Shown here: positions 1 through 44,625 of the stretch, in pieces
How positions within the stretch are numbered: position 1 is the first letter of the stretch
Layout of the letters: the number at the start of each line of letters is the position of its first letter
DNA from: a virus
Length of the DNA stretch: 44,625 nucleotides
IMG/VR virus record: IMGVR_UViG_3300025009_000181
Span: 1-44,625 of that record
Strand: one strand, 5' to 3'
Program-made: the position numbers and the translations under genes
The notes under the pieces: model-generated
Told to the model about the DNA's origin: nothing
Database searches by the model: none
Seen by the model: the letters and a program-made list of their open reading frames with translations, nothing else

Positions 1-704
1 ACATCACCGGGGTCAACCCCTTGATAAGTCCAGGTGCCTGTCCCGGTGGTGCCGACCGTAAAAAGCCCGCCATTTTCAGTCGGGTAGCCGGTCTGCCAGC
101 GGATACCCCAATTTTGCGTAAAATCGGATGAGAAGAGATCGAAGCGATAGACGTTCTCCGCGACATTGGTGTACCAGCGCGCCGTACCCATAACGGTTCC
201 GGCAGCGCCAAGAACAAGTCCACCAGCACCACTGAGCGTCATCCCGGCATAAGTTGGACTGTCCGTCGTCTCAAGGTCCAGCACCCCAAGCAGCGCGGCT
301 TTAGCCAGCAGAGCGTCGATCTCTGCCGTGGAGTACAGATTAGCGTCACCTATGATGCCGTTGAGTTCCGCCAGGGTGTCAATGTCAGTAACTGCAAGAC
401 CAGTGCCGGTGGAACACAGGGAGCCGGTCCACGCTGAGCCGTCCCATTTAAATTCAGACTCGACCCCACCACCACCAGCGCCAAGGACGCAGGCGCTTGT
501 GGCATCATCCACCCAATAGGTATCGCCCGCAGTTGGGGAGGACGGCAAGTCCGCAACAGACACTGCCGTCAAACCTGAAGACTTCACACGAAGGTCAGTA
601 TTCGGCCCAATTGCTTTCGGTAATAATGCCGCCCCTTTTTTGTCGGAGTATGCATTACATACCAGTAGCAATACTATCATTATTACCATTAGTGTTTTCT
701 TCAT
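1..704 (-). CDS. Exported protein of the tail/surface gene block, cut by the window edge
   Basis: The frame is open from an ATG at 704 to the left edge, giving 234 full codons. The start is chosen because GAGGTG lies six bases upstream; an in-frame ATG at 710 abuts that site. The N-terminus has two Lys followed by a long Leu/Val/Ile stretch and a likely signal-peptidase site after residue 20 (Ala-Tyr-Ser), so the protein is probably exported. The rest is rich in Gly, Ala, Thr and Ser, as in beta-structured fibre or surface proteins; no named domain is recognised. It begins next to the stop of the gene at 710-1174, which also has a signal peptide. If the window is circular, the frame continues GTC ATA ATA TGA at 44625-44616 and its stop overlaps the start of the beta-helix gene at 44619, giving 237 residues. 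Confidence 0.8.
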   Translation of the reverse strand, partial: MKKTLMVIMIVLLLVCNAYSDKKGAALLPKAIGPNTDLRVKSSGLTAVSVADLPSSPTAGDTYWVDDATSACVLGAGGGGVESEFKWDGSAWTGSLCSTGTGLAVTDIDTLAELNGIIGDANLYSTAEIDALLAKAALLGVLDLETTDSPTYAGMTLSGAGGLVLGAAGTVMGTARWYTNVAENVYRFDLFSSDFTQNWGIRWQTGYPTENGGLFTVGTTGTGTWTYQGVDPGD

Positions 705-709
705 TATCA

Positions 710-1174
710 TCACCTCAGGTATATCTCAATGGTTCCAACCGCATTATCCACCGCGTTACCGGTGAAATAGATCGTCAATCCAGTATTGGATAATGGTGCG
801 TATATCGCAAAATCGGAACTGCTGTTCCCCGCACCACCACAATCGTGCAGCCCGGTACCAAAGATGGACAACCCATACCACCTTATCTCAATATCAGCGG
901 TTGCCGTCATCGTGGTTGAACCGGGTATATGGAGTACGGCAAATGGTACCATACCACGATAATCGACCGGGATCGTCACCGCATATCCGGTGTGTCCATT
1001 CGTGTCCTCGTGGTATGTGATGGACAATTTCGCCGTACCGTTCCCGATGAAGGAAAAGTTTGCCGTCCCGAATTCCGTCAATGCTGATGCTGGTGTCGTA
1101 GCGAGGAATAGCAGGAACAGCGACACCAACACTGCCATCACCGTTACTTTCACTTTATTCCAATCATTCTTCAT
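710..1174 (-). CDS. Small secreted beta-rich protein of unknown function
   Basis: This 154-residue protein starts at an ATG at 1174 preceded by GGGAGGGG. A start eight codons upstream is possible but lacks a better site. Residues 1-32 form a clear Sec signal peptide: charged start, hydrophobic core, and a cleavage motif ending Pro-Ala-Ser-Ala. The mature part is rich in Thr, Ile, Gly and aromatic residues with an alternating pattern typical of beta-sandwich proteins, and it has a single Cys. The start overlaps the stop of the 1481-residue virion gene, so it is translationally linked to the late operon. No family is recognised. A surface or periplasmic role during late infection is an inference from the signal peptide. 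Confidence 0.8.
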   Translation of the reverse strand: MKNDWNKVKVTVMAVLVSLFLLFLATTPASALTEFGTANFSFIGNGTAKLSITYHEDTNGHTGYAVTIPVDYRGMVPFAVLHIPGSTTMTATADIEIRWYGLSIFGTGLHDCGGAGNSSSDFAIYAPLSNTGLTIYFTGNAVDNAVGTIEIYLR

Positions 1175-4100
1175 CTGACCCCTCCCTGCTGATTTCATAT
1201 TCCCTCTGTTTATTTGATTTGCGGAGTTCGCGCCTTGTTTCGGATGGTAGTTCTCGTCTCATCACTTCATTTGCGACCGCTTCTTCCGATGGGACGATTC
1301 CATACTGTCCAATAAGCTTGTTTGCCGTTTTGTTGTCCCCATCCACAATCGCCCTCGTGATATCACGTAGGATAGCAACCCTTTCTTTACTTAACAAATC
1401 ATCTTCCATCCAATTTGTGTACTGTTTTGACTCGGTGGCGGGTCGGGGACCTACCGACCGCATAAGGAGTTGCTTCCCGGTTAGATAATACATAAGCTCG
1501 TTGTTCCGGTTGTAGATCGGGTACGCACCATCGTGCTCATTAGTAACGGCTTTATATGCCTGCCGGGTGCGTTCCACCACAACCGGTGTGAGTTCCTTCC
1601 CAAGAGCTTCCATGCCACGACCTTCTTTCGCATTATCAATAATACGCATCAAACCAGAGACAGTCGGTCCAGGTCCAGACGGGAGAAGACCACCACCGGA
1701 TGAGGTGGCAAGCTTCATATGTCGGAAGAACCCGCGCCAATCGGCGTCAGATACGGAGCGGATAGCGTCGAGTGCCTGACCGAAATTAATACCAAAACCA
1801 AGCGCATTTGATAGATCGACGTTAAACAGCTCTTTCAGTGTCTCTTTTCCTCCCTCCGCCATCGCAATATATGTGATCAGCTTTTTCGGGTCATTTTTCC
1901 CCCAATCAACGAGCAACTCTACCTGCTTAATCGGGTATGACCAGAACTGGAGTCCGATCCGACCGAGAGGATGGGAGAGAGCCTTCGGCATGCCGACACG
2001 ACCGTATCTGAACTGCGTTTTGTGTGCAGTATCAATTCCCGCCTGGAACGCGTCCGCCTCCGATTTTCCCTCAGACAAAGCTTTCGCTCGTCCGGACAGG
2101 AATGCGTGTTTCCGGTTCCCGATCTCCACCTTATTAAACATCCACCCCATGATAGCCCGCACTTTTTCCATACCTGGAGGTGCCTTCCCCTCCATCAGTA
2201 CTTGCGGCACCTCTTTCGCCATACCGGTTTTGTCAAATAACGCGGTCCCTTCAGAGGTGAATGCCTGTTTTTGTCCAATGATGGAATGGCGCAACCCAAC
2301 CTCTGCCGTGGTATTGATCCGTTGCGTTAAATTCACGATAGGGGAGCGTGGGTTCAGCCCAAGAGTCCGCATCCACTGAAACGATGAGATGGCACCGGCA
2401 ATATCGTCCAATTTGTGCCGGTCCCAACCAAGGTACCGCTTCACGTACCACTTGTTGTACTCACGCAATGAAGGGTCGAGGCTTTTATGTAATTCCGCCA
2501 CCCGCCGCACCGCTGGCTCATCATATATTTTGCGTTTGATTCCATTCAAATAAGCGGCATAGGCACGGGTTGCGGATAGGTTGTACCCCTGCTTCCCCTT
2601 TCGTGGCTCAAAAAATCGGTTGCGGATGGAGGTGGGGAGTTGATCGTACGTCACCAGTCCCCCACCATCCATTTTCGTTACGGCAGCCTCTAACTGTCGC
2701 AGCCGGTTTTTGTGGAACGTCTGCGCCCCCTTATCAACAGCGGTGGAGAGGCGGCGCTTAATCCGATCAATTTCATCGGCAAATTCAAGCCGTAATGTGT
2801 CCCGATCGAATATGTGGGGGAGATAATCAGTCACCCGGCGCTCCATCAAATCGAAAGCGGCACGATCGGAGGTAGACAGGGAGTTATACCACTGCTGATC
2901 TATTGGTTTCCGTTCCCCCTTGCGTTCCCCCCGGTTCGCCCGTCTCACTATCTCTTTATACATCGCATCCGAACTCACGGCGGACTTCACGTACCGGTTG
3001 AGGAGAAAGTCGAATTTGGTGCGGAGGAAATCGTATAGGGTGCGCTCCGGTTGATTCAATTTCTTGGGGTCAAGCTTTCCGTCAAGTGCAGCACCAACAC
3101 GAAGATCGGATTCACTCCCCTGTTTAATAAGACGGGAGGCGCGGTCGAATTCCGTCCCCTGCTCGTACATGAAGGAATTACCGCGCTGGTCCGCACGATC
3201 AAGCTCCGTGTAGATTTGGTTCCCCACACCGGACTTATCCCGAGCAAACACCACCTGCGGGGAGTTCAGTGCCTCGCTTGTCCCTTCTTTGGTGCGGGTG
3301 AGCTTATGCATGAACGTATCACCGGGGGTGGAGCTTTCCATTCCAGCAATCACGTCCTCCAGCGGGGGACGCGGGGGAGGGGATGGAGGTGTGGTGGGTG
3401 GACGACGAGCGGTCACCGTAGTATTCGGCATGGCTCCCGTTGTACCGGCACCGGTTGGGGCGGACTCCCGCAGCATCGCCTCCGCTTTAGCCACCTCGTC
3501 CGCCACGCTCTTCATTCGAACGGCGGCGATGCGGGGGTCATCGGTGACGTGAAATTTCTCCAGGTGATCGACAAGAGCGGATGGCAAGTCGTCGATTGTT
3601 TTTGAGGTGAAGGTGCCGCCAGTACGCTTATCCGTCCAGGTGAATATCGGCTCCTTGTTCATCTCGGGGGGAAATTCCCACATACCATTGAACTTGACGT
3701 TGTGCTGATCCGCCGCTTGCTGGGGGGAAACAAGAGGGGCACCGGACTTCAAGCGGGTGGAAGAGGAAACGAGCGCCTGGACGACAGCGGGGTCGGTACC
3801 AAGATCAAGAAGGTACTGTCCCACCTCTTTACCAGTACGGGCAGCATTACGGCGGATAACATCCATGTCGGACTTGAGACGGGCATGGGCGGCGGCTTGT
3901 TCGGGGGTAAATGTACCACCACCGATTGATCCCCGATTACCAATAGCGGCATTAATATCACGGAAAATGTCAGATACAGAACGTACCTTCCCCCCACCTG
4001 GGGGTATCTCGCGCAATTTAACAACAGGTATAATACCGTCCGGTCCCTTCACCGTATTAACAGAATCACCAACAACTTCAAACTGCGTACCAGGTTTGAA

Positions 4101-5609
4101 TACTACAGGGTTCATCCGGTTGATATTGGATTCAGCTAAACTTGATATGTCTCTACCGGTAGATGACTCTATATCAAGTATAACACCGTGTCCAGTACGT
4201 TGATTGGTGTAATCTTTAGCTGTACCGAGGTTTTTACTACCAAATACAACAGAAGGATCGGATACAACACGAGATTCCATAACATCTGATATAAACTTGC
4301 CAACGTCTTGTGGGGAGTCTAATTCAATACCACGGAATACCTGTCCTTCATGTCTCGGTAGCTTATCCAACGCCGTTTCCATACTGCGTACATAATCAGG
4401 TGTATTACCCGATCTTAACTGAGAACTGGTGTATTCAAACCCGTTATCAGTTAATAACCAATGTAGTGAATCCATAGCGGGATCACCAGTTGATATCGGA
4501 TTACCGCCATCATCTACAAATTTGGGGGAACGCTCAGTTGGTAACTGTGACCTGGGGGTATTTGGTCCCGATTGTTCCCCCACCATGTCCGCTTGTCTTT
4601 TCAGTTCCGCGTCCCGTGTCCCCCGCTCCAGCATGGACTTATACCCAGGATCATCCGCGAATTGCTGCGCGTTCAGACGGGAGGCAAGCTCCACCTTCCC
4701 TTCCATGGTGCGGTTGGGTGCGAGTTCATCCTCAAACACCCATGCTGATTTTTCCGCTGGTGTCATGGTGGCTTCACGCGGTGCAGCTTCGAACACCCGC
4801 GCTGACTCTTCCGCCGATTTCACCGGAACATCACCAAGCGCATTCTCCCGGTCCGCTATCATCGATTTCTCTACATTGGATAACCGATTCAGCGGTGCGG
4901 GGTTGGTACGTTCCAGGTTCAGCTTCCCCGATTCGCGGCTAAGCTTTTCCGCCGTCACTGTCTCCTTATATGCATCAAAATCGGGTGCGATCTTTCCCTC
5001 TTTTGCCACCTTCATGAAGGAGTGTGCTTTCCCCTGAAGCGCAATACCACCGACGTCACCGATAAGATTCAGCGCCGCTCTGACGTCCGGGTACCCCTGT
5101 AGGGACTCCATATTAGCGAGATCAGTTGCGACCTGCTTAACGATAAGTGCCGGTGCCATTACCGTATTCGTGACAGCTTCCGCACCTTCCGGGTTGTGCT
5201 TTGGGTGATATGGCTTCAATATACCCGACATCTTCCCATATTCCCGCTGGAATCCATACTCCATGTGGGAATAAATGTCCTCCATATCATTGCCAGCAAG
5301 GATAGCTTGCACCCCGTCCTGTATAGCACCAACCACACCGCCAAGAAAGGAGGGGGCATCGGATAAAATTTGTGCACCGGACTCCACAACAGCGATAGGA
5401 TTCTTAATAACGGCACCATAACCGGATAACGCTTGCTTGGTACCGGCAGTAAGCGCCTCAATTGCGGATAGCTTTTTGGTAGGGGTGGAGGTGGTGGTGG
5501 AGTTGAGTGCCGCCGCTGCTTCCACCGTTGGTCCTACACCCTCAAGCTGCCACCCACCGGGTGCGGGTGCGGGTGCCGTCGTTGGTTGATCCTCCAGTTT
5601 CCACACCAT
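1164..5609 (-). CDS. Giant internal virion protein with an ADP-ribosyltransferase-like domain
   Basis: At 1481 residues this is the largest protein, placed where podoviruses encode DNA-ejection (internal core) proteins. Residues 1-350 are low-complexity and helical. Residues about 375-535 resemble a mono-ADP-ribosyltransferase fold of the Arg-Ser-Glu class: Phe-Arg-Gly at 425-427, a Gly-Ser-Lys strand at 457-459, and Phe-Lys-Pro-Gly-Thr at 504-508. The usual Glu-x-Glu just before that last strand is not present (Met-Asn-Pro), so activity is doubtful. Residues 800-1481 are helical and resemble the C-terminal part of phage internal or transglycosylase-like proteins, but I see no lysozyme motif. 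The ATG overlaps the previous stop (TAATG) with GAGGTG upstream. DNA coding for the ART region is markedly AT-richer than its flanks. The virion role is inferred from size and position. Confidence 0.85.
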   Translation of the reverse strand: MVWKLEDQPTTAPAPAPGGWQLEGVGPTVEAAAALNSTTTSTPTKKLSAIEALTAGTKQALSGYGAVIKNPIAVVESGAQILSDAPSFLGGVVGAIQDGVQAILAGNDMEDIYSHMEYGFQREYGKMSGILKPYHPKHNPEGAEAVTNTVMAPALIVKQVATDLANMESLQGYPDVRAALNLIGDVGGIALQGKAHSFMKVAKEGKIAPDFDAYKETVTAEKLSRESGKLNLERTNPAPLNRLSNVEKSMIADRENALGDVPVKSAEESARVFEAAPREATMTPAEKSAWVFEDELAPNRTMEGKVELASRLNAQQFADDPGYKSMLERGTRDAELKRQADMVGEQSGPNTPRSQLPTERSPKFVDDGGNPISTGDPAMDSLHWLLTDNGFEYTSSQLRSGNTPDYVRSMETALDKLPRHEGQVFRGIELDSPQDVGKFISDVMESRVVSDPSVVFGSKNLGTAKDYTNQRTGHGVILDIESSTGRDISSLAESNINRMNPVVFKPGTQFEVVGDSVNTVKGPDGIIPVVKLREIPPGGGKVRSVSDIFRDINAAIGNRGSIGGGTFTPEQAAAHARLKSDMDVIRRNAARTGKEVGQYLLDLGTDPAVVQALVSSSTRLKSGAPLVSPQQAADQHNVKFNGMWEFPPEMNKEPIFTWTDKRTGGTFTSKTIDDLPSALVDHLEKFHVTDDPRIAAVRMKSVADEVAKAEAMLRESAPTGAGTTGAMPNTTVTARRPPTTPPSPPPRPPLEDVIAGMESSTPGDTFMHKLTRTKEGTSEALNSPQVVFARDKSGVGNQIYTELDRADQRGNSFMYEQGTEFDRASRLIKQGSESDLRVGAALDGKLDPKKLNQPERTLYDFLRTKFDFLLNRYVKSAVSSDAMYKEIVRRANRGERKGERKPIDQQWYNSLSTSDRAAFDLMERRVTDYLPHIFDRDTLRLEFADEIDRIKRRLSTAVDKGAQTFHKNRLRQLEAAVTKMDGGGLVTYDQLPTSIRNRFFEPRKGKQGYNLSATRAYAAYLNGIKRKIYDEPAVRRVAELHKSLDPSLREYNKWYVKRYLGWDRHKLDDIAGAISSFQWMRTLGLNPRSPIVNLTQRINTTAEVGLRHSIIGQKQAFTSEGTALFDKTGMAKEVPQVLMEGKAPPGMEKVRAIMGWMFNKVEIGNRKHAFLSGRAKALSEGKSEADAFQAGIDTAHKTQFRYGRVGMPKALSHPLGRIGLQFWSYPIKQVELLVDWGKNDPKKLITYIAMAEGGKETLKELFNVDLSNALGFGINFGQALDAIRSVSDADWRGFFRHMKLATSSGGGLLPSGPGPTVSGLMRIIDNAKEGRGMEALGKELTPVVVERTRQAYKAVTNEHDGAYPIYNRNNELMYYLTGKQLLMRSVGPRPATESKQYTNWMEDDLLSKERVAILRDITRAIVDGDNKTANKLIGQYGIVPSEEAVANEVMRRELPSETRRELRKSNKQREYEISREGSDEE

Positions 5610-6604
5610 TATTTCACCTCATTCCAGGTTTTCCCATCCGATACACGCCGCTCCCCTGTCTCGGGATTGGTAATGACTTTCCCCTTGTGGTCAGCAGCAC
5701 GAATACCACCTAATTCAGCGGGGGGAGCGGTTGGGGGAGGAGTAGGTGGAGGCAGATTCATGTCATTCCCACTCGACATGATTTCCTTCTCCCGGTCATT
5801 GTAATCCTTTATTTCCGCTTCCAGTTCCGGGATTCTTTCTTTTTGTGACTTGTAGAAGTCCACGTTCGGGAGAGACTTAAGCTTGTCCAACTCCCGACGG
5901 GCAGTACGTCTCCCGTCACGGATGCTGCTGATCTCCTGTGCGGTAAGCATGCGCTGCTCCAGATTGGATGCCTCCGAATATGGACGGGAGCCAGCCGGGG
6001 GTGCGACATTATTCGGTGCATTGAATAGCCTCCCATCCGGTGTAATCCAGGTTTTAATCGCGTTTGGCTCCCCGCCGTTACTGCCAGCACCGATCGCTTT
6101 TTCACGATATGAACCGCGTTGGAAACCGGCGCGTTCCATCAGTGTCGCTTCCGCTTCCGAGTACGCTTTTCTGGAGACAATGCTACCATCTTCATTCGTC
6201 TTGAAGTAGTCCATCGCACCATAATCGCTGTGCGCCACCTTCCCCTTCGTTTTGTTATAAATGGTACCACTGGATGCAATGTATTCATCCGGACCGGCAT
6301 GCACCACATTACCGGAACGCTTATCGAATATACCGGATGGGGAAGATGCGTACGGCATCACCGGTGCCGGTTGTGTGAACGCGGTCTTTTGACTGTCCAC
6401 CAGTTGCAGCAGTGTATTCGCCTCCATTGGGGACAGGTGATTGGCGCGGGCAAATTGGCCAAACTGTTCCGGCGATCGAATACCACTACTCATAAACCGC
6501 TGCGTGATCCCCTGCATACGCAACTTATCCATGAAACCAGATATGGAGTTGACCGCTTCCTTGTCCCGCTCCGCTTGATAAATCGCTAACTGTTCCGCAC
6601 CCAT
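5609..6604 (-). CDS. Putative internal virion or tail-associated protein
   Basis: This 331-residue protein has a clear GGGGGT ribosome site before an ATG at 6604, and its stop overlaps the next gene's start. The first 80 residues are helical. A charged coiled-coil-like stretch occurs at about residues 235-285, followed by a Pro/Thr-rich linker. It ends in a short motif ending Gly-Lys-Thr-Trp-Asn-Glu-Val. No enzymatic motif is visible. It sits directly upstream of the giant ejection protein in the same operon and is probably virion-associated. In podoviruses this position is commonly held by one of several internal core proteins, but sequence alone does not prove that role here. Confidence 0.8.
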   Translation of the reverse strand: MGAEQLAIYQAERDKEAVNSISGFMDKLRMQGITQRFMSSGIRSPEQFGQFARANHLSPMEANTLLQLVDSQKTAFTQPAPVMPYASSPSGIFDKRSGNVVHAGPDEYIASSGTIYNKTKGKVAHSDYGAMDYFKTNEDGSIVSRKAYSEAEATLMERAGFQRGSYREKAIGAGSNGGEPNAIKTWITPDGRLFNAPNNVAPPAGSRPYSEASNLEQRMLTAQEISSIRDGRRTARRELDKLKSLPNVDFYKSQKERIPELEAEIKDYNDREKEIMSSGNDMNLPPPTPPPTAPPAELGGIRAADHKGKVITNPETGERRVSDGKTWNEVK

Positions 6605-6622
6605 TTACACCCCCTATGCACC

Positions 6623-7654
6623 CTATGCTGGGATATAGTCCCCGTACCCGTAATCGGACCAGTTGAACGCCGGTTGTGCCGCCGCTGGTGGCTGTTGGTT
6701 CGCCTGATTATACAGCCCATACGCACTGTTCGCGAGTTGTAACCCCTGCCCAACCGATTGTAACATGGACGGCTGCATGGTCGCGGTTTGGGTAGAGGAC
6801 GGGGTACCATACCGCATCCCCTGCATCTGCATATAAAGCGGGAAGGCAGCATTGAGGTACGCCTCACGAGCGGCACCAGGGTAGAAGCGATCAAGAGCCG
6901 CAAGCCGCATTTCCGTACTCGCACCAAGATCAGACTTTTGTGCCGCCATCACGTTCCCCGCCATATCAGCAAGCATGGAATTTCTTTTTGGTACTATACC
7001 TAATGTTTGATCCCCAACACCAATATTGAACGCAGGACGAGATAATTCCCCCACCCGATCCTCATATGCACCGGTGGAAGATTGCAGTGTTCTCATCATG
7101 TCGTTATAGATGTTATTGTACCCGGTGTTCTGATAACCGAGCTTCGCCGTCATGATATCCTGTAACGACATCGGGGTAGAGGACCTAACGTCTCGGTATT
7201 CCATGGTGGGGCTGGTATTAATCGGCCTTGCTTCTACATCAGTCAATTCATACCGCGCCCCATCCTTCGACATCATCAATTCTTTGGTGTACCACTTACC
7301 GTTTTTCTTAAACGCGTCATCAGAATACTTCGGCCCCGAATTGATGTATGGTTGGCGGTATAGGTACGATCCACCACCGACACCACCCCCCATATGCTGA
7401 TACGTACTGCCACCACTGGATGGACTGCCAATAACGGTTGGTTTATATGTCGGTGTCTTCCCCGCACCGTAGTTCATCGGGTCCAGACTTGCCATCAGGT
7501 CCATCCAACCAAGGGGCGAACCGGAACTAATGGAGTCCCAAGAGGCGGGGGTAACCTGATTTGATACAGAACCACCAGCACCCGACTGGTTATTGGATGC
7601 GATCATACCACCAACTACGCCGACACCGGCTGCTGCTACAGCTCCCCAAGACAT
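6623..7654 (-). CDS. Putative internal core or tail structural protein, glycine-rich N-terminus
   Basis: This 343-residue protein starts at an ATG at 7654 preceded by AAGGAG. The first 30 residues are a Gly/Ala/Val stretch that could insert in or cross a membrane (Trp-Gly-Ala-Val-Ala, then Gly-Val-Gly-Val-Val-Gly-Gly-Met). Such N-termini are common in podovirus ejection proteins that interact with the inner membrane. The remainder is rich in Gly, Ser, Tyr and Met with helices around residues 160-290, and it ends in a Gln/Ala/Pro-rich tail. The start overlaps the end of the upstream cupin-like gene by 19 bases. An ejection role is inferred from these features and position. Confidence 0.78.
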   Translation of the reverse strand: MSWGAVAAAGVGVVGGMIASNNQSGAGGSVSNQVTPASWDSISSGSPLGWMDLMASLDPMNYGAGKTPTYKPTVIGSPSSGGSTYQHMGGGVGGGSYLYRQPYINSGPKYSDDAFKKNGKWYTKELMMSKDGARYELTDVEARPINTSPTMEYRDVRSSTPMSLQDIMTAKLGYQNTGYNNIYNDMMRTLQSSTGAYEDRVGELSRPAFNIGVGDQTLGIVPKRNSMLADMAGNVMAAQKSDLGASTEMRLAALDRFYPGAAREAYLNAAFPLYMQMQGMRYGTPSSTQTATMQPSMLQSVGQGLQLANSAYGLYNQANQQPPAAAQPAFNWSDYGYGDYIPA

Positions 7655-8217
7655 AATGTCTCCTTTCCACCGACAACCGGTGCTGCGGATGACGCGAGTA
7701 GCGCCAGATATTCCGAATCAGTGATGATGAATTCGCGTTCAATCTCATCCTCATCAGTTAAAGAAGTCGGATGCATGTTCATGAATATAACATCGGTATG
7801 GGCGTACGCGACCTTCTTAACAAGGGGAGCGGACTCGAAAATCAGCGGCCCCTCCACCGTTTGCGGGTCCGCACCATCACCGAGATAAACGGTGAGTTTC
7901 CCCGACATTAGGATATTACAGGTTCGGTGCCGGTGCCTTTTCCCAATGATAAACGTACCGGCCGGTATCCGCATCTCGCGGGTGTAGACACCACCGTAAA
8001 AGTGGTGAATAACCGGTGTCTCCTGTTGCGGAAGGGTGGATAGGTATTCCTCCAGTCCCACCCATTGAAGGATATCATACAACGGGACAAGCGAGTTTTT
8101 ATACAGTATCATGTATTCCCCACCGGCAAATAACAGACAAGTACCGTCCGGTATGTCAACACCAACACCGGGTAGGTACGCGATTTTCTCCTGTAATGAT
8201 AACACCTTATTCGTCAT
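7636..8217 (-). CDS. Cupin-fold phage protein
   Basis: This is a 193-residue protein whose centre (residues about 85-150) looks like a double-stranded beta-helix (cupin) domain. A Pro-Ala-Gly-Thr-Phe-Ile strand is followed by His-Arg-His-Arg, then a Gly-Lys-Leu-Thr-Val-Tyr-Leu strand and a second half with further His. The His-Arg-His cluster could bind a metal as in other cupins. Small cupin-like proteins occur within structural operons of several podophages, but their role is not established. The ATG at 8217 has only a weak ribosome site (GGGTG), and the 3' end overlaps the next start by 19 bases. Confidence 0.75.
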   Translation of the reverse strand: MTNKVLSLQEKIAYLPGVGVDIPDGTCLLFAGGEYMILYKNSLVPLYDILQWVGLEEYLSTLPQQETPVIHHFYGGVYTREMRIPAGTFIIGKRHRHRTCNILMSGKLTVYLGDGADPQTVEGPLIFESAPLVKKVAYAHTDVIFMNMHPTSLTDEDEIEREFIITDSEYLALLASSAAPVVGGKETLCLGEL

Positions 8218-8235
8218 ATCACACCCATCCGATAA

Positions 8236-8709
8236 TTAGTAGTTAAGCACGAATTGGTTCATAAGTTCGTACGGTGCCAGCGGGTTACTGCTGTATGACA
8301 TGCCACCGAACTGCTGTGCCACCTGGGATAGCATCGCTGGCATCTGCATCTGCTGATGCATCGCAGTTGCACCAAGTCCCTGCACCCCCTTGGAGAGCGC
8401 ATCCGATGCAACGGATGAATTCATCATGCGATTCGCACCGAGATTGTTGAAAATGTCGGTCAAAACGGATGGGGCGGAGGTGCGCATGAAGGAATTGATC
8501 GAGTTGGGAGCCGACTGCAGTTGCTGTGATAGCATGGGGGCAAGTGCAGTGAGGATAGATGGGTTCACCCCGGAATAGGATGACGGGAATAAGTTCGGTT
8601 GAAAGATGTTCGGCGCACCGGACGAGTTGAGGGACGTACCGGGACCGGCACCACCACCGAACTGATTCATAAGAGAAGCGGGAAGCATTGGTTGAAGTAA
8701 ATCTGGCAT
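8236..8709 (-). CDS. Small structural protein rich in Met, Ser, Asn and Gln
   Basis: This 156-residue protein starts at an ATG at 8709, chosen because CAGGAG lies eight bases upstream; an ATG/GTG upstream extension of 13 codons lacks a site and overlaps the tail-fibre gene. The composition is rich in Leu, Met, Ser, Asn and Gln with predicted amphipathic helices and no catalytic motif. It lies between the tail-fibre gene and the cupin gene in the leftward structural operon, with 15-bp gaps. It may be a minor virion component or a fibre assembly factor; no family is recognised. Confidence 0.72.
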   Translation of the reverse strand: MPDLLQPMLPASLMNQFGGGAGPGTSLNSSGAPNIFQPNLFPSSYSGVNPSILTALAPMLSQQLQSAPNSINSFMRTSAPSVLTDIFNNLGANRMMNSSVASDALSKGVQGLGATAMHQQMQMPAMLSQVAQQFGGMSYSSNPLAPYELMNQFVLNY

Positions 8710-8723
8710 AATAAACTCCTGCT

Positions 8724-10148
8724 CTAAATATAGTCGATTATCAACCACCCTCTATTGTATGAGGTTGAGTCAAAAAAACTCGTATCAAAATTTCCGCCCA
8801 ACTCTCTTACGACATTAATAGTCGTGGCCCCAATGGTTGAAATTCTTACACCATAACCGGACACTGCTGTTGGCATCCCGGGTACTGGAAATTTAGTAGT
8901 GCCTGCGTCGTCTCTTATTAAACCTCTGACACCAACGATGTTGGCGTAGGTCAAACTATGCACCACATCAACACTCGATGTTGAATCCATATTCCAATCG
9001 CCAATTTCAACCACTTTTTGCTTCAGCTGATCCACCCCGCCGATCTGCAAGCCGACCGGGAGGTTAACTTTTCCGTCTGTAAGTACACGCAACCCTTCTG
9101 TCCCCGCTACGCCAGAAGATCCATACAGAGATACAGTCCCAGGAATAGAGATATGATCCTTTGACCTAACGACTACTCGCCCGCTAAAATCATCATCAAC
9201 ATACCCGCCCGCCATAATTTCCGTGACGGTTTGAGCAGTCGCGTTGCCAGTAATGGTTGCGAGTGTAGCGACTCCGCTATCAAGCTTCAGCGGCCCACCA
9301 GTAACCGAAAGCCCATCCGTGAAGACTTTTGGCCCGGCAATGTTTTGCGCTGAAGTTGTATCAACGAGCGTTCCCCCTGCGGCGTGTAGCTTGGCGAAGT
9401 CTACCGCGACGCACCCCTGCCCATTCAACTCCGTTATCTCCGCCGACGCCGCGTGTAAAGCAGCGAAATCGGCGGCAACGCACCCCTGTCCCGCAAGCTG
9501 GTTCAGTTCCGCAGTGGTGACGGTGAGTGCCGCGACGAATGCAGCCGCTGCCGTGATGTTACCACCGTGCGTCCAGGTAGTAGCGGTGTGAATGATAACA
9601 CCATCATATGACAGTACCCAATAACCAGCAGCAAATTCGGCCTCAATAACGGTGCCGATTGTGGAGGATGAGATACTGGCACCAGCGGCGGACGTGAATT
9701 CACCAACGGATAACAGCACATCAGTACCAACGGCGGTAATGGTGAGGGTTTGTGCCGCCGCAACAACGAAACGGATCTTATACCCGTTCACACCAGCGGG
9801 GAGGGTGAAAATGACGGTACCGGCAGCAAGACGGTTGGTGAAGGTGCGGAAACCATTACAGTCGGCGGCGGTGACGCTGTAATTGGCGGTTTTGTTGTAT
9901 ACAGTACGAGAAACGGACACCTGCAGCGTCTCGTCACCACCATCGGAACCTTCGGTTAGAGTTACTTGATTACCGGCGGTCAGCTTCCCGTTAAGGTACC
10001 CTGGAGTCGAATCATTGGCGGATACCGCGATACCGGAACCAACGGTGAGAGCCGCGATTGCGGAAAATAGTTCCGTTATATCATCATTAATTTTCGTTAA
10101 AAGGGAGTCCTTAACGGAATCACTCCCAACCACGAGATCTTGCGGCAT
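8724..10148 (-). CDS. Tail fibre or receptor-binding protein
   Basis: This 474-residue protein starts at ATG 10148 with AAGGGGG upstream. The N-terminal 40 residues are helical and may attach to the tail. Residues 60-200 are beta-rich. Two imperfect copies of a motif beginning Gly-Gln-Gly-Cys-Val-Ala occur at about residues 220 and 245, followed by repeat-like strands typical of trimeric fibres. The C-terminus ends Gly-Trp-Leu-Ile-Ile-Asp-Tyr-Ile, an aromatic beta-strand ending seen in many tail-tip proteins. The final 170 codons (8724-9230) look less GC-rich than the first part, consistent with exchange of a host-range tip. The role is inferred from sequence character and position next to the tail-hub gene. 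Confidence 0.75.
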   Translation of the reverse strand: MPQDLVVGSDSVKDSLLTKINDDITELFSAIAALTVGSGIAVSANDSTPGYLNGKLTAGNQVTLTEGSDGGDETLQVSVSRTVYNKTANYSVTAADCNGFRTFTNRLAAGTVIFTLPAGVNGYKIRFVVAAAQTLTITAVGTDVLLSVGEFTSAAGASISSSTIGTVIEAEFAAGYWVLSYDGVIIHTATTWTHGGNITAAAAFVAALTVTTAELNQLAGQGCVAADFAALHAASAEITELNGQGCVAVDFAKLHAAGGTLVDTTSAQNIAGPKVFTDGLSVTGGPLKLDSGVATLATITGNATAQTVTEIMAGGYVDDDFSGRVVVRSKDHISIPGTVSLYGSSGVAGTEGLRVLTDGKVNLPVGLQIGGVDQLKQKVVEIGDWNMDSTSSVDVVHSLTYANIVGVRGLIRDDAGTTKFPVPGMPTAVSGYGVRISTIGATTINVVRELGGNFDTSFFDSTSYNRGWLIIDYI

Positions 10149-10169
10149 AGCACCCCCTTACAGTAATCA

Positions 10170-12533
10170 TCACATATCGAGTGGTCTAATATAGGCTTCA
10201 ATCCCATTCAACGTTACAGAATCCCCGGAAAGAAGGATATTATGTAAGCGGAACTGCATGCTGTAGCACTCCACCCCGACCCACTCCTGCAGAAGCTCGG
10301 AACCGGAATCAACGAGAAAATACGCGTCCTCCACATCCATCGTCATGTCGGAAATGGTGAGGCGGTCATCGATCTGCATAGAATAAGTAAGGGAGGAGAT
10401 GCCGGGGGAGTTGAACTGACTATCGGCGTATATACCAAAAGAGAAACGACCACCGAATAGACCACCGAGGGCGCATGTGATGCGATCAATGATAACGGCA
10501 TCAATGTGGGGGGTGATGTAGGCTGTGCGGACATCGAACCGCATCTGGTGCAGATCCAGTTCCTTGTAACCGGTGCGGTCCACCTTATAGATGTTACCAT
10601 CGGAGCACCCGATCATCATGGTACCGTTGATGTAGCGAAGCATGGTCGGAATGATGCAGGTGCGGAGATCAACAGCGGTGGCGGAGGGAGCACCGGAATC
10701 GTCCCTGAAGTAGATGGTGGAATATCCAAGAGTGTCGTTATCATCATAACCCCAGGAATGGTCAGATAGGGAACCAACGGTACCGGAAGAAATAGGACGA
10801 CCATCAAGAAGAACGGCATCGGGGGAAGCAATGATGGACGGATCACCACCAGCGGGGAGCTGCAGGTAGTATTCATTGGTTCCATTAGAAGAAGCAACAA
10901 ACTTGTATAGGTTGGTATTGGATAGATGGTGGAGCGTAAACTCAAACTCCGACCACGGGTAACGAACGGCACCGGATATGCGAGATGGAGTGAGGGTATG
11001 ACAAATAAGGACACGATGGTAGGAAGGGAAAGATAACCACAAACAACCAGTGCTGCCGTCATACTCCATGATAGAAGCAGAAGAATAGTAACGGCGGAAG
11101 CGGTCAAGCACCGGATCAGCAAAGGGGGCGGTACGCATATCACCGAACTCCTGCACACCGGAAAAATTGGAGAGGTTGGAGGAGGTGGCGAACCACGCAT
11201 CATTCGGGGTAAGAGCTGCCGCCTTATGAGATGCCCAAGAGTGCTGGAAGGTGGAAGGAAGACGGTAGGCAGATGGGGTAGAACCGGTTAATTTGCAGAT
11301 AAATGGTTGCGCCTCCGTGCCGAATACATATAGCTCGTTATAAAGGGAGATAATGGCGCCGATTGGGTAACTGTTGGAGTTGTCATCAACGGAACCAACA
11401 TAACCGGCAGCATCGGGGGTGGACCAGTCAAGAAAAGAAAGATTAGAAAAATAACAGATACCGGGGGTAGAAGAGTCACCGGCAGCGAATATCCGGGAGT
11501 TATGAACAACCCCAAATGATGCTTTCGGAGGACGACCGGGGCGGACGGCGATAATGGGATTATAAGTTGCATCGGCGGACCACGCGGCGGCAGCATAATG
11601 AGAACCGACACCGGCAGCGGAAACGGTAGAACAGCGCAAGCTCACGTAATTCGCCGCATCCCCATTCGCGTACTCAATAGAAAGACGGTATTGTGTGGAA
11701 GGAAGAAATGGTGTCGTGATATCGGACGCGGAAAACGTGATCTCGTATTCGGCGGCAGTTGCGGACAGGTTTGTCGCAATCGGTGCCGCAACAAGGATCT
11801 TCGCCGCAATAATGCTGTCATCAGAAGTGCGCCGAATACGGGCGTAGATTGGAACATTATCAGTACCGGTGAACCCATTCCCAATACGCTGCAGGAATGC
11901 AAAAAAGGTGGTGGGGGGAATGGTATATCCAGCGTCCCAGGATTGGGTGGTGAAAGTGGCGGCGGCACGGGTGTTGGTCCCGTTCCCAACCGCAAGACCG
12001 GAATCATCGGAACCAGTACGATTATTATGCTGGTAAGAGGACGGACCGGAACCGTTATCGTACGCAATCTTTATGGAATTGGCAGCAACACCATCCACAT
12101 ACTTAATGTAGGAACCGTCGAACAGGATCGCAACACCAGCAAAGGGGAGGATACGAGTAGCACCGGATAAAGGAGCGGCACCAACTGTGGTGGGGGTACC
12201 GGCGTTGTTGTAATAAAGGTTGTGGGCGGAATCGACGATGAGTTCCCGATAGGTGGATCCAATGGGACAGTAAGACACCTCCACCGGATATTTGGTGGCA
12301 ACAACAGGCGCAGCGGTGGTGTGGAGAATAATAGGTGAACGCGTCTGGATCTGACCGCCACGAGTAATCCCGAAATTGACGAGTTCGCTGCATTCCGTAC
12401 GCTGAATTTGATTCGGAAGAACGGAGGTATTTAAACCATGCGGAAATCCAGATAGTGTGATTGGGGGGAACTGCCGGTATGCCCTCCCCATTTTCTTCCC
12501 AGCACCGGAACCAGCAATCATTCCCCAATCCAT
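10170..12533 (-). CDS. Large tail-tube/hub protein (tail tubular protein B-like)
   Basis: This 787-residue protein starts at ATG 12533, five bases after AGGTGG; the upstream GTG at 12542 lies in the ribosome site and is not used. The sequence is strongly beta, with many repeats of Trp/Tyr/Phe, Gly, Asn and Ser and blade-like units, as in the beta-propeller tail nozzle of T7-like phages. It follows the gene for a 222-residue adaptor-like protein, the same order as tubular proteins A and B in podoviruses. No enzymatic motifs are seen. The assignment rests on length, fold character and gene order rather than a sequence signature. Confidence 0.75.
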   Translation of the reverse strand: MDWGMIAGSGAGKKMGRAYRQFPPITLSGFPHGLNTSVLPNQIQRTECSELVNFGITRGGQIQTRSPIILHTTAAPVVATKYPVEVSYCPIGSTYRELIVDSAHNLYYNNAGTPTTVGAAPLSGATRILPFAGVAILFDGSYIKYVDGVAANSIKIAYDNGSGPSSYQHNNRTGSDDSGLAVGNGTNTRAAATFTTQSWDAGYTIPPTTFFAFLQRIGNGFTGTDNVPIYARIRRTSDDSIIAAKILVAAPIATNLSATAAEYEITFSASDITTPFLPSTQYRLSIEYANGDAANYVSLRCSTVSAAGVGSHYAAAAWSADATYNPIIAVRPGRPPKASFGVVHNSRIFAAGDSSTPGICYFSNLSFLDWSTPDAAGYVGSVDDNSNSYPIGAIISLYNELYVFGTEAQPFICKLTGSTPSAYRLPSTFQHSWASHKAAALTPNDAWFATSSNLSNFSGVQEFGDMRTAPFADPVLDRFRRYYSSASIMEYDGSTGCLWLSFPSYHRVLICHTLTPSRISGAVRYPWSEFEFTLHHLSNTNLYKFVASSNGTNEYYLQLPAGGDPSIIASPDAVLLDGRPISSGTVGSLSDHSWGYDDNDTLGYSTIYFRDDSGAPSATAVDLRTCIIPTMLRYINGTMMIGCSDGNIYKVDRTGYKELDLHQMRFDVRTAYITPHIDAVIIDRITCALGGLFGGRFSFGIYADSQFNSPGISSLTYSMQIDDRLTISDMTMDVEDAYFLVDSGSELLQEWVGVECYSMQFRLHNILLSGDSVTLNGIEAYIRPLDM

Positions 12534-12572
12534 ATATACCACCTTTCATTTCATAACGGCACCTGCAGCAGC

Positions 12573-13241
12573 TTAAACTCCCTCAACAGAGAAGAAATCG
12601 GAGCGGGACCGGCGTTTCCGCACCCCCCGCCGATATACCGCCATGATCGCCTCCGCCTCTATCCCTACAAGCTCCATCGCAACAGAACTCGTATCACGTT
12701 CAAAAATAGTGCGGAACTCATACTCCAACCTTTTCGTGACGTACCGGTCCCATATATTATACCATGTGGTTGGGAGGTCAGCACCGCCACCGGATACAGC
12801 GGTGAGTTTAGTTAGCGGCAACCAATAAAAGATGTCAATGGTATAAGCAGCATCTGGGACGGGGAGGGGGTAGAAAAGACCGGAAGCGGGGAGGTAAAAT
12901 GCGGTTGGTGGTCCCGTAATGCCGTCCGCCACCCCATACTTAACTTTATCCTCCTCCAAAACTTCCCGCAGCGGGGGGGATTCCCCGCTGACACTCACCC
13001 CACCTTCAATAAAACCGGTGTGGGAAAAGGGGAGTTCATACGATGGGGTGGAGGCGACGGTGGTGACGGTGCCGGTGGAATAGACAAGATTGGACTCGAT
13101 CTCCACCATCTTATTCCGACACTCCTCAAGGATGGAATTGGCGAGGATGAGGATGTCGGAATTGGAGATAAGATTAGAGCGCACCGCACTCATACGGGAA
13201 TAGACACGAGCGGCATTGGATAAATCGATGAGCTGCGTCAC
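12573..13241 (-). CDS. Head-tail adaptor or tail tubular protein A-like
   Basis: This 222-residue protein uses a GTG start at 13241 with a strong GAGGAGGG site six bases upstream. The N-terminus is helical with an early Asn-Ser-Ile-Leu-Glu-Glu-Cys helix. A middle beta section contains Phe-Tyr-Leu-Pro and Ile-Phe-Tyr-Trp-Leu-Pro. A C-terminal helix has several Arg, then Arg-Lys-Arg-Arg-Ser-Arg. Size and arrangement match gp11-type adaptors that connect the portal to the nozzle in podoviruses. It is followed 39 bases later by the large tail-tube gene. The assignment is moderate and based on size, arrangement and synteny. Confidence 0.7.
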   Translation of the reverse strand: MTQLIDLSNAARVYSRMSAVRSNLISNSDILILANSILEECRNKMVEIESNLVYSTGTVTTVASTPSYELPFSHTGFIEGGVSVSGESPPLREVLEEDKVKYGVADGITGPPTAFYLPASGLFYPLPVPDAAYTIDIFYWLPLTKLTAVSGGGADLPTTWYNIWDRYVTKRLEYEFRTIFERDTSSVAMELVGIEAEAIMAVYRRGVRKRRSRSDFFSVEGV

Positions 13242-13243
13242 GT

Positions 13244-13720
13244 TTAACCCTCCTCTAAACCAACCTCACCAGAACCACCGACCGCACCACGCACCTCAAC
13301 GGAATACATCGGGGTGCTCTTCATCAGGTGTATAATCCCATCTTCCTGATTCTGCGTGGCGCGAAATCCTGGGAAGTTCCGCTCCGCAATTGCGATCGGG
13401 TTGCTGTGCTCATATATCGCAGATTCTGATGGGATCTCGATGTCGTTCTCCTCCACAGCATTACGAAGAATGTCAATCAAGTAACCCTTAAGGACGACTT
13501 CCTTGTTCGGATCGAAAACCTTGCGCTTTTTTCCGACGAGGCACACGGAAATGGGGAGATCGGCATTCTCTTTCTCCGTATTCAGGCGGTGGACGACGCA
13601 ACGGTACTCACGCTCCATTGGATCGGATTTGGGGGCGGGGGTGCTGGTGGAAGAAGTGGCGGTCATTTTTTTCGTTTCAACCGGGTCGCTTGATCTGCTG
13701 TAGGAATCTTTCGCTGACAT
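13244..13720 (-). CDS. Hypothetical virion-operon protein
   Basis: This 158-residue protein starts at ATG 13720, just after GGAGGTAG; the ATG at 13732 contains the ribosome site itself. Residues 1-40 are a disordered Ser/Thr/Pro/Lys-rich segment. A compact mixed domain follows (residues 40-125), with Lys-Lys-Arg-Lys and a run of acidic residues around Glu-Glu-Asn-Asp. The C-terminus is Gly-rich. It is the first gene after a strong hairpin terminator at 13794-13835 and therefore may be transcribed less than the coat genes. No family is recognised; a small adaptor or completion protein is possible. Confidence 0.7.
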   Translation of the reverse strand: MSAKDSYSRSSDPVETKKMTATSSTSTPAPKSDPMEREYRCVVHRLNTEKENADLPISVCLVGKKRKVFDPNKEVVLKGYLIDILRNAVEENDIEIPSESAIYEHSNPIAIAERNFPGFRATQNQEDGIIHLMKSTPMYSVEVRGAVGGSGEVGLEEG

Positions 13721-13793
13721 AACTACCTCCATTTAAGCATTAATGTATTAGCATCGGCTTGTAATCCCACCCTCCACAACTGAATAAAAGATT

Positions 13794-13835
13794 GCCTGAC
13801 CACGGCTGGAGGATGGTGAGACACCGTGGTCAGGC
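13794..13835 (-). terminator. Hairpin terminator behind the coat gene pair
   Basis: GCCTGACCACGG at 13794-13805 pairs perfectly with 13824-13835 (12 bp, 18-base loop). On the leftward strand it is followed by AATCTTTTATT, a weak U-tract. It lies between the coat-associated gene ending at 13871 and the next start at 13720. It probably reduces transcription after the highly expressed capsid genes. Confidence 0.75.
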
Positions 13836-13870
13836 TGGGTTGTAACGCTTGGAACAGGGGGCCGGGACCC

Positions 13871-14581
13871 TTACGTCATCAACCCATAATCGGACAGCGG
13901 GTACTGTGCAATCTGGCGCGGCAATACATAAACGACATCGCCGGTATCGAAATCAGCGGCGGTGGTGGGGGTGCCAGCGGAATCTTTCGCGGTGATCAAC
14001 CGGCAGTATTTCTGTTTCCCTTCCGGTTTGATAACCTCGCGGATGTAGCAGTAGTTGTTGTTCGATTTGTTGTACAGCAACCACTGGCAGCGATCGATTT
14101 GACCACTGACACCGAGTTCCTGGAAATCAACCGATGAGTCCTCGAAGTAGGTGTTGTTGTTGGTAGTGCCATCATGCACGGCACGGATCACGGGGGACTG
14201 GACACCCCAAACTTCCACCTGCAGTAACGCATGATCGGTGAGGCCAACGGCATCGGCGGTAAGCTTCACCGCATTACAGCTCAGACCATTCTCGGACCAG
14301 TTGCAATCGGTGAAGGCGGTGAACTGCGTATCCGCCGTCATCTCTTCACCGTTGGCAACCCCCTCGATATGACCGAGGACCACACCCTTGTCGGTGCTTA
14401 CCGTCTTGTCACCAGCGGCGACGGTGGTAAGGGACGAGTCGTTTCCCTGGAGCCGATACCACATAAGCTCCAGACCGGTTGCCCACTCCGTAATGCGGAT
14501 GATTTCCGGGCAGAACCCGATAAACAAAAAGATGTCATTGGCACCTTGCGCAATGATCGGAAAAGATCGGTAGTCTTTCAT
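13871..14581 (-). CDS. Coat-associated structural protein
   Basis: This 236-residue protein starts at ATG 14581 after AGAGGTGAT. It lies directly downstream of the major capsid gene and upstream of a strong terminator, so it is co-transcribed with the coat. The sequence alternates beta-strands with Gly, Asn, Thr and Asp loops and includes Cys-Asn-Trp, Gln-Trp-Leu-Leu-Tyr-Asn and Tyr-Val-Leu-Pro segments. That is consistent with a capsid decoration or head-fibre protein, but no named family is recognised and the function is inferred only from position. Confidence 0.72.
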   Translation of the reverse strand: MKDYRSFPIIAQGANDIFLFIGFCPEIIRITEWATGLELMWYRLQGNDSSLTTVAAGDKTVSTDKGVVLGHIEGVANGEEMTADTQFTAFTDCNWSENGLSCNAVKLTADAVGLTDHALLQVEVWGVQSPVIRAVHDGTTNNNTYFEDSSVDFQELGVSGQIDRCQWLLYNKSNNNYCYIREVIKPEGKQKYCRLITAKDSAGTPTTAADFDTGDVVYVLPRQIAQYPLSDYGLMT

Positions 14582-14649
14582 TTGTTATCACCTCTCTTTC
14601 AGGTAATGTAGACGGTGGTGGTGATGTTAATGGTGGAATGGTGCCGGTT

Positions 14650-15669
14650 CTACAGGTCCGTCACACCATGCTCCCATCGGATCATGAACTCTTCCACCAG
14701 GATTTTGTGCGTTTTTGCCATTTTCCAACCACTGGTAGCGCGTTGGTCCAACGGATCTTCCGTACCGGCGGAACCCAGAGCTTTCACGATGTTCTTCACG
14801 GTTCCCTTTTGGAGCGGTATAATCCCGTACGCGTTGCGACCGAAGACCAGGGTGCCGTAGACGTCGATGTTGGTAGCGTCGGATGACTTGAGTCCGGTGG
14901 TGCCGATAACAGCCCCACCAGCGGGCCAGATCTTGCAGTTCGTGGTGGCGAGGAACCGGATGCCCTTGCACTCCCCGATCTCGATCAGTTCACCAGCGGC
15001 CTTGGATAGGGGATCCTGACTGGAGTACGTTTCCACCGGGTTGAAGCCAGTGAGAGATTCGACGTTCTTCCGGTTGTCGGGGTGGGTAACGGCAATGTAG
15101 GAGGGACGAATAGGTACACTGTTGACTTTAACCCCCGGCAGCTTCATCTCGCTGATCTTTTTTGCCCTGTTGTTCTCCAGGGTGCGGACGATCGAGTCCA
15201 CATCACTATCCGTAATGGCGGAGGCAACGGTGGCACGGGTGGTAACGGAACCACCGGCATAGCGGACGTAGGTGCCGGTGAGGAGATGATTCCGGGTGAG
15301 GATGTCGGACGTTTCCGCCATCTGCTCGGATAGCATTTCCTTCCCGATGGAGAGAAGGTTGGAATCGAGCCCGGTGAGCTGCACCCAATCGGATAAGGTG
15401 ATGAAGTCACCGAACTGCTGCAGCGTGGCGTACATGGTGTATGCGGAAAGCTTCTTGCCAGTCGGCGTGACTCCTTCCACCAACGGGGTGGTGTTCACCG
15501 GAAGCTTCCCGAAACGCTTGAAGTTCACCCGCGTTCCCATATTGGCGGGGGCGGGACGTGACTGGCCGAAACGATCATAGATGAGGATCGGCCCGGCATT
15601 CTGGATGATATTGCGATCGTATATCCCCTGCATTTCACCGGGGAGATCGGAACTGGTAGTGATAAGCAT
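14650..15669 (-). CDS. Major capsid protein, N4-gp56 family
   Basis: This 339-residue HK97-fold coat protein starts at ATG 15669 after AAGGAGGTGATATCA; the GTG at 15678 is inside the ribosome site. The N-terminus and core match the N4-gp56 coat pattern: Tyr-Asp-Arg-Phe-Gly-Gln, then a strand ending Phe-Lys-Arg-Phe, then Pro-Leu-Val-Glu-Gly-Val-Thr-Pro-Thr-Gly, then Gln-Phe-Gly-Asp-Phe-Ile-Thr-Leu-Ser-Asp. A long spine-like helix with Glu-Gln-Met-Ala-Glu-Thr follows. Length is typical for the family. It is preceded by the scaffold gene and followed by a small structural gene and a terminator, giving the standard capsid module. Confidence 0.93.
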   Translation of the reverse strand: MLITTSSDLPGEMQGIYDRNIIQNAGPILIYDRFGQSRPAPANMGTRVNFKRFGKLPVNTTPLVEGVTPTGKKLSAYTMYATLQQFGDFITLSDWVQLTGLDSNLLSIGKEMLSEQMAETSDILTRNHLLTGTYVRYAGGSVTTRATVASAITDSDVDSIVRTLENNRAKKISEMKLPGVKVNSVPIRPSYIAVTHPDNRKNVESLTGFNPVETYSSQDPLSKAAGELIEIGECKGIRFLATTNCKIWPAGGAVIGTTGLKSSDATNIDVYGTLVFGRNAYGIIPLQKGTVKNIVKALGSAGTEDPLDQRATSGWKMAKTHKILVEEFMIRWEHGVTDL

Positions 15670-15724
15670 TGATATCACCTCCTTGAGGTTTAATTAGTGG
15701 AACGGTTGTAGTGTTGGTTGAACT

Positions 15725-16906
15725 TCACATTTTCGAACTGACGAACTTGTCGAAGTCCTCGTTACTCATGTCCCAAACGTTGATCTTCCTCCCCGGCTGA
15801 TTCGTGGGGGGAGTGCCGCCACCGGGCTTCAAGGTAAAACGTCGCGGCTGTGGTACGGGTTGACGACCTTGGGGTGGTGGCGATGCTGGTCGTGGTTGCG
15901 GTTGTACCGGCTGTCCCGGCTGCACCGGCTGATTCGCCAGCGGATTCGGCACCCGTCCCGCCAGTACTTCCCCTTTTACCATGTCGTAAAATTCGAAGAA
16001 GTTCGGGAGAGAGGACGTGTACCGTCTATACTCAGCCACGGTAAGTCCCGCAGCAAAAGCATCAATATGAGGGAGAACAAGACGCGCATTGTCCGGATCG
16101 TAATTGTGGAGAACACCGGCAACCTGCATGGCGGCTTGTGCGGGGTTCATCGGGGTACCGGTCGGCTGCGGCTGATGCGTGGGTGCCGGCTGATGCACCG
16201 GTTGAGTTGGCCGCGAATTCACCACCGCGAGTGCTCGTTGCAGGTTGTCCGCCAACCATTCCCCCTCCGTGTTGAAGTCCGAGATCTTGCTGGGTTTGAA
16301 GCCAGTTAGATCGACGGTGGGGGTTGGGGGCGGTGTAGGGGCAGGTGCAGGAGCAGGTACCGGTTGATAAGTGGGTGCCGCCGCATTCGGGTTATTGATA
16401 TCGGGGTATGCGGGAGTAGTGACACCACCACCGAATTTACGCATGAAGTAGTCGTTCATCAACTGCTGCGCTTGCGGGTCCTGATCAAGCAGTCTCGCGA
16501 TGCGCTGGTGCGGTCCCACCTTCTGATCGTAGTCGAACCCCTTCTGTGCGAATTCGATTGTACGCCCCTCGTCCAGAATATGCTCTGCCCCGTTGTGCTT
16601 GATAACGATGGTACGACCGGTTTTATGTTGAGGGGAAGGCGGACGCACCACCCCATCGTCGGGGTCATGGTCGGAACCGTCATCAGCGGCGAGGTCAACC
16701 CCAAGCTGCAACTCCCCCGATTCAATGGCACGGTTGAACGTCTCCGCGTCCATATCGAAAGCGGAATCGTACAGCTCCTCTTCAGTGGGGGGAGGACCAG
16801 CGTCGGGGGGCGGTTGAGCGGCGGCACCAGCAGAAGCGGCGGCTGCATTCGCTTCGTCCACTTGGTTGTTTTTCGCAATCATCATTCGTCTCGTTCTGTC
16901 ATCCAT
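15725..16906 (-). CDS. Capsid scaffolding protein
   Basis: This 393-residue protein starts at ATG 16906 with GGAGGTGG upstream. It is extremely rich in Pro, Gln, Ala and acidic residues with long disordered Pro-Ala and Pro-Gln stretches at about residues 175-200, 230-250 and 325-350. It ends in a short charged helix, Asn-Glu-Asp-Phe-Asp-Lys-Phe. Disordered, Ala/Pro-rich proteins with a C-terminal coat-binding helix immediately before the coat gene are characteristic of phage scaffolds. No protease motif is visible, so it is probably removed intact or cleaved by another enzyme. Confidence 0.85.
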   Translation of the reverse strand: MDDRTRRMMIAKNNQVDEANAAAASAGAAAQPPPDAGPPPTEEELYDSAFDMDAETFNRAIESGELQLGVDLAADDGSDHDPDDGVVRPPSPQHKTGRTIVIKHNGAEHILDEGRTIEFAQKGFDYDQKVGPHQRIARLLDQDPQAQQLMNDYFMRKFGGGVTTPAYPDINNPNAAAPTYQPVPAPAPAPTPPPTPTVDLTGFKPSKISDFNTEGEWLADNLQRALAVVNSRPTQPVHQPAPTHQPQPTGTPMNPAQAAMQVAGVLHNYDPDNARLVLPHIDAFAAGLTVAEYRRYTSSLPNFFEFYDMVKGEVLAGRVPNPLANQPVQPGQPVQPQPRPASPPPQGRQPVPQPRRFTLKPGGGTPPTNQPGRKINVWDMSNEDFDKFVSSKM

Positions 16907-16954
16907 TATACCACCTCCATCAATCCATTAAAGTTTTATTCGGCCTACCGGCAG

Positions 16955-17203
16955 TTACAACTTCTTCCCGCACACCATACAGTAAGAGGCGCGGATCTCT
17001 TGCGTCCAATTTTCACCACCCTCCGGTCGGTGTTTGATGTTGATCGCATGCTTGGCGGACTCGATACAACAAACATCAGCGGCATGACCGGAGGGAGCGG
17101 GTGATTCAATCGATGTCGGAATCCCTTCCGCTGATGTAAATTCCTCGTCCCCCATCACCTGCTCTTTCTGCAGTTGTTCCACCACCTTCTTTTTTGTTGC
17201 CAT
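16955..17203 (-). CDS. Small protein with a C-terminal Cys-x2-Cys motif
   Basis: This 82-residue protein starts at ATG 17203 with GAGAGGGG upstream. The N-terminus is Lys-rich and helical. The C-terminal half has Cys-Cys about 30 residues before Cys-x2-Cys (Tyr-Cys-Met-Val-Cys-Gly-Lys), which could bind one zinc ion. It lies between the portal and scaffold genes, and its start lies inside the end of the preceding 128-residue frame (98-base overlap). No family is recognised. Confidence 0.65.
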   Translation of the reverse strand: MATKKKVVEQLQKEQVMGDEEFTSAEGIPTSIESPAPSGHAADVCCIESAKHAINIKHRPEGGENWTQEIRASYCMVCGKKL

Positions 17204-17492
17204 AAGTTGATCCCCTCTCGATAATTACTTTCCTCTGTTGCTCCAAGTATCTCATATGTTGAAGCAGCTCAGAAAGTATATTTTGTTTGTGTACTATATC
17301 ACGATGCTGGTGCAAGGTGGAATTAGCATCGAGACGGTTGAACGCATCGAACAGCTCCACCTCCTTGGTACGGAAAAACTCGATCACGGAAGGGGAGGAC
17401 AAGAGAATGGATGCCGCCTCCCCCATTACGGCAAGCTTATCCGGTGTGTAATCACCAACTACCTCCCACGAATTCTCGGTCTTGCCTATCAT
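17106..17492 (-). CDS. Hypothetical helical protein downstream of portal
   Basis: This 128-residue frame begins at ATG 17492, overlapping the portal stop (ATGA), with GGAGGTGAT upstream, so translation is coupled to the portal. Residues 15-95 look like a real helical protein, with hydrophobic heptads around Ile-Glu-Phe-Phe, Leu-Leu-Gln-His-Met-Arg-Tyr-Leu and Arg-Lys-Val-Ile-Ile. The last 35 residues are Gly/Arg/Asp-rich and overlap the next gene out of frame, so they may be unstructured or a chance extension. A small connector or packaging accessory is possible; nothing confirms it. Confidence 0.65.
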   Translation of the reverse strand: MIGKTENSWEVVGDYTPDKLAVMGEAASILLSSPSVIEFFRTKEVELFDAFNRLDANSTLHQHRDIVHKQNILSELLQHMRYLEQQRKVIIERGSTYGNKKEGGGTTAERAGDGGRGIYISGRDSDID

Positions 17493-19648
17493 TTATCACC
17501 TCCACTTCCACCGGTCGCCGCAGCCGATTTTTCATCGATCGCCGCTCTCCTCTTGTCATCCGTTATTTTCGCCATCAGTGTCGCCATATCTATCGTCATC
17601 CTCCGGTTCTCATCCCGCTCGTGCTGCTGTATATCCATCTGCTTCGTCATAATTCGTGCACGGAAATCGAGCATGGAATCGTCAATCACGGCACCGACTT
17701 TCTTCGCGTCGATTTTCACCTGCGCCCACTTGATTGCGATTTCCTCCTGCTTCAGTTTTTGTTCCATTTCCTGTGCCGCCATCATCTGCTGTTGTGTCAC
17801 CTGCAGGGAATTTATGAAGTCCTTAAGCAGGGATATGTAGAATTCCGGTTGCTTATTCCCCATATTGGACACGTATTTGGTGGCGAGATTATGTATCTGC
17901 TCCGGACCAATGATGCCGGGGAAGACTTGATTCATAGAGGCAAGGAAGGTGAACATCGCCTGTACTTTTTGTGCCTCCGCCATACCAATTTGCGTGTCCG
18001 CACCGAGGGAAGCGCGGCACCGGATCCGCCCCTTTATCTGCTCGGGGGATACAGTGACAGGTACGCCATCCACCGGAACGGTAAAGGGGGCGCTCATGTG
18101 GTGCTGATATAAGATTGCGCATTTCCGGTAGTGGTCACTCACGCCGGTTTCCGCAAAAAGACGTGCCACCATATCGATTCTGGACTGGCCAGCGGATTGT
18201 ATCATCTGAATACCGGCGGCGGTCTTATTAAGACTATCCGCATCGGTTCCTTGGTTGTAACGGGTGGTACCGGTCCTGTTTTCCTTCATCCCCTCGATCG
18301 CTTCAAGCAGGTGCAATACACCGGAATCGAAAGGCTTCGGGTATTCGGTGCGGATGCGTTCGGGGTCGAGCAGGATCGCATCACCGGGGATGTTCTCAAG
18401 CAGTTCCCGAATCGGGACCTTTCCCCCCGGCTTGATGAAGGTACGACCAAGGGAGGAGAAGTCGAAATTATCGAGGATGCGGCGGATGAGCATGGTTTTG
18501 AGGTTCTGTATATCAAGGAGAAGCTCCGAGAACGCGATGCCGAAAAGCTTGTAGCAATCAATTATAGGTGATAATGCGCTCATCATCGTCGTGTTATAGT
18601 CATTCAACTCCCAACGGAGCAGCACCTCATCTTCCGCCACCCAGCAGATGATATTCTCCAGCACCCCGTCACCATCGACGTCACACCGAGTATACCACTG
18701 CACCAGCTTGAGCGTCTTCTTCAGGTTCTTTGCGCTGTCGTACGGGTCGCCGGAATCGGAATAAGATGAGGAGGAAACAGTCGCACCACCGGACGACTCC
18801 CCCTGCCCATCCATATATGACTGCTCTTCCGTGTTGTCCGTCTTCTTCTCAGATGATAGGTGGCGGGATAAACGATCCAAATTGTTGAACAGCTTCTCCC
18901 CCGATTCCTTCTGATACTGCCGGTCCGTCCGCACCAGATAATCCATCGTCACCCGGCTGCTGTACCCCTTCCCATACTCATCGTTCATGAACTTGCACTT
19001 GCGGTCAACAAGTACGTCCCAATGCGGGAGGTTGTGGATGAGCAACCCATCCCGTGTCGTGGTCGTGGTGCGAATATCGATGTCGGTGTAGGTCCCGTCA
19101 CCGTTGTCCGTGTATTCCTCCAACTCCACATCGGGGGCAGCGGCAATCATCTGCATTTGCTGATAATTCGCCCCCGGTATGCGTTCCTTCAATGATGCGT
19201 AAACCGTGTCCCAAGCCTGTGCCACAAATGCGGTATCAGAGACGAGCGCGTCCTTGAACCACTGATAGAACAGGATATACATCGACTTCTCATCATCATC
19301 ATCGATATCCTGCCGTATTTTCGTGAGGAGCGCTTTCCCGATGATCGCCGGTTGACCCTCAATCGTGAGTTCCACCTTGGGATCGGATGATATAAATGTA
19401 CTCATCAGAGACGGCATCACCCACTCGATCGTTTCCAGAATGTCGCGGCTGATAAACTTCGACCGACCTGACGCCTCGTTTCCCAACGGTTTCCCGTAAT
19501 ACCGGCTCCACCTTTTCGTTCGCTCCGGTCCCTGTATTTCCCCGATGTAACGTTCCGCGTCCTTCACCTCCTCCACCACCATATCCTCGATGTACTTCTC
19601 CAGCGTCTTGATCGGGCGACCCTCTTTGTCAACCGTTATATCTGCCAT
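17489..19648 (-). CDS. Portal protein
   Basis: This 719-residue protein starts at ATG 19648 after GAGGGG. It lies between the large terminase and scaffold/coat genes, and its length is typical of podovirus portals (about 550-750). Features include an early Trp-Val-Met-Pro-Ser-Leu segment, several Trp/Tyr-rich strands, Gly-Arg-Thr-Phe-Ile-Lys-Pro-Gly-Gly-Lys, and a long C-terminal helical barrel-like region rich in Gln, Met and Lys (residues about 560-700). It ends in an Ala-Ala-Thr-Gly-Gly-Ser tail. These match the stem and barrel layout of portal rings. The assignment rests on synteny plus overall architecture. Confidence 0.88.
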   Translation of the reverse strand: MADITVDKEGRPIKTLEKYIEDMVVEEVKDAERYIGEIQGPERTKRWSRYYGKPLGNEASGRSKFISRDILETIEWVMPSLMSTFISSDPKVELTIEGQPAIIGKALLTKIRQDIDDDDEKSMYILFYQWFKDALVSDTAFVAQAWDTVYASLKERIPGANYQQMQMIAAAPDVELEEYTDNGDGTYTDIDIRTTTTTRDGLLIHNLPHWDVLVDRKCKFMNDEYGKGYSSRVTMDYLVRTDRQYQKESGEKLFNNLDRLSRHLSSEKKTDNTEEQSYMDGQGESSGGATVSSSSYSDSGDPYDSAKNLKKTLKLVQWYTRCDVDGDGVLENIICWVAEDEVLLRWELNDYNTTMMSALSPIIDCYKLFGIAFSELLLDIQNLKTMLIRRILDNFDFSSLGRTFIKPGGKVPIRELLENIPGDAILLDPERIRTEYPKPFDSGVLHLLEAIEGMKENRTGTTRYNQGTDADSLNKTAAGIQMIQSAGQSRIDMVARLFAETGVSDHYRKCAILYQHHMSAPFTVPVDGVPVTVSPEQIKGRIRCRASLGADTQIGMAEAQKVQAMFTFLASMNQVFPGIIGPEQIHNLATKYVSNMGNKQPEFYISLLKDFINSLQVTQQQMMAAQEMEQKLKQEEIAIKWAQVKIDAKKVGAVIDDSMLDFRARIMTKQMDIQQHERDENRRMTIDMATLMAKITDDKRRAAIDEKSAAATGGSGGDK

Positions 19649-19707
19649 GGTATTCCCCTCATCTAATAATATGGTGGTGGAGTTGGTGCTTTGGTTCGCG
19701 TTGGTGG

Positions 19708-19905
19708 TTAACTTGACACCGTTACCGTCAGCGTGTTGTCCGGTACGTCCGAATTGGCGGCACCGGCGGTAATTCCGCCATGTACGTGTGCGGCGTAAGC
19801 TGCGGCGTTTGCCACGTTGTCCGCCACCAGTATTGCCACGATTTTCCTCACCGCATCCCGCGTCACCCGATCCGGAATTCTGTTCACATAATCATTGATC
19901 GTCAT
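19708..19905 (-). CDS. Small hypothetical protein between terminase and portal
   Basis: This 65-residue protein starts at ATG 19905 with a strong AAGGAG site eight bases upstream. The N-terminal half is a short charged helix (Asp-Arg-Val-Thr-Arg-Asp-Ala-Val-Arg-Lys). The middle is Ala-rich and the end is a Thr/Val strand. It has no Cys and no recognisable domain. Its position between terminase and portal is often held by small head-assembly or packaging factors, but nothing more can be said from sequence. Confidence 0.65.
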   Translation of the reverse strand: MTINDYVNRIPDRVTRDAVRKIVAILVADNVANAAAYAAHVHGGITAGAANSDVPDNTLTVTVSS

Positions 19906-19955
19906 TTTCTTTCTCCTTCCGTGTGATCACCGTTTATGTTCATCCACCGGTTGAA

Positions 19956-21368
19956 TTACCGGTAGTCCAATACTGAATAGGGTTCTCTTCCCCCGCGATC
20001 CACCCGCCCCCCGTACTCCCGATCCCGCCCCTCCATCATCTTTCGGCGGATGTTCTCATAGGACCCATTACCTGACGAGACGGCAGCATTGTTGGTATCA
20101 TCTACCAATTCAATTCCGCATGCGCCAGTACGTAATGAATCGGCAAAATGCGAGGACCAGTCGTGTACTGGCATCAACCGGAAGATACCATTCTTGCTGT
20201 CCCACTCGCGGCGGTATGATGCTAGTGCGGAAACGCCGTGTTCACACTTCACATTGTCGAAGTAAAAATTAGAGAACCGGGAGCGGACAATTTCCACACC
20301 AATTTGCACATCAGCGACTCGCGGCACCCGCACAAAATCAATCCCCGCCATACTCGCTATTTGTCTAATCGTTTCCGCGTTTTCTCCCCCGGTATGCTGC
20401 GGACGCTCGACATCGTGTGGTGCGAGGTGTGTCCCGTATTTATACCCAAGCTGTTCCTTCTTTTCATCCAACACCTTCTTATAGTGCCCAATTCCCTTGC
20501 TGTGGTTCCAGTACAGGTCGATGAATTTGATCATAAACCCGTCCACCTGGAAGAACCAGATCACCATATCATCACTGCGACCGGCACCAAGGTCCCAGCA
20601 AGTATGTACGGGGAGATAGTTGTTGAATGGCACCGGGCAGATGCGTCCTCTTTTCCTTGCTTCCATTATCTCTTCGGCGTAGTATGCCCCCGGCATCGTC
20701 GCTTCGAAGCTGCAGTAATACTCTTGCCGTATCAGCTCCTCACTCATACCGGACTCGCGCTCGTCCTGTATATCGGCTTCAGACAGTACCTTCGTGTCCT
20801 CCACCGTGAGCAGTTCACAGAACCAGTCCTTCTTCTTTTTTGCCATCTCGTACAGCAGATACCCGTGGTTGTGCCCACGCGGGGTGTAGTTGAACAGCGC
20901 CCACCCGCCGTTTTCCTTCAGGATCGGCCGTATATAGTTCCACGCATCGGGGTCCTGCAGTGCGTATTCACTGTACACGCACCCAATCGGGTTGGTGCCG
21001 ACTATTGAATCGATGTTATCGCTCCCCACCACTTGAAATATCGACCCGTAGTTTGTCTCGATTTTCATTTCGGTGTTATTCATCGACTTTCGCACAACCG
21101 GTGGGATATGGTCTATGTACTTAAATCCATCCTTATCAATCCCATCCCAGATAATCTTTTTCCCCTGCTTATACGTGGGGAAAAAATAAAAATATGTCCC
21201 GATCCTTTTATGCATCTCCTTTGCCATTAAGTTGATCAGCGACTTGTCTTTCCCGGCGCGTCGGTGCCAGATCGCAACCCCACGCTTGTACCCGTTTGCG
21301 ATACAGTTGAACAGGTTCGCCTGATACCACCGGGGTTTATAGTTATACGGTATTGTGATTGCGGACAT
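19956..21368 (-). CDS. terL: Terminase large subunit
   Basis: This 470-residue DNA-packaging motor has an N-terminal ATPase and a C-terminal RNase H-like nuclease. The Walker A-like motif is Trp-His-Arg-Arg-Ala-Gly-Lys at 34-40. Walker B is the hydrophobic strand ending Tyr-Ser-Glu at 132-134, with Glu134 as the likely catalytic residue. The coupling motif is Asn-Tyr-Thr-Pro at 160-163. The nuclease begins at Cys-Trp-Asp-Leu-Gly at 257-261 (Asp259), followed by Asp266/267, and a later His-Asp-Trp-Ser-Ser-His-Phe-Ala-Asp motif supplies further acidic residues. Length fits the T7/N4-like group. It precedes the portal gene, as expected. Confidence 0.93.
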   Translation of the reverse strand: MSAITIPYNYKPRWYQANLFNCIANGYKRGVAIWHRRAGKDKSLINLMAKEMHKRIGTYFYFFPTYKQGKKIIWDGIDKDGFKYIDHIPPVVRKSMNNTEMKIETNYGSIFQVVGSDNIDSIVGTNPIGCVYSEYALQDPDAWNYIRPILKENGGWALFNYTPRGHNHGYLLYEMAKKKKDWFCELLTVEDTKVLSEADIQDERESGMSEELIRQEYYCSFEATMPGAYYAEEIMEARKRGRICPVPFNNYLPVHTCWDLGAGRSDDMVIWFFQVDGFMIKFIDLYWNHSKGIGHYKKVLDEKKEQLGYKYGTHLAPHDVERPQHTGGENAETIRQIASMAGIDFVRVPRVADVQIGVEIVRSRFSNFYFDNVKCEHGVSALASYRREWDSKNGIFRLMPVHDWSSHFADSLRTGACGIELVDDTNNAAVSSGNGSYENIRRKMMEGRDREYGGRVDRGGREPYSVLDYR

Positions 21369-21403
21369 TAGTTTCCCTCTTATGCACCTGTTGGTCCACC
21401 GGT

Positions 21404-21835
21404 TTATTTCTCCACGTTGAAGCTATCGATTATCAGCACCTGTACCTTCTCCCCACCCTCTATTTTCGTCATCTCCAGCATTTCCGCCGCGATCTTCACC
21501 GCGTCCAGTCTCGTCTTGTTATCGGATAATGCGGTGCTGTACGCGAATTCCCCCTCACGCGTTAGTTTCGCTTCTTGGTAACTCGCGTCGAGTGCCGCGT
21601 TCAGCTTTTCCGCTACCTTCTTTACCGTTACCCCCGCGTCCTCCAACACCTTCAGTACCTTATTCCGCGCTTCCTCTTTTGCCTTCTTCCCCGCTGCCTC
21701 CAGGTTGAATCCCCCCTCCACCAGTTCCCGTATATTATCGCGGGTAAGGAACGGCTTGAGCGCTTCTTCGGGGGGGAACGCCTTATCCATTATCGTCGGT
21801 TCCATCACCTCCATCTCCTTCACTGTCATCACCAT
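21404..21835 (-). CDS. Candidate small terminase subunit
   Basis: This is a helical protein of about 143 residues directly upstream of the large terminase gene. The exact start is unsure: several in-frame ATGs lie between 21790 and 21835. I use 21835 because GGGGGG lies four bases upstream; 21805 is also plausible. The centre is Lys/Glu/Ala-rich coiled coil. The C-terminal section contains Asp-Asn-Lys-Thr-Arg-Leu-Asp-Ala-Val-Lys, a pattern common in oligomerising regions of small terminases, followed by a short hydrophobic strand. It overlaps the end of the helix-turn-helix gene by about 50 bases. Either this or that protein could be the DNA-recognising subunit. Confidence 0.65.
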   Translation of the reverse strand: MVMTVKEMEVMEPTIMDKAFPPEEALKPFLTRDNIRELVEGGFNLEAAGKKAKEEARNKVLKVLEDAGVTVKKVAEKLNAALDASYQEAKLTREGEFAYSTALSDNKTRLDAVKIAAEMLEMTKIEGGEKVQVLIIDSFNVEK

Positions 21836-22376
21836 CGGTCCCCCCACCGGACCCCCAATCGCGTCTCCAGAAGTCTGGTGTGACTTTTTCTCCGTGTTTT
21901 GCTTTAAGCCTATTGATGTATTCACTTCTCTTTCTACTGTCAACGAGTTCGGTCCCCACTTTACGTGCATTTGCTTCCTCCTCTATCAGGCTGCAGAATT
22001 TTATCATCCACAGATCGAGTTCCCACGGTATCGCTCGGGGTCGTCCGTCGGGGAGCTTGTGTACCGGCATTCCGTACTTTTGCATATAGAGACGTGCCGT
22101 ATCGGTGGTTGCGATCCCGGTGTAGTACAGTATCCCCCGGTGCGGCCACTTTATGTTTGTCCACCCAACCAGCCACCACCCGGTGTCTCTTTCTTCCCCC
22201 AAGATCCTCTCGTACAGCGACTTCGCGATATAGCTGTACATGTTGTCCCGTGGGTTGAACATTTCGATCGGGTTTTGCAGTTGGTTTTTTGCGTTTCGGG
22301 GTCGTCCGTCTGGGGTTCCCCCCGGTGATCCCGGTCGTCCCAGCAGTACCGGCCTTTTCTGTCTCGTGCTACTCAT
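21783..22376 (-). CDS. Winged helix-turn-helix protein, candidate small terminase or late regulator
   Basis: This 197-residue protein starts at ATG 22376, 12 bases after AAGGAGG; no other in-frame start lies near that site. Residues about 75-125 look like an excisionase/Nu1-type winged helix: Leu-Tyr-Tyr-Thr-Gly-Ile-Ala, then Thr-Ala-Arg-Leu-Tyr-Met, then Gly-Met-Pro-Val-His-Lys, then Arg-Pro-Arg-Ala-Ile-Pro-Trp-Glu-Leu-Asp. The C-terminus is a disordered Gly/Asp-rich acidic tail. It is the first gene of the leftward late operon, next to the repeat-rich control region, so it could bind the packaging site or regulate transcription. DNA binding is inferred. Confidence 0.72.
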   Translation of the reverse strand: MSSTRQKRPVLLGRPGSPGGTPDGRPRNAKNQLQNPIEMFNPRDNMYSYIAKSLYERILGEERDTGWWLVGWTNIKWPHRGILYYTGIATTDTARLYMQKYGMPVHKLPDGRPRAIPWELDLWMIKFCSLIEEEANARKVGTELVDSRKRSEYINRLKAKHGEKVTPDFWRRDWGSGGGTDGDDSEGDGGDGTDDNG

Positions 22377-22485
22377 ACGCGTACCATACCTCCTTCCACA
22401 CCTCCATTCCCTGTCTTTTTGGTTTCCCCCGAATAATACTACCAGTATAGCCTCACGCGAAAGTATATTCTGGTCGGAAGTAGGT

Positions 22486-22540
22486 ATATATATCCATACG
22501 GGACCCATTTTTTTTAATGACGGACCGTATGGATATATAT
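22486..22540. repeat. 16-bp perfect inverted repeat upstream of the late operon
   Basis: ATATATATCCATACGG at 22486-22501 is perfectly complementary to 22525-22540, with a 23-base spacer containing T8. GGGACCC at 22500-22506 and GGGTCCC at 22543-22549 add an alternative pairing. The dyad lies 110-165 bp upstream of the first late gene in an otherwise GC-rich area. It could be an operator or a bidirectional transcription barrier. Confidence 0.75.
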
Positions 22541-22675
22541 TTGGGTCCCTTTCGGGTCCTCCCTGCGGCATCATGGGGGGTGGGTGCATGATCAGCAGCG
22601 GGGTCCCCTCCCCTATACGGCAACCCCACCTACCCCTACCTGCAGGACCAGCCAGCCCCCCCCCCAAGCAGGTGC

Positions 22676-22839
22676 GTTAACCGCCACCACCACCAACGTT
22701 AACCGACCAGCCAACCCCAGCCGCCCCCCGTTAACCGATCACCCCAGCCCACGTTTACGTTAACCGCAGATTGGTGGTGGGTTGACGCTACCCTCCCCCC
22801 GCGCATGAGTTAACCGGGCAGGGTAGGTGAGGTTAACGC
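22676..22839. repeat. Cluster of six GTTAACCG-type repeats
   Basis: GTTAACCG occurs at 22676, 22698, 22730, 22759 and 22809, and an inverted GTTAACC copy occurs at 22832-22839 read on the other strand. Spacings are 22, 32, 29, 50 and about 23 bp. No gene is visible in 22377-23096. The cluster lies between the divergent late and early blocks and next to candidate small-terminase genes. It may be an iteron-type replication origin, a regulator binding array or a packaging site. Confidence 0.8.
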
Positions 22840-22906
22840 GCTGACTGCCCCAGCCGGGGGCGAGACGATCGGGGAGTGTGGAGCGGAATTCCCAGTGTGG
22901 CATCGG

Positions 22907-22916
22907 CTCTATAGAG
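22907..22916. promoter_or_regulatory. Candidate upstream activator site for sigma-54 promoter A
   Basis: CTCTATAGAG is a perfect 10-bp palindrome centred about 95 bp upstream of the -24 element at 23009. The same TCTATAGA core occurs about 105 bp upstream of the second sigma-54 promoter. Position and dyad symmetry fit an enhancer-binding-protein site; this is inference. Confidence 0.55.
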
Positions 22917-23008
22917 AGCACACCACAGGTAGGGGACGCGAGGAGGAGGGGCGGGGGCAGGAGGCCCGGACGACGGGCACCACGGCGGGCATCGGGACCA
23001 CTACGGAC

Positions 23009-23024
23009 TGGCACGCCGGTTGCA
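23009..23024 (+). promoter_or_regulatory. Sigma-54 promoter A for the first early gene block
   Basis: TGGCAC at 23009-23014, five bases, then TTGCA at 23020-23024. The -24 GG and -12 GC are separated by exactly 10 bases, the invariant sigma-54 spacing. Transcription would start near 23035, upstream of the gene at 23097. The flanks CGGA(C/T) before and GTTGCAA across the -12 are shared with promoter B. Confidence 0.82.
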
Positions 23025-23096
23025 ATTCCGGTGGTGGGGGGCAGGCACCGCACCCCAGCCCACCGGGGGGCACGATCCCGGCAGGAGCAACCCACC

Positions 23097-23297
23097 ATGA
23101 CGCAACCAGGAGCAGGAACCGCACGCGTACTGTCCGTGCTGATGTGCACAACCCCAGCAGGAGCACCGCAGGCGTGGGGCACCGCAACGGAGCAACCGGA
23201 CGGGAGCTGGCGAGTGGAGCTGTGGTCCGCCACAGCGAAGGATCAGGATGGGCAGGATGCACAGGTGTGGTCAGGAACCGCACGGCAGGATGGGTGA
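23097..23297 (+). CDS. Small early protein, unknown
   Basis: This 66-residue protein starts at ATG 23097 with GGAG about ten bases upstream, 60-75 bases downstream of the predicted sigma-54 start. The sequence is rich in Ala, Gly, Gln, Asp and Trp, with Val-Glu-Leu-Trp and Gln-Val-Trp-Ser-Gly strands suggesting a small beta domain. No motif is recognised. It is the first gene of the early region and is followed by a 13-G tract and GC-rich hairpin. A host-takeover role is only suggested by its position. Confidence 0.62.
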   Translation: MTQPGAGTARVLSVLMCTTPAGAPQAWGTATEQPDGSWRVELWSATAKDQDGQDAQVWSGTARQDG

Positions 23298-23298
23298 T

Positions 23299-23320
23299 GG
23301 GGGGGGGGGGGAATCCCCCC
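23299..23320 (+). repeat. 13-G tract forming a G/C hairpin between early genes
   Basis: Thirteen consecutive G residues (23299-23311), AAT, then six C residues (23315-23320) can form a six-pair hairpin with a very small loop. It lies immediately after the stop of the first early gene and before an A/C-rich leader with AGGAGGA. The long homopolymer is also a likely site of length variation or sequencing uncertainty. Confidence 0.65.
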
Positions 23321-23375
23321 AATCCAACCAGGAGGACACACCAAACCACAGCCGGGACACCGGCAGAAAGCGAGC

Positions 23376-23699
23376 ATGACCATGACAACGAACACCACCA
23401 CAGGCAAGGGCAAGGGCAGCAAGGGCACCGTCAACACCGCTGACGACACCACAGGCAAACCGGAGGCCAGCACCGGGAGGAGACAGGCGATGAGTGAGGA
23501 CTGGGATTTCACGACAGATGAGCAGGGTCAGCGAGTGCCGTTAACCAACGAGACGTGGCCGAATAACCGGGATCGGTGCTACGATTGCGGCAGCACCATA
23601 CCTGGCCACCACACGCCACTGTGCGAGATGGCACCAGAGGGGGCAGTACGGGACCTGCCCGCCAAACCTGGGACGCAGTGGTGGGATCGGGATCGGTAG
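23376..23699 (+). CDS. Small early protein with Thr/Lys leader and Cys pair
   Basis: This frame of 107 residues begins at ATG 23376; the ATG at 23382 and an internal ATG at 23490 with GGGAGGAG upstream are also possible. Residues 1-36 form a Thr/Lys/Gly-rich leader that closely resembles the leader of the next gene at both protein and DNA level. Residues 39-107 form a distinct domain with Cys-Tyr-Asp-Cys followed by His-His and a further Cys, a possible zinc site, plus several Trp. No family is recognised. The shared leader argues that the upstream start is real. Confidence 0.65.
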   Translation: MTMTTNTTTGKGKGSKGTVNTADDTTGKPEASTGRRQAMSEDWDFTTDEQGQRVPLTNETWPNNRDRCYDCGSTIPGHHTPLCEMAPEGAVRDLPAKPGTQWWDRDR

Positions 23700-23726
23700 G
23701 GGCAGGCAGAGACGACACACGACACA

Positions 23727-23747
23727 GCCCCCCCGCATCAGGGGGGC
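23727..23747 (+). repeat. GC-rich intercistronic hairpin
   Basis: GCCCCCC at 23727-23733 pairs with GGGGGGC at 23741-23747 around a seven-base loop. It lies between the early genes ending at 23699 and starting at 23788, followed by an A/C-rich stretch and AAGGAG. It is not followed by a U-tract, so RNA processing or stability is as likely as termination. Confidence 0.65.
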
Positions 23748-23787
23748 ACCACACCACACACCCCACACGGGGAGAAGGAGACACACC

Positions 23788-24165
23788 ATGACGACGAACA
23801 CGACCACCACCAGCAAGACCACAGGCAAGGGGACCAGCAAGGGGAAGACCGGACACGACACCACCAGCAAACCGGAAGCACCGGACACGACACCAACGAC
23901 GAGGGAACAGCTGGGGTACAAGGGGGAAGTCGAGCTGGTCGACGGGAAGCTGCACTCGCATCGGGTCGAGTGCGCATGCGGCAACGTGAGATGGGTCGCA
24001 CCGGGGGATCTGTTCCAGGTCCACGAGTGCAAGCCGTGTGTGGCGAGGAGGAGAAAGGACAAGCGGAACGAGAAGGCAAAGGACAAGCGCGCCGTGAAGA
24101 GCATCGCGAAGCTGGAGGAGAAGCTGGCGGCTGCAAAGGCGAAAGCGGGAGTGGGAGCCGCGTGA
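23788..24165 (+). CDS. Early zinc-ribbon-like protein with basic C-terminus
   Basis: This 125-residue protein starts at ATG 23788 with AAGGAG eight bases upstream. The first 35 residues are the Thr/Lys leader shared with the preceding gene. Residues 62-90 hold Cys-x-Cys (Cys-Ala-Cys-Gly-Asn) and Cys-x2-Cys (Cys-Lys-Pro-Cys), a likely zinc ribbon. The C-terminus is strongly basic and helical with Lys-Arg repeats, then an Ala/Lys coiled coil. A nucleic-acid-binding early protein is a reasonable inference. Confidence 0.68.
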   Translation: MTTNTTTTSKTTGKGTSKGKTGHDTTSKPEAPDTTPTTREQLGYKGEVELVDGKLHSHRVECACGNVRWVAPGDLFQVHECKPCVARRRKDKRNEKAKDKRAVKSIAKLEEKLAAAKAKAGVGAA

Positions 24166-24177
24166 TGCAACCAGGAT

Positions 24178-24218
24178 GGCACCGGGGGATCGGCAGCGAC
24201 ACCACAGCCCCCGGTGCC
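24178..24218 (+). repeat. GC-rich intercistronic hairpin
   Basis: GGCACCGGGGG at 24178-24188 pairs perfectly with CCCCCGGTGCC at 24208-24218 (11 bp, 19-base loop). It lies between genes ending at 24165 and starting at 24271, followed by an A/C-rich leader and AGGAGGA. It is the third such hairpin in this early block. Confidence 0.7.
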
Positions 24219-24270
24219 CCCCGAATGGCAGTACGAGACAACCAGACACAACACAACAGGAGGATTTGTC

Positions 24271-24561
24271 ATGAGTGAAAAGAAACGAGTTGCTGATCTG
24301 TGGCGCACCCTACACGACACGCTGGAGGCGTACCGCACCCTGGAGACGTACCTGAACGACAACGAGTACGAGAGGGTGTACGACAGGATGTACGAAGACC
24401 TTGGGGAGCAGGGGTTTGAGGTTCTTACATGGCACCGGGGGGAGATGTATGTGAACTGGTATGAGGGGATGTACGGTGTCGGCACCCTATCGATGGAGGA
24501 CATGGTGGTGGAACTGCAGGACCTTGAACAGGCACTGACGGAAAGTAGAGGTGACGCATGA
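24271..24561 (+). CDS. Small acidic helical early protein
   Basis: This 96-residue protein starts at ATG 24271 preceded by AGGAGGA. It is acidic and rich in Tyr, Glu, Leu and Met, with helices around Trp-Arg-Thr-Leu-His-Asp-Thr-Leu-Glu and Leu-Gln-Asp-Leu-Glu-Gln-Ala-Leu. No Cys or catalytic motif is present. Small acidic proteins near phage early promoters sometimes inhibit host enzymes; here that remains speculation. Its stop overlaps the next start by ATGA. Confidence 0.7.
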   Translation: MSEKKRVADLWRTLHDTLEAYRTLETYLNDNEYERVYDRMYEDLGEQGFEVLTWHRGEMYVNWYEGMYGVGTLSMEDMVVELQDLEQALTESRGDA

Positions 24562-24674
24562 GTAGACTGGCGATGGTAGAGCTTGCACACAGGCAAGCGG
24601 ATACGCTGCTGCTGATCCAGCGGCTGCGGTGGATGGCGGATCGGCTGGAGGAGATGATGAGGAGAGGCAGATAA
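24558..24674 (+). CDS. 38-residue amphipathic helical microprotein
   Basis: ATG 24558 overlaps the preceding stop (ATGA), and AGAGGTGACGC lies upstream. The product is a single Leu/Met/Arg amphipathic helix ending Arg-Arg-Gly-Arg at a TAA. The same frame stays open after that TAA for 22 more codons (24675-24740), with similar Arg/Leu-rich character, ending just before the next gene. The TAA may be a recent nonsense change, or the continuation may be chance. Confidence 0.5.
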   Translation: MSRLAMVELAHRQADTLLLIQRLRWMADRLEEMMRRGR

Positions 24675-24744
24675 CTGGAGAAGGAGACGCTGCGAAGGGT
24701 GAGGCAGCGGGTAACGATGGCAAAAAGAAGAATGGAGGGGTAAC

Positions 24745-24858
24745 ATGAAGGACAAGTGGAGACATGCGCTCATGGTGGCGCTATACCCGCAAGTGGCGCT
24801 CACCATACTGGCACTATTCGTAATCGCAACGTATCTATTCATAACAGGAGGTGTGTAA
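24745..24858 (+). CDS. 37-residue single-pass membrane protein
   Basis: ATG 24745 follows GGAGGGG. A short charged start (Lys-Asp-Lys-Trp-Arg-His) precedes one hydrophobic segment of about 22 residues (Val-Ala-Leu-Thr-Ile-Leu-Ala-Leu-Phe-Val-Ile-Ala), ending Gly-Gly-Val at TAA. Its stop overlaps the next start (TAATG), and its last codons form that gene's AGGAGG site. Tiny early membrane proteins can alter host envelope functions; the role here is unknown. Confidence 0.6.
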   Translation: MKDKWRHALMVALYPQVALTILALFVIATYLFITGGV

Positions 24859-25127
24859 TGGCGATCACATTGGGACAGGCAAAAAATCTGGAGCGTGGTA
24901 CCACCGTTTACTCCACCCGCAACCGGAATCCGGATGGGAGCCCACAAAGGTGTAGGGTGACGAGCGTAAAGACGTGGAAATCGAAACGGAACGAGCATCG
25001 GGTGGAGGTGAGACTGGCGCACGGGTTGTACAGGTGGGATGTGGTGACGGAGCGGGACCTGGATCTGATCACACTGACGGAAGATAAGGCGCGTGGAGTC
25101 GATAATGGTGTGGAGTCGAGTAAATAG
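24858..25127 (+). CDS. Small basic early protein
   Basis: This 89-residue protein starts at ATG 24858 with AGGAGGTG upstream. The composition is basic, with alternating strands (Thr-Thr-Val-Tyr-Ser, Arg-Cys-Arg-Val-Thr-Ser-Val, His-Arg-Val-Glu-Val-Arg-Leu, Leu-Tyr-Arg-Trp-Asp-Val-Val), which suggests a small beta barrel such as an SH3- or OB-like nucleic-acid-binding fold. It is the last gene of the first early block. The hairpin at 25163-25201 and sigma-54 promoter B follow. Confidence 0.65.
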   Translation: MAITLGQAKNLERGTTVYSTRNRNPDGSPQRCRVTSVKTWKSKRNEHRVEVRLAHGLYRWDVVTERDLDLITLTEDKARGVDNGVESSK

Positions 25128-25142
25128 TTGTGGGTGGTCGCT

Positions 25143-25150
25143 TCTATAGA
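25143..25150. promoter_or_regulatory. Candidate upstream activator site for sigma-54 promoter B
   Basis: The TCTATAGA palindrome is followed by GGACAC. It lies 106 bp upstream of the -24 element at 25249, the same arrangement as at promoter A (101 bp). It is probably a binding site for the same activator; this is inferred from repetition and spacing. Confidence 0.55.
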
Positions 25151-25162
25151 GGACACGGAATA

Positions 25163-25201
25163 GGGATTCGGGTGGTGGCGGTGGTTGTCCCCCCGAATCC
25201 C
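25163..25201 (+). terminator. Hairpin ending the first early block
   Basis: GGGATTCGGG at 25163-25172 pairs perfectly with CCCGAATCCC at 25192-25201 around a 19-base loop. It lies 36 bp after the stop at 25127 and before sigma-54 promoter B. There is no U-tract, so its strength as an intrinsic terminator is uncertain; it could also bring the activator and promoter closer together. Confidence 0.6.
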
Positions 25202-25248
25202 CCCGTCCGACGCGAACCAAGCAAATGAAGGTTTGGTGCACGTCGGAT

Positions 25249-25264
25249 TGGCACGAGAGTTGCA
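25249..25264 (+). promoter_or_regulatory. Sigma-54 promoter B for the second early gene block
   Basis: TGGCAC at 25249-25254 and TTGCA at 25260-25264, with GG and GC again separated by exactly 10 bases. Transcription would start near 25275. A 7-bp inverted repeat (25206-25212 with 25241-25247) sits just upstream. The leader to the gene at 25329 is A/C-rich with AAGGAGG. Confidence 0.85.
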
Positions 25265-25328
25265 AGTAATGCCGGTATAGGACCGAACACGACACAATCA
25301 AACGAACAATCAAAAGGAGGATCAGCAG

Positions 25329-25574
25329 ATGGACGTTACAATCACATGTAGGTGTGACCAGTGTGGCACCCTCACAACAAAGGCGGTGGACGAGAAAAAG
25401 GCAGTGTACGCGATGGGAATGCACCAAATCGCGGTGGAAATGGTCGGCATGCATTACGAGAGCAAAGATGGTGGGAAATATATGTGTTGGAAATGCCGCG
25501 ACCACCTGATTGCATTGCGATCCCGTCACCAGCAGGAAATCGAAAACTTCTTCTACCCAAACGGAGAGGAATAG
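25329..25574 (+). CDS. Early zinc-finger-like protein
   Basis: This 81-residue protein starts at ATG 25329 with AAGGAGGA upstream, the first gene after sigma-54 promoter B. Cys-Arg-Cys-x2-Cys near residues 7-12 and Cys-Trp-Lys-Cys near residue 57 form a likely Cys4 zinc site separated by a helix. The C-terminus is a charged helix ending in aromatic residues. It may bind nucleic acid or a host protein; no family is recognised. Confidence 0.7.
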   Translation: MDVTITCRCDQCGTLTTKAVDEKKAVYAMGMHQIAVEMVGMHYESKDGGKYMCWKCRDHLIALRSRHQQEIENFFYPNGEE

Positions 25575-25578
25575 GACA

Positions 25579-26028
25579 ATGGGCGACTGGAATCGTTTTT
25601 GGCTCGGATTTGCTGGTGCCTGTGCTCTCGCGGGTGCTGTGATAACGATTGTACCGACACCGACAGCACCACCAACACCGACTGGACTGCACATAGTACG
25701 TGCATCAACCCCAACACCAGCTTACACGATTGAACGCCGCGTGGACGACAGCATTCTCATCCGCATTCCGGACGAGTTTTGCACCGGCACCGACATGGCG
25801 AACCTGGAAGCAGCCAAATTTGTTTGGAGGGAATTGCAGATGCGCGGTGCAGTTTGGGGTGTGATCGTAAACGACGGCTGGGTCCCGATGAGAAGACGTA
25901 TACACGTGGAAGAGGTGGAGGAGCTGATAGAGCTGTACGGGGATCCGGAACCACTTGAAGCAGATGAAGAGGAGAATGACAATGCGGAAGGTGACGATGG
26001 GTACGGGTACGGGCACCAAGATCGTTAA
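25579..26028 (+). CDS. Membrane-anchored early protein with acidic tail
   Basis: This 149-residue protein starts at ATG 25579 (GGAGAGGA upstream). Residues 6-26 are a hydrophobic segment (Phe-Trp-Leu-Gly-Phe-Ala-Gly-Ala) that could be a signal anchor. A Pro/Thr-rich linker follows. Residues 50-115 form a compact mixed domain with Arg-Arg-Val-Asp-Asp and Phe-Val-Trp-Arg-Glu-Leu. The C-terminal 30 residues are strongly acidic, then Gly-Tyr-Gly-Tyr-Gly. The topology suggests a periplasmic or membrane-associated domain. The end overlaps the next gene by 47 bases. Confidence 0.66.
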   Translation: MGDWNRFWLGFAGACALAGAVITIVPTPTAPPTPTGLHIVRASTPTPAYTIERRVDDSILIRIPDEFCTGTDMANLEAAKFVWRELQMRGAVWGVIVNDGWVPMRRRIHVEEVEELIELYGDPEPLEADEEENDNAEGDDGYGYGHQDR

Positions 26029-26239
26029 TAAACCCGTAATGCGGTGTAAGCATGGATTGCGGTGTGGACAGTGTGCCTATTGTGATGGTGGACTGGATCA
26101 CGCAACAGAAATCGGAACCGGTGCAAGAGGTAGTGCGGTTAGTACCATGAACCTGTCCGCACACAAATGGCAACCGGAGGACAACGGGTGGAACAAGCGC
26201 TACACGGGGGGAGTGGTGGCGGATAAGGAGGTGTTGTGA
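25982..26239 (+). CDS. Early Cys-rich protein
   Basis: This 85-residue protein starts at ATG 25982, seven bases after GAGGAG; ATGs at 25964 and 25976 are weaker choices. Residues 20-35 contain Cys-Lys-His-Gly-Leu-Arg-Cys-x2-Cys-x2-Cys, a compact zinc-binding knuckle. The rest is polar with Gly/Thr-rich stretches. The stop overlaps the next start (TGATG). Function unknown. Confidence 0.62.
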   Translation: MRKVTMGTGTGTKIVNKPVMRCKHGLRCGQCAYCDGGLDHATEIGTGARGSAVSTMNLSAHKWQPEDNGWNKRYTGGVVADKEVL

Positions 26240-26508
26240 TGAAAGATGGGCAACGGTTTATCGTGGAAGCAACGGTGGTGCTGAAGCTCAAGACGGTCGA
26301 GGGGAACGAGGTGAAGGGCGGCAGCGGTGAGACAAGGGTGTGGTTCCCGGTGAACGTCAATACGGCGGATAAAATCACCGCAACGCAAGCAAAAGACATG
26401 ATCGAACAGGAGGTAGAGGCATGCAGCACCGCAATGGCAGCAACACGCGTATTTCACCCCGTATCCGCACTCGCCGTTTGGCTTGCGCGCTCCTCGCTGC
26501 AGGGATAA
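26239..26508 (+). CDS. Small early protein, unknown
   Basis: This 89-residue protein starts at ATG 26239 with AAGGAGGT six bases upstream. The first 60 residues look like a small alpha/beta protein: Phe-Ile-Val-Glu-Ala-Thr-Val-Val-Leu-Lys-Leu-Lys strand, Val-Trp-Phe-Pro-Val-Asn-Val strand, then the helix Asp-Met-Ile-Glu-Gln-Glu-Val-Glu. The last 28 residues overlap the next gene in another frame and may be non-essential. No family recognised. Confidence 0.65.
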   Translation: MKDGQRFIVEATVVLKLKTVEGNEVKGGSGETRVWFPVNVNTADKITATQAKDMIEQEVEACSTAMAATRVFHPVSALAVWLARSSLQG

Positions 26509-26834
26509 TTTGTACCGGCGGTGGTTGTGGTGCGGTGGAAGACGCGATCAACCCCGAGCAGGACATCGACTACCACTACATCAGCCGATCCGAAATGGAT
26601 GAACGGTTCGGGGAGAAGTACAACGGGTACGCGGTGTGGAGGACCGGGTTCGGGGAAAATGAATGCGACATCTACCTGCTGGACGACATCAAACATTATT
26701 TCAATAGCGAGGACTGTTTTGAGGCGGTGCTGGCACACGAGGAGCGGCACTGTGCGGAGGGGAACTGGCACGGTGGGGATGCATACGTGGAGCCAGCGTG
26801 TCAAACCGCGATGGAAGAAATGAACAGTAACTAA
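26421..26834 (+). CDS. Exported zinc-metallopeptidase-like protein with HExxH
   Basis: This 137-residue protein starts at ATG 26421 after GGAGGTAGAGGC. Residues 1-45 are Arg-rich then hydrophobic (Ala-Cys-Ala-Leu-Leu-Ala-Ala-Gly-Ile-Ile), followed by a Gly-Gly-Gly-Cys that might be a loose lipobox, so export or lipid attachment is likely. The motif Ala-His-Glu-Glu-Arg-His at about residues 109-114 fits HExxH, the zinc site of many metallopeptidases, within a helix as expected. A Gly/Glu-rich stretch and a Cys pair follow. It could cleave envelope proteins or assist lysis; the substrate is unknown. Only the short motif supports the peptidase call. Confidence 0.62.
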   Translation: MQHRNGSNTRISPRIRTRRLACALLAAGIICTGGGCGAVEDAINPEQDIDYHYISRSEMDERFGEKYNGYAVWRTGFGENECDIYLLDDIKHYFNSEDCFEAVLAHEERHCAEGNWHGGDAYVEPACQTAMEEMNSN

Positions 26835-26873
26835 ACGCACCACATAACGCACACTAAAATGGAGGACGGAATC

Positions 26874-27236
26874 ATGAGTAATAGTGACAAGAAAGTCGGC
26901 ACGATCAATGGCAAGGATGTTTTCACTGACAGCGAAATTGAGAACTTGACGGATCTCGACACCGCGATGGGGGAAACGATAAACATGATGGTGAGCAAAT
27001 TGTCCGCACTCCCGAAGGTAAAGGACATCATGATCTCGGTGCGGTTCGGTGACGGCGGGCAGGCGGATGATGACAACGACCGGTGCATCACGGCTGGTAA
27101 AATCAGCGCCGCGTTCGTCTGCTCGATGGTGATGGAACTATTCGGAAAGGTGCCGAAAGATCTACAACCGAAGATTATGTTGGCACTGATGGGCAACCAG
27201 ATCAACAACATAAGGAAAAGAATGGGGGGTGATTGA
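26874..27236 (+). CDS. Hypothetical early protein
   Basis: This 120-residue protein starts at ATG 26874, eight bases after GGAGG; the upstream ATG at 26859 contains that site. It has an acidic first third (Asp, Glu, Thr), a beta strand Ile-Met-Ile-Ser-Val-Arg-Phe-Gly, and a long C-terminal helix with Phe-Val-Cys-Ser-Met-Val-Met-Glu-Leu-Phe and Lys-Ile-Met-Leu-Ala-Leu-Met. No catalytic residues are evident. It is the last gene before a sigma-70-type promoter. Function unknown. Confidence 0.68.
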   Translation: MSNSDKKVGTINGKDVFTDSEIENLTDLDTAMGETINMMVSKLSALPKVKDIMISVRFGDGGQADDDNDRCITAGKISAAFVCSMVMELFGKVPKDLQPKIMLALMGNQINNIRKRMGGD

Positions 27237-27279
27237 TAGTTACCCCCGCAAGCACCGTCGTGTATACCGGGTAGTTATA

Positions 27280-27308
27280 TTGACTGTATAGTCCGATTGT
27301 GGTATAAT
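27280..27308 (+). promoter_or_regulatory. Sigma-70-type promoter
   Basis: TTGACT at 27280-27285, exactly 17 bases, then TATAAT at 27303-27308. Both elements are near-perfect consensus in a short non-coding gap (27237-27376). Transcription would start near 27315 and first make the hairpin at 27319-27349 before the gene at 27377. Confidence 0.88.
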
Positions 27309-27318
27309 TCAGTTACGA

Positions 27319-27349
27319 TGGTGGACCACCACGCCGGGTCGGTCCACCA
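27319..27349 (+). other. 5' leader hairpin of the 27377 transcript
   Basis: TGGTGGACC at 27319-27327 pairs with GGTCCACCA at 27341-27349 (9 bp, 13-base loop). It begins within a few bases of the predicted start of transcription from 27308, so it would cap the mRNA 5' end. The tail CCACTCCCATCA also follows the terminator stem at 42066-42099. Confidence 0.65.
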
Positions 27350-27376
27350 CTCCCATCAAATGAACGCGAGGACGGT

Positions 27377-28555
27377 ATGCAAGACCTGCACGACCTTTAC
27401 ATCCACAAGCCACGAATGAAACGGGAACTATTCCGCGCAATGAAGAACCGTGCGGATCACCTACATACACTTTATAAGGAGGAGGGGGAAACAGGAAAAC
27501 AACACCTCATCACGGAATGGGAAGCAAAACGTATAAGTGCACAAGCAGATCGTATGATGAAGCCGGGATATAAGACCGGGAAAACCGCCACCAAAAAGGT
27601 GAGCAGAAAGAGGAGAAAAGTCATGAAGAAAGAAACCACCACCAAAACGACCACCACCGTTGAAACCAGTGCCCCCGCAGCCGAGAGCAAGAAGAAGGTA
27701 CAGGCAACCGGTGCCGTCACGTTGATTCTCACCGGGCTCGATGCGAAAAGTGCAAAGGCCGTTGTCGATGGCACCGGGGCCGAGAGTGCGAGTAAGGACG
27801 GGAATGCCTACCAAGCCGTGTTCCCGATTACCACCGACACGATCCGCGCCGCCCGTACCGATGGGATCAGCAACTACGGTGCCATGTTCGGCTTCAAATC
27901 GAATGCAACCGGTGCGCACATCACGCTATTCGGGGTTGACGCGGGGCTGCTCGATACGCTCTCCCGGTTGACGCGCCGATCCAAGCACCACCTGGATGCG
28001 TTGGGGCTGGAGTTCTCGATCGGTGAAGAGGACCTCACCGTCACCTGTACCCCGATACCGAAAGCTGGTGGATCTTATACCGCCGATGATGTCGTGCTGC
28101 AAACCACCGTTGCGGTGCTGCTTATCGCACGTGCACATAAAGCCTTGAATCACACGGAACACCCGCTCACCTATTTCGACTTCCTGCAGGCGATCGGGGT
28201 GACGGATGGGGTGAGGAGAGAAGAAGAGAGCGCCGTCACGATTCTGAACGGACTCGATCACTACATCAAACCGGAGAAAAAGAAGGCGGAACCGAAAGCG
28301 AAGAAGGAGCCGGGTGCCGAAAAGAAAAACGCCGTGAAGCCGTCCACGAAACCGGCTGCTGTTGCGACCCCCGGTGCCCCCGCTGGTTCCACCACTATCG
28401 GGAAGAAGAAGACCCCCGCATCCCCTCCCCCCGTTGGTGACACCGGGAACATCATGCCGACACCGGGGAAGATGAGCGTGAAGGAAAAGATCGCGGCTGC
28501 CCGTGCGAAGAAAGAAGCGGCGGCGGCTGCTGCACAAACGACCCCTACCAATTAG
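27377..28555 (+). CDS. Large early/middle protein of unknown function
   Basis: This 392-residue frame starts at ATG 27377 (GAGG upstream); an internal ATG at 27623 has a better AGGAG site and could yield a shorter form. Residues 1-110 are Lys/Arg-rich and mostly helical or disordered. Residues 108-270 form a folded alpha/beta domain with strands such as Val-Thr-Leu-Ile-Leu-Thr-Gly-Leu, a helix Leu-Leu-Asp-Thr-Leu-Ser-Arg-Leu-Thr, and Leu-Thr-Val-Thr-Cys-Thr-Pro. Residues 280-392 are a disordered Lys/Ala/Pro tail. It is the first gene after the sigma-70 promoter. No family is recognised; the basic ends suggest nucleic-acid binding. Confidence 0.72.
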   Translation: MQDLHDLYIHKPRMKRELFRAMKNRADHLHTLYKEEGETGKQHLITEWEAKRISAQADRMMKPGYKTGKTATKKVSRKRRKVMKKETTTKTTTTVETSAPAAESKKKVQATGAVTLILTGLDAKSAKAVVDGTGAESASKDGNAYQAVFPITTDTIRAARTDGISNYGAMFGFKSNATGAHITLFGVDAGLLDTLSRLTRRSKHHLDALGLEFSIGEEDLTVTCTPIPKAGGSYTADDVVLQTTVAVLLIARAHKALNHTEHPLTYFDFLQAIGVTDGVRREEESAVTILNGLDHYIKPEKKKAEPKAKKEPGAEKKNAVKPSTKPAAVATPGAPAGSTTIGKKKTPASPPPVGDTGNIMPTPGKMSVKEKIAAARAKKEAAAAAAQTTPTN

Positions 28556-28579
28556 GTCCACATGCAGAGGTAAGAACAA

Positions 28580-28637
28580 CGGTTGAGTGCGTTCCAATGC
28601 GGGCATCTTTAACGGAACGCGGGTGCGCACTCAACCG
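28580..28637 (+). other. Strong intergenic hairpin
   Basis: CGGTTGAGTGCG at 28580-28591 pairs perfectly with 28626-28637, with GCGTTCC/GGAACGC able to extend it internally through a bulge. It sits 25 bp after the stop at 28555 in a 120-bp gap and is not followed by U residues. It may be an attenuator or an mRNA 3' stabiliser. Confidence 0.65.
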
Positions 28638-28677
28638 CACCACATGTAGGACCGCCCTCATACAGGTGCTTGAGGGG

Positions 28678-28986
28678 ATGACGCCATTCAGTATCACACA
28701 CACCGAATTAGATCGCGTAATGCACTGCAGCCAATGCAAACGATTCCAGGAATACAACGGCAACGGTACCGATGGACCACCGATCAACTGCGGAATGGAC
28801 CGGCGATCCTACAACGCTGACGCAATTGACGTGGCGGAACTCGGGATTACATGTATAGATGACGTCATAGTTTACATCCAATGTTGCCTCACCGACAACC
28901 TGCTCCGAATAGAGGGGATGAACATGAACAGAGGTGACAAGGAGGTGTTGCGGTGGGAACGCAAAACGAAGGGGAGGTATAAATAA
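28678..28986 (+). CDS. Cys-rich early/middle protein
   Basis: I place the start at ATG 28678, nine bases after AGGTG, giving 102 residues; the frame extends to an ATG at 28597, but that lies inside a strong hairpin and has no ribosome site. Cys residues include His-Cys-x2-Cys-Lys-Arg at residues 16-21, Asn-Cys-Gly, Ile-Thr-Cys and Gln-Cys-Cys, suggesting one or two metal sites. The C-terminus is basic. The stop overlaps the next ATG (TAATG). Function unknown. Confidence 0.6.
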   Translation: MTPFSITHTELDRVMHCSQCKRFQEYNGNGTDGPPINCGMDRRSYNADAIDVAELGITCIDDVIVYIQCCLTDNLLRIEGMNMNRGDKEVLRWERKTKGRYK

Positions 28987-29165
28987 TGAAAAAAAGACCG
29001 GAGAAAATCGAGATTGCTGAAGTGCGGATCAACGACCCCGATGGTGGGGAGACGATCAAGCTTACACCGGAAGAAGACGGGGAGGATGTGGTGGACGATA
29101 TCGTGGCGGACGTCAGCCGGACCTCGCGTCTGTCCTCCCGATCATGCGACGTGTGGCGGGGATAA
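28986..29165 (+). CDS. Small acidic protein, possibly the front part of the next gene
   Basis: ATG 28986 overlaps the previous TAA. The 59-residue product begins basic (Lys-Lys-Arg-Pro-Glu-Lys), then is acidic, with Glu-Glu-Asp-Gly-Glu-Asp-Val-Val-Asp-Asp-Ile-Val. Its last 15 residues look non-natural (Ser/Arg-rich), whereas the other frame at that place encodes Pro-Asp-Leu-Ala-Ser-Val-Leu-Pro-Ile and runs into the next gene. A frameshift joining the two frames, natural or from sequence error, is possible. Confidence 0.5.
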   Translation: MKKRPEKIEIAEVRINDPDGGETIKLTPEEDGEDVVDDIVADVSRTSRLSSRSCDVWRG

Positions 29166-29470
29166 ACGAGCAGATCAAGGAGCTGCAGGCGGAACTGGAA
29201 GTGGAAAAAGCGGCAGCGGCGGAGATCCTTGCCCCGATCCACCTCTCCACCGGCATCCGTGGCGTTGCGGGTCCGTTCGGCAATCTCACCTTTTATTATG
29301 GGAAAAACACAAAATTCGATAAGAAGAAGTTGAAATTGTACCTGGTTAAGCAGAAGGTGAAGGCGGAATTGGTGGAGGCGGCTATCCTACACGCCACCTC
29401 CACCAAGGATAACGACAAGCTATCGATACAGTACGACCCCGATGCGATTAAGGTCGGTGGAGAGGACTAA
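29144..29470 (+). CDS. Gam-like or helical DNA-associated protein, tentative
   Basis: ATG 29144 gives 108 residues but has no ribosome site, and the frame upstream (Pro-Asp-Leu-Ala-Ser-Val-Leu-Pro-Ile) looks coding, so it may be the back part of the preceding frame. Residues 7-35 are a coiled coil (Ile-Lys-Glu-Leu-Gln-Ala-Glu-Leu-Glu-Val-Glu-Lys), followed by a strand Gly-Asn-Leu-Thr-Phe-Tyr-Tyr-Gly and a Lys-rich helix. This order resembles Gam-type nuclease-inhibitor proteins, but similarity is not certain. It converges with purZ, the two coding regions overlapping by four bases. Confidence 0.55.
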   Translation: MRRVAGINEQIKELQAELEVEKAAAAEILAPIHLSTGIRGVAGPFGNLTFYYGKNTKFDKKKLKLYLVKQKVKAELVEAAILHATSTKDNDKLSIQYDPDAIKVGGED

Positions 29471-30594
29471 CGACAGAGTGCGTAGCTCCACATCTGGTCA
29501 TTTTGGGGGCCGGTGCCGATGAAGGTGACCCGGCCCCCATTTCCACTAAGTTTACGGACGAAATCATCCACTGCCGGGTGGTTATCCCACAAAATCTCAT
29601 CCTGCTTCTTCCCATAAATACTCCAGTCCAGATAATTCGCGAATTGCAGGCATATCTGTGTCGGACCACACACGCGGACGAATCGGCGGAACCGCTCCCA
29701 ACTGAATTCGAATACGCGTCGGGGGAGCTTTGTCGTGGTTGTTATTTCCCCGAACGACAGCGGCGCACCGGTCGCATCCACCAACGGTGCTCCGCAGCGT
29801 TTCCTGACCTCTTCCCAGCTTATCTCGGCTGCCTCCGCGTACGAGCCGCTGTATCCGGTCCGGTTGCTAACTCGGATGGGGTACGGGCGTATGACCCCGA
29901 TGACTTCCCCGATCCATTGTGGTGGCACCCCCATCTCCGCCATCCCCATCGAGGTGTTGATCATCTTGGAAGTGCAATACGCGGGTGCGATCCCGTGCTC
30001 CAGATCCAGGTCAAACCCCTGCGTCATCTCATGCAGGATCGTATCACCGTCAAGCAGGGAACGGTTAACGAATGGCACCACTTCCATGATCCGTGCCCCG
30101 TGGTCCAACAGCATCTCGTCATCTTTCGCGAAATGCACGGGACCGAGATGTCCTCTTCCAATTTTACGTGACCGCGCCACCCCAACTCCTTGTGTGGTGC
30201 TCCCGATGTTGGAGAAGGTGCCACCACATTCCGCCGCAACGCACTCATCGGTGATAATGGTAGCGCGGGGATCAATATAGATGCGGTCGATATTGAGAGA
30301 CAGATCCAGCACCTCCTTGAGGAAAATTTTGACGTTGATCACCGACGTCGGCCCCAACGCGATCACCCCTCCTCGCATCTGCACCACTTTACCGGCGGCT
30401 GGCAGGTGATACGATACGTACTTGCTCCCGGCGTTGTTGATGTAGGTATGACCGGCATTGGGGGAAGCTGCCATCGTCACGATGTCAATCGGTGGATTCG
30501 TGTTGTGTGCGATGAATGCCGACAGTTTCCCTTTTGCTTCCGACCCGGCCTGACCACCAATTACGACGTTGAATTTTCCTTCTTGAATCAGCAT
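29467..30594 (-). CDS. purZ: PurZ, 2-aminoadenylosuccinate synthetase (Z-DNA pathway)
   Basis: This 375-residue member of the adenylosuccinate synthetase family is the size of phage PurZ and shorter than cellular PurA (about 430). The glycine loop is Gly-Gln-Ala-Gly-Ser-Glu-Ala-Lys-Gly-Lys at 14-23. Ser18 replaces the catalytic Asp of PurA (Gly-Asp-Glu-Gly-Lys-Gly), the diagnostic change in PurZ. His49 in Asn-Ala-Gly-His-Thr and the loop Gly-Ser-Thr-Thr-Gln-Gly-Val-Gly at 131-138 are retained. The known PurZ reaction joins dGMP with aspartate, leading via host PurB to 2-aminoadenine deoxynucleotide. ATG 30594 follows GGAGGA. It is transcribed leftward behind a 97-residue gene, opposite to mazZ and the polymerase. 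Confidence 0.93.
   Translation of the reverse strand: MLIQEGKFNVVIGGQAGSEAKGKLSAFIAHNTNPPIDIVTMAASPNAGHTYINNAGSKYVSYHLPAAGKVVQMRGGVIALGPTSVINVKIFLKEVLDLSLNIDRIYIDPRATIITDECVAAECGGTFSNIGSTTQGVGVARSRKIGRGHLGPVHFAKDDEMLLDHGARIMEVVPFVNRSLLDGDTILHEMTQGFDLDLEHGIAPAYCTSKMINTSMGMAEMGVPPQWIGEVIGVIRPYPIRVSNRTGYSGSYAEAAEISWEEVRKRCGAPLVDATGAPLSFGEITTTTKLPRRVFEFSWERFRRFVRVCGPTQICLQFANYLDWSIYGKKQDEILWDNHPAVDDFVRKLSGNGGRVTFIGTGPQNDQMWSYALCR
29505..29538 (+). terminator. Candidate terminator inside the 3' end of purZ
   Basis: GGGGGCCGG at 29505-29513 pairs with CCGGCCCCC at 29530-29538 (9 bp, 16-base loop), followed by ATTTCC. It lies 35 bp past the rightward stop at 29470 but within the purZ coding sequence on the other strand, so it could stop early transcripts before they run antisense through purZ. 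Confidence 0.55.
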
Positions 30595-30656
30595 GCGTGT
30601 TCCTCCATTTTTTTTTCGTGTGTGCGTTCTCGTGCGTGAGTGCGTGTTCGTGTGTG

Positions 30657-30950
30657 TTAGTACTGTTTTACCACCGCGTTTATTCCATCTATCACCCCCT
30701 TTATGTTTGGGTCCTTGTTTTTCGTCCGGTTCTCATATCTTTTCACCCTGCACCTGAACCTTTCTCTCTCCGCGTGTGTGAGATACGATGAGATTCGCGG
30801 GTGCAGCATGCTGCGCTGTAGTGTTATATCACGCGGCTCCTTATCCGCTTTTTCCACCATACAGTCTGTATATGCTGGTCTTGGAATCACTCGTATCGTG
30901 TCCCTCTTCGTCAACTCCTTATTATTGTACGTCTTCTTTTTTACTACCAT
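30657..30950 (-). CDS. Small basic protein preceding purZ
   Basis: This 97-residue protein starts at ATG 30950 after AAGGAGGGGG; the frame continues upstream through a repetitive non-coding-like stretch, which I discount. It is strongly basic, with Lys-Lys-Lys-Thr-Tyr at the start, several Arg/Lys helices and a short C-terminal amphipathic helix. No Cys pair or catalytic motif is visible. It is the first gene of the short leftward operon with purZ, separated from it by a 62-bp A/C-rich gap. It could be a regulator of the divergent control region or a small nucleic-acid-binding protein. Confidence 0.65.
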   Translation of the reverse strand: MVVKKKTYNNKELTKRDTIRVIPRPAYTDCMVEKADKEPRDITLQRSMLHPRISSYLTHAERERFRCRVKRYENRTKNKDPNIKGVIDGINAVVKQY

Positions 30951-31016
30951 TACATTCCCCCTCCTTCCTTTAAGCTTAAGCCGCCGCCGATGCTCGTCCC
31001 CGTTCTTTTTTTTTAG

Positions 31017-31140
31017 CTTGGGTCCCAAGGATATGTGTGACACGGAGACACGGAGACACGGAGACAAAGCAACGACTTGTATGACACGGCGCGTTGTGAC
31101 ACGGAGACGATGCTCCAAAGCAACGCATTGTATGACAAGC
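31017..31140. repeat. Palindrome and direct repeats in the divergent control region
   Basis: The gap 30951-31349 has no gene and separates the leftward purZ operon from the rightward replication block. CTTGGG-T-CCCAAG sits at 31017-31029. Two long imperfect direct repeats follow: TGTGACACGGAGAC ... CAAAGCAACG ... TTGTATGACA at 31036-31085 and 31095-31137. The first contains the 8-bp unit CACGGAGA three times (31041-31064). A third GTATGACA occurs near 31239. A regulator array or replication origin is likely; no clear -10/-35 pair was seen. Confidence 0.65.
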
Positions 31141-31349
31141 AAGTTACCACCACCGATACCTCAACCACCGCTAATAAAAGGAACCGCGCCCGTCGCGGCT
31201 TTCTCCATCCCATATCCACACCCCGCCCCCCAGCGGCTCGTATGACAAGTGGGCTTGACGGTCGGATCGGGCGGTGGTGGAGTGAGGGTAAGTGGCGGTG
31301 GGTAGGTCGGGAATTAACAGTCGAATTAGGTGAGGGTGAGGGGGAACGG

Positions 31350-31898
31350 ATGACGGTAATTGACATCAAAACGGCAGCGGCGAACAAGCACAAAAAGGTG
31401 AACTTCCTGAATCTGGTCGATGATGACGGTAATCAGATGCGAGTGGACCCGGAAGACTTCCACGTTCCTGTATCGGACACACACGGACATTCGGAGAGAT
31501 TCCAATTTCGGGGACTGAATCAGCTTAAGGCGATGGTGATGGAAGTGGTGCAGACGAAACAATTCCCGTACCGATCCGACTCCGACCTACTCCGCCACGC
31601 ACTCGTCCGCCACATGCGGTGGCTAACGGATTTAGGTTACATTGGGAAAAACTCAATCTTCACGGCGGATGCGATTATATCAATTACAAGAGATGACGAG
31701 ATACACCAAGAATTTGTGGTATCGATTGATAAATTAGTGGACAGGGTGAATTACCACCGGCACCACAAGGACGACGAAGCAGCGGATGAGATGATTGAAA
31801 CGGTATGGGGACTGATTGAACAGTTGCCGGAAGAAAATAGATGGAAAAAAAGATACAGGGATGAAATGGAGGCAAAGTTCGGGGAACGAAAAAAATAA
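31350..31898 (+). CDS. Hypothetical protein opening the replication block
   Basis: This 182-residue protein starts at ATG 31350 (GAGGG upstream); the longer frame from 31077 runs back through repeats and is discounted. The N-terminal 35 residues are basic. Residues about 50-90 contain a strand (Glu-Arg-Phe-Gln-Phe-Arg-Gly-Leu) followed by helices (Leu-Lys-Ala-Met-Val-Met-Glu-Val-Val and Ser-Asp-Leu-Leu-Arg-His-Ala-Leu). That is a strand-helix-helix order resembling a ribbon-helix-helix DNA-binding unit, but weakly. The C-terminus is charged and helical. It may regulate the repeats just upstream. Confidence 0.68.
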   Translation: MTVIDIKTAAANKHKKVNFLNLVDDDGNQMRVDPEDFHVPVSDTHGHSERFQFRGLNQLKAMVMEVVQTKQFPYRSDSDLLRHALVRHMRWLTDLGYIGKNSIFTADAIISITRDDEIHQEFVVSIDKLVDRVNYHRHHKDDEAADEMIETVWGLIEQLPEENRWKKRYRDEMEAKFGERKK

Positions 31899-31950
31899 GG
31901 AACAGATACACACACGCGTATACGCACGACAATCCAGCCGGGAGATTGGG

Positions 31951-33576
31951 ATGAGACACGAGCAGCAGCACGATGCACCACCCCCATGTGTATTCGGGGT
32001 CGGGGAGAAGTTCAATAACTGGCGACCGGATCAATTCAACGTCGTCACGTCTATTACAGATTCAGCCAACCGATACATAATGCCGATCTGTCCAACTGGT
32101 TTTGGCAAATCCCTCACCTATACTGTTGCGTCCCTTATTGACGGGGGGCGATCGATTATCCTCACCAGCACTAAAGCGTTGCAGGATCAGCTTGTCCGCG
32201 ACTTCCCCGGTATCATCGTCGATATCAGGGGGAAGGACAACTATAAGTGTAAGCTTATGGGGGGATACGCGACGTGCGGGTACGGTCCCTGTAATTTCGG
32301 GGTGCGGTGCGGGTTCCAAAAGGGTGGATGCGAGTACTACGATCGGGTGAGGCTGGCGCTCCAATCGAAAGTGGTGGTAACAAATTATGCGTACTGGTTC
32401 AACCAAAAGGGGTGGGGGGGAGCAGCTGGTGGATACGAGCACCAATTCAGTATGGTGATCTGCGACGAGGCACACGAACTCCCCGAGGCACTATCGACTT
32501 TCCTCACGCACGAGATCAAGCGGAACAAAAAAGACGACGGGCATATAGTGAACCGCATAGTTGATTCATTCCCCGACCAGCACCCAGCCGAAATAGAAGC
32601 ATGGGTGAAAAGATCAATCGGGGCAGTGGTGCCGGAATTGGAAGCGCGGGTGGAGCACATCAAGGGGGGTGGGGCGGGACAATCCGAGATGAAAGACACG
32701 AAGGTGCTGAAGAGCCTACACGAGGCGCTGGTATTCATCAACAGGGCGTGGACGGCGGACCCAGGTAATATCGTGATCTACCGAACCGGTGTAGGTAAGG
32801 ACACAATCACCGCGTCCCTTGTGTGGCCGTACGATTTCACGGAGTCGGTGCTATGCAAATCCGTCGCAAAGATTGTATTCACCAGCGCCACCGTTACACC
32901 GAAAACACTGTCATTACTTGGTATAGATACAAGTGAAGTGCATCAGATGGAAGTCGACCACCCGTTCCCACTGGAGAACCGGATGCTGACGCATATCAAC
33001 ACGTGCCGGTTGAATTTCCGCTCCCCACCAGCCGACATCCAGCGGTGGCTGATGCGGATAGACCAGATAATCAAACCACGACTGGACAGAAAGGGGATAG
33101 TGCATACAGTATCATATAGTCGGCAGAAGCAGGTGATGGAAGCAAGCAAGTTGGTGGAGCACATGATAACGCACGACAGCCGGGGAACGAACGACACCGT
33201 TGCGGCATTCAAGCTAAATCCAGACCCAGGCGTACTTGTTTCCCCCGTACTTACTACCGGTTATGACTTCCCTGGGGGCGAGTGCCGATATCAAATTATC
33301 GGGAAGATCGCGTATCCGGACGTCAGCGACCCCGTGATCAAGCGACGTCTTACTATGGACCCCGATTATGCATCCTATATTGCAATGCAGCGACTAATTC
33401 AAACATGTGGAAGGGGGGTGAGGAGTCACGACGATTGGTGTGAGAATTTTGTAATCGATGACAATGTGAAGTGGTTCATGGACAAGTACAAGAAATTTGC
33501 ACCGAAATGGTTTCGGCGCAGCGTACAATTTGCGGGGAACACGATTCCGCGACCCCGCAGTATCGAAAACACATAA
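31951..33576 (+). CDS. Superfamily 2 helicase with Fe-S cysteines (DinG/XPD-like)
   Basis: This 541-residue helicase starts at ATG 31951 after GGGAG; the frame upstream overlaps the preceding gene and is discounted. Motif I is Pro-Thr-Gly-Phe-Gly-Lys-Ser at 48-54. Motif II is Cys-Asp-Glu-Ala-His at 171-175. Between them lie Cys100, Cys109, Cys114, Cys120 and Cys127, the position of the Fe-S cluster in DinG/XPD helicases. Near the C-terminus Gln-Arg-Leu-Ile-Gln-Thr-Cys-Gly-Arg-Gly-Val-Arg is motif VI. Such enzymes unwind DNA 5' to 3'. It opens the replication and repair block with an ssDNA-binding-like gene right after it. Confidence 0.9.
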   Translation: MRHEQQHDAPPPCVFGVGEKFNNWRPDQFNVVTSITDSANRYIMPICPTGFGKSLTYTVASLIDGGRSIILTSTKALQDQLVRDFPGIIVDIRGKDNYKCKLMGGYATCGYGPCNFGVRCGFQKGGCEYYDRVRLALQSKVVVTNYAYWFNQKGWGGAAGGYEHQFSMVICDEAHELPEALSTFLTHEIKRNKKDDGHIVNRIVDSFPDQHPAEIEAWVKRSIGAVVPELEARVEHIKGGGAGQSEMKDTKVLKSLHEALVFINRAWTADPGNIVIYRTGVGKDTITASLVWPYDFTESVLCKSVAKIVFTSATVTPKTLSLLGIDTSEVHQMEVDHPFPLENRMLTHINTCRLNFRSPPADIQRWLMRIDQIIKPRLDRKGIVHTVSYSRQKQVMEASKLVEHMITHDSRGTNDTVAAFKLNPDPGVLVSPVLTTGYDFPGGECRYQIIGKIAYPDVSDPVIKRRLTMDPDYASYIAMQRLIQTCGRGVRSHDDWCENFVIDDNVKWFMDKYKKFAPKWFRRSVQFAGNTIPRPRSIENT

Positions 33577-33588
33577 GGAGAATGTATC

Positions 33589-34449
33589 ATGGTAGACAAA
33601 GGAAAAGTGAGCTGGGGAGCGAACAATCTGGTAGTTGGCGGCGGCGGTGCACCGGACGGTATGTATGATTTCGGCAACTGCCGTTTCATGCGGACGGACT
33701 ACAACGGGAAGCTGGACGAAGAGGTGACGGTATTCGCGGCGGACCTGCTGGATGCGGAGGGGGAGGAGCACCCCGAAATGTGGACGGTGGGACACGATGA
33801 TCTGCGACCGAGCACGGACGGGGAAACGGAAGCGGAAGAAGGTCCGTACCTGATCAACATCGGGGATGCGCGGGGCGTCAACAACAACAGCAAATTCGGG
33901 CGTCTCGTTGCAAGCCTGGGGTTGGCTGGTTTTGAGGACGACAAATTCGACGGGTCCGCCCCCGCCTTCAATGGTATGAATGCGGAAATGGTGAACGAAG
34001 AGGTGACGTACAAGGCGTTCAAAAAGAAGGGGGGGAAGAAGGGGGAAAAAGAGGGGGACGGGCAGGATCAGAAGAGAACGGTGTTGATCGTGAAGAGTAT
34101 CAACCGCTTCCCGTGGGATGCTCCAGCCAAACCCACCGCGAAGGGGAAACCGGGTGCAGCCAAACCGGGTGCCGCATCCAAACCCGCCACCACGAACAAA
34201 GCCGCCGGGAAGCCTGCACCGGAAGTGGATGAAGAGATCAGCAACGAGGTGATGGAGATGATGCTGGAAGTGCTGGAGGAGAAGGGGGGTAGCGTATCGA
34301 AGTCCGCCCTCGCCGGCATCGCCTTCAAGAAGTTGGCGAAAAGCCCGAACCGGAGCGCGATCGTGAAACTTCTCGGTAACGCTGAATTTCTCGGTGCGGA
34401 GGACAATCCCTGGGTGTTCGACGGCACCACCATTTCGCTGCCGGAGTAA
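33589..34449 (+). CDS. Putative single-stranded-DNA-binding or replication accessory protein
   Basis: This 286-residue protein starts at ATG 33589 with AAGGAG upstream. Residues 1-165 form a beta-rich domain (Gly-Met-Tyr-Asp-Phe-Gly-Asn-Cys strand, Val-Phe-Ala-Ala-Asp-Leu, Tyr-Leu-Ile-Asn-Ile-Gly-Asp) with Lys/Gly-rich inserts. A Pro/Ala/Lys linker spans about 180-210. The C-terminal 75 residues are a helical domain resembling a small winged helix (Glu-Val-Met-Glu-Met-Met-Leu-Glu, Ser-Lys-Ser-Ala-Leu-Ala-Gly-Ile-Ala). Similar proteins follow helicases in several phages and are often called ssDNA-binding proteins; this is by position and layout only. Confidence 0.7.
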   Translation: MVDKGKVSWGANNLVVGGGGAPDGMYDFGNCRFMRTDYNGKLDEEVTVFAADLLDAEGEEHPEMWTVGHDDLRPSTDGETEAEEGPYLINIGDARGVNNNSKFGRLVASLGLAGFEDDKFDGSAPAFNGMNAEMVNEEVTYKAFKKKGGKKGEKEGDGQDQKRTVLIVKSINRFPWDAPAKPTAKGKPGAAKPGAASKPATTNKAAGKPAPEVDEEISNEVMEMMLEVLEEKGGSVSKSALAGIAFKKLAKSPNRSAIVKLLGNAEFLGAEDNPWVFDGTTISLPE

Positions 34450-34458
34450 GACGGTCAG

Positions 34459-34547
34459 GTGCTGGAGCAGTTGGCCGTTACGCTTCTCGGTGGACATGAA
34501 AAACTGTCCCATATGCAGCGAACCAAATAGCCAACTACCTGCAGCAC
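34459..34547 (+). other. Potential long-range RNA stem in the gap after the ssDNA-binding-like gene
   Basis: GTGCTG at 34459-34464 pairs with CAGCAC at 34542-34547, and GTTGGC near 34470 with GCCAAC near 34530, forming a bulged outer stem just before the terminator hairpin at 34553. It may be part of an attenuator; pairing is imperfect and the evidence is weak. Confidence 0.4.
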
Positions 34548-34552
34548 TCGCC

Positions 34553-34586
34553 GGGAGGGGGTGCAATGTCGGCCCCCTCCCATTTT
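34553..34586 (+). terminator. Rho-independent-type terminator
   Basis: GGGAGGGGG at 34553-34561 pairs with CCCCCTCCC at 34573-34581 around an 11-base loop, followed by ATTTT. It lies 100 bp after the stop at 34449 and before the gene at 34611, splitting the rightward block into two units. Confidence 0.8.
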
Positions 34587-34610
34587 CACCACAAATTGGA
34601 GGACACGACG

Positions 34611-34811
34611 ATGGGTGAAGCACGGAGACGCGGAACGTTTGAGGAACGGAGGAAACAAGCAATTGCGAGGGGACGCGTGAAGTGGATGAAAGAATTGGGG
34701 GAGAAGCGGCAGAAGGAGGTGAAGCGGGACATGGGGCGGGCGCAGTATAACCGCTCCATCATGGCGCAAGTGTTCCAGCGGCTGTTCGGGTTTCGGGTGA
34801 AAACCAAATAA
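34611..34811 (+). CDS. Small highly basic protein
   Basis: This 66-residue protein starts at ATG 34611, eight bases after GGAGG. It is very basic (many Arg and Lys) and helical, with Arg-Arg-Arg-Gly-Thr-Phe-Glu-Glu-Arg-Arg and Lys-Arg-Gln-Lys-Glu-Val-Lys-Arg, ending in Phe-Gln-Arg-Leu-Phe-Gly-Phe. It probably binds nucleic acid or an acidic partner. It is the first gene after the terminator at 34553. No family recognised. Confidence 0.65.
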   Translation: MGEARRRGTFEERRKQAIARGRVKWMKELGEKRQKEVKRDMGRAQYNRSIMAQVFQRLFGFRVKTK

Positions 34812-34834
34812 ATAAATAAACGGGGGTGCTTGTC

Positions 34835-35065
34835 ATGGCGCGGATGTTTATGCAACTGAATGGTTTCTCCACTACACTCGATCAGAAGCAGCGGGACCGG
34901 GTGGAACACATACTGTCATACGTGCAGTGGGATGTGCTCACCGAACGGGAGCTTGACCTGATGGGGAGCTTTGAGGCGCAGTTCCAGCGGAACGGGAACC
35001 TGTCGGATCGGCAGCTTGAGGTGATGGAATCGATATTCTCCAAATCAAACGAACGGGACGCGTAA
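34835..35065 (+). CDS. Small helical protein, unknown
   Basis: This 76-residue protein starts at ATG 34835 after GGGGGTG; the GTG at 34826 is part of that site. It contains two Leu/Glu-rich helices (His-Ile-Leu-Ser-Tyr-Val-Gln-Trp-Asp and Leu-Asp-Leu-Met-Gly-Ser-Phe-Glu) followed by a third with Gln-Leu-Glu-Val-Met-Glu-Ser-Ile-Phe. No metal or catalytic motif is visible. It may be a small helical adaptor; function unknown. Confidence 0.64.
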   Translation: MARMFMQLNGFSTTLDQKQRDRVEHILSYVQWDVLTERELDLMGSFEAQFQRNGNLSDRQLEVMESIFSKSNERDA

Positions 35066-35077
35066 GGAGCAACCCCA

Positions 35078-35530
35078 ATGGCGCGCAAGCATCGACAGGA
35101 ACCGATACGGGAACTGGACTACGGTCGTGGTTATGTATACTGCCCTTCCCGTGGTGACGGTGTGGCGAAAGTAAAGGATGCGAACGGGAAAGAGCGCGCA
35201 CTCGCAACCGGGAGTGAACGCGTGTGCGTCGAGTTGTGCTGGTACTACACGAAGATTGCGGACCATTACCACTGTGTACACCGTTGTGGCTTATCTGATT
35301 GGGAGCGGGCAATACCGGCTGATGCGGTTACCACTTGCAGCAGTTGTGGTCACACGGTCCTCCGCATCATGAGCAGCGTCTGCCCGGTGTGCGGCGCATC
35401 ACTAATCAAAATGGCTGAACCGGAACCGGAACCAGAAATACCGGTGGTGTTCTGGTCCCCAGCGGACTTAATCAACGACATCGATGACGATGAGGAGGAG
35501 TTTATATTATGGAAAGTATACGGGACCTGA
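35078..35530 (+). CDS. Protein with Cys pairs, zinc-ribbon-like
   Basis: This 150-residue protein starts at ATG 35078 after TAAGGAG. It has several Cys: Tyr-Cys-Pro, Val-Cys-Val-Glu-Leu-Cys, His-Cys-Val-His-Arg-Cys, then Cys-Ser-Ser-Cys-Gly and Cys-Pro-Val-Cys-Gly, the last two forming a standard zinc ribbon at about residues 87-110. The C-terminus is acidic (a run of Asp/Glu) and supplies the GAGGAGGAG ribosome site of the next gene, mazZ, which it overlaps by 22 bases. The coupling to mazZ may hint at a shared process; the function is unknown. Confidence 0.68.
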   Translation: MARKHRQEPIRELDYGRGYVYCPSRGDGVAKVKDANGKERALATGSERVCVELCWYYTKIADHYHCVHRCGLSDWERAIPADAVTTCSSCGHTVLRIMSSVCPVCGASLIKMAEPEPEPEIPVVFWSPADLINDIDDDEEEFILWKVYGT

Positions 35531-36051
35531 CACGAGCGATTGAACTTGCATCCACATTGGTGCCAGGGGAATGTATATGCAAAACGATGAGTGAAGAGGA
35601 CGAGTTGTGTCACCACTGCTTCATTACAGATGTGTTGACTCGCTGCCGGTTATTTGTTCAGCAGCGCTCCCACGTGCTCGATTACACGGACGAGGTGAAC
35701 AAAGCCGCGATCTACCCAGGCAAGGATAAAGGGATCTTCGGCCTTCTTTACGCGATTCTCGGTCTTGTCGGTGAAGCGGGGGAAGTCGCGAATGCGGTGA
35801 AGAAAGAATTACGTGATAACCAAAAGGTGGTGGACGTCATCGAGGCTTTTGGTGACCTGAACTTGCACCGGCTTGGTGTGAAGACGGACGACATCGGAGA
35901 AGAAATAGGTGACCTGATGTTTTACGCTGTTCGTGCAGCGGTCGAATCCGGACACCACGACTTGCGGCAAATCCTCGGAATAAACATCGCGAAAATAAGG
36001 GAGAAGCGGGAGCTGATACTGAAAGAAAGAATAAACCGCGACCACAAGTAA
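35509..36051 (+). CDS. mazZ: MazG-like nucleotide pyrophosphohydrolase, MazZ candidate
   Basis: This 180-residue protein starts at ATG 35509 after GAGGAGGAG. The MazG/all-alpha NTP pyrophosphohydrolase signature is clear: Gly-Leu-Val-Gly-Glu-Ala-Gly-Glu-Val-Ala at 85-94 (Glu89 and Glu92) and Glu-Glu-Ile-Gly-Asp-Leu-Met-Phe-Tyr at 131-139 (Glu132 and Asp135), the metal-binding ExxE and ExxD pairs. In Z-DNA phages MazZ removes pyrophosphate from (d)GTP to give dGMP for PurZ; that role is inferred from the co-resident purZ and polymerase genes. The N-terminal 60 residues carry Cys22, Cys24, Cys34 and Cys37, an unusual possible zinc site. Confidence 0.85.
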   Translation: MESIRDLTRAIELASTLVPGECICKTMSEEDELCHHCFITDVLTRCRLFVQQRSHVLDYTDEVNKAAIYPGKDKGIFGLLYAILGLVGEAGEVANAVKKELRDNQKVVDVIEAFGDLNLHRLGVKTDDIGEEIGDLMFYAVRAAVESGHHDLRQILGINIAKIREKRELILKERINRDHK

Positions 36052-36061
36052 AGGAGCCGCC

Positions 36062-36667
36062 ATGCCATCACCACCACGATCACGCGTTATATCATTAAAA
36101 TCACAGATGCGCCAGCCACGGGTGCAGGTGATGGAAGAAGCGTATTCACCTTTTGAGGACAACACACACCGTACCCGTGGGGATGGGGTGGTGCACCTCA
36201 CCGACATCATCAAAGCTCTTGAGTCGCGGGATTACAGTGGTAACAAGTGGGACATGCCACTCACCGCCGATTGTGGGTTCATCTGGGAGGTGGCACTGGA
36301 ACGTGCATATAAAGAGCGGCTTGGTATTCGACCGGGGGAGATAGAGGTGGATGGCATTATCTGCTCCCCCGATGGATTTGCGGATGACCCGTTGGGGAAA
36401 GTGGATCTTGTTGATAGCGAGTACAAGCTCACCTGGAAGTCCAGCCGGAACCAGATCACGGACAACTGGTACTACATGACGCAATTCAAGGGGTACTGCC
36501 ACGTACTCCAAACGAATGTGGTGTTGGCGCGGGTGCTGTACGTCTGCGGGGATTACAGGGGAAGTGGACCCCAATATGTCGTGTACCGGATTGAATACGA
36601 TCCAAAAGAAATAAAGGAAAATTGGGAGAATATGGTGGGATACGCAAGGGGAGCGGGGTGGTTGTAA
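36062..36667 (+). CDS. PD-(D/E)xK nuclease, Cas4/RecB-like
   Basis: This 201-residue protein starts at ATG 36062 after AAGGAG. The centre has Ile-Ile-Cys-Ser-Pro-Asp-Gly-Phe-Ala-Asp-Asp, then Leu-Val-Asp-Ser-Glu-Tyr-Lys-Leu-Thr-Trp-Lys at about residues 117-128. This is the D ... ExK active site of the PD-(D/E)xK fold, preceded by a Gly-x-x-x-Glu helix. A later Gln-Phe-Lys-Gly-Tyr-Cys motif resembles the QxxxY box of Cas4/RecB exonucleases. There is no complete set of four Fe-S cysteines. It lies beside a Sak4-like ATPase and an ERCC4-type nuclease, suggesting a recombination or end-processing role. Confidence 0.82.
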   Translation: MPSPPRSRVISLKSQMRQPRVQVMEEAYSPFEDNTHRTRGDGVVHLTDIIKALESRDYSGNKWDMPLTADCGFIWEVALERAYKERLGIRPGEIEVDGIICSPDGFADDPLGKVDLVDSEYKLTWKSSRNQITDNWYYMTQFKGYCHVLQTNVVLARVLYVCGDYRGSGPQYVVYRIEYDPKEIKENWENMVGYARGAGWL

Positions 36668-36759
36668 TGGAGGGACTGCTGATCGGAAGCCCAACGGGTG
36701 AGATGGTGTGGCTGGTGCTACAGGCAATTATCGTTATACTTGTTTGCAGGAACAAATAA
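36667..36759 (+). CDS. 30-residue membrane microprotein
   Basis: ATG 36667 overlaps the nuclease stop (TAATG). The product is a short acidic start, then one hydrophobic segment (Met-Val-Trp-Leu-Val-Leu-Gln-Ala-Ile-Ile-Val-Ile-Leu-Val) and Cys-Arg-Asn-Lys at the end. It fills the gap up to the next gene's ribosome site. It is too short for further inference and could be chance. Confidence 0.45.
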   Translation: MEGLLIGSPTGEMVWLVLQAIIVILVCRNK

Positions 36760-36775
36760 ATACTGGAGGAATGGA

Positions 36776-37582
36776 ATGGCAGAAATTACGCACAACTCTT
36801 TACTTAAGCTCGGCTTTTCCCAACCGCCGACGATGGTGAACCACCTCGTCTGCTCTTTCTATGCGCGGGATAAGGAGGGGAAGACGAACATGGCGCTCAC
36901 TGCCCCTCCCCCAATCGCCTTTTTCGACGTCGATATGGGGGTGAGTGAGCTGCTCGACAAGTTCCAGCATCTGGACAAGAAGAACTTTCTCTACTATGGT
37001 ATCAATTACGACGGGGAGGACGACGATCTCGCGGAAAAGGAGGTGAAACGAGCATTGGAGGCGTACCACGCCTGTCTCGCCGCCCCCCTATCTGCTGTCC
37101 GCTCCATCGTCTTTGACACCGACACCGAATTTTGGGAGATGCTGCGATTGGCTCGGTTCGGCAAGATCGCGGAAGTTCCACCCAATGCGTACGCAACCGT
37201 GAACCGTGAATATATCGGTATCATCAAGGCTGCGCTACGGTCCGACAAGAATGTGATACTGCTTAATCAGATGAAGGAAGAGTGGGTATCGCCTCCAGGG
37301 AAGACGAAGGAGGGGAAAAAGAAAATGGCGCAATGGAGCGGGCAGTACATACGGGACTGCATGAAGCGCCTACCATACCTCGTGCAGTTGTCCGCCCGTC
37401 TGTTCCGTGACAGCGTCGGGTACAATTGTGAGATCACGCGGTGCAGGAGAAGACCGGAGGAGGAGGGGACGATCCTAACAACCGAATACGGGGTGGATGC
37501 GGGTGTGGAGGGGGGCGGTATGTGCAATTTCCCCTTCGTGGCGGCAACCGCAACCGGAACCGATATAGAAAACTGGATGTGA
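36776..37582 (+). CDS. Sak4-like ATPase, recombination
   Basis: This 268-residue protein starts at ATG 36776, seven bases after GGAGG. The layout fits RecA-like Sak4 recombinases. A Walker A-like loop Ala-Arg-Asp-Lys-Glu-Gly-Lys-Thr at 30-37 has the usual first Gly replaced by Ala. It is followed by Ala-Leu-Thr-Ala-Pro and Phe-Phe-Asp-Val-Asp at 49-53. Walker B is Ser-Ile-Val-Phe-Asp-Thr-Asp at 110-116. A later strand Asn-Val-Ile-Leu-Leu-Asn-Gln-Met matches the sensor region. Sak4 proteins promote single-strand annealing or exchange. It neighbours nucleases and the polymerase. Confidence 0.75.
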   Translation: MAEITHNSLLKLGFSQPPTMVNHLVCSFYARDKEGKTNMALTAPPPIAFFDVDMGVSELLDKFQHLDKKNFLYYGINYDGEDDDLAEKEVKRALEAYHACLAAPLSAVRSIVFDTDTEFWEMLRLARFGKIAEVPPNAYATVNREYIGIIKAALRSDKNVILLNQMKEEWVSPPGKTKEGKKKMAQWSGQYIRDCMKRLPYLVQLSARLFRDSVGYNCEITRCRRRPEEEGTILTTEYGVDAGVEGGGMCNFPFVAATATGTDIENWM

Positions 37583-37598
37583 TTGGTGGAGGTGCGGT

Positions 37599-37787
37599 AT
37601 GGACTGTATAAAGCATGACTACCGAATCGACCGCGTTACCGTGTCCCCAATGGGGCATGCGATGAAGATTGAGCTGTACTGCGACGCTTGTATGCACCGG
37701 ATATCGACATACATAGGTCCGGTACTACTGACGTCGATACTGGAAATCAAATGGAAGAAAGAGGAGGGTGCCGATGTTGCTCCTTGA
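37599..37787 (+). CDS. Small Cys-containing protein
   Basis: This 62-residue protein starts at ATG 37599 with GGAGGTG upstream. It has Cys3, then Tyr-Cys-Asp-Ala-Cys-Met-His near residues 27-33, so a zinc site is possible, then a hydrophobic stretch and a charged tail. Its end overlaps the next start by 14 bases and supplies its GAGGAGG site. No family recognised. Confidence 0.6.
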   Translation: MDCIKHDYRIDRVTVSPMGHAMKIELYCDACMHRISTYIGPVLLTSILEIKWKKEEGADVAP

Positions 37788-38511
37788 CCAACGTATCGGA
37801 TCGGTGGAACTCCACCCACACCTGCAAACTCCCCACACCACCTGTGAACTGGAGTACGGCGATGCGGTCATATTAGGTCGTGTCGGTGACCGTGACGTGA
37901 CGATCGGGGTTGAGCGCAAGGTGCTGTTGGACCTGATTAAATCAATCGAATCCGGTCGCCTCGCCGCACACCAGCTCCCCGGTATGGGGGAACAGTATGA
38001 TCGGTCCTACCTTATTGTTGAAGGAAAATGGGGGATAGACCGGCAGCGTCACTTGTGCCGGTGGTCGGGCGGTTCCCCCAAAAATCGACGTATGGAGCCG
38101 CTTCGTCTTGGCTCCCGCGTTTACGGTTGCCGTGACATCCATTCATTTCTTAATTCAGTTATGGACATCTTCAATGTGCGACTTATTACAACCGGTGGAA
38201 TTGAGCACACCGCTGCCTGGATTGACGACATCCACTATTGGTACAACAAGCCGCGACACTCCACCGCAGAAATGATGGTAGAACAACCAGTACCGTTAAC
38301 TGGTCGGTATGAGCGCCCTTCTCCTATAGCACTCGCGGTTCGTGGTTTTACTGGTATTGGTGGTCGTCGTGCTATTGACATTAGTCACCATTTTGATTCC
38401 ATGATCGACTTGTGTGCTGCCTCCGTTTCTGATATCATGTCCGTGCCTGGAATCGGGAAGACAACAGCAGAACAACTATATAGACAACTACGAGGAGAGA
38501 AACTGTCATGA
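37774..38511 (+). CDS. ERCC4-type nuclease with helix-hairpin-helix end
   Basis: This 245-residue protein starts at ATG 37774 after GAGGAGG. It carries the XPF/ERCC4 nuclease signature Glu47-Arg-Lys-x3-Asp53 within Gly-Val-Glu-Arg-Lys-Val-Leu-Leu-Asp-Leu, preceded by Gly-Asp-Ala-Val-Ile-Leu-Gly at 29-35 (Asp30). The C-terminal 60 residues form a double helix-hairpin-helix with Gly-Phe-Thr-Gly-Ile-Gly and Val-Pro-Gly-Ile-Gly-Lys-Thr-Thr. Family members cut branched or flap DNA. Its stop overlaps the next gene by ATGA. It probably resolves replication or recombination intermediates. Confidence 0.88.
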   Translation: MLLLDQRIGSVELHPHLQTPHTTCELEYGDAVILGRVGDRDVTIGVERKVLLDLIKSIESGRLAAHQLPGMGEQYDRSYLIVEGKWGIDRQRHLCRWSGGSPKNRRMEPLRLGSRVYGCRDIHSFLNSVMDIFNVRLITTGGIEHTAAWIDDIHYWYNKPRHSTAEMMVEQPVPLTGRYERPSPIALAVRGFTGIGGRRAIDISHHFDSMIDLCAASVSDIMSVPGIGKTTAEQLYRQLRGEKLS

Positions 38512-38885
38512 ATTTCACTTCAAATGCGTTATGTGGTGAGGATGTTGCGATTAGACCTGATGGGAAGCAGAAGGTTGCGTACGTGATCGGACCACTACGA
38601 TCGAAGAATAAAGTACAGCGTGACCTCAACTTCGCTCGTGCCGCTGCCCTCGCGGAGTGGTTGTGGTTACTTGGTTTCGCCGTCATCTCCCCCCACGCGA
38701 ATGGTGGTCCTTTTGACGGCGTTGTCCCCGACCACGTCATAATGGAGGGACACAAACGCCTGATGGAAATTTCCGATATTGTAATCGTCATGGAGGTTAG
38801 TGACCTGCATGACAGTCTCGGCAGTAAGGCGGAGATTCTCGCGGCGGCAGCAAATGGGCAGGAGGTGCGCTATGTCAAGTTTTGA
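38508..38885 (+). CDS. Nucleoside 2-deoxyribosyltransferase-like protein
   Basis: This 125-residue protein starts at ATG 38508 with AGGAGAG upstream. It has the pattern of small deoxyribosyltransferase-fold (DUF4406-like) proteins: Val-Ala-Tyr-Val-Ile-Gly-Pro-Leu-Arg at 23-31, Ala-Ala-Ala-Leu-Ala-Glu-Trp-Leu-Trp, Phe-Ala-Val-Ile-Ser-Pro-His-Ala-Asn, Ile-Ser-Asp-Ile-Val-Ile-Val-Met, then Ser-Leu-Gly-Ser-Lys-Ala-Glu-Ile near the end. The last Glu matches the usual catalytic position. The family exchanges bases on deoxyribose or hydrolyses nucleotides. Position before the Z-type polymerase suggests nucleotide metabolism, but the substrate is unknown. Confidence 0.75.
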   Translation: MNFTSNALCGEDVAIRPDGKQKVAYVIGPLRSKNKVQRDLNFARAAALAEWLWLLGFAVISPHANGGPFDGVVPDHVIMEGHKRLMEISDIVIVMEVSDLHDSLGSKAEILAAAANGQEVRYVKF

Positions 38886-39279
38886 TCCACTGTCACAACT
38901 AAACCCAGCACCACCACCAGTTGTTGAGCTGTCCCCCCGCAAGTACGTCCGTGTCGATATCACCATTTTTGATGCGCGGTGGCGACCGATCGAATCACAT
39001 GAAGCGTTGCTGGTAGATGAAACCGGTACGCGCCCATCCACTGGTAACGTCATCATCAACACCATGCATAACGCGTTCAAGAAGTATAAGGATAACGACA
39101 ACTACAACATGGTAATACCAAGCCGGTATCGGGGGGTGTCGCGTGATTCACAAGTTGATCGTCGGGGAGAAGAACTGCAAGCTATGCCAGCTACACCAGC
39201 ACCGGAACAAAATCTCGTGGGGGGAGGGACCGTCATCCCCGTTGATAATGGTTGTCGGGGAAGCGCCGGGTCCGATTGA
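38872..39279 (+). CDS. Hypothetical protein overlapping the polymerase gene start
   Basis: ATG 38872 follows AGGAGGTG, a strong site. The frame runs 135 residues. Residues 1-90 look coding (a Pro-rich start, then Arg-Val-Asp-Ile-Thr-Ile-Phe-Asp-Ala-Arg-Trp and Asn-Val-Ile-Ile-Asn-Thr-Met-His). The last 46 residues overlap the polymerase start in another frame and are Gly/Pro/Asp-rich, so they may be a spurious extension. It could be a small partner of the polymerase; no family recognised. Confidence 0.62.
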   Translation: MSSFDPLSQLNPAPPPVVELSPRKYVRVDITIFDARWRPIESHEALLVDETGTRPSTGNVIINTMHNAFKKYKDNDNYNMVIPSRYRGVSRDSQVDRRGEELQAMPATPAPEQNLVGGGTVIPVDNGCRGSAGSD

Positions 39280-41800
39280 GGACAAGAAAGGTAGGTGCTG
39301 GGTCGGCACCACTGGCACTGAAACCCGACACCTCTTCCGCTGTAACGACATCGACCCCATATATGACGTGTACTGGACGAATCTGGTGAAGTGCTGGCCG
39401 AAAAAGGAGGCGGATCTGACTGGTGAATGCATCGACACCTGCACTTCCGCCCACCTTTACACGGAACTCGCAACGGTCAATCCAACGGTGATTGTAGCCT
39501 TAGGTCGCCATTCCGCTTCCTTTTTCCTCGGTCGCACTGTCAGTATCGACACCGTTAACGGTATCCCGTTCCAGACCGATGATTTTGGTGTCATTCTCCC
39601 CATCATCCACCCTGCCGCTGGTTTGCGCCGTCCAGAAGATATGGTGAAGGTGCAGTACGGCTTTTCCTCCCTCCACGCTCTTCTCTGTGGCGACATTTCC
39701 CCTATCAGATACAACGACATACGGGAGCTTACGGGGGACTACTGGCTCGTTGGGGACAATGGTGATCCACCTATTTTATCTGGTGTCCCGTCCGTCATAT
39801 CGATCGACACCGAATGGGCGCAGGGGAGGCTGTTTTGTGCTACGGTTACGTCTAAACCGGGGCAAGCCTCCCTTGTTCTATCCGACAACACGCATGCCCT
39901 GTCATTCCTTGATGCGTATATCAATAACACCGCTAACTGTAAGGAGGTCGTAATACAGAACTCTCTATATGATGTCCCGATCCTGTATAACGCCGGTGTT
40001 CGCATTCCACCGGAGAAGCTCCGTGACACGATGGTGGCGGCATATTTGTTACAGTCGGAGCCACAGGGGTTGAAGGATCTCGCCTTCCGGTTGCTGCAGG
40101 TGAAGATGAACGACTACACGGACGTGGTGCGACCGTACCGGTACGAAAAGGCAATGCGGTATCTACAGCAGGTGCTTGAGTATGAGTGGCCGGATCCGGA
40201 GGAAGTACTTGAATTCAACAAGGGGGTGCCGCATGTGCGTAAGCCACAGAATATTGATCGGCTGGTCGGTAAAATCATTAAGGATGTTGAATCTGGAAAC
40301 GATGTTGACCCGTTCACTCGTTGGGAGAAGATTAGAAAAGACCGGGATCGCACCGACATTCCGCTTATCGAATACAACCTCGGGCGACTATATGACGGGG
40401 ACCTATCCGACGCCCCCATTGATACAACCCTACATTATGCATGTGGTGATAGTAACGCCACCCACCAAATTTGGCCAATACTGAAATCCCGCATCATAGC
40501 GGAGGGGATGTGGGACGTTTTTATGGTGGACATGCACGTTATCCCAATGGTGGCGGACATGATGCGGTTCGGTATTCGGGTGGATCGTGACCGTTTGGTG
40601 GAAGTCGGGGACGTGTTGTCCGCTCGTATGGATGAGATCTACACTACCATCACGTCCTTGTCCGGGTATGACTTCAATCCCGATTCCCCGGTGCAGGTCG
40701 CCTCCATCCTATACGACAAGCTCCACCTGGATGAATTTATCGACAAGCGTATGGCAAAAAAGAAAAGTGCGACAATGACGGACGATTCCGTTTTATCGCG
40801 CCTGGAGCAGCACCACCCGTGCGTTAAGTGGATTCGTGAGTATCGTGGATACAGCAAGCTGCGCTCTTCCTACGTTGACGCGCTACCAGCGAAGATCGAC
40901 CCCGATGGACGTGTTCGGGCAACGTTCCGTGTAACTCGCGTGGCCACCGGTAGGCTATCGTGCAGTGACCCGAACCTGATGGCGATGCCGGTCCGATCCG
41001 AGGAGGGGCGGTTGATTCGTGACGCGTTCCTCGCCGCAGAAGGGTGCGAGATTGGGTGTGCCGACTATTCACAGGTCGAGATGCGGTTGACGGCGGATCA
41101 AAGCCGGGACCCACGAATGTGTGAAATCTTCCTCAATGGGGAGGACATACATAACAAAACGGCATCCGCGATGTTCGGTATACCGGAGTCGAGACTGGAT
41201 GAGATGAAGCACCGGTACCCAGCTAAGCGGGTGGGATTCGGTGTGTTGAACGATATCAGTGCCACGGGGTTACAGCGCGAATTAATTGTCGGTGGTGCGG
41301 ATGAATCTGACTGGCCGATAGATCGGTGCGAGGAGCTAATTGACACGTGGTTCGACATCTATTCCGGGGTGAGAGCTTACATGGACGCAAATAGGTCGTA
41401 CGCCGCTGAACATGGGAAGATAGTCGATATGTGGGGGAGGGTGAGGTGGACCCCGTGGGCGCTGGCAAAGACGGAGTGGAAGCAGGAGGAGGGATTAAAG
41501 CAAGCCGGGAATACGCCGATCCAGTCTGGGGCGCAGGGGATAATAAAACGTGCGATGGTGAAGCTGCAACCATTATACGTACACTACCGGGAGAAGATGA
41601 AGGTACCGTACCACGTGGTACCACTGATCCAGATCCATGACGACATTGTGAGTGAGATTGATAAACGGGTGCTGGACGAATTTCAACGCAAGCAGAAACA
41701 CGTAATGGAGACGGCAGTTGCGGATAAGATGCGAATCCCGCTTGTGGTGGATTTGAAGCGTGGGGAGCGGTGGGGATCAACAAAAAAAGTGAAGTTCTAA
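39143..41800 (+). CDS. dpoZ: Family A DNA polymerase with fused uracil-DNA glycosylase and exonuclease, DpoZ-like
   Basis: This 885-residue protein has a GTG start at 39143 after GGGGGGTG. Residues 1-185 are a family 4/5 uracil-DNA glycosylase-like domain: Cys12 and Cys15, Gly-Glu-Ala-Pro-Gly-Pro-Ile-Glu-Asp at 39-47, Cys84, Cys100, and His-Pro at 156-157. Residues 210-440 are a 3'-5' exonuclease: Asp222-x-Glu224, Asn273 ... Asp277, Tyr432-x3-Asp436. Residues 450-885 are the polymerase: motif A Asp641-Tyr-Ser-Gln, O-helix Arg691-x3-Lys695-x3-Phe699, motif C His832-Asp-Asp. The O-helix has Asn703-Asp704 where PolA has Tyr-Gly. With purZ and mazZ present it is probably the dZTP-preferring polymerase, but this is inference. 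Confidence 0.88.
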   Translation: MIHKLIVGEKNCKLCQLHQHRNKISWGEGPSSPLIMVVGEAPGPIEDKKGRCWVGTTGTETRHLFRCNDIDPIYDVYWTNLVKCWPKKEADLTGECIDTCTSAHLYTELATVNPTVIVALGRHSASFFLGRTVSIDTVNGIPFQTDDFGVILPIIHPAAGLRRPEDMVKVQYGFSSLHALLCGDISPIRYNDIRELTGDYWLVGDNGDPPILSGVPSVISIDTEWAQGRLFCATVTSKPGQASLVLSDNTHALSFLDAYINNTANCKEVVIQNSLYDVPILYNAGVRIPPEKLRDTMVAAYLLQSEPQGLKDLAFRLLQVKMNDYTDVVRPYRYEKAMRYLQQVLEYEWPDPEEVLEFNKGVPHVRKPQNIDRLVGKIIKDVESGNDVDPFTRWEKIRKDRDRTDIPLIEYNLGRLYDGDLSDAPIDTTLHYACGDSNATHQIWPILKSRIIAEGMWDVFMVDMHVIPMVADMMRFGIRVDRDRLVEVGDVLSARMDEIYTTITSLSGYDFNPDSPVQVASILYDKLHLDEFIDKRMAKKKSATMTDDSVLSRLEQHHPCVKWIREYRGYSKLRSSYVDALPAKIDPDGRVRATFRVTRVATGRLSCSDPNLMAMPVRSEEGRLIRDAFLAAEGCEIGCADYSQVEMRLTADQSRDPRMCEIFLNGEDIHNKTASAMFGIPESRLDEMKHRYPAKRVGFGVLNDISATGLQRELIVGGADESDWPIDRCEELIDTWFDIYSGVRAYMDANRSYAAEHGKIVDMWGRVRWTPWALAKTEWKQEEGLKQAGNTPIQSGAQGIIKRAMVKLQPLYVHYREKMKVPYHVVPLIQIHDDIVSEIDKRVLDEFQRKQKHVMETAVADKMRIPLVVDLKRGERWGSTKKVKF

Positions 41801-41827
41801 TTGTAATAAAAGAGGGGGTAAACACCA

Positions 41828-42040
41828 ATGAAGGCAATAATAATAGAAGAGGTGCGATTCGTAGAGATTTTAGAGTCCCTGAAGTATGAAAGTGAACGTA
41901 TGGTTCATTCAAGCAATGCGCCTGAACGTCTTGGGGTTTCCAAACAAGTGTGGTCCGTCGCTGTACATGAAGTGCATAGTAATTTTCATTACCACCTTGT
42001 CCGATGGATGCAGGGTCACGGGGCGTCTTGCACAAGATAG
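41828..42040 (+). CDS. Small hypothetical protein after the polymerase
   Basis: This 70-residue protein starts at ATG 41828 (GAGGGGG upstream). The first half is a helix with Ile-Ile-Ile-Glu-Glu-Val-Arg-Phe-Val-Glu-Ile-Leu. The second half has Val-Trp-Ser-Val-Ala-Val-His-Glu-Val-His and several His, then Gly-His-Gly-Ala-Ser-Cys. The His cluster could bind metal. It is the last gene of the rightward block, just before the bidirectional terminator. Confidence 0.58.
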   Translation: MKAIIIEEVRFVEILESLKYESERMVHSSNAPERLGVSKQVWSVAVHEVHSNFHYHLVRWMQGHGASCTR

Positions 42041-42065
42041 ATCGGGGGAGTGGTTCAATAAAAGT

Positions 42066-42099
42066 GTGGCGGTCGGCTGATTCGGGGTCCGACCGCCAC
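42066..42099. terminator. Bidirectional terminator between converging operons
   Basis: GTGGCGGTCGG at 42066-42076 pairs with CCGACCGCCAC at 42089-42099 (11 perfect pairs, 12-base loop). Leftward it is followed by ACTTTTATT. It lies between the rightward gene ending at 42040 and the leftward late operon ending at 42141. Confidence 0.85.
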
Positions 42100-42140
42100 T
42101 CCCATCATTGGTTCCAGTACCACAACCTCCTGTTTTATTT

Positions 42141-42326
42141 TTAATTCCCGTTGTTGTTTACTTTCAGCAAACCATCCCGCACGAAAATCGCGAGGACTCC
42201 CTGCACCCCTGTCATGATCGCCTCCCCCGGTGACATCACACCAGAGAAATAACCGGCGACGGCGGCGAGGATAGCACCAATACCGCCTTTGAAAGTCTTC
42301 GTTCCAACCAGTCCCTTAATGTCCAC
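42141..42326 (-). CDS. Small holin-like membrane protein
   Basis: This 61-residue protein has a GTG start at 42326, six bases after AAGGAGG. It has two hydrophobic stretches: Gly-Ala-Ile-Leu-Ala-Ala-Val-Ala-Gly-Tyr-Phe at about 17-27 and Gly-Val-Gln-Gly-Val-Leu-Ala-Ile-Phe-Val at about 40-49. It starts Lys-Thr-Phe and ends near Val-Arg-Asp-Gly-Leu. This Lys-Thr-Phe ... Phe-x-Arg-Asp-Gly layout recurs in small phage membrane proteins annotated as holin-like. It is the last gene of the late operon. Pore formation is inferred. Confidence 0.7.
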   Translation of the reverse strand: MDIKGLVGTKTFKGGIGAILAAVAGYFSGVMSPGEAIMTGVQGVLAIFVRDGLLKVNNNGN

Positions 42327-42483
42327 TTAACACCTCCTTATGCTTTATTATCTTCTTCAACACCAATACCGACAATTCTAACGCAATGGAACAATAACCG
42401 CAAGGACCCTCATTCCCACATTTCCTACCACAAAATGGACATGTGTAGAGACAGGGTTTGACGTTACAGTCCACTGTTTTCAT
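42316..42483 (-). CDS. Small Cys-rich protein
   Basis: ATG 42483 overlaps the previous stop (ATGA). The 55-residue product has Cys at residues 6, 11, 15, 18, 22, 28 and 31, including Cys-x2-Cys-Gly-Arg-Lys-Cys and Cys-Gly-Tyr-Cys, so two metal sites are likely. A C-terminal helix (Leu-Val-Leu-Lys-Lys-Ile-Ile) overlaps the holin-like start by 11 bases and carries its ribosome site. The conserved coupling suggests it is a real gene despite its size. Function unknown. Confidence 0.62.
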   Translation of the reverse strand: MKTVDCNVKPCLYTCPFCGRKCGNEGPCGYCSIALELSVLVLKKIIKHKEVLSGH

Positions 42484-42767
42484 TGTATTACACCAGCTAT
42501 CGCCGCTTTAACTGCAGCCTCTATTATAAACCCGACGATGGCATCCTTCTTATATCCTAAAACGGTAAAAGCACCAAGTGCGAAAATAGCAACATAAACG
42601 ATATGCTTACGCCTCACATATCGTTGGTCACATGATAACTGGCGACCATGGCAAGTTCGACACAATGATAGTAACGCTTGATGAGTCGCCCATTCCCGGT
42701 GTTCAGGGGAGAAACCCATAAATCGCTCTTCCGTTATTTCATCGAATTTGATGTCACCGTTTGCCAT
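42480..42767 (-). CDS. Small membrane protein with Cys motif
   Basis: This 95-residue protein starts at ATG 42767, preceded by GGAG at six bases; the ATG at 42779 contains that site. Residues 30-45 contain Leu-Cys-Arg-Thr-Cys-His-Gly-Arg-x3-Cys, a compact Cys3-His site. Then one or two hydrophobic helices follow (Val-Tyr-Val-Ala-Ile-Phe-Ala-Leu-Gly-Ala-Phe-Thr-Val and Ala-Ile-Val-Gly-Phe-Ile-Ile). It lies between the beta-helix gene and the holin-like gene; a role in lysis or superinfection control is possible. Confidence 0.66.
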   Translation of the reverse strand: MANGDIKFDEITEERFMGFSPEHREWATHQALLSLCRTCHGRQLSCDQRYVRRKHIVYVAIFALGAFTVLGYKKDAIVGFIIEAAVKAAIAGVIQ

Positions 42768-42816
42768 TATCTGCTCCATTCTCAAAGAAGGTGCGTAACC
42801 AAGTTTATTTCCTACC

Positions 42817-44619
42817 CTACGGCAGCAGGGGCTTTGCGCGTAGGCGGTGGGTTGCCGGTGCCGGAGCCTCCCCCTCCGCATACTCAAACGCCCCGATGTC
42901 CCATGTTGACCCGCGCAATACCCCCTTTAAATCTCTTGTAAACAGTGATGCTTGGGACGTTCCTGTGTCACGCGCTGGAGATGTCGATTGCAGGGTAAAA
43001 TCGTTTGTCGCAACATTAGTAAAAAGAGGGTCGGCAGTAATTGGAGAAGTGTCAAAAGTCGGTGGGGTTACCGTGGTCGATCTCCAGATATTGGTTGTGA
43101 TTACAGTCGGAGTTTTTAACGCTGAATCGAAATGCCACGGCTTTCCTTCGGTATCTACGATGATGTTATTTTTCCACTCATAAGTCGATGGGCCTGATGA
43201 TGTTTGTCCAGCTAAATAGGGTATCCATAATGCGCCACCGTCAACATCGTACTGTCCATAGCCATAGATAGTATTGTTGGCTACAATAAAATGCCCGCCA
43301 AGGGTCGAACCTCTAATTGCAAGAGCGTACCCTCCAGCAGTTCTTGGTAAATAATTTTTTCCAGTATTTATCAATAAATTGTTGAAGATTTTTGCGCCGA
43401 AAGTCGTTGTGTATTGAGACGCGTGGGTGACACCTATCCCCGGTCCTTCTTGGTTCTCAATCACGTTATTATAAATCAGAATGTCGTCTTGGAGATTGCC
43501 GCCACAAGTGGATGTCGTCTGTAGTTCGCATTCACCCGCCGCATATCGGACACAAGAGCCCTCATCGTACCAATGTAAACCATACCTGACCCCATTGTCG
43601 TGAACATAATTGTAAGCCAGCGTCGGAGCATAAAAATCCCACGGCCTGTAACACGATCGAATCCGAAGATAAGTTGCATGAGGCCTATTGGTAGTAAATA
43701 CATCGCCGGAATGGTGGATTTCATTCCCGATTATAACTATCCCATTAACATAATCTTCTTGGGTAGTCGGGTTCCAAAAGTCTGCACCAGCGTCTATCAT
43801 TCCATCAGAAGAACTTTCGCTGAAATTTCCTCCGTTACCATGCACATCATTGCCAATGATACGACCGAACGCTGACCCCTGTATGCCCATGCTATTATTC
43901 GTAGTCTCAATTTTAGAAACAACCCAATAATCATTAGCATATGACATATCGACCATTTTAACTGACAGGCGGGCACCTGGGTAGGGCATGATACCGTACA
44001 TGTTATTGGCTGTGCCATTAAGCTGGTTACCTGTCGACCCTCCGATTTGGATTGTCAGCAACGTGTTGACATAGCTTCCGAGAGCGTAAATAGTGTCTCC
44101 TGGATCAAGCAAGGCCGTAGTTTGAGTCAAAGCAGAAATGGTTTGCCTGGGGGCTGCGTAGGTTCCAGGCGCCCCATCGCTGCCGGTTAGAGAGACAAAC
44201 CAAAACCTGCCAGTTGACCTTGCATAAAAGTCAACTTCGTTCGAGTTTTGTCCACCAACTTTGACATAGATTTTCCCTGCACCATCGGCTGATGCTGAAA
44301 AAGCAATCTCGGTTAAAGCGAAATAAACAGTGGGCAAACTCGCAGGGCCACTCGGCAATTCCCCGTCTGAGGCCTTCCAGTAATACACATGTGCAGCTTC
44401 GCGGGATACACCCAATGAATCTTTATAGTAAACCTTGGATGTGCCTTGTGAAGACCCGAGCCCATTGCCCCATATAGTCACAATCGCACCTTCACCCAGG
44501 CTATCGCCAAGTCCGCTCTTGAGTCCGTCGGTGATATCCTGGAACGCTATGTATGGGTCTGCCGAAGCTATCGCCGGGATCAATAACAATAGAGCAACTA
44601 ATCGAAGTAGTTGTTTCAT
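42817..44619 (-). CDS. Exported beta-helix spike-like protein
   Basis: This 600-residue protein starts at ATG 44619. Residues 1-20 are a clear Sec signal peptide (Lys-Gln-Leu-Leu-Arg-Leu-Val-Ala, cleaved after Ala-Ser-Ala). Residues 25-130 resemble an IPT/TIG-type Ig fold with Val-Thr-Ile-Trp-Gly-Asn-Gly-Leu. Residues 140-560 are a right-handed parallel beta-helix, starting Phe-Trp-Phe-Val-Ser-Leu-Thr-Gly-Ser-Asp-Gly and containing repeated Asn/Gly strands, as in pectate-lyase-like depolymerases. It ends with Trp-Asp-Ile-Gly-Ala-Phe-Glu-Tyr, a choice-anchor-like ending. A signal peptide is unusual for a tail spike. DNA is AT-richer than neighbours. Polysaccharide binding or cleavage is inferred. 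Confidence 0.82.
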   Translation of the reverse strand: MKQLLRLVALLLLIPAIASADPYIAFQDITDGLKSGLGDSLGEGAIVTIWGNGLGSSQGTSKVYYKDSLGVSREAAHVYYWKASDGELPSGPASLPTVYFALTEIAFSASADGAGKIYVKVGGQNSNEVDFYARSTGRFWFVSLTGSDGAPGTYAAPRQTISALTQTTALLDPGDTIYALGSYVNTLLTIQIGGSTGNQLNGTANNMYGIMPYPGARLSVKMVDMSYANDYWVVSKIETTNNSMGIQGSAFGRIIGNDVHGNGGNFSESSSDGMIDAGADFWNPTTQEDYVNGIVIIGNEIHHSGDVFTTNRPHATYLRIRSCYRPWDFYAPTLAYNYVHDNGVRYGLHWYDEGSCVRYAAGECELQTTSTCGGNLQDDILIYNNVIENQEGPGIGVTHASQYTTTFGAKIFNNLLINTGKNYLPRTAGGYALAIRGSTLGGHFIVANNTIYGYGQYDVDGGALWIPYLAGQTSSGPSTYEWKNNIIVDTEGKPWHFDSALKTPTVITTNIWRSTTVTPPTFDTSPITADPLFTNVATNDFTLQSTSPARDTGTSQASLFTRDLKGVLRGSTWDIGAFEYAEGEAPAPATHRLRAKPLLP

Positions 44620-44625
44620 ATTATG
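44616..44625 (-). other. End of the junction-spanning gene from 1-704
   Basis: Read leftward from base 1 into 44625, the open frame gives GTC ATA ATA TGA, so the gene stops at 44616-44618. Its TGA overlaps the ATG at 44619 as ATGA. This supports a circular or permuted genome. It cannot be proven without reads that span the ends. Confidence 0.7.

Follow-up and report, generated by a model that had tools for sequence, protein, structure and literature searches.

Predicted sigma-54 promoters ahead of two small-gene operons in a phage and their conservation among its relatives

A phage usually depends initially on the housekeeping sigma factor. Sigma-54 acts only when an activator burns ATP, and the genes under its control fire only once that activator has detected a cue, for example nitrogen status, membrane stress or motility. 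A sigma-54 promoter is recognised by its requirement for RpoN and an ATPase activator and by transcription that begins about 12 bases beyond the -12 element. Canonical bacterial promoters of this type have the form YTGGCACG-N4-TTGCA with GG-N10-GC spacing and palindromes upstream, features that are also found in the phage clade described here (the palindromes in the relatives). The clade differs from the bacterial promoters in that its sites are phage-borne, in that the upstream palindromes vary from phage to phage, and in the face-to-face arrays of sites carried by some relatives.

The use of sigma-54 by a phage has a precedent in Pseudomonas phage YuA (Mesyanzhinovviridae), whose development is strictly sigma-54-dependent according to a later paper (PMC5053324); the phage analysed here would, as proposed, likewise exploit the sigma-54 of its host. 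Three '-24/-12' promoters of high activity are annotated among the structural genes in the YuA record (38392-38570, 40888-41035 and 47152-47312), and none of the three was canonical by a scoring matrix set by hand from the known sigma-54 consensus. By the same matrix, no match scoring at least 17 was found in the structural arm of the window (the whole 44,625-base stretch of DNA that was analysed), and sigma-54 promoters among structural genes, as in YuA, were thus absent from it. Unlike those of YuA, the sites in the window are canonical, are conserved throughout a clade and head the replication-side arm; the site arrays of some relatives are a further difference. No paper on this arrangement was found in the literature searched, in which subscription journals were mostly uncovered.

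Two canonical sites and the genes downstream

Structural genes, including an SU10-type portal and terminase, run leftward in the first 22 kb of the window. The right part contains small genes followed by replication genes (helicase, MazG-like, ERCC4-type nuclease and family A polymerase), all of which run rightward. The features discussed below are listed by position; G001 is the nearest relative, IMGVR_UViG_3300031552_000008.

22896-22927, no strand: candidate upstream activator site 1, with TCTATAGA (22908-22915) central in an imperfect TGTGG...CCACA dyad that is 71% complementary
23008-23024, + strand: predicted sigma-54 promoter 1, CTGGCACGCCGGTTGCA; start about 23035; the same 16 bases lie at the corresponding place in G001
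23097-25127, + strand: operon 1, small ORFs 23097-23297, 23376-23699, 23788-24165, 24271-24561, 24558-24674, 24745-24858 and 24858-25127
25143-25150, no strand: candidate upstream activator site 2, a copy of TCTATAGA
25206-25247, no strand: inverted repeat adjoining the -24 element of site 2, arms 25206-25220 and 25233-25247
25248-25264, + strand: predicted sigma-54 promoter 2, TTGGCACGAGAGTTGCA; start about 25275; the G001 counterpart is TGGCACGGGAGTTGCA
25329-27236, + strand: operon 2, small ORFs 25329-25574, 25579-26028, 26421-26834 and 26859-27236, probably with others
27280-27308, + strand: extended -10 sigma-70 promoter, TTGACT-N17-TATAAT, matching at 11 of 12 positions with the TG present; heads gene 27377-28555 and the replication block

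A sequence-only reading had reported two perfect copies of TGGCAC-N5-TTGCA with the invariant GG-N10-GC spacing in gene-free gaps, and this was borne out. Site 1 (TGGCACGCCGGTTGCA, 23009-23024) and site 2 (TGGCACGAGAGTTGCA, 25249-25264), both on the + strand, were the only perfect copies on either strand of the window. Dinucleotide shuffles of the window contained 0.027 perfect copies on average, with two copies in none of 300, and about 1.4 Mb of other viral and bacterial loci yielded two (0.06 per 45 kb). When one flanking base is counted, both sites read YTGGCACG-N4-TTGCA, and both agreed with the sigma-54 consensus at each fixed position when tested against YTGGCACG-N4-TTGCW. Each lies in the correct direction upstream of an ORF with a ribosome-binding site: site 1 precedes ORF 23097-23297, which has a ribosome-binding-like GGAG, and site 2 falls between the stop of ORF 24858-25127 and an ATG at 25329. 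The starts predicted from the -12 position are 23035 and 25275. No sigma-70 promoter was recognised at either site.

We consider it probable (about 0.85), judging from sequence, that host RNA polymerase carrying sigma-54 (RpoN) uses both sites as promoters, that they depend on a host activator and that they serve two operons of small genes. The holoenzyme would be recruited as a closed complex at the -24 and -12 elements of each site, and the DNA would be melted by an enhancer-binding ATPase of the host, bound some 80-130 bp upstream. Transcription would then proceed rightward into two successive operons, which are flanked by the divergent junction on one side and the sigma-70 promoter of the replication block on the other. 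The genes of these operons are small and mostly orphan, and may be early, conditional or late. ORF 23788-24165 has orthologs in G001 and in a second relative, G435, downstream of the first site in each. In all three genomes the first site is followed by a protein that has paired cysteines and a tail rich in Lys and Arg. ORF 24858-25127 is similar to a stretch of another relative, G002.

The claim that the two sites drive the early region was not borne out in that form. The small-gene operons beside the divergent junction are headed by sigma-54-type sites, but the replication block has its own conserved sigma-70 promoter, so that sigma-54 would head only the junction-proximal operons. Identical hexamers with identical spacing precede the ortholog of gene 27377-28555 in G001, and comparable sigma-70 promoters in the same direction lie downstream of the sigma-54 cluster in G001, G002, G016, G424, G446 and G438. 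The replication genes therefore need not await sigma-54.

Conservation among relatives

G001 was the one record found by a polymerase search (polymerase 61% identical). Its relationship to the window extends over most of both arms and takes in the capsid, portal and terminase. It contains exactly two perfect sites, TGGCACGCCGGTTGCA and TGGCACGGGAGTTGCA, at the two corresponding places, and the DNA surrounding them has diverged from that of the window; by this comparison the sites are a phylogenetic footprint. G002, which was found by motif, shares the replication module with the window (polymerase 44% and PurZ-like protein 52% identical), not the portal and terminase, and has three sites, each closely upstream of a ribosome-binding site and ATG.

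Further records were gathered by polymerase search and PurZ-like alignment without use of the motif. Among the loci recruited by PurZ homology, ten continue beyond purZ for at least 4.5 kb on the early side, and all ten contained a match above 14 bits in the early direction, 4.1-9.4 kb past the gene; one of the ten, G002, had already been found by motif. Nine have canonical or near-canonical sites and only G432 has a weak one alone (15.4), while the PurZ loci lacking matches extend no more than 4.4 kb past purZ. On the opposite side of purZ, three or four matches above 14 bits were seen in all loci pooled. Structural genes differ between lineages that share the sites. In 16 records, TGGCAY-N5-TTGC occurred 62 times in 23.1 kb of junction clusters and twice in the remaining 642.6 kb, counts in which the cluster limits were drawn around the matches and G002, G440, G441, G443, G446 and G447 were recruited by motif; the records found by homology are therefore the independent test. 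The retention of both place and sequence across the phage clade strongly supports the earlier proposal that these are sigma-54-type promoters.

A probe composed of the site and its start region recovered 16 stretches from 2.9 million viral contigs. Several of these come from phages that share no detectable gene with the window (G440, G441 and G447) and that likewise have clusters of sites. A search of viral contigs with the portal protein returned nothing. Single matches in G020 and G021 lie inside likely coding sequence and were disregarded. When CCGACCGACGCGGCCTCG, a word common to G001 and G002, was used as a probe, its other matches had neither sites nor genes in common with the window and look like chance.

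A general coupling of PurZ to sigma-54 was also rejected. PurZ-type enzymes 32-36% identical to that of the window occur in Vibrio phage K300, Bacillus phage vB_BpsS-140, Burkholderia phage Bm1 and Acinetobacter phage Bhz20, and no canonical sigma-54 sites were found in the whole records of K300 and Bhz20 or in the parts of vB_BpsS-140 and Bm1 that were searched. Conversely, sites are present in G440, G441 and G447, in which no purZ was detected.

Start regions, upstream elements and the activator

Most lead sites in the clade read YTGGCACG-N4-TTGCA and, 6-8 bases further on, where transcription would be expected to start, have a run such as AAGGGTAGGG; the common start region is AAGGGTRGGG-like. 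A ribosome-binding site and ATG usually lie within about 130 bases downstream. Perfect palindromes, defined by arms of 6 or more bases and a spacer of no more than 8, occurred upstream of lead sites at an average of 1.64 per 300 bp; random stretches from these genomes had 0.53. In the relatives they lie about 50-230 bp upstream of the sites and are of several types: GGAACT/AGTTCC in G002, G016 and G424; CCACAA/TTGTGG in G016, G425 and G431; TGTGG/CCACA in G001, G435 and G438; TGAGAC in G434; and GGACATGGGATGTCC in G433. In G001 a single copy of the 18-base TGTGGCACKGAATTCCCA lies upstream of each site, and the two copies are oppositely oriented. Upstream of the window sites, site 2 included, no perfect palindrome with arms of 6 bases or longer was found. 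The inverted repeat next to site 2 contains CGTCCGACG, a word that was also seen near sites of relatives.

The matching upstream elements described in the sequence-only reading exist: TCTATAGA occurs exactly twice in the window, at 22908 and 25143, which is 101 and 106 bp upstream of the sites from start to start. We estimate at roughly 1-2% the chance that a 9-mer is shared at a matched offset, and the pair is only modestly significant alone. It is private to the window in comparison with G001 and G002, neither of which contains it; G016 has one stray copy in its structural arm. Since TCTATAGA is absent even from G001, it cannot be the general activator site of the group. It was also rejected as a sigma-70 -10 element, there being no suitable -35 at the correct spacing. 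An upstream activator site likely exists, to judge from the palindromes, and the candidate role of TCTATAGA in the window is the least secure part of the proposal.

The promoters are probably driven by an enhancer-binding activator. The idea of upstream activator sites held in outline, with palindromes about threefold enriched upstream, mostly in relatives. No enhancer-binding ATPase was found to be encoded by G000 or G001, and no sigma-54 DNA-binding domain was found in 14 records; a phage-encoded source of either was accordingly discarded. The absence of the ATPase from G000 and G001 means that an activator would have to be host-derived. No Rfam element was found. Attempts to name the host were uninformative: a polymerase search of genomes gave phage-like contigs in MAGs alone (L066, and L067 in a Latescibacteria bin), probably misbinned, and CRISPR-like searching of 395 genomes gave five short matches without repeat arrays, attributed to chance. 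The upstream palindromes offer a sequence handle for finding uncultured hosts and their activators.

If the promoters function as proposed, the conserved sigma-54 module makes part of the infection conditional on a host signal of the kind that such activators sense, and part of the infection is probably gated by the physiological state of the host. It is possible, though doubtful, that several unrelated phage groups habitually place their junction-proximal operons under sigma-54 control. The arm junction would then be an interchangeable module that reads the activator, its upstream sites being replaced to suit the activator of each host, with face-to-face arrays serving in some phages as two-way promoters or as a trap.

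Face-to-face arrays and alternative readings

Dyads of the form TGGCAY-N5-TTGC-N4/5-GCAA-N5-RTGCCA are present in G016, G424, G425 and G446 (two to four each), a few hundred bases upstream of the lead site, and none was found in the window, G001, G002, G433, G434, G435 or G438. G425 has up to ten sites in one region. Each dyad would hold one polymerase at most. The dyads may promote transcription in both directions, trap sigma-54 polymerase or bind another protein. They raise a new question, that of how sigma-54 polymerase behaves on symmetric sites.

The arrays are unexplained, and this is the main reason that an alternative stays open. The motif might be the half-site of a different phage or host DNA-binding protein, such as a replication initiator or repressor, acting at the divergent junction, with the full dyad occurring in some relatives. 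The fixed inner spacing of the four sets of dyads and the clustering of sites at the junction are both in keeping with this, and simple promoters would not need to face one another. Against it, the single sites match the consensus at all fixed positions, are oriented in the early direction and precede the common start region and translation signals; seven genomes, the window among them, are dyad-free; and no alternative binding protein was identified. We regard this reading as unlikely.

A still less probable proposal is that the sites mainly trap sigma-54 polymerase, depleting the sigma-54 regulon of the host, rather than transcribe phage genes. Sigma-54 polymerase forms stable closed complexes even without an activator, and the palindromic arrays, with at most ten sites in one region (G425), could act in this way, but the window has two sites only, each heading an operon, and start regions and upstream palindromes accompany the lead sites; depletion would apply at most to the array-bearing relatives. 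Chance matches to a short consensus can be dismissed, for although G or C accounts for six of the 11 fixed bases and the region is GC-rich, the shuffles and the conservation in related genomes rule this origin out.

Sigma-54 promoters therefore remain our preferred reading of the window sites. A further observation concerns the window's PurZ-like protein, for which the best NCBIfam model was PurZ at 170 bits, compared to a cut-off of 300. PurZ is distinguished by replacement of the PurA catalytic Asp with Ser, and the window protein has Ser in its GSEAKGK motif.

Arrays of sigma-54-type sites

In four of the viral records compared, palindromic sigma-54-type sites stand face to face in arrays, and the inner spacing is fixed at 4-5 bases:
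G016, 9996-10093, face-to-face site array
G424, 42907-43076, face-to-face site array
G425, 20237-20417, face-to-face site array
G446, 17874-18120, face-to-face site array

A CGTCCGACG-like word, found at 25204-25214 of the window, also occurs by the sites of the window's nearest relative (G001) and of records G002, G016, G424, G434 and G438. Often part of an inverted repeat, the word lies either close to the -24 element or amid the sites upstream.

A possible Z-genome gene set

Three genes of the window raise the possibility, from their predicted products, that its phage has a Z-genome (2-aminoadenine):
29467-30594 (-), PurZ-like synthetase, with Ser where PurA has its catalytic Asp (motif GSEAKGK)
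35509-36051 (+), MazG-like protein
39143-41800 (+), family A polymerase fused N-terminally to a family-4 uracil-DNA glycosylase

The PurZ-like gene has orthologs in G001, G002, G016 and further records. In the PurZ-like gene of G438 (G438 25591-27123, -) the family match falls in two parts about 450 bases apart within a single open frame of 531 aa; the split points to an in-frame insertion, for example an intein.

Candidate tail-spike and binned contigs

The 600-aa protein encoded at 42817-44619 (-) of the window, which matches the Disaggregatase-related family above the cut-off and DUF5123 below it, is perhaps a beta-helix tail-spike.

Two phage contigs of the window's replication clade (L066 and L067) were binned into MAGs, L067 (25 kb) into one of Candidatus Latescibacteria; their placement hints weakly at a host or reflects misbinning.
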